This document shows positions 1 through 22,951 of a DNA stretch of 22,951 nucleotides, one piece after another. The position numbers were made by a program, and so were the translations under genes. Source of the stretch: a virus; IMG/VR virus record IMGVR_UViG_3300030406_006621, positions 1,598 to 24,548 of that record. One strand, 5' to 3'. The notes beneath the pieces were generated by a model. The model searched no databases. It saw only the letters and a program-made list of their open reading frames with translations, and was not told where the DNA came from. Every line of letters begins with the position of its first letter. Position 1 is the first letter of the stretch.

Positions 1-599
1 CCAAAAGTATACCAGGTCGTGCCTTTTATTTCGAGACTTATCTACCAGAGTATGCTGCAATGTTTGACAAATTGCCGATCTCTGCCTTCACAACGGATCC
101 AGAGACACCTACACCTGACATGACACTACATAACCTTCAATTCTGGAATTGCATGGATTATGGGGTCGTAGCGGTTCAGAAGCAGTTTATCGGTTCAATG
201 CACTATGAAGTCTATACAAGAGACTTTGGAACACAGACAGGTACATATATTTGTACTTTAGATAACTATCACGAGAGTGTAGATGCAATTGACTACTCTA
301 CAAGTGAACAGCCTGCTGAACATAAGAGTCATAATCTCTTAGAATTGGATAATGGGCAGTTTTGTCTCTATCCAAACAACAGAATGAGGATATATGACAA
401 CAGTATCACTCCTGAGACACCTAAGAATCCCGATTTTAAGGTATCAACCGTGTATTATCAGGTGGAAAATGGTCATGATCGTGATGGATTAGGTTCTGAA
501 GAGAATTATTTCTGGAAAACAGCAAAAGAGAGGAAAGAGAGACTTCCATTTGAACCAGAAAATGAGGTTAGTATCGATATCGAACCAGAATTGGGATAA
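1..599 (+). CDS. Conserved T4-like marine phage hypothetical protein, 5'-truncated by window edge
   Basis: The reading frame is open from the first complete codon (base 3) to the TAA at 597-599. An ATG at 60 gives 179 residues, but I treat it as internal. The upstream in-frame codons read as coherent protein (IPGRAFYFETYLPEYAA running straight into MFDKLPISAF), and there is no convincing ribosome site before 60. The visible part is soluble, rich in aromatic residues and acidic at its C-terminus (EPENEVSIDIEPELG), with no signal peptide or membrane segment. Motifs such as DYGVVAVQKQFIGSMHYEV and DFGTQTGTY look like strongly conserved phage sequence, and I believe similar proteins sit beside the tail/baseplate genes of marine T4-like phages. 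I do not recognise a function. It does not resemble T4 gp53 or the gp5 lysozyme. The position just before gp25 suggests a structural or assembly role, which is inference only. Confidence 0.7.
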   Translation, partial: KSIPGRAFYFETYLPEYAAMFDKLPISAFTTDPETPTPDMTLHNLQFWNCMDYGVVAVQKQFIGSMHYEVYTRDFGTQTGTYICTLDNYHESVDAIDYSTSEQPAEHKSHNLLELDNGQFCLYPNNRMRIYDNSITPETPKNPDFKVSTVYYQVENGHDRDGLGSEENYFWKTAKERKERLPFEPENEVSIDIEPELG

Positions 600-602
600 A
601 TA
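595..602 (+). promoter_or_regulatory. Candidate T4-type late promoter box (GATAAATA)
   Basis: GATAAATA differs from the T4 late -10 consensus TATAAATA at one position. It overlaps the stop codon of the upstream gene and ends 19 bases before the ATG of the 42-residue ORF. A start site about 7 bases downstream would leave a leader that contains just the ribosome binding site. In an AT-rich genome a single 7/8 match is weak alone; the support is its position and the perfect boxes elsewhere in the window. Confidence 0.45.
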
Positions 603-609
603 AATCAAC

Positions 610-616
610 AAGGAGA
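610..616 (+). promoter_or_regulatory. Strong Shine-Dalgarno for the 42-aa ORF
   Basis: AAGGAGA lies 5 bases before the ATG at 622. It is by far the best ribosome binding site in the window and is the main reason to accept the short ORF that follows as a real gene. Confidence 0.75.
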
Positions 617-621
617 AAAAA

Positions 622-750
622 ATGGTCATTAAAATGGATAAATCCGATGAATTTACCAATTCTGGTAAAAAATTGATTAGTGAATATGATGGTGATGCCT
701 ATTTTAAGGAAGAAGAGGAGAAAAAACCAGAATTTTTGAAAGAGGGATAA
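622..750 (+). CDS. Small acidic protein, 42 aa, unknown function
   Basis: The ORF starts at ATG 622, behind a canonical AAGGAGA, and ends with TAA at 748-750. It encodes 42 residues, MVIKMDKSDEFTNSGKKL at the start, then a patch rich in Glu and Lys (FKEEEEKKPEFLKEG). It has no membrane segment, cysteine pair or recognisable motif and is probably soluble. It fills most of the gap between the upstream gene and gp25 and is bracketed by two late-promoter-like boxes. Length and charge would suit a small structural accessory or assembly protein, but nothing in the sequence proves that. The strong ribosome site, the clean fit between neighbours and the codon use matching the surrounding genes make it likely to be translated. 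Confidence 0.65.
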   Translation: MVIKMDKSDEFTNSGKKLISEYDGDAYFKEEEEKKPEFLKEG

Positions 751-756
751 TAAATA
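749..756 (+). promoter_or_regulatory. Candidate T4-type late promoter box (AATAAATA) ahead of gp25
   Basis: AATAAATA matches seven of eight positions of the T4 late consensus. It starts within the stop codon of the 42-residue ORF and lies 55 bases before the gp25 ATG. It would begin the gp25-gp6-gp7-like unit. The rest of the 751-811 gap is plain AT-rich sequence with a weak AGGAAA at 791-796, too far from the ATG to be a normal ribosome site, and no obvious terminator hairpin. Confidence 0.45.
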
Positions 757-811
757 AACGTAATACTTTAAAAACCCTTATAGATATATTAGGAAAAATA
801 TATCAAATTGA

Positions 812-1213
812 ATGGTAGTTAAAATTTCTCGTGCATTTAAGGACATTAGTTTGTCATTTTCGAAGCATCCTGTCACAAATGATGTGATTGTGCTGAAAAA
901 TGAAGATGCAATCAAGAAATCGGTTGTTAATTTATGTCGAACACGCATAAACGAGAGATTTTTTAACGAATTATTAGGTACATCAATTGAAGATTCGTTG
1001 TTTGAAACGAATTTGAATGATATTTCATCATTTTTAGAGAGAGAAATCACTGTTTTACTTGAAAACTTTGAACCAAGAATCAATTTAACAAATGTATTTG
1101 TTGATTCTTTAATAGATTCGAATGAATTACAGATTAGAATTCAGTATGATATCACAGGATTACCATTTCCAACACAAAATATCGAATTTTTACTTCAACC
1201 GACTAGGATATAA
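812..1213 (+). CDS. 25: Baseplate wedge subunit gp25 (GPW/gp25 family)
   Basis: The 133-residue product is almost exactly the length of T4 gp25 (132). It has the family's hallmark EPR motif at residues 87-89, in the context LLENFEPRINL. Upstream is the expected pattern of a helix (EDAIKKSVVNL), then a segment with RINERFFNELLGTSIEDSLFE that corresponds to the T4 block RPFDPEFGCDLSDQLFE. In T4, gp25 sits in the baseplate wedge near gp6 and is the point from which sheath polymerisation starts; homologues occur in contractile injection systems such as T6SS TssE. ATG 812 is the only start that gives the family length. The stop overlaps the gp6 start by one base (TAATG), so the two are probably translationally coupled. 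Confidence 0.93.
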   Translation: MVVKISRAFKDISLSFSKHPVTNDVIVLKNEDAIKKSVVNLCRTRINERFFNELLGTSIEDSLFETNLNDISSFLEREITVLLENFEPRINLTNVFVDSLIDSNELQIRIQYDITGLPFPTQNIEFLLQPTRI

Positions 1214-3096
1214 TGTCATTTACACAGTTCACTAACCTTGATTTCAATACCTTGAGGGCTCAAATTAAAGATTATTTGAGATCTAACTCAAACTTTACTG
1301 GTTTTGACTTTGAGGGATCTAATTTCTCCATATTAGTTGATACTTTAGCATATAATTCTTATATAACTGCATATAATACTAATATGGCTGTCAATGAATC
1401 TTTCATTGATAGTGCAGTTTTACGTGAAAATGTTGTTTCACTGGCAAGAAATATAGGGTATGTGCCAAGATCTACAAAATCAGCAGTTGCACAAATTAGT
1501 TTTACAGTCAATATTGCGGGTTTAAACGCAAGTAGTGTAAGATTAAATGCAGGTATAGTTGCATTAGGATCAATTCAAGGTGGAAATTTCATATTTTCGA
1601 TTCCAGAGAGTATATCAATTAGTCCATCTAGTTCAGGAATTGCTAGTTTTGATAATATTTCAATTTTTGAAGGAACATATTTAACAAAAACCTTTAAAGT
1701 TGATAGTTCTCAAACAAATCAAAGGTTTATTCTTCCAAATCAGAACATAGACACCTCTTCAATTCGTGTTCAAGTTAGTGAAAATGGTCAATCATTAGCT
1801 TATAATCAATTTACTAACATATTTGACGTTGACTCTACTTCAAGATTGTTTTTAGTTCAAGAAGTTTCCGATGAAAGATACCAAATCATGTTTGGTGACA
1901 ATATTTTAGGTCGAAAACCAAAAAATGGAGCAATAATTACAGTAAGTTACATTACCACAAATGGAAAAGATGGTAATAATGCAAGTAATTTTAGTTTTTC
2001 TGGAAGATTAACATACTTTGATGGTGGTACTAAACAAATTAGAAGTAATATATCCACTATAAGCACTCTACAACCATCAGAAAACGGAGATTCGATAGAA
2101 TCTATAGACAATATCAAATATCTTGCTCCAAGAGTCTATGCATCGCAGTATAGAGCAGTTACACCCAATGATTATACGAGTTTAATTCCGTTTTTGTATC
2201 CAAATGTTGAGTCAGTAACTGCGTATGGTGGTGAGGAACTTGATCCACCTGAGTTTGGTAAGGTTTATATTACCGTTAAACCAAAAAATGGAGAATTTTT
2301 ATCTGCTGTAACTAAGGATTCAATTAAGAATGATTTAAAAAAATACACAGTTGCAGGAATTAAACAAGAATTTCTAGATTTAATGTATTTGTACGTTGAA
2401 TACAACACAACGGTCTCATATGATACTGGTTTTATCTCAGATAAACTAAATTTACAGTCCAGAATTGCTTCAGCAATTGAAACATACGGTAAGTCTGCAG
2501 ATATTAACTCTTTTGGTGGAAGATTAAAGTATAGTAAATTATTATCTGTTATTGATGGAGTTGATACTGGAATAACTTCAAATATCACAACTATTGTTAT
2601 GAGAAGAAACTTAGTTCCTCTGTTTAATCAACTTGCCACATACGAAGTTTGTTATGGAAATCAATTTCATGCCGATTTAGAAGGATTTAACGTTCGTTCA
2701 TCTGCATTTAAAATAAGTGGAGTTGATGGTGATTTATATTTGACTGATTTTCCAAATTCTGATCAGGCAACAGGAACAGTCAAATTTTTTAACATTGAAA
2801 ATGGAATTATTAACTATGTTAATCAAAACGCTGGAACAATTGATTACTTAAAGGGTGAAATAAATTTATTTCCAGTAACATTTACATCATCAAACCTAAA
2901 TAATCGAATTGAAATTGAAGTTACTCCAGAATCTAATGATATTGTCGCAAAAGAGAATCTTTACATAGTGCTAGATACTAAGGGAAACAGTAAGTTAAAT
3001 TTACTAGAGGATGTGATAGTTTCAGGTTCCAATAGATCAGCAACTAAGTATGTTGCACCATCTAGTTTCATCAGCAACAAAAAATATACAAGATAA
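1213..3096 (+). CDS. 6: Baseplate wedge subunit gp6 (baseplate J-like)
   Basis: The product has 627 residues against 660 in T4 gp6. The N-terminal region carries the classic gp6/J block: a short helix (LRAQIKDYLRSNSNF), then DFEGSNFSILVDTLAYN, the NESFIDSAVLRENVVSLARN helix and GYVPRSTKSA. This closely parallels DYDFEGSRLNVLCDLLAYN and the following residues of T4 gp6. The middle contains APRVYASQYRAVTPNDYTSLI, typical of J-family proteins. In T4, gp6 dimers form the inner ring of the baseplate, link adjacent wedges and transmit the conformational change that fires the sheath. Start ATG 1213 overlaps the gp25 stop and has AGGA at 1205-1208. The stop is 3 bases before the next gene. The protein is intact and of normal length. 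Confidence 0.93.
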   Translation: MSFTQFTNLDFNTLRAQIKDYLRSNSNFTGFDFEGSNFSILVDTLAYNSYITAYNTNMAVNESFIDSAVLRENVVSLARNIGYVPRSTKSAVAQISFTVNIAGLNASSVRLNAGIVALGSIQGGNFIFSIPESISISPSSSGIASFDNISIFEGTYLTKTFKVDSSQTNQRFILPNQNIDTSSIRVQVSENGQSLAYNQFTNIFDVDSTSRLFLVQEVSDERYQIMFGDNILGRKPKNGAIITVSYITTNGKDGNNASNFSFSGRLTYFDGGTKQIRSNISTISTLQPSENGDSIESIDNIKYLAPRVYASQYRAVTPNDYTSLIPFLYPNVESVTAYGGEELDPPEFGKVYITVKPKNGEFLSAVTKDSIKNDLKKYTVAGIKQEFLDLMYLYVEYNTTVSYDTGFISDKLNLQSRIASAIETYGKSADINSFGGRLKYSKLLSVIDGVDTGITSNITTIVMRRNLVPLFNQLATYEVCYGNQFHADLEGFNVRSSAFKISGVDGDLYLTDFPNSDQATGTVKFFNIENGIINYVNQNAGTIDYLKGEINLFPVTFTSSNLNNRIEIEVTPESNDIVAKENLYIVLDTKGNSKLNLLEDVIVSGSNRSATKYVAPSSFISNKKYTR

Positions 3097-3099
3097 GAA

Positions 3100-6000
3100 A
3101 TGTCTGATAAAAAAGTTAAAATTTCAAATATTCTTGGTACCCTAATACCAGATTTTATACAAGCAGATAATCCTTTATTTAAAGAATTTCTAACTCAATA
3201 CTATGAATCTGAGGAACGTGAGTATGGATCTACATACCTATCTGAAAATTTACCATCTTTTAAAGAAATATCAACTTTATCAAATATTTCTTTAGTTGAA
3301 AACCAAACGGTAACTTTACCAAATTCAACTAAACCCATATCTCCAATTACTTTAACAAATGATATTTTTGCATTTGATGATGTTATTGATGTAAGCACAA
3401 CTGAAGGGTTTCCAGACAAATATGGACTTTTAAAAATTAATGATGAAATAATTACATATACTAGTAAAACATCTACATCATTTTTGGGATGTGTTCGTGG
3501 TTTTAGTGGTATATCGAATATTAAATCAGTAGGTAATCCTGAATTTTTAACATTTAGTGAAACAGAAGCAAATTCACATGATGCAAATACAGTAATTATC
3601 AATTTAGGTTTTATTTTTATATCAGAATTTTATAAAAAATTTAAACGTCAGTTTTTAGTTGGACTAGAAGAAAAACAATTTACAAATGGTTTAAATGTAG
3701 AAAATATTTTATCGAGAGCTAGAGATTTTTATGGTTCAAAAGGAACTGATACATCATTAAAAATACTTTTTCAAATTTTATTTGGAAAACAGGTTGATGT
3801 GATAAAACCTTTTGATTATACTATAATGCCATCTGAAGCTGACTGGGATGTAACAGATGATATTATAGTTGAAACATTAGTCGGTGATCCAACAAAATTA
3901 ATTGGATTAACAATATATGAAAATTCATTTATTAATCCCACTGCTACTGGTTCAGTATCAAATGTTGAGTTTAAGTTTATAGAAAATAAAAAATACTATA
4001 AAATATCTTTTTCAAAGGATACCATAACTAATAGTTTTACAGTACCATCAAAAACAAAGGTAGTAGGGGCTGGATCTACAACTGAAGTCATTACAGTAGA
4101 CTCTACAATTGGATTTGGAGAAGATGGTAATTTTTTCTATAAAGATGCTGATAACATTTATCGAAAAGCAACATATACTTCAAAATCTAGTAATCAATTT
4201 TTTGGATGTGTTGGAATTACGACTGTATTAGTAGAATCTGATTTAATAATTGACGGTAATTCTTTATATGGATATGAGGATAATGATTTAACTAAAATTT
4301 GTCAGATGCGACTTGTAGGATCAATATCAGAAGCTTCTGATAATAAAAATACCACAAAATATTTTGATGATGGCGATTCAATTAGAGTTAAACATCTTGG
4401 TGAGAAAGTTGAATTAGATGATAAGAAATTTAATACTTGGTTTTATAATAATCTATCCTATATTGATGCTCAAGTTAGTCAAGGATTTTTAGTAACTAAA
4501 GAACCTCATTTTTTAAAGAAGAATGATATTATTACAATTATACCAAAACAAACAGGAAGTTCCACAGTTTTTAATTTTAGAATTGATACTATTGCTAATG
4601 ATTTATCGATAACAGCACCATCAGAAATACAAGGACTTGAAGGAAAAGAGTTTGTAATTAAAAAAATTATAACTTATGCATCTAATAATTTTGGTATTGA
4701 ATCTTTGTTATCTAATATTCAAAATACTTTTTTAGATAACGAAAAAAATACTTATGTATCTTTTTCTGGATATCCTTCTTTTTCAAGTGGTAGTGGAGAA
4801 TCTTTAGGTGATATCACTAATGTAACTGATAGATCTCAAACTTTTTCCTTTGTTGGTTTAGGAACAGGTGATCAAATTTTAGACCCAATTAATATAAATG
4901 ATCATAATTTTGTAAATGGAGAAAGAGTTCATCTTACTTTAAATACAACAGGTATTGGATCAACTGCACGACATGGTGTCTCTGGAGTGAGCACTGGATA
5001 TTACTATGTAAATGTTGTAGATACTGATAATATTAGATTATCTGCAAGTCTTCCTAATTTATATAACAATAAAATTGAAATAGTAAAATATACTGGTGAA
5101 GAAGGAGAAATCAAAACTTTAAATCATATAATCAAACCAGCAAAATTATATGATGGTGGTAAATTAAAAAATCAAAATAATTTTAAAAGAATATTCAGAA
5201 CTCCAAAAATTGAAGAAGCTAGTCTCTTTAACTTAAATACTAAAAATAAAAAAATAAAAGGTGCGATTGGTGTAACATTAAATGGAATTGAATTACACTC
5301 TCCAATTTCTAATGATTCTGTTTATTATGGACAAATTAATCACATAAATGTCGCAAATTCTGGTTCACAATTCAATGTTGCAAATCCACCATCAATATCA
5401 ATAACAGACGATACTGGTAGTGGTTGCATATCTTTTGTTAATTTTTCTGGAAAAATTGAAGAAGTATTTTTAAATACTGCAGGATTTGATTATCCAGAGA
5501 CACCAGTAGTTACAATAACTGGGGGTAATGGGTCTGGTGCTGTCTGTGAAGCAAAAATGAGAGGATATACTTACTCGAAATCATTTATAGGAAACGATAT
5601 TGATATATCAAATAATAAATTTTTGGGTGAGCATAGATTTTCTGATGGTGAAGAGGTAACATACTCTACTACTGGAAATCCAATAGGTATTAACACTGGT
5701 GTAAATGTTGGTTTTACTACAGATTTACTATCATCAAATACATCATATTTTGTAGCAAAAATAGATGAAAATTCTTTTAGTCTTGCAATTAATAAAAATA
5801 ATGCTTTAAATAAATCTAATTTAATAGAATTTTTACAATTTGGAACAAACTCACATATTTTCACTTCTAAAAAGATAAGAAAAAAAATTGACAGAATTAG
5901 TATTCTAAATGCTGGTTCTTCCTATAGTAATAAAAGAGTATCAATACTATCTCAAGAATATCCACCATCAAGTAAAAAAGATGTATTTAGAACCTTTGTA

Positions 6001-9000
6001 GGGATAAACACTTTTAATAATTACATCTATGCAAAGAATCATAATTTTAAAAATGGTGATAATGTAGAATATACATGCACTGGAACTGAAATTTCTGGAT
6101 TATCAACATCTAAACTTTACAAAGTTACTATTCTTGATGAAAATAAATTTAAACTAAGTGATGCTGGAACAATATCTACCATCACAAGTTTAAATTTTGA
6201 TAAAAAAATATTTGAAAATATTTCTAGTGTTGGTGTTGGTACTCATGTATTTAAATATCCAGATATCAAAGTAGAAATTAGTAACACAGTTTCAATTGGA
6301 AATACAAATATTACTCCAGATTATTATAAAGCTTCAGCTGAAGTATTAGTTAAGGGTAGTATTTCTAACGTTTTTATAAGAAATGGTGGTGTTGGATATG
6401 GAGTAAGTAATATAATAAATTATGAAAAACAACCAGTAATATCTTTACTAACTGGAAGTGATGCATCTTTATCACCAGTAATAATAGATGGAAAAATAAC
6501 TAATGTAATTGTAAGTAATCCAGGTAAAAATTATACAACTCCACCTGAATTAGAGGTGGTTGGAGTTGGAGGTACAATTGGCGAATTTGCTAAATTGAGA
6601 TCTATAGTTGGAACAGGAGTATCTGAGGGTAAAATAATAGGTGTTAAGATAATTAATCAAGGTGCTGGATATGATAAATTTAATACAATAATTAATGTAG
6701 TTCCTGCAGGAAAAGATGATTTATATAAGGCTGACATATTTGAATGGAATATAAACGCAGTTCAAAGACATGATGCTGTTTTAAATAGTGATAATTTGGA
6801 AATGATTCAAGAAAAATCAAATTATCCAAATGCAGGAAATAAAGTTTGTTCATTTTATCCTCCACAAAAATATAGAGAATATTTAAATGATGATAATTCT
6901 GTAACTGAACATTCAAAAATAATTGGATGGGCATACGATGGCAACCCAATTTATGGGCCAATTAGTGTCAAAAGCACTGGAATAGGTCTTACATTTATGC
7001 AATCTAGTTATGAGTTAGATGTTATAACAGATTTTACCATAAGACCTCCACAATCAAATTATCCTTTTGGTTATTTTACTAATGATTACGTATATAATTC
7101 TAAAGGTGATTTGGATGAATATAATGGCAAATTTGTAATTAATAATGATTTTCCAAATGGAACTTATGCTTATTTTACTACTATTGATAATACTATTTTA
7201 AAACCTGTTTTTCCATACACTACATTGTTGCATAGAAATGAAACAGATGATTTTAATTATGATTTATTTAAAACACAGTCTGATACTGTATTAAACAGTG
7301 GTGATTATAAAAGAAATGTTACCCATTTAGGAATAAATGAAAAAACAAGAAGATACCCTCTTTTATCTGATTCCATAAATTCAGATGTTTTACTTAAAGT
7401 TGATGGAATTAAATCATCAAATATAAAAAATATAGAAATTGAAGAATCTGGAACAAATTATAAAGTTGGTGACCAATTAAAATTTAATGATCCGACTATA
7501 ACAGCTAGAGTTAGTGAAATTTTAGGAAAATCTATAGTTTCAGTTGGAACAACAAATACAATTGTTGATAATTTAAAGTTTTCAATAATTGATAATGAAA
7601 TCACTGGATTGTCAACTATTCCTCACGGACTTTCCTCTGGTAATATTGTTGAAATTACAGGAATTTCATCAACTCTTTATAAAGATATAGAAGGTATAAG
7701 AACAATTAGTGTAGAGACCCTTACATCAGCTACTACAGAAAATATAGACACATCAGATGTTGGGATAACTACATTTGTATCATTTTTTGATTCTACTTTA
7801 AGTAGAAAATTTAAAATAAATGATGTAATACAAATAGGATCTGAACAACTTTTAATTATTGATCATGATGATGTAAATAATCGTCATAGAGTAATAAGAG
7901 GGCATAATTCTACATTTCCTAGTGCTCATAACTCTGGATCTATAGTAACTAGATTAGAAACTAAATTTACATACCCAATTGAAAAAACTTTGGTGAGTAA
8001 AAACTTTGATTTACCAAAAGTAAAATATTTTGAAGGATTAAAATCAGTTGGAATTGGAACTACCGTTACTAAAGTTGCTGTTGGAAGGGTAGGAACTAAT
8101 CCAGGTATAGGAACAATTTTTAAATCAATTCCACCAAAAGCAATATATTTACCAAATCATGATTTTGAAAATGGCGAAGAAGTTAGTTTAGTTTCTCTAG
8201 GATCTACTATTATTGGATCTTCAAATATTGATTTATCTAATTCTTTTGATTTAGAAACATTTGATACATTTTTCTGTGTAAAATTAAGCAATGAATATAT
8301 TGGTTTATCCACTCAAAAAGATAGGGTTGGTTTTAATACTAGTCATATATTCTTTAAAGAGATATTAACTACTGCTGGAGATAATAATAAAATAGAAACT
8401 CTTAGTGATAATGTAACAGGAAAATTAAGAAGAGTAAATGGTAAAGTAGTTGTTTCAACTTCAACTACAACTGGACAACAGCATGGTCTTTCAATTGGTG
8501 ATGAATTTAGATTAAACATTACATCAGATAGAATACAAACTTTTGATTTTAGATTTAATGAAACAATTAGAAAATTAGTTGTTAATCCTGTTTCATTTGA
8601 ATCAACTGATATTGGAGTGGGAACAATCTCATCTAAAATTACAATTAATGAACATGATTTTGAAACTGGAGATGTAGTTGTTTATAATTCTTCAAGTCCA
8701 GCTACACCTTTAGTTGATAATGGTGTTTATTATGTAATAAAAGACTCTATAGATACGATAAGATTAGCTGAAAATGCTAGTGATTTAATAGTGACACCTT
8801 ACAATTATATTGGAATTGGAACAACTGGTGCACCTACTCATCAAATATCAAAAATAAATCCAAAACTTAAATTTTATAAAAATAATAAAATAGAATTTTT
8901 AACTTCAGATTCAAGTTTAACTGATTTTGATATAGATTTTTATACTGATGAAAATTTCATATCACAATTAACTAACAATTTAATTTCAAGATCTGGTATT

Positions 9001-12000
9001 AATGGTGATGGTGATAGTGAAACTAAAACAATTATTTCTGTTGGAAGTCCTTTACCAAGTAAATTTTATTATAGAATCCAAGGAAGAGAAGATAATTTTA
9101 CAAAAACATTATCAAATTTTGTAAATGATGATGTTCCAAATAATTCTGAGATTGTTATTTTAGATTCAGAATTTAATAATCCATTTAAGGTTGTAGGAAT
9201 AGGAACAACGACTATTGAGTTTAATCCTACAGGAATTGCAGAAACTAATTTATACCAATCATCTGGATTATCATCAGCATTTTACTCTACAAAATCCACA
9301 GGAGAAATCGGTGGAATTTTTAAAATAGATATCTTAAATCGTGGATTCGAATCTACAAAGTTACCAATTTTGACCTCAATAGCATCAACTCAAGGATCTA
9401 ATGCAATTTTAAAAATAGAAAGTAATGATATTGGAACTGTTAATAGCACAAGAGTTTTAGATCAAGGTGGTGAATTTTCTCCAGATAAAACCTTAAAACC
9501 AAAAGCAGATAGTAACGTAATTTTAGAATTAAAAAATGTATTTACTTTAAAATCAATTGGTATATCATCTGGAGGAAGAAATTATACTACTCCACCAAAA
9601 GTCATAGTTGTTGAAAATCCAAATATAGTGACTAGAACTTCAATAAATGGAAGTTCAGTTAGAAATGTTGATATTTTATCTAATGATAGCGGATTAACAA
9701 AAGACGTAAGAGTTATTCCAACTATAAATTCAAATGGGGTTGTTGTTACTCAGGCACAAACAAATAATTTTGGAACAGTAACTTTATCATTGAGGGCTCC
9801 TAATGCAGATTACTCTTCAGAGGGCAGTGGTTTTTATAATCAAGGTGGTAGTTTCCCATTTGAAGTAGGAGATGAGATATTCGTTGAAAATGTTAAAATA
9901 ACTAATGATGCAGACGGATATAATTCTAGTGATTATGATTATAAATTCTTTACAGTGACTGGTATTAATACTGAGGGTGGTGTAGAAACAGTTTCATATT
10001 CTTTAGTTGGTTTAGGAAGCACTGGAGGAATTTATCAGCAAGATAATAACTTTGGTAGAGTTATAAAAAAAGATGATCTAGCAGTTTTTAAACCTGAATT
10101 TGAAAAAATTTCATTTTTTGAAAATGAATTAATTACTGTAACAGGAAAAGATGTTTCAGGTATAGTTGCCGAAAGGGGATGGGATCCAGAGGCACAAACA
10201 TTAAAAGTTTTTGATGTAACAGGTAATTTTGAAAAAAATGATAATATTTTCGGATCATCCAGTAATAGCAAATCAAAAGTTACTAATCAATTTAAATTTG
10301 ATTTTGATTTAGACGTTAGTAGCACAGCAAAAAAAGAAAATAATTGGAAAACTAATATTGGAATATTAAATTCAAATATTCAAAAACTTCATGATAATGA
10401 TTACTATCAAAGATTTGCATATTCAATTAAAGGTGAGATTCCTTACTTAACATGGAAGAATTCTGTTGATAGTCTTGCACATATTTCTGGATTTAAAAAT
10501 TTCTCTGATTTGGGAATACATTCAGAAGGTAAGCAAACATTAAAGTCAGATGCATCACTTGGTTTAAATGTTAATATTGAAAATGAAGCTTCAGTTCACG
10601 AAGAATACAGTTATGATTTAGTTTCTGAAAACACTGATGATCCCAATTTATCAAAACTAGTTACCTTTAATTCTAAAATTTTAACAGACTATAATGAATC
10701 AGTTACAAATAAAGTTTTATTAATTGATGATATTAGTCCTCAATTCACTGGTATAGTAACCACCATTGGTGGAGGAGTGATTGGAATATCTAGTTTTAAT
10801 TTAACAATTAATGGTGAATCTCTATTCCATAAAACATTTGATCCTGCCACTGGTGTCAATACTACTACATCTCATAATATTCAAATACCTAATCATCAAT
10901 TTAATACTGGCGAAGAATTAACTTATAAACCTTTTAATAATCAACCTATAGGAATAGCAACTACTAGCGTTACAGGTATAGGTTTAACTAATTTATTACC
11001 ATCCACTGTTTTTGCAATAAGAGAGGATAATAATACAATTAAAGTTGCAGTTGCTGCTAGTTTTGCAAATTCTGGGATTGGAGTTTCATTTACAAGAGGA
11101 ACAGGAATTGGACATACACACTCATTTTCTGCTTCACCAGTAAATTCTTCTATTAGAGCATTGATTAGTATTGATAATGTTATTCAAAGTCCAGTTGGAA
11201 TAACAACAGCAATTTCTGTTGGTCTTGCAACTACTGTTGGGGTAGGTAGTACATCTATTTTCTTAAATGATATTTCAGATATTTCTGGAAAATCACTTTT
11301 AAGGATAGAGGATGAAATATTAAAAGTTAATCTTGTTGGAGTAGGATCAACTAATTCTTTAAGTGTTGAGAGAGGTCAAATGGGAACTGTTGCCACTGCA
11401 CATACAGTTGGTGCAGGAATAACAGTATTAAAAGGTGATTATAGAATTAAAGAGGGAGTAATTTACTTTACCGAAGCACCATACGGGCCAACTGGAATAT
11501 CTGGAATAACTACATTTTCATCATTTTCTGGAAGAGCATATTATAGGTTAGATTATTCAACTAATGCAATTATTGATGACATATCTGATAGATTTGACGG
11601 TTCTACCGATAAATTTAATTTAAGCACAAATGGGCAACAAGTGATAGGTATTCAATCATCTTTTGGTGCTTTCTTGATCAATAATATTTTCCAAAAACCT
11701 TTCTTAAACAGTCAAGAAAGTGCAGGAACATTATCTTCTTCAGATTACCAATTAGTCGGAACTGGTCAAACTGTTGATTTTACAGGAACAAGTGGTAATA
11801 AAGATTTACCTAGAGGTGGTATTATAAATGAATTTGATGTTGGAATTGGAAGTGGATATCAATCTCCAAGAACAGCTTTACTTAGTGCTGTTGTTTCAGG
11901 ATTAGGAACTGTTCAATCTGTTGGAATTATAACTGGTGGTGCAGGATACTTAAATGATCCATTAGTTTCAATAGATTCTACTAGTGGAGTGGGAGCAGCA

Positions 12001-13626
12001 ATTTCAGCTTTCGTTACTGCAGGAGTAGTAACCTCAGTTGTTATCAATAATGGAGGTAGTGGTTATCCTCCTACAGGAATTTCAACAGGTTTAAGTTTTG
12101 TTACTGTAGAACCTCCAAGTCCCTATAAAAATCTTCCATTAACATATGTCGGAGGATCACCAACACAAACAGGATCTGGTGCTGAAATAGACGTTGTAGT
12201 AGGAACTGGTGGTAGTATAATATCGTTTGATATGACAAATCGTGGTATAGGTTACGAAATTGGAGACGTTTTAGAATTGACATCTATACCATTCCAAACA
12301 GGAACTGCAACAACAACATTTAAGGTAACTGTTAGAAATAAATTCCAAGATAAGTTTGCTGGATGGTGTTTTGGTCAATTAATTGAACTTGATAGTTTTG
12401 CTCCACAGTTTAACGGGTTTAGAAAAACATTCCTAATAACAAGATCACTAGAAACTACAGAATATTATAGTGTTGTTGCAAAAGAAGGGTCTGGAATTAT
12501 ATTACAAAATAATTTCTTAATTTTTGTTAATGATATTTTACAAAAACCAGGTGTTGACTACTTATTTACCAGTGGTACTAGATTTACATTTAGAGAGGCA
12601 CCTAGAAAGGGAAGTACCTGTAAGGTATATTTCTACACTGGATCTGCAGAAGATTTTAACTCAGTAAATATTGATGAAACAATAAAACCAGGTGATAAAC
12701 TAAGATTACAAGCATTTGGTGATGTATCTGGACAAGAAAGTAGAGTAGTGTATGAACTAATAGCAGCAAAAACATTAGAGACACAAACTTACTATGATGT
12801 TGGTATATCAACTGATGCTGAATTTGATAGACCAACAGTATGGAGAAAACAAACTGAAGATATGGTGATTGATGGTTTAAAAATTTCTAAAGAAAGAAAT
12901 TATCTGGAACCTAAAATATCACCAGTATCTGGAATTATAAAATCTGTTTCTCCTTTAGATACTAAAATTTATGTAAAAGATAGTTGGTCATTCCATGAGA
13001 TCGACGGATTAGAGTCAAATCAAAATGATATTACAATTGTATCATTAGGATCAACACCTTCAGTTGAACGAATAGAAGGTGTGACTTATGAAGGTGACTA
13101 TGGTGATATTATTGGAATTGGCACTATAACAAGTGGAATAAACACATCTGGGCCAGCAATATTTTTTGATATCAGAACAAGTTCTAATATTTACCCACAA
13201 AATACGAATGCCATACAAAATGATGAGAGAGAAATAAGCGGTATTTCTACTGGCGATTATTTTGTAATAGAAAATACATTCTTTGGAAGTGATTCTAGTG
13301 GAGTTACTGGAATTAGAACCACCACATCTGGGCCAGAAATAATCGGTGTAGGAACTAATTTCTTAGATAATGTTTATTTTGCTGAAGATATAGTATCAAT
13401 AGGTTCATCTACAGTTAGAGTATTTTCCAATGTTTTATCAATTTCTGGAATAATTACATCAAGTTCTCCATCTTACCATACTCTAGGTAATTACAGTTGG
13501 GGATTTGTTAATGTTTCCAGAAATAATAAGTCGAAATCATTCACTTTCCATAATCAAAATGGTATTTCAGGTATAAACACCTCTGCCCAAGTGATAAGAA
13601 CATTTGGTCTAAAAACAAAATATTAA
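3100..13626 (+). CDS. Giant gp7-position baseplate wedge/virion structural protein, 3508 aa, with YHYH domain
   Basis: One uninterrupted frame encodes 3508 residues between gp6 and gp8, the place of gene 7 in T4. Residues 11-35 (IPDFIQADNPLFKEFLTQYY) and about 163-277 (RDFYGSKGTDTSLKILF, then ETLVGDPTKLIGLTIY) resemble the C-terminal quarter of T4 gp7, so this is probably the wedge protein that joins gp6, gp8 and gp10. The remaining 3200 residues are modular and beta-rich: about eleven GGxGY-type repeats (746-1204, 1442-1474, 2073-2174, 2938-3062), about seven H-x-F-x-x-G-[ED] repeats, four E-x-x-x-RG repeats, three 'FxG...VNDxLQxP' segments near 2541, 2824 and 3096, and a YHYH-like domain at about 1220-1365. 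Many V-G-I-G-T-T-type turns separate modules. No signal peptide or membrane segment is seen. T4 gp7 has about 1032 residues. Gene 7 identity is inference; structural function is near certain. Confidence 0.75.
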   Translation: MSDKKVKISNILGTLIPDFIQADNPLFKEFLTQYYESEEREYGSTYLSENLPSFKEISTLSNISLVENQTVTLPNSTKPISPITLTNDIFAFDDVIDVSTTEGFPDKYGLLKINDEIITYTSKTSTSFLGCVRGFSGISNIKSVGNPEFLTFSETEANSHDANTVIINLGFIFISEFYKKFKRQFLVGLEEKQFTNGLNVENILSRARDFYGSKGTDTSLKILFQILFGKQVDVIKPFDYTIMPSEADWDVTDDIIVETLVGDPTKLIGLTIYENSFINPTATGSVSNVEFKFIENKKYYKISFSKDTITNSFTVPSKTKVVGAGSTTEVITVDSTIGFGEDGNFFYKDADNIYRKATYTSKSSNQFFGCVGITTVLVESDLIIDGNSLYGYEDNDLTKICQMRLVGSISEASDNKNTTKYFDDGDSIRVKHLGEKVELDDKKFNTWFYNNLSYIDAQVSQGFLVTKEPHFLKKNDIITIIPKQTGSSTVFNFRIDTIANDLSITAPSEIQGLEGKEFVIKKIITYASNNFGIESLLSNIQNTFLDNEKNTYVSFSGYPSFSSGSGESLGDITNVTDRSQTFSFVGLGTGDQILDPININDHNFVNGERVHLTLNTTGIGSTARHGVSGVSTGYYYVNVVDTDNIRLSASLPNLYNNKIEIVKYTGEEGEIKTLNHIIKPAKLYDGGKLKNQNNFKRIFRTPKIEEASLFNLNTKNKKIKGAIGVTLNGIELHSPISNDSVYYGQINHINVANSGSQFNVANPPSISITDDTGSGCISFVNFSGKIEEVFLNTAGFDYPETPVVTITGGNGSGAVCEAKMRGYTYSKSFIGNDIDISNNKFLGEHRFSDGEEVTYSTTGNPIGINTGVNVGFTTDLLSSNTSYFVAKIDENSFSLAINKNNALNKSNLIEFLQFGTNSHIFTSKKIRKKIDRISILNAGSSYSNKRVSILSQEYPPSSKKDVFRTFVGINTFNNYIYAKNHNFKNGDNVEYTCTGTEISGLSTSKLYKVTILDENKFKLSDAGTISTITSLNFDKKIFENISSVGVGTHVFKYPDIKVEISNTVSIGNTNITPDYYKASAEVLVKGSISNVFIRNGGVGYGVSNIINYEKQPVISLLTGSDASLSPVIIDGKITNVIVSNPGKNYTTPPELEVVGVGGTIGEFAKLRSIVGTGVSEGKIIGVKIINQGAGYDKFNTIINVVPAGKDDLYKADIFEWNINAVQRHDAVLNSDNLEMIQEKSNYPNAGNKVCSFYPPQKYREYLNDDNSVTEHSKIIGWAYDGNPIYGPISVKSTGIGLTFMQSSYELDVITDFTIRPPQSNYPFGYFTNDYVYNSKGDLDEYNGKFVINNDFPNGTYAYFTTIDNTILKPVFPYTTLLHRNETDDFNYDLFKTQSDTVLNSGDYKRNVTHLGINEKTRRYPLLSDSINSDVLLKVDGIKSSNIKNIEIEESGTNYKVGDQLKFNDPTITARVSEILGKSIVSVGTTNTIVDNLKFSIIDNEITGLSTIPHGLSSGNIVEITGISSTLYKDIEGIRTISVETLTSATTENIDTSDVGITTFVSFFDSTLSRKFKINDVIQIGSEQLLIIDHDDVNNRHRVIRGHNSTFPSAHNSGSIVTRLETKFTYPIEKTLVSKNFDLPKVKYFEGLKSVGIGTTVTKVAVGRVGTNPGIGTIFKSIPPKAIYLPNHDFENGEEVSLVSLGSTIIGSSNIDLSNSFDLETFDTFFCVKLSNEYIGLSTQKDRVGFNTSHIFFKEILTTAGDNNKIETLSDNVTGKLRRVNGKVVVSTSTTTGQQHGLSIGDEFRLNITSDRIQTFDFRFNETIRKLVVNPVSFESTDIGVGTISSKITINEHDFETGDVVVYNSSSPATPLVDNGVYYVIKDSIDTIRLAENASDLIVTPYNYIGIGTTGAPTHQISKINPKLKFYKNNKIEFLTSDSSLTDFDIDFYTDENFISQLTNNLISRSGINGDGDSETKTIISVGSPLPSKFYYRIQGREDNFTKTLSNFVNDDVPNNSEIVILDSEFNNPFKVVGIGTTTIEFNPTGIAETNLYQSSGLSSAFYSTKSTGEIGGIFKIDILNRGFESTKLPILTSIASTQGSNAILKIESNDIGTVNSTRVLDQGGEFSPDKTLKPKADSNVILELKNVFTLKSIGISSGGRNYTTPPKVIVVENPNIVTRTSINGSSVRNVDILSNDSGLTKDVRVIPTINSNGVVVTQAQTNNFGTVTLSLRAPNADYSSEGSGFYNQGGSFPFEVGDEIFVENVKITNDADGYNSSDYDYKFFTVTGINTEGGVETVSYSLVGLGSTGGIYQQDNNFGRVIKKDDLAVFKPEFEKISFFENELITVTGKDVSGIVAERGWDPEAQTLKVFDVTGNFEKNDNIFGSSSNSKSKVTNQFKFDFDLDVSSTAKKENNWKTNIGILNSNIQKLHDNDYYQRFAYSIKGEIPYLTWKNSVDSLAHISGFKNFSDLGIHSEGKQTLKSDASLGLNVNIENEASVHEEYSYDLVSENTDDPNLSKLVTFNSKILTDYNESVTNKVLLIDDISPQFTGIVTTIGGGVIGISSFNLTINGESLFHKTFDPATGVNTTTSHNIQIPNHQFNTGEELTYKPFNNQPIGIATTSVTGIGLTNLLPSTVFAIREDNNTIKVAVAASFANSGIGVSFTRGTGIGHTHSFSASPVNSSIRALISIDNVIQSPVGITTAISVGLATTVGVGSTSIFLNDISDISGKSLLRIEDEILKVNLVGVGSTNSLSVERGQMGTVATAHTVGAGITVLKGDYRIKEGVIYFTEAPYGPTGISGITTFSSFSGRAYYRLDYSTNAIIDDISDRFDGSTDKFNLSTNGQQVIGIQSSFGAFLINNIFQKPFLNSQESAGTLSSSDYQLVGTGQTVDFTGTSGNKDLPRGGIINEFDVGIGSGYQSPRTALLSAVVSGLGTVQSVGIITGGAGYLNDPLVSIDSTSGVGAAISAFVTAGVVTSVVINNGGSGYPPTGISTGLSFVTVEPPSPYKNLPLTYVGGSPTQTGSGAEIDVVVGTGGSIISFDMTNRGIGYEIGDVLELTSIPFQTGTATTTFKVTVRNKFQDKFAGWCFGQLIELDSFAPQFNGFRKTFLITRSLETTEYYSVVAKEGSGIILQNNFLIFVNDILQKPGVDYLFTSGTRFTFREAPRKGSTCKVYFYTGSAEDFNSVNIDETIKPGDKLRLQAFGDVSGQESRVVYELIAAKTLETQTYYDVGISTDAEFDRPTVWRKQTEDMVIDGLKISKERNYLEPKISPVSGIIKSVSPLDTKIYVKDSWSFHEIDGLESNQNDITIVSLGSTPSVERIEGVTYEGDYGDIIGIGTITSGINTSGPAIFFDIRTSSNIYPQNTNAIQNDEREISGISTGDYFVIENTFFGSDSSGVTGIRTTTSGPEIIGVGTNFLDNVYFAEDIVSIGSSTVRVFSNVLSISGIITSSSPSYHTLGNYSWGFVNVSRNNKSKSFTFHNQNGISGINTSAQVIRTFGLKTKY
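3130..3930 (+). other. Segment encoding the gp7-like core (residues ~11-277)
   Basis: This N-terminal part of the giant gene holds the only region I can relate to T4 gp7. The shared points, from memory of T4 gp7, are IGTMMPD versus LGTLIPD, a DFYSTKG versus DFYGSKG turn at residues 209-215, the following helix with LF-x-x-L, and DSLTEDLVGQTIY versus VETLVGDPTKLIGLTIY. A repeat unit (residues about 93-137) appears inserted between the two halves of the core. Confidence 0.6.
5335..6710 (+). repeat. Cluster of protein repeats (GGxGY modules 1-5, plus two H-x-F-x-x-G modules)
   Basis: Five diverged copies of a unit of roughly 30-40 residues fall at residues about 746-784, 785-820, 1088-1117, 1132-1166 and 1178-1204. 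Each has the shape [IV]-x-x-[IV]-x-[IVL]-x-x-x-G-x-x-[YF], often followed by a PP-x-[IV] strand and a TGSGA-like turn, for example NTAGFDYPETPVVTITGG, NPGKNYTTPPELEVVG and IINQGAGYD. Two H-x-F-x-x-G units (about 842-905 and 977-1024) lie between copies 2 and 3. Conservation is at protein level; the DNA copies have drifted. Confidence 0.7.
6757..7194 (+). other. Segment encoding a degenerate YHYH-type domain (residues ~1220-1365)
   Basis: The encoded stretch contains the YHYH-family landmarks: W-A-Y-D-G-N-P-I-Y-G-P at residues 1277-1287, then LDEYNGKFVINNDFPNGTYAYF ending at residue 1359 (cut here as LDEYNGKF and DFPNGTYAYF). In the family the last motif is usually Tyr-His-Tyr-His; here it reads YAYF at 1356-1359, so both histidines are lost. 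YHYH domains are known from many environmental bacterial and marine phage structural proteins; their biochemical role is not established. Confidence 0.7.
11911..12285 (+). repeat. C-terminal cluster of GGxGY protein modules
   Basis: Three copies occur in a row at residues about 2938-2970 (VGIITGGAGYLNDPLVSI), 2976-3007 (VVINNGGSGYPPTGIS) and 3039-3062 (FDMTNRGIGYEIGDVLEL). Their order and spacing resemble a short tandem array. They precede the segment with NDILQKPGVDYLF that closes the repeat-rich part of the protein. Confidence 0.7.
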
Positions 13627-13633
13627 CAACAGG

Positions 13634-13641
13634 TATAAATA
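13634..13641 (+). promoter_or_regulatory. T4-type late promoter box (perfect TATAAATA) ahead of gp8
   Basis: A perfect TATAAATA lies in the 35-base gap between the giant gene and gp8, 20 bases before the gp8 ATG. Late T4-type promoters use only this -10 element, read by the phage sigma factor gp55 with the gp33/gp45 co-activators. A start about 7 bases downstream leaves a leader of roughly 14 bases. The gap shows no terminator hairpin, so read-through from the gene before it is also possible. Confidence 0.75.
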
Positions 13642-13661
13642 ATCAAAAATCATAGATATCA

Positions 13662-15245
13662 ATGCCAGCAATAATCACTGACCAATATCGAATTTTAAAC
13701 GCAGAAACTTTTATAGACAGTTTTGTAGGTATTGGTACAACTGGAAATAACAATTATTATACGTTTTTAGGACACCCAAATCCTACTTATACTGGTGTTC
13801 CAGAATATGGAAATATAAGATGGTTGAGTGAAACACCAAATCCTACAGATTCTTTTAGTCAAGAGAATAGATTCTACGACAGTATGTTATTTTTAAAGAA
13901 AGTAACTCCAGATGACGTAAGAAGAGTTGTTCATAGATTAAATTGGCAAAATGAGACCATCTATGAGATGTATAAAAATAATTATACACAAGAAAGTATA
14001 AGTCCCCAAACAAAATCCACATCACTTTATCCATCCAATTATTTTATACTTACATCAGAGTTTAAGGTGTATGTTTGTATTAATAATGGACAAGACGCAG
14101 ATAATAAAAAAGGAAAACCATCAAAAATTGAACCCACTCATATTTCAACAAATGTTCCTATAATTGGTTCTGATGGTTACCAATGGAAATATCTTTTTAC
14201 CATATCACCATCTGACATAGTTAAATTTGTTACTGATAAGTATATACCTTTACCAAAAGAGTGGGGTGATGTAACAACAAAAAATATAAAAGATGCTGCT
14301 ATAGATGGAAAAATTGAAGCAGTATTAGTTACAAATTTTGGAAATAGTATTAAAATAGATGATGCTGATGGAACAATTTTACTTCCAATATCTGGTGATG
14401 GAACTGGTGGAGAAGTGCTAGTTACCGTTAGTCAAACTAAAATTACAAAAGTTGAAATATCTTCAGGTGGTTCTGGGTACACTTATGGATCGGTAGAATT
14501 TGTTAATGAAAAAGAATATCCACAAGGTAACAATCCTGCAAAAAAATTAAATATTGGTGATGGAACTGCTAGTTTTGAGGTTATTATTCCACCAAAAGGT
14601 GGTCATGGTGCTGATGTTTATCGAGAACTTGGTGCTTACAGAGTGATGCTTTATTCTAAATTTGATAATAGTATTGATGATGGTGCTGACTATGTTACTC
14701 AAAATAATTTTTCTCGTGTAGGAATAGTTAGAAATCCAATCAAACACGATTCAATTGAACTTCTAAATAGTACGACTGCCACTAATTTAAGAGCATTAAA
14801 ATTAAAAGCAGTTGGAGTTAGTACATATTCATTTACTGAAAATGAGGTAATCACACAAGTTTCTAACGCTGGAACCGCAGTTGGTCTTGTAGCTAGTTGG
14901 GACGAAAACACTCAAGTATTGAGGTACTATCAACCAGTTGGTTTTTCAACAAGATCTGATTATTCATTTAAACAACTTCAATTTATTGGTGAGGATACCG
15001 ATGGTACCAATCCACCAATAAAAAATACTAGTAATGCTGTCGATCCCATTGTTGATACTACATTTAATGGACAAACATTGTCACTTGGTTCTAGAAATAT
15101 TAACTTAGGACAACAGTTTGTCAGTGGAGTTGCTGCTCCAGACATTAAAAAATATTCTGGTGATATCATATACATTGATAACAGAGCACCAGTAACAAGA
15201 ACATCTTCACAAAAAGAAGAAGTAAAAATAGTTATAGAGTTCTAA
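13662..15245 (+). CDS. 8: Baseplate wedge subunit gp8
   Basis: The product has 527 residues; T4 gp8 has 334. The N-terminal part (residues 1-200) shows GSDGYQWKYLFTISP, matching GDGYVWEYLFEIPP of T4 gp8. The C-terminus, SGDIIYIDNRAPVTRTSSQ followed by EEVKIVIEF, matches T4 SGEMIYMENRPPI...EEINILFTF closely. RVGIVRNPI corresponds to QISIITNPL. The extra length is central: about residues 260-320 carry a GGSGY module like those in the giant protein, and residues about 390-433 carry a GLVASWDENTQVLRYYQP module. The IPPKGGHGADVYRELGAYR stretch is typical of marine T4-like gp8 as I recall it. In T4, gp8 dimers sit in the wedge and contact gp7 and gp10. The start at 13662 follows a perfect late box, with no good Shine-Dalgarno. 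The stop is 4 bases before the next ATG. Confidence 0.92.
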   Translation: MPAIITDQYRILNAETFIDSFVGIGTTGNNNYYTFLGHPNPTYTGVPEYGNIRWLSETPNPTDSFSQENRFYDSMLFLKKVTPDDVRRVVHRLNWQNETIYEMYKNNYTQESISPQTKSTSLYPSNYFILTSEFKVYVCINNGQDADNKKGKPSKIEPTHISTNVPIIGSDGYQWKYLFTISPSDIVKFVTDKYIPLPKEWGDVTTKNIKDAAIDGKIEAVLVTNFGNSIKIDDADGTILLPISGDGTGGEVLVTVSQTKITKVEISSGGSGYTYGSVEFVNEKEYPQGNNPAKKLNIGDGTASFEVIIPPKGGHGADVYRELGAYRVMLYSKFDNSIDDGADYVTQNNFSRVGIVRNPIKHDSIELLNSTTATNLRALKLKAVGVSTYSFTENEVITQVSNAGTAVGLVASWDENTQVLRYYQPVGFSTRSDYSFKQLQFIGEDTDGTNPPIKNTSNAVDPIVDTTFNGQTLSLGSRNINLGQQFVSGVAAPDIKKYSGDIIYIDNRAPVTRTSSQKEEVKIVIEF

Positions 15246-15249
15246 ACCG

Positions 15250-18200
15250 ATGCCTCAAAATACCAATTTAAACGTTTCACCATATTTTGATGATTTTGTA
15301 GATAGTAAAAACTATCACAAGGTTTTATTTAAACCTGGTTTTCCAGTACAAGCAAGAGAATTAACTACATTACAATCAATCCTTCAAAATCAAATTGAAA
15401 AATTTGGGCAACACTTCTTTAAAGAAGGGTCAATGATTATACCAGGTGGTACTTTTTATGATGATAGGTATTTTGCGGTTAAAATTGATCCTAATTTTTT
15501 AAATATTCCAGTTAATGTATATACTAAATTTTTAGCGGATAATAAAATAGAAATAAGGGGAGAAACATCTGGTGTCGAGGCAACTGTAGTTAATAGAATA
15601 ACTGCACAAGAATCAATTGACGGATTTGATACTTTATATGTAAAATATACAAAATCTGGTTCAAATGGAACATCTAAAGTATTTCAAGATGGTGAAAACT
15701 TAATAACTCTATCTACAATTAATTATTTAAACACAAGTATATCAACAAACAGTCAGTTTGCAAGAACTATTGTTTCTGGATCAACTGCAACTGGATCATC
15801 ATTTTCAGTAAATGAAGGTGTTTATTTTATACGTGGATTTTTTGTAAAAACAAATGCATCAACAGTAATTTTAGACCAATATAGCAATTTACCTAGTTAT
15901 AGAGTAGGATTTTTACTAAAAGAAGAAACAATAGGGCCATCATCAGTTAATTCTGATTTGTATGATAATGCAAAGGGATTTTCTAATGAGGCTGCTCCAG
16001 GTGCTGATAGATTTAGATTTTCAACAACTTTACACAAAAAATCTCTAGATGATATTGAAGATTTAAACTTTGTTGAACTTTTACGAGTTGAATCTGGTAT
16101 TGTCAGAGAAATGGTGACAAAAACCGAATATAATATATTTGCAAGAGAGTTAGCAAGAAGAACTTATGATGAATCTGGTGATTATTATATCAGACCATTT
16201 TCAGTTAACGTAAGAGAATCACTTAATGATAGATTAGGTAATAGAGGAATATATTTTGATACACAAAAAACACAAAATGGAAACACACCATCAGATGATA
16301 TTATAAGTTTGCAAGTTTCTTCAGGAAAAGCATATGTAAGAGGATATGAAGTTGATAAATTTTCAACATCATCTATCGACGTATTTAAACCAAGAGAAAC
16401 AAAATTAGTAGAAAATCAAAGTGTTCCAATTAGAATAGGAAATTCACTAACAATTACGAATGTTGTCGGATCACCAACAGTTGGGTTTTCAAATAATGCT
16501 AAATTTAAACTTCTAAGTAGGAGATTAGATGCTCAAAAGAGTGTTTCTGCTGATCATGCTTTAATTGGCAATAATATTATAATTGGAGATGCTAGATCCT
16601 TTGATTATAGTAGAAAAACTGCTGTTGGTGTTGCAGTTAGTTCTTTTGATTTAAAATTTTATGATCTTCAACTTTACACTGTTTTAACAGTAGCAAATAA
16701 TTTTTCAGCAACTAGTATTCAAATACCTGCAGATGCACATGTTAAAGGTAAATTTAGTGGATCTGTGGGATATGCGGTAGAAGCAAAAAATAGTGGAAAT
16801 TCATTGTCTCTTCGTGATGTAACTGGAGATTTTCAACTTAATGAACCTTTAATTATCAATGGAAATGAATCTGGTAATAATATTACAGCAATTGTAGATA
16901 ATAGTTTTGAGGATATCAAAGCAGTGCATAGTTCCGATGGTATCGGATCTGGAAATACAACATTTGCTGCTGATACTTTATTGGATCGTGAGAAACAAAT
17001 ATTTAAAACAGCAGTAGAATTTAAGATAACTGCTGCAGATTCAAATACTGGTATTGCAACTATTAGTGGTGCTGCGGTTCAAGATTTTAGATCAGTTGTA
17101 AAAGAAAATGATGTCCTTAGTTTTACTGATACTAATGGTGTTGGTGCTCCTCGTTTAGTGAGAGTAAATGGGATAGGTGTTGGTGGGACAGATTTTCAAA
17201 TCATTAACGTACCAGATGTTACTGGAGTTACTAAAGCTTTCATTACAGGATCTTCACCAACTGATTTGCTTATTCGTATTCCAACTTTAACTAGAGGAGA
17301 TGATCCTGGTTTTAGAATTAAATTAGCAGATAGATTTATTTCTTCAATGAATACTTTAGATAGTTCATATATTACAAGAAAACAAGGCACAAAAACTAAT
17401 TTCTCTAATGCGACTGTCACTTTTAATATTAGTGATATGAGTAGTGGAGATACTACTGATTTATTTTTTGAACCATTTACATCATCAAATTATACTCTAG
17501 AACTTCAAACCAGTTCAGATTTTGGTAAAGTTGAAGAACTTTTTGCTCCAATGGTTAACGTAGATACGGGAGGAAAAACAGTTACAATTTCTGGTTTATC
17601 TGTAGCAGGTGGTAATAATACATCTGCTGTGCTAACTGCTGCAGTGAAAAGAACCTCAATATCTTCAAAAGAAAAATCTCTTGTAAGATGCAATGTTGTA
17701 GATGTAGTTAATTCTAGTGATGCCTCATCTGGTATTACAACTCTTACAAAAAATGATGGATTAACTGTAAGTAATGTTTATGGAACAAGAGTTCAAGATA
17801 ATGAAATATCTTTAAATGTTCCTGAAGCAACTCGTGTATTAGCAGTGCTTGAGTCTGATAGTAAGTTAGATCCTACTTTACCAACAATTGGAGTTAGTAA
17901 TCAAAGTGATACATTTACTAATAATGTATTAGTAGGAGAGCAATTTATAGGTAATAGATCAGGTGCAGTTGCCCGTGTAGTGGTGGTAGGAGCAACTCAG
18001 TTATCTTTTGTTTATGAAAATGATGTTACATTTGAAATTGGTGAAAACATCACTCTGAGAACCTCTGGGATACTAGCCACAATAACTACATTAGTTCCTG
18101 GTAGTAGAAATATAAAAGATAACTACACTTTAGATGATGGGCAAAGATTAGAATTTGCAGATTTTTCTAGAATTGTAAGAAAAGAAAATACAGAAAATCC

Positions 18201-21200
18201 AACTCGTAAGTTAAAAATTGTTTTTGACAAATTATTAAATAATGAATCCACAGGAAATGTTGAAACAGTTAATAGTTATGTTACACTTAACTATTCTAAA
18301 GATATACCATTTGTTTTTGATAGATATGCTTCTGATTTTATAGATTTTAGACCTAGAGTTGCACCATATACTGGTGGTAGTAATTCACCATTTTCATATG
18401 CTTCTAGATCTTTTAATAGTTCTCGATCTGAATCGATAGTATCTAACAAAAGTGTAGTAGTTGATTATTCATATTATCAGGGAAGAATTGATAGATTATA
18501 CTTAACAAAAGATGGAATATTTACAGTAAAGGAAGGAAAATCTGCAAGAACTCCCAGATTACCTTTACCAAATGAAGAAGCTTTTGAAGTTGCATCTATT
18601 TCATATCCACCATACGTTCGTAATGCTAATCAAGAGGTAATTATAAAAACAATACCACATAAAAGATATACCATGAAAGATATTGGTGGTCTTGAACATA
18701 GAATTAAAAATCTTGAAAATTATACAACTTTATCTCTTCTTGAAACTGATACTAAAAACTTATCAATAAAGGATCCAAACACTGGATTGGATAAATTTAA
18801 GTCAGGTTTCTTTGTAGATAATTTTAGAAATCATGTATCTCATAATTTAACAGGTGATTCTAAATTTGATATTGATCTTGAAAAAAGTGAGTGTAGACCA
18901 AGATCTACAGAAAGAAATGTTGGATTAATTTATGAAACTAAGAGCACAATTTCTAACCCAGTGACAACTGACTATAGATGGACAGAAGATTTTGTTGATG
19001 GAAATCTCAAAAGAGGTGGGCCAGCACTAACGTTAGATTATACTGAAGTTGAATTTTTATCTCAACCATTTGCAACAACTACAGAAAATCTTAATCCTTT
19101 CCATATAGCTCTCTATGCAGGTTCTATTGAATTAAATCCAGAATCTGATTTTTGGATTGAAGAAGTTCCATTAGGAGCACCAGATATTTTCAAAATTGAC
19201 TCTGCATATAATGCAATGGCACAATTGTTAGGAGTTCCAGAGGAACAACGTGAAAATGGTGGTATGGCATCAAGTTTCTGGAATTCCCATGAGCAAACTT
19301 GGAACGGTAAAGATAGTGCTGCTCTTGTAGGTGAAGAATTAATCGGATCAACTATCATTTCAGAAAATACAGATGTAGAACATTTAACTGGAAATGGACA
19401 AAGACAAATTACAACCACAACTACAGAATTATTAAACACAATTGAGCAAACATTTGAAGAAACAGGTATTGAAAAAACATTTGGTCTTGAATTAACTCCA
19501 AATGATCAAGTGATTGATTTAGGTAATAAAGTTGTTGGAGTAGATGTTTTATATAATCTAAGATCTAGAAATATTGAAGTTGTTGGTAAAAGATTAAAAC
19601 CGAATACAAGATATTACGTGTTTATGGAAAACACAGATATGACAGCGTATGCTGTACCAAAACTTCTTCCAATCACTATGGATAGAGGAACTTTTGCAAC
19701 AAATGATATTGTAGAGAGCACAAATCCAGCTGGATCAGCAACTGCTAGTATTTTATTCAGAGTCGCATCTGCAAACCATAAATTTGGCCCATATAATGAT
19801 GCAACTGCAACTTATGCAACTGAACCTTATGATAGAACACCATTATCTGATGTATATTCAAGTACAAGCACAATTTTAAATGTAGATACTGGTGGTTTAG
19901 CATTCCACACGGCTGTTGATCATTTGGGATGGGTCAAAAAAGGAATGAAATTAGTTAATAAAGATGGTGATGCAGAAGCAACAGTGGGTGATCTATCCTT
20001 AGTTACAAATGAAAAGGGAGAATTGATATTTTCATTACATATCCCTGATCCTAAAAATGCTGGTAATCCTCTATTTTCAACTGGTAATAATACAATTAGA
20101 CTTACTACAAGTGAAACTAACTCAAATCAAATGTTACCAGGAGAAAGTTCAGCTGAAGCAGAATATTTAGCTAATGGTTATCAAACAAACACACAAGAAC
20201 AAACACTTTCAATAAGATCGCCAAATATTGAAAGAAAACAAATTGGATCTGATCAACCAATATCTAGATTATTCAATAGAATAAGGGAGGAAGAAGAAAC
20301 AAGAACAAATATACACGATACTGGTTGGTATGACCCTCTTGCACAATCTTTCTTAGTGGAGAGAGATCAATATCAGGATGGTATTTTTATCACTGGAGGG
20401 GAATTATATTTCAGAACCAAAGATAATAATGTTCCAGTAACTGTTCAGTTAAGAACAATGAGAGATGGATCACCAACAACTACTATTTTACCTTTTGGTA
20501 CAACTCAAATAGAACCAGAAGATGTCAATTTATCTGAAGATTCTAGTGCAGCAACCTCATTTAAATTTAATACTCCAGTTTATTTACAAAGTGGATATGA
20601 ATATTGTATAGTTTTGATCGCACCTACCGAGAAATATAATACATTTATTACTAGAATGGGTGAAGAGGATTTAATTTTACAATCAGTAAGTAATCAACAA
20701 CCATATTTGGGATCATTATTTAAATCTCAAAATAGTTCAACTTGGGATCCAAGTCAATTTGAAGATCTTAAGTTCAAACTTAATAAAGCAAAATTTGTCA
20801 CAAATACACCATCTAGTATTTTACTATACAATCAAGAATTACCTTTACAGAAAATTCAAAAAACTAATCCTGTTATTGGATTTTCAAAACGAGTATCAAT
20901 TAACATTACTAATGATGCTAATACTGGACATTGGAATCTTGGAGATAAAGTAACTCAAATAGTTAATAACTTTACTAATACAGGTAGAATATCTAAAATT
21001 GGTGGAAAACTTGCCGATGGCACTAGTAAATTAACAGTGGTTTCAAATACTGGTATTGGATTAACTGATGGAACTTTTAATGGTGTCCCTCTTTCTAGTT
21101 TAACTGGTAAAGGTGAGGGTGCAGTGGTTAATATAGTTGTTTCAGGTGGTGCAATTACCGCAGGAAATGTGACGATTCCAGCTGGAACTGAACAAGGTAA

Positions 21201-22677
21201 AGGTTACTCTGCAAATGATTTATTGGTAGCAAATAAAATTGGTGAAACTGGGTCTGGAGCTCAATTTGTAGTTACAAATACAAGTAGTATTGTAGGTGTA
21301 GATTTCTTTGATCTTGATGATGTTAAGGATAATTTTGTATCGACTCAAGCTATCTTACATACAAGAAACACTGGTCAAGTTGATACTATTGCAATAAATG
21401 ATGTTATTTCAGTGAATGAGGACTCAATAAGAGATGGACGCACTCTTAAATTTGATCATAGAAATCATGGTATGCATTCAAGTACAAATAAATTAAGAGT
21501 TTCTAATTTCCATCCAGATACAACACCAGTGACATTATCTCAGAAAATAGATGATGATACAAACACAATATCAATTTCAAGTGGAATTGGGTTTACTAAT
21601 TTTGAAAGTGCGAGTGTTGGTATAGGAACCAGTGGATTTATTTTAATTGATAAAGAAATTATTGCATACAACTCAATTTCTGGTAATGACCTAACTGACT
21701 TGAAGAGGGGTGTTGATTCTAGTCTTAAATCAAATCATTCTGAAAATGCACTAGTTTACAAATACGAATTTAATGGTGTATCATTAACTAAAATTAATAA
21801 AGAACATGATATAGATCCTAGAGAAAAAACTTTTGATAGTTACCATGTTAAAATTCCAAACACACCTACAGATATTTCATTTAATACTACAAAAGTTGGT
21901 GGAGGTTCAGAACTTCATATTTCACAAAACATTCCATTTGAAGTAGTTGATCCAAGAATTACAAGCATGACTCCAACTGGAACTGATGTAACTGCAAGAA
22001 TTAAAACAACATCTGGTACTAGTATAAGTGGTAATGAAGCATCATTTACTGATTTAGGATATGAAAATATTGCTTTGAATAAGTTAAACTATCTTGATAG
22101 TCCAAGACTTATTGCTTCTAAAGTTAATGAGTCTGGTATTTTGAGTAATCAAAAATCTTTTGGATTAGAATTAACATTAAACACAATACAAGAGGATGTA
22201 TCTCCTGTGGTTGATTTAGATACTTTAAATGTAATTGCAATTAGTAATTTAGTTGATAGTAATGTAAGTAATTTTGAAGAAGATAATAGACCCAGACTTT
22301 CTGGATTAGATCCAAATACTGCAATTTATGAAACTAAAATAATAAATTTAGAATTTGTTTCAAACTCTCTATTTGTTCAATTTGATGGTCATCGAGAAGC
22401 AGAGGGAGATATAAGAGTATTTTACAAATTATTCAGATCCGACTCTGATCCTAAAAATAGAACTTATATTCCATTCAATGGTGATGGATCTTCTGACAAG
22501 ATAGTTGAATCAAATTCATCTCGTGATGGATTTAGTGAGTATAAATTTACTGCCGAAAATACTGCACAGTTTAATGCCTTTATGATAAAGGTTGTGTTAA
22601 TATCAACTAATCAAGCTAAACCACCTAGAATTAAAAACTTTAGGTCAATAGCACTAAGATCATTTGAAGTAGAATAA
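15250..22677 (+). CDS. DUF4815-type virion structural protein (tail/baseplate periphery), 2475 aa
   Basis: The N-terminal 390 residues look like DUF4815: SPYFDDFVDSKNYHKVLF, then FKPGFPVQARELTTLQSIL, FGQHFFKEGSMIIPGG, and IRGFFVK near 193 and YVRGYEVDK near 362. Later landmarks are a helix with YTMKDIGGLEHRIKNLENYT (about 1141-1173), LRSRNIEVVGKRLKPNTRYYVF (about 1440, written here without its flanks), WYDPLAQSFLVERDQY (from about 1694) leading to a jelly-roll-like segment with PVTVQLRTMRDGSP, one RG repeat (2129-2159) and a C-terminal domain ending in RIKNFRSIALRSFEVE. These mark the large structural protein that follows gp8 in marine T4-like phages. Location in the particle (wedge periphery or a fibre attachment) is inference. 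It is probably cotranscribed with gp8 and overlaps the next gene by one base. Most homologues I recall are shorter, so 2475 residues looks enlarged. Confidence 0.85.
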   Translation: MPQNTNLNVSPYFDDFVDSKNYHKVLFKPGFPVQARELTTLQSILQNQIEKFGQHFFKEGSMIIPGGTFYDDRYFAVKIDPNFLNIPVNVYTKFLADNKIEIRGETSGVEATVVNRITAQESIDGFDTLYVKYTKSGSNGTSKVFQDGENLITLSTINYLNTSISTNSQFARTIVSGSTATGSSFSVNEGVYFIRGFFVKTNASTVILDQYSNLPSYRVGFLLKEETIGPSSVNSDLYDNAKGFSNEAAPGADRFRFSTTLHKKSLDDIEDLNFVELLRVESGIVREMVTKTEYNIFARELARRTYDESGDYYIRPFSVNVRESLNDRLGNRGIYFDTQKTQNGNTPSDDIISLQVSSGKAYVRGYEVDKFSTSSIDVFKPRETKLVENQSVPIRIGNSLTITNVVGSPTVGFSNNAKFKLLSRRLDAQKSVSADHALIGNNIIIGDARSFDYSRKTAVGVAVSSFDLKFYDLQLYTVLTVANNFSATSIQIPADAHVKGKFSGSVGYAVEAKNSGNSLSLRDVTGDFQLNEPLIINGNESGNNITAIVDNSFEDIKAVHSSDGIGSGNTTFAADTLLDREKQIFKTAVEFKITAADSNTGIATISGAAVQDFRSVVKENDVLSFTDTNGVGAPRLVRVNGIGVGGTDFQIINVPDVTGVTKAFITGSSPTDLLIRIPTLTRGDDPGFRIKLADRFISSMNTLDSSYITRKQGTKTNFSNATVTFNISDMSSGDTTDLFFEPFTSSNYTLELQTSSDFGKVEELFAPMVNVDTGGKTVTISGLSVAGGNNTSAVLTAAVKRTSISSKEKSLVRCNVVDVVNSSDASSGITTLTKNDGLTVSNVYGTRVQDNEISLNVPEATRVLAVLESDSKLDPTLPTIGVSNQSDTFTNNVLVGEQFIGNRSGAVARVVVVGATQLSFVYENDVTFEIGENITLRTSGILATITTLVPGSRNIKDNYTLDDGQRLEFADFSRIVRKENTENPTRKLKIVFDKLLNNESTGNVETVNSYVTLNYSKDIPFVFDRYASDFIDFRPRVAPYTGGSNSPFSYASRSFNSSRSESIVSNKSVVVDYSYYQGRIDRLYLTKDGIFTVKEGKSARTPRLPLPNEEAFEVASISYPPYVRNANQEVIIKTIPHKRYTMKDIGGLEHRIKNLENYTTLSLLETDTKNLSIKDPNTGLDKFKSGFFVDNFRNHVSHNLTGDSKFDIDLEKSECRPRSTERNVGLIYETKSTISNPVTTDYRWTEDFVDGNLKRGGPALTLDYTEVEFLSQPFATTTENLNPFHIALYAGSIELNPESDFWIEEVPLGAPDIFKIDSAYNAMAQLLGVPEEQRENGGMASSFWNSHEQTWNGKDSAALVGEELIGSTIISENTDVEHLTGNGQRQITTTTTELLNTIEQTFEETGIEKTFGLELTPNDQVIDLGNKVVGVDVLYNLRSRNIEVVGKRLKPNTRYYVFMENTDMTAYAVPKLLPITMDRGTFATNDIVESTNPAGSATASILFRVASANHKFGPYNDATATYATEPYDRTPLSDVYSSTSTILNVDTGGLAFHTAVDHLGWVKKGMKLVNKDGDAEATVGDLSLVTNEKGELIFSLHIPDPKNAGNPLFSTGNNTIRLTTSETNSNQMLPGESSAEAEYLANGYQTNTQEQTLSIRSPNIERKQIGSDQPISRLFNRIREEEETRTNIHDTGWYDPLAQSFLVERDQYQDGIFITGGELYFRTKDNNVPVTVQLRTMRDGSPTTTILPFGTTQIEPEDVNLSEDSSAATSFKFNTPVYLQSGYEYCIVLIAPTEKYNTFITRMGEEDLILQSVSNQQPYLGSLFKSQNSSTWDPSQFEDLKFKLNKAKFVTNTPSSILLYNQELPLQKIQKTNPVIGFSKRVSINITNDANTGHWNLGDKVTQIVNNFTNTGRISKIGGKLADGTSKLTVVSNTGIGLTDGTFNGVPLSSLTGKGEGAVVNIVVSGGAITAGNVTIPAGTEQGKGYSANDLLVANKIGETGSGAQFVVTNTSSIVGVDFFDLDDVKDNFVSTQAILHTRNTGQVDTIAINDVISVNEDSIRDGRTLKFDHRNHGMHSSTNKLRVSNFHPDTTPVTLSQKIDDDTNTISISSGIGFTNFESASVGIGTSGFILIDKEIIAYNSISGNDLTDLKRGVDSSLKSNHSENALVYKYEFNGVSLTKINKEHDIDPREKTFDSYHVKIPNTPTDISFNTTKVGGGSELHISQNIPFEVVDPRITSMTPTGTDVTARIKTTSGTSISGNEASFTDLGYENIALNKLNYLDSPRLIASKVNESGILSNQKSFGLELTLNTIQEDVSPVVDLDTLNVIAISNLVDSNVSNFEEDNRPRLSGLDPNTAIYETKIINLEFVSNSLFVQFDGHREAEGDIRVFYKLFRSDSDPKNRTYIPFNGDGSSDKIVESNSSRDGFSEYKFTAENTAQFNAFMIKVVLISTNQAKPPRIKNFRSIALRSFEVE

Positions 22678-22901
22678 TGGAGCAATATTTAAAGGTTGAT
22701 TCTGACGTATCTCTTGTTAGGGATACATCATCTAATGCAATCATTAGTAGAAATAAAAGTGAATTTGATAAATTTTTAAAAGTTTCTCAGAAAAAATATG
22801 AGGAAAAAATGAAATTTGATAAAATGCGTGGTGATTTGGATTCTTTGAAAAAGGATATGAATGAGATAAAAACTCTTCTTAAGAATATTATGGATAAATG
22901 A
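22677..22901 (+). CDS. Small coiled-coil phage protein, 74 aa
   Basis: The ATG at 22677 shares its A with the stop codon of the DUF4815 gene (TAATG), so translation is probably coupled. The N-terminal half (EQYLKVDSDVSLVRDTSSN, then AIISRNKSEFDKFL) has the VRD-x-x-[ST]-x-AI-[IL] pattern that I recall from small proteins next to T4-like structural genes in marine phages. The C-terminal half is a near-ideal coiled coil: F47, M50, L54, L57, M61, I64, L68 and I71 follow exact 3-4 spacing, with Lys, Asp and Glu at outer positions. It has no membrane segment. A trimeric or dimeric assembly helper or a small virion component would fit. Function is unknown. Confidence 0.82.
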   Translation: MEQYLKVDSDVSLVRDTSSNAIISRNKSEFDKFLKVSQKKYEEKMKFDKMRGDLDSLKKDMNEIKTLLKNIMDK

Positions 22902-22903
22902 TT

Positions 22904-22911
22904 TATAAATA
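22904..22911 (+). promoter_or_regulatory. T4-type late promoter box (perfect TATAAATA) ahead of the last gene
   Basis: A second perfect TATAAATA begins 2 bases after the stop of the 74-residue ORF and ends 29 bases before the ATG at 22941. It should open a new late transcription unit that continues beyond the window. No terminator hairpin is visible between 22901 and 22941. Confidence 0.75.
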
Positions 22912-22940
22912 TTCCAAGATAGATTCTAATTAGTTAAATA

Positions 22941-22951
22941 ATGGCAGCATA
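22941..22951 (+). CDS. Start of a further gene, truncated by window end
   Basis: ATG at 22941 is followed by GCA GCA and two more bases (Met-Ala-Ala). It lies at the right distance from a perfect late promoter box and on the same strand as all other genes, so it is probably the first codon of the next late structural gene. Too little is present to say what it encodes. The sequence before it (TTAAATA) is not a good ribosome site, as for other genes here. Confidence 0.5.

Follow-up and report, generated by a model that had tools for sequence, protein, structure and literature searches.

A giant gp7 gene between gp6 and gp8

The DNA analyzed here, which we call the window, makes up 22,951 bases of a virus contig 24,548 bases long and carries the following cluster of genes:

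812..1213 (+): gp25, baseplate wedge; Pfam GPW_gp25 (3e-11), PHROG 261
1213..3096 (+): gp6, baseplate wedge; Pfam Gp6-like_1st (7.5e-15), PHROG 219 (8e-191)
3100..13626 (+): giant gp7 of 3508 aa; PHROG 2885 'baseplate wedge subunit' (2317 bits)
13662..15245 (+): gp8, baseplate wedge; Pfam Phage-Gp8 (8e-14), PHROG 438 (3.5e-144)
15250..22677 (+): 2475-aa ORF of the same cluster; DUF4815, PHROG 358; has the R module (see below) in common with gp7

The giant gene is a single open frame, its 3508 codons running uninterrupted on the plus strand. The PHROG 2885 profile covers most of the protein, the best of four matching stretches being residues 1-2550. Homologs of residues 1-2900 were found in 480 phage records, chiefly of Synechococcus and Prochlorococcus phages, and many of the 60 homolog records listed carry the label 'baseplate wedge initiator' or 'subunit'. 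The gp7 of P-SSM2 (AAX44489, 5195 aa) occupies the same gene place and is 30% identical over 98% of residues 1-2900. For the adjacent gp6, the best PDB matches were T4-group chains, with T4 gp6 at 4e-37. A DNA-level search among phages with the window gave no match, and phmmer with the whole 3508-aa protein gave none in the PDB at E<=1. We conclude that the 3508-aa ORF is the gp7 ortholog of a T4-like marine phage of cyanophage type, an assignment that is not new, as giant cyanophage homologs are already annotated as gp7.

Upstream of gp25, a partial ORF (3-599) matches PHROG 3704 at 8.6e-76, a family labelled ferredoxin. At the other end of the cluster, the place corresponding to the 2475-aa ORF is held in S-CREM2 by gp124 (2668 aa, 'hypothetical'), for which an excerpt of PMC10665884 gives 450 unique peptides, the highest count in the virion table there.

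Core segments and the inserts between them

The N-terminal region of the window protein was compared with T4 gp7 by several routes. BLASTP against a 15-protein database aligned window residues 205-287 with T4 gp7 729-812 (E 4e-5), while tblastn with residues 1-300 matched query residues 200-300 to about residues 782-867 of the 1155-residue nt-1 gp7 (E 2e-4). When a profile of this region from the window and 40 relatives (40 of 80 loci) was searched against 177,635 PDB sequences, three matches were obtained up to E 10, the top two being T4-group gp7s (1.3e-5 and 2.1e-5); the first was T4 gp7 itself, with profile positions 193-223 on T4 728-758. By hhalign, the same profile matched that of the T4 gp7 family, built from 26 of 27 loci (L100 dropped) with T4 and nt-1 added, at E 1.9e-9. 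Within these matches, the KG segment (T4 722-758) is present in the window protein on the PDB and hhalign evidence, and the helical segment alone gave a weak direct match to T4 (0.26). The PHROG family of T4 gp7 is phrog_964; phrog_708, tried as the T4 gp7 family, was wrong.

A first-pass annotation of this DNA had placed the gene between gp6 and gp8, likened its first residues to the late part of T4 gp7, proposing a profile match to gp7 as the check, and taken the N-terminal part of T4 gp7 to be absent. The Pfam and PHROG matches of both neighbours confirm the first of these points, and the BLASTP, PDB and hhalign results agree with the second. As to the third, a profile of T4 gp7 1-640 that picks up nt-1 gp7 at 1e-217 had no match in the window protein at E<=10, which also rules out that the T4 N-terminal part lies hidden within an insert. 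The Straboviridae-type N-terminal ~640 residues, a narrow criterion for the T4 group, are accordingly lacking from the window protein, and T4 residues 920-1012 (domain VI) were not found in it either.

The course of the core along the rest of the protein was followed with profiles of compact gp7s. From 80 compact loci, 48 of which were read, we built a 379-position profile of 31 viral-contig compact gp7s and BUCT-ZZ01 that excludes the window and T4, with L164, L180, L202, L206 and cores of at least 480 residues dropped; a second compact-core profile used 34 of the 80 loci. The giant gp7 divides on this basis as follows:

3106..3273 (+): core segment 1, spanning residues 3-58, where a helix-turn-helix of the core bundle is predicted; compact-core profile
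3274..3615 (+): insert 1 (residues 59-172), falling between positions 57 and 63 of the profile and holding a single R module at 99-154
3616..4170 (+): core segment 2 (residues 173-357), carrying the FYGSKGTDTSLKILFQILFG motif and the beginning of a beta domain; compact-core profile
4171..10299 (+): insert 2, about residues 358-2400; between profile segments, with an alignment of insert-2 relatives
6883..7197 (+): YHYH domain, residues 1262-1366; Pfam PF14240 (4.6e-20)
10300..10524 (+): core segment 3, spanning roughly residues 2401-2475 and bearing the motif YYQRFAYSI...W...V..L.H.SGF..F; compact-core profile
10525..13623 (+): C-terminal tail of residues 2476-3508, in which more modules occur; alignment of tails

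Segment 1 matched positions 2-57 of the compact profile at E 4e-6 (the second profile gave 7-58 at 1.3e-5) and aligns with T4 649-684; the helical core-bundle segment of T4 (643-689) is thus present by way of the compact cores, which match the T4 family at 8.6e-13. Segment 2 followed at positions 63-248 with residues 173-355 (7e-17; 173-357 at 6e-17 with the second profile), aligned with T4 722-758, and segment 3 at positions 266-375 with residues 2337-2475 (1.9e-12), the second profile ending its match at 2471 (1.1e-11). In the segment 3 alignment, taking model columns only, the window reads IGILNSNQKLHDNDYYQRFAYSIKGEIPYLTWKNSVDSLAHISGFKNFSDL and T4 reads YVIKSNLPSSRWKSDVIRFVHPVGFGFI. The three segments of the window follow the order of T4.

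Chance scores for the second profile, taken from 200 shuffled and one reversed version of the window protein, never exceeded 6.1 bits, as against 52 bits for segment 2 and 35 for segment 3; segment 1 scored 14.8 bits, and among chance matches beginning within the first 20 positions the best had -4.5. The 379-position profile reached 7.6 bits (E 0.003) on its best reversed protein, that of Melnitz, so isolated weak matches to it mean little. Segment 3 accompanies segment 2 in 54 of the 55 closed ORFs that hold the latter, several of these being the same contig fetched twice; it is missing from L070 (1753 aa). All three segments occur in seven other giants, namely P-SSM2, P-HM1, S-CAM9, DSL-LC03 (whose segment 1 is a weak match, 0.004-0.02), Sf-FS3, S-H38 and ACG-2014a. 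In P-SSM2 gp7 they lie at residues 10-65, 169-296 and 2437-2522. Taken together, the profile matches suggest that the conserved gp7 core is split open by inserts into three ordered pieces that make up a discontinuous domain, a reading to which we assign a probability of roughly 85%.

The first-pass annotation was therefore right that a conserved core is kept, but it had taken only the first ~277 residues as gp7-like and had ~3200 residues of modules follow them, whereas the core is interrupted at about residues 59-172 and resumes in a segment ending at 2471-2475. Because segment 3 ends there, the core encloses ~2,000 residues and is followed by ~1,030. Of the modular extension that had been put behind the core, the repeat modules are real, but about two thirds of it lies within the core.

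Insert 1 measures ~115 residues, insert 2 ~2,000 and the tail ~1,030. Insert 2, whose end is uncertain between 2337 and 2400, holds three kinds of module and the YHYH domain. With iterated models, the window protein yielded at E<0.001 nine modules of kind G (GGxGY), seven of kind H and three of kind R, of which eight G, six H and three R were seeds and match themselves by construction; new beyond the seeds were G 748-795, H 1686-1744 and the R module of the 2475-aa ORF. On reversed sequences, the best E in the last round was 0.1 for G, 0.09 for H and 0.75 for R. The counterpart of the G module is domain I of gp18, the sheath protein of T4 (PF22639, found at E<=1 in 13 of 34 compact cores, best 1.6e-7), and gp18-type sheath chains were matched in the PDB by the second compact-core profile at 9e-7 to 2e-5, its best matches being gp7 chains. 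Positions 176-307 of the compact-gp7 profile match the T4 record NC_000866 at 98677-99096 (E 9.6e-10), in a frame which we take to be gene 18. Searched against the PDB, the alignments of insert 2 and of the tail gave one chance-level match each (E 0.81 and 0.037).

The inserts might be mainly receptor-binding parts rather than wedge scaffolding, which would be compatible with a split core and which we regard as rather unlikely. The modules are beta-rich, the YHYH domain is present in all 17 members of the insert-2 alignment, and two further Pfam domains appear weakly among them, E1_FCCH in 8 of 17 (best 3e-4), to which the H module may weakly correspond, and End_beta_barrel of phage endosialidase in 4 of 17. 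Against this, the conservation of insert 2 is only slightly under that of the core segments, with 58% versus 65-82% identity among 13 close relatives and 36% versus 42-47% among 6 far relatives; the most variable stretch is residues 501-700, at 40-45% in the close set. Since the gap in conservation between insert 2 and the core is small, a structural role is favoured for most of insert 2 over a fast-changing receptor-binding part.

Membership of the third segment in gp7

A profile of the third segment in the window's family, with 36 members (35 of 39 fetched loci and the window), was compared with compact cores and with T4 by hhalign. It matched the second compact-core profile at 8e-15, and the latter matched the T4 family at 8.6e-13 over segments 1 and 2 and at 1.8e-4 (probability 48%) in segment 3, which it places at T4 862-891 (E 0.12), nt-1 919-950 (3e-4) and Aeh1 967-997 (3e-3). 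The HPxGF segment of T4 (862-895) is thus present in the window protein via the compact cores, by the 1.9e-12 and 1.8e-4 matches. The direct link from the third-segment profile to T4 is weak (E 0.07 for the whole, 0.016 against T4 820-1032), falls at T4 864-889 and has a score exceeded by 1 of 200 column shuffles; the segment 3 of T4 gp7 itself reached the compact profiles at only 0.03-0.12.

Vi01 gp7 is a full-length match of Pfam PF23786 (Baseplate_wedge), which was found at E<=1 in 34 of 34 compact cores and in 39 of the 41 members of the N-terminal profile, window residues 1-360 scoring 12.4 bits, under the curated cut-off of 27 bits. Isolated third segments of other large and mid-size gp7s matched the end of PF23786 in six of seven cases, with E from 4e-4 to 0.065 and every score under the curated cut-off, the third segment of P-HM1 being without a match.

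The weak direct match to T4 could mean that all of the gp7 core lies within residues 1 to ~300, the rest being a C-terminal extension and the HxxGF segment an unrelated module, and it would fit that the third-segment profile had no PDB match at E<=10 and that none of its 36 members matched PF23786 at E<=1. We consider this improbable, given the matches of segment 3 to compact gp7 cores (1e-11 to 1e-12), in addition to the profile-profile match of 8e-15, and given its position in other gp7s. In Vi01 (284 aa), the three segments lie at 12-46, 170-221 and 234-280, so that the last two nearly touch, and a single run spans nearly the whole model in the gp7s of pf16 (523 aa) and BUCT-ZZ01 (607 aa); unlike in the window protein, the inserts of these compact gp7s are small or absent. 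S-CREM2 gp122 (1937 aa) has a split core at 14-57 (weak, 0.003), 158-237 and 1846-1920 and, unlike the window protein, nearly no tail, segment 3 being its C-terminal end. Since the gp7s of Vi01, pf16, BUCT-ZZ01, the T4 type and S-CREM2 hold segment 3 too, we take it to be part of gp7. An excerpt of PMC10665884 reports S-CREM2 gp122 in virions, with 91 unique peptides and 27.2% coverage.

It is scarcely credible that segment 3 is instead a mobile module recurring in several structural proteins and uninformative on gp7, in the way that GGxGY recurs in T4 gp18 domain I and many ORFs and the R module in the 2475-aa ORF, because in nine whole phage records the matches reaching model position 336 or beyond lie inside the gp7 gene in every case (8 of 9 records). 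The T4 record has no match reaching that position at E<=0.01, and matches outside gp7 are confined to positions 140-320; one match, reaching position 335, runs across the end of S-CREM1 gp7 and includes stops. As regards a second gp7 gene elsewhere, the part of the profile free of repeat modules matched nowhere outside the gp7 gene in these nine records.

Possible architecture and history of the enlarged wedge protein

AF2 gave a poor model of window residues 1-360 (pLDDT 58; helices 8-15, 18-23, 25-39, 200-214 and 216-228), and its structure matches, a list filled by the 69-171 part, included no gp7, a result that carries no weight against the assignment. The model of residues 1-400 of a compact gp7 (L161) reached pLDDT 68, with a good beta part at ~140-330 and values below 50 at residues 334-400, including segment 3. 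Of 547 Foldseek matches to this model, two fell under 0.001 and both were gp7 (9f4a and 5iv5), although the TM-score for the entire model was low, at 0.17. VIA-align of the model with the gp7s yielded Z 10.5 (89 residues, rmsd 2.8) for one and Z 10.2 (87 residues, rmsd 2.6) for the other, the best non-gp7 row having Z 5.9, and set model residues 136-332 on gp7 763-853; Pfam assigns T4 gp7 766-861 to domain V. Because this stretch of 197 model residues shrinks to 89 in the alignment, extra residues must lie in or beside domain V in the compact form. The GGxGY module lies in the same region, at ~220-305 of the compact model, and insert 2 of the window protein enters close by, after model position ~247. 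Judged from these models, insert 2 would sit inside domain V.

In T4, gp7 is a monomer present six times per tail, and wedge assembly is strictly ordered (from a passage of PMC3004832). By analogy with T4 and XM1, segments 1 and 2 would link a pair of gp6 chains at the core bundle and trifurcation, while segment 3 would fold back onto these two segments, such that the three segments may hold the gp6-gp7 joint while the inserts make up the periphery. Anchored at either end, insert 2 would run out of the inner joint and back into it as a closed loop, and could form a large peripheral part of the wedge. The inserts likely grew by repeated gain of the GGxGY beta module, since this module lies at the insertion point of compact gp7s.

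We hypothesize, tentatively and with more doubt than confidence, that in marine cyanophages the inner wedge protein has in this way come to form much of the outer baseplate, as a gp6-gp7-anchored, module-grown loop of some two thousand residues or more that replaces gp9-gp12 of T4 in some lineages. Across 15 records, the gp9/gp10 N-domain (PF07880) was found in seven and gp11 (PF08677) in two, T4 and nt-1. Neither was matched in the records of P-SSM2, DSL-LC03, S-CAM9, P-HM1 and HTVC008M, which fits a giant gp7 standing in for these proteins. Against replacement, Sf-FS3, S-CREM1, S-H38 and ACG-2014a have a giant gp7 together with the gp9/10 N-domain, and BUCT-ZZ01, Vi01 and Xanthomonas phage X1, with compact gp7s, likewise lack matches to both domains. 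Divergence beyond detection would also give the same picture.

Across phages, gp7 forms an evolutionary series in size from the 284-aa wedge protein of Vi01 to 6064 aa in ACG-2014a. In the compact viral-contig ORFs the core match begins at residue 51 or earlier in 47 of 48 (at 117 in L213), the gp7s of Vi01, BUCT-ZZ01 and pf16 start with the core, and XM1 gp17 (242 aa), called the T4 gp7 ortholog in a section of PMC10457771, has the core helices at 1-48. A move of the core to the N-terminus in the window's lineage, as had been supposed, is thus not supported, since these forms are already core-first; for the same reason, the T4 group appears to be the lineage that added residues in front. T4 gp7 (1032 aa) has the helical, KG and HPxGF segments in the same order as the window protein, with ~640 residues in front and none of the window's inserts.

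An unrooted gp6 tree of 57 rows, which leans towards compact forms because those were fetched by their likeness to BUCT-ZZ01 and which leaves out S-CREM2, pf16 and phiM12, set the nine phages with a giant gp7 apart by a branch with support 99/94 that is present in 100% of 200 bootstrap trees. The three T4-type phages with the N-terminal addition lie on one side of a 100/100 branch, and the remainder are compact and mid-size forms, with Vi01 on a very long branch beside the giants; Sf-FS3 is the nearest row to the window. This tree and XM1 gp17 therefore suggest that an N-terminal core is the common state, and that two lineages enlarged gp7 in different ways.

The NCBIfam family TIGR02242 provides a bridge to P2 gpI. 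It matches P2 gpI at 6e-6, phiM12 gp7 at 1e-5 and window residues 190-250 at 5e-4, all below its cut-off of 51.85 bits, window 1-360 scoring 20.1 bits and P2 gpI itself 26.3. P2 gpI, which had no match to the compact-core profiles, has 176 aa and XM1 gp17 242 aa, as against 3508 aa in the window. A passage of an older review (PMC3004832) counts gp7 among the T4 proteins that are extra relative to P2 and Mu, which runs against the XM1 paper, as far as its cited section goes, and the TIGR02242 link.

In an excerpt of a 2010 comparison of 26 T4-like genomes (PMC3037559), gp7 is listed in the non-cyanophage core; that cyanophage gp7 was left out of the shared core could be because the core pieces are short and lie thousands of residues apart. 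The giant form itself is known, but the annotations of P-SSM2 gp7, which has three core segments like the window and a longer tail, and of other 'baseplate wedge initiator' proteins leave the split core unmentioned, and we found no printed account of a split-core map of gp7 in the open-licence literature. With such a map, structures of T4-like phages of the ocean can be read from fixed anchors; no solved baseplate close to those of these phages turned up among the PDB matches of the window gp6 and of S-CREM2 gp122 (the latter without a match at E<=1).

Several existing labels touch on this family. PHM1_095, a second 'gp7' of P-HM1 (L247:26825-31501), was rejected as gp7 on the 1558 aa covered, as it has the GGxGY module and its best other match is at E 0.48. 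The proteins in the gp7 place of Vi01 (L241:10766-11620) and HTVC008M (L246:4983-8033) are annotated 'head closure Hc2', yet carry the gp7 core; this label, borne also by PHROGs 460 and 3465, looks misleading. Two kinds of gene order occur behind gp7: the next gene matches the gp9/gp10 N-domain in ACG-2014a (L243), S-H38 (L248), Sf-FS3 (L091) and Melnitz-3 (L010), and is annotated gp8 in P-SSM2 and P-HM1.
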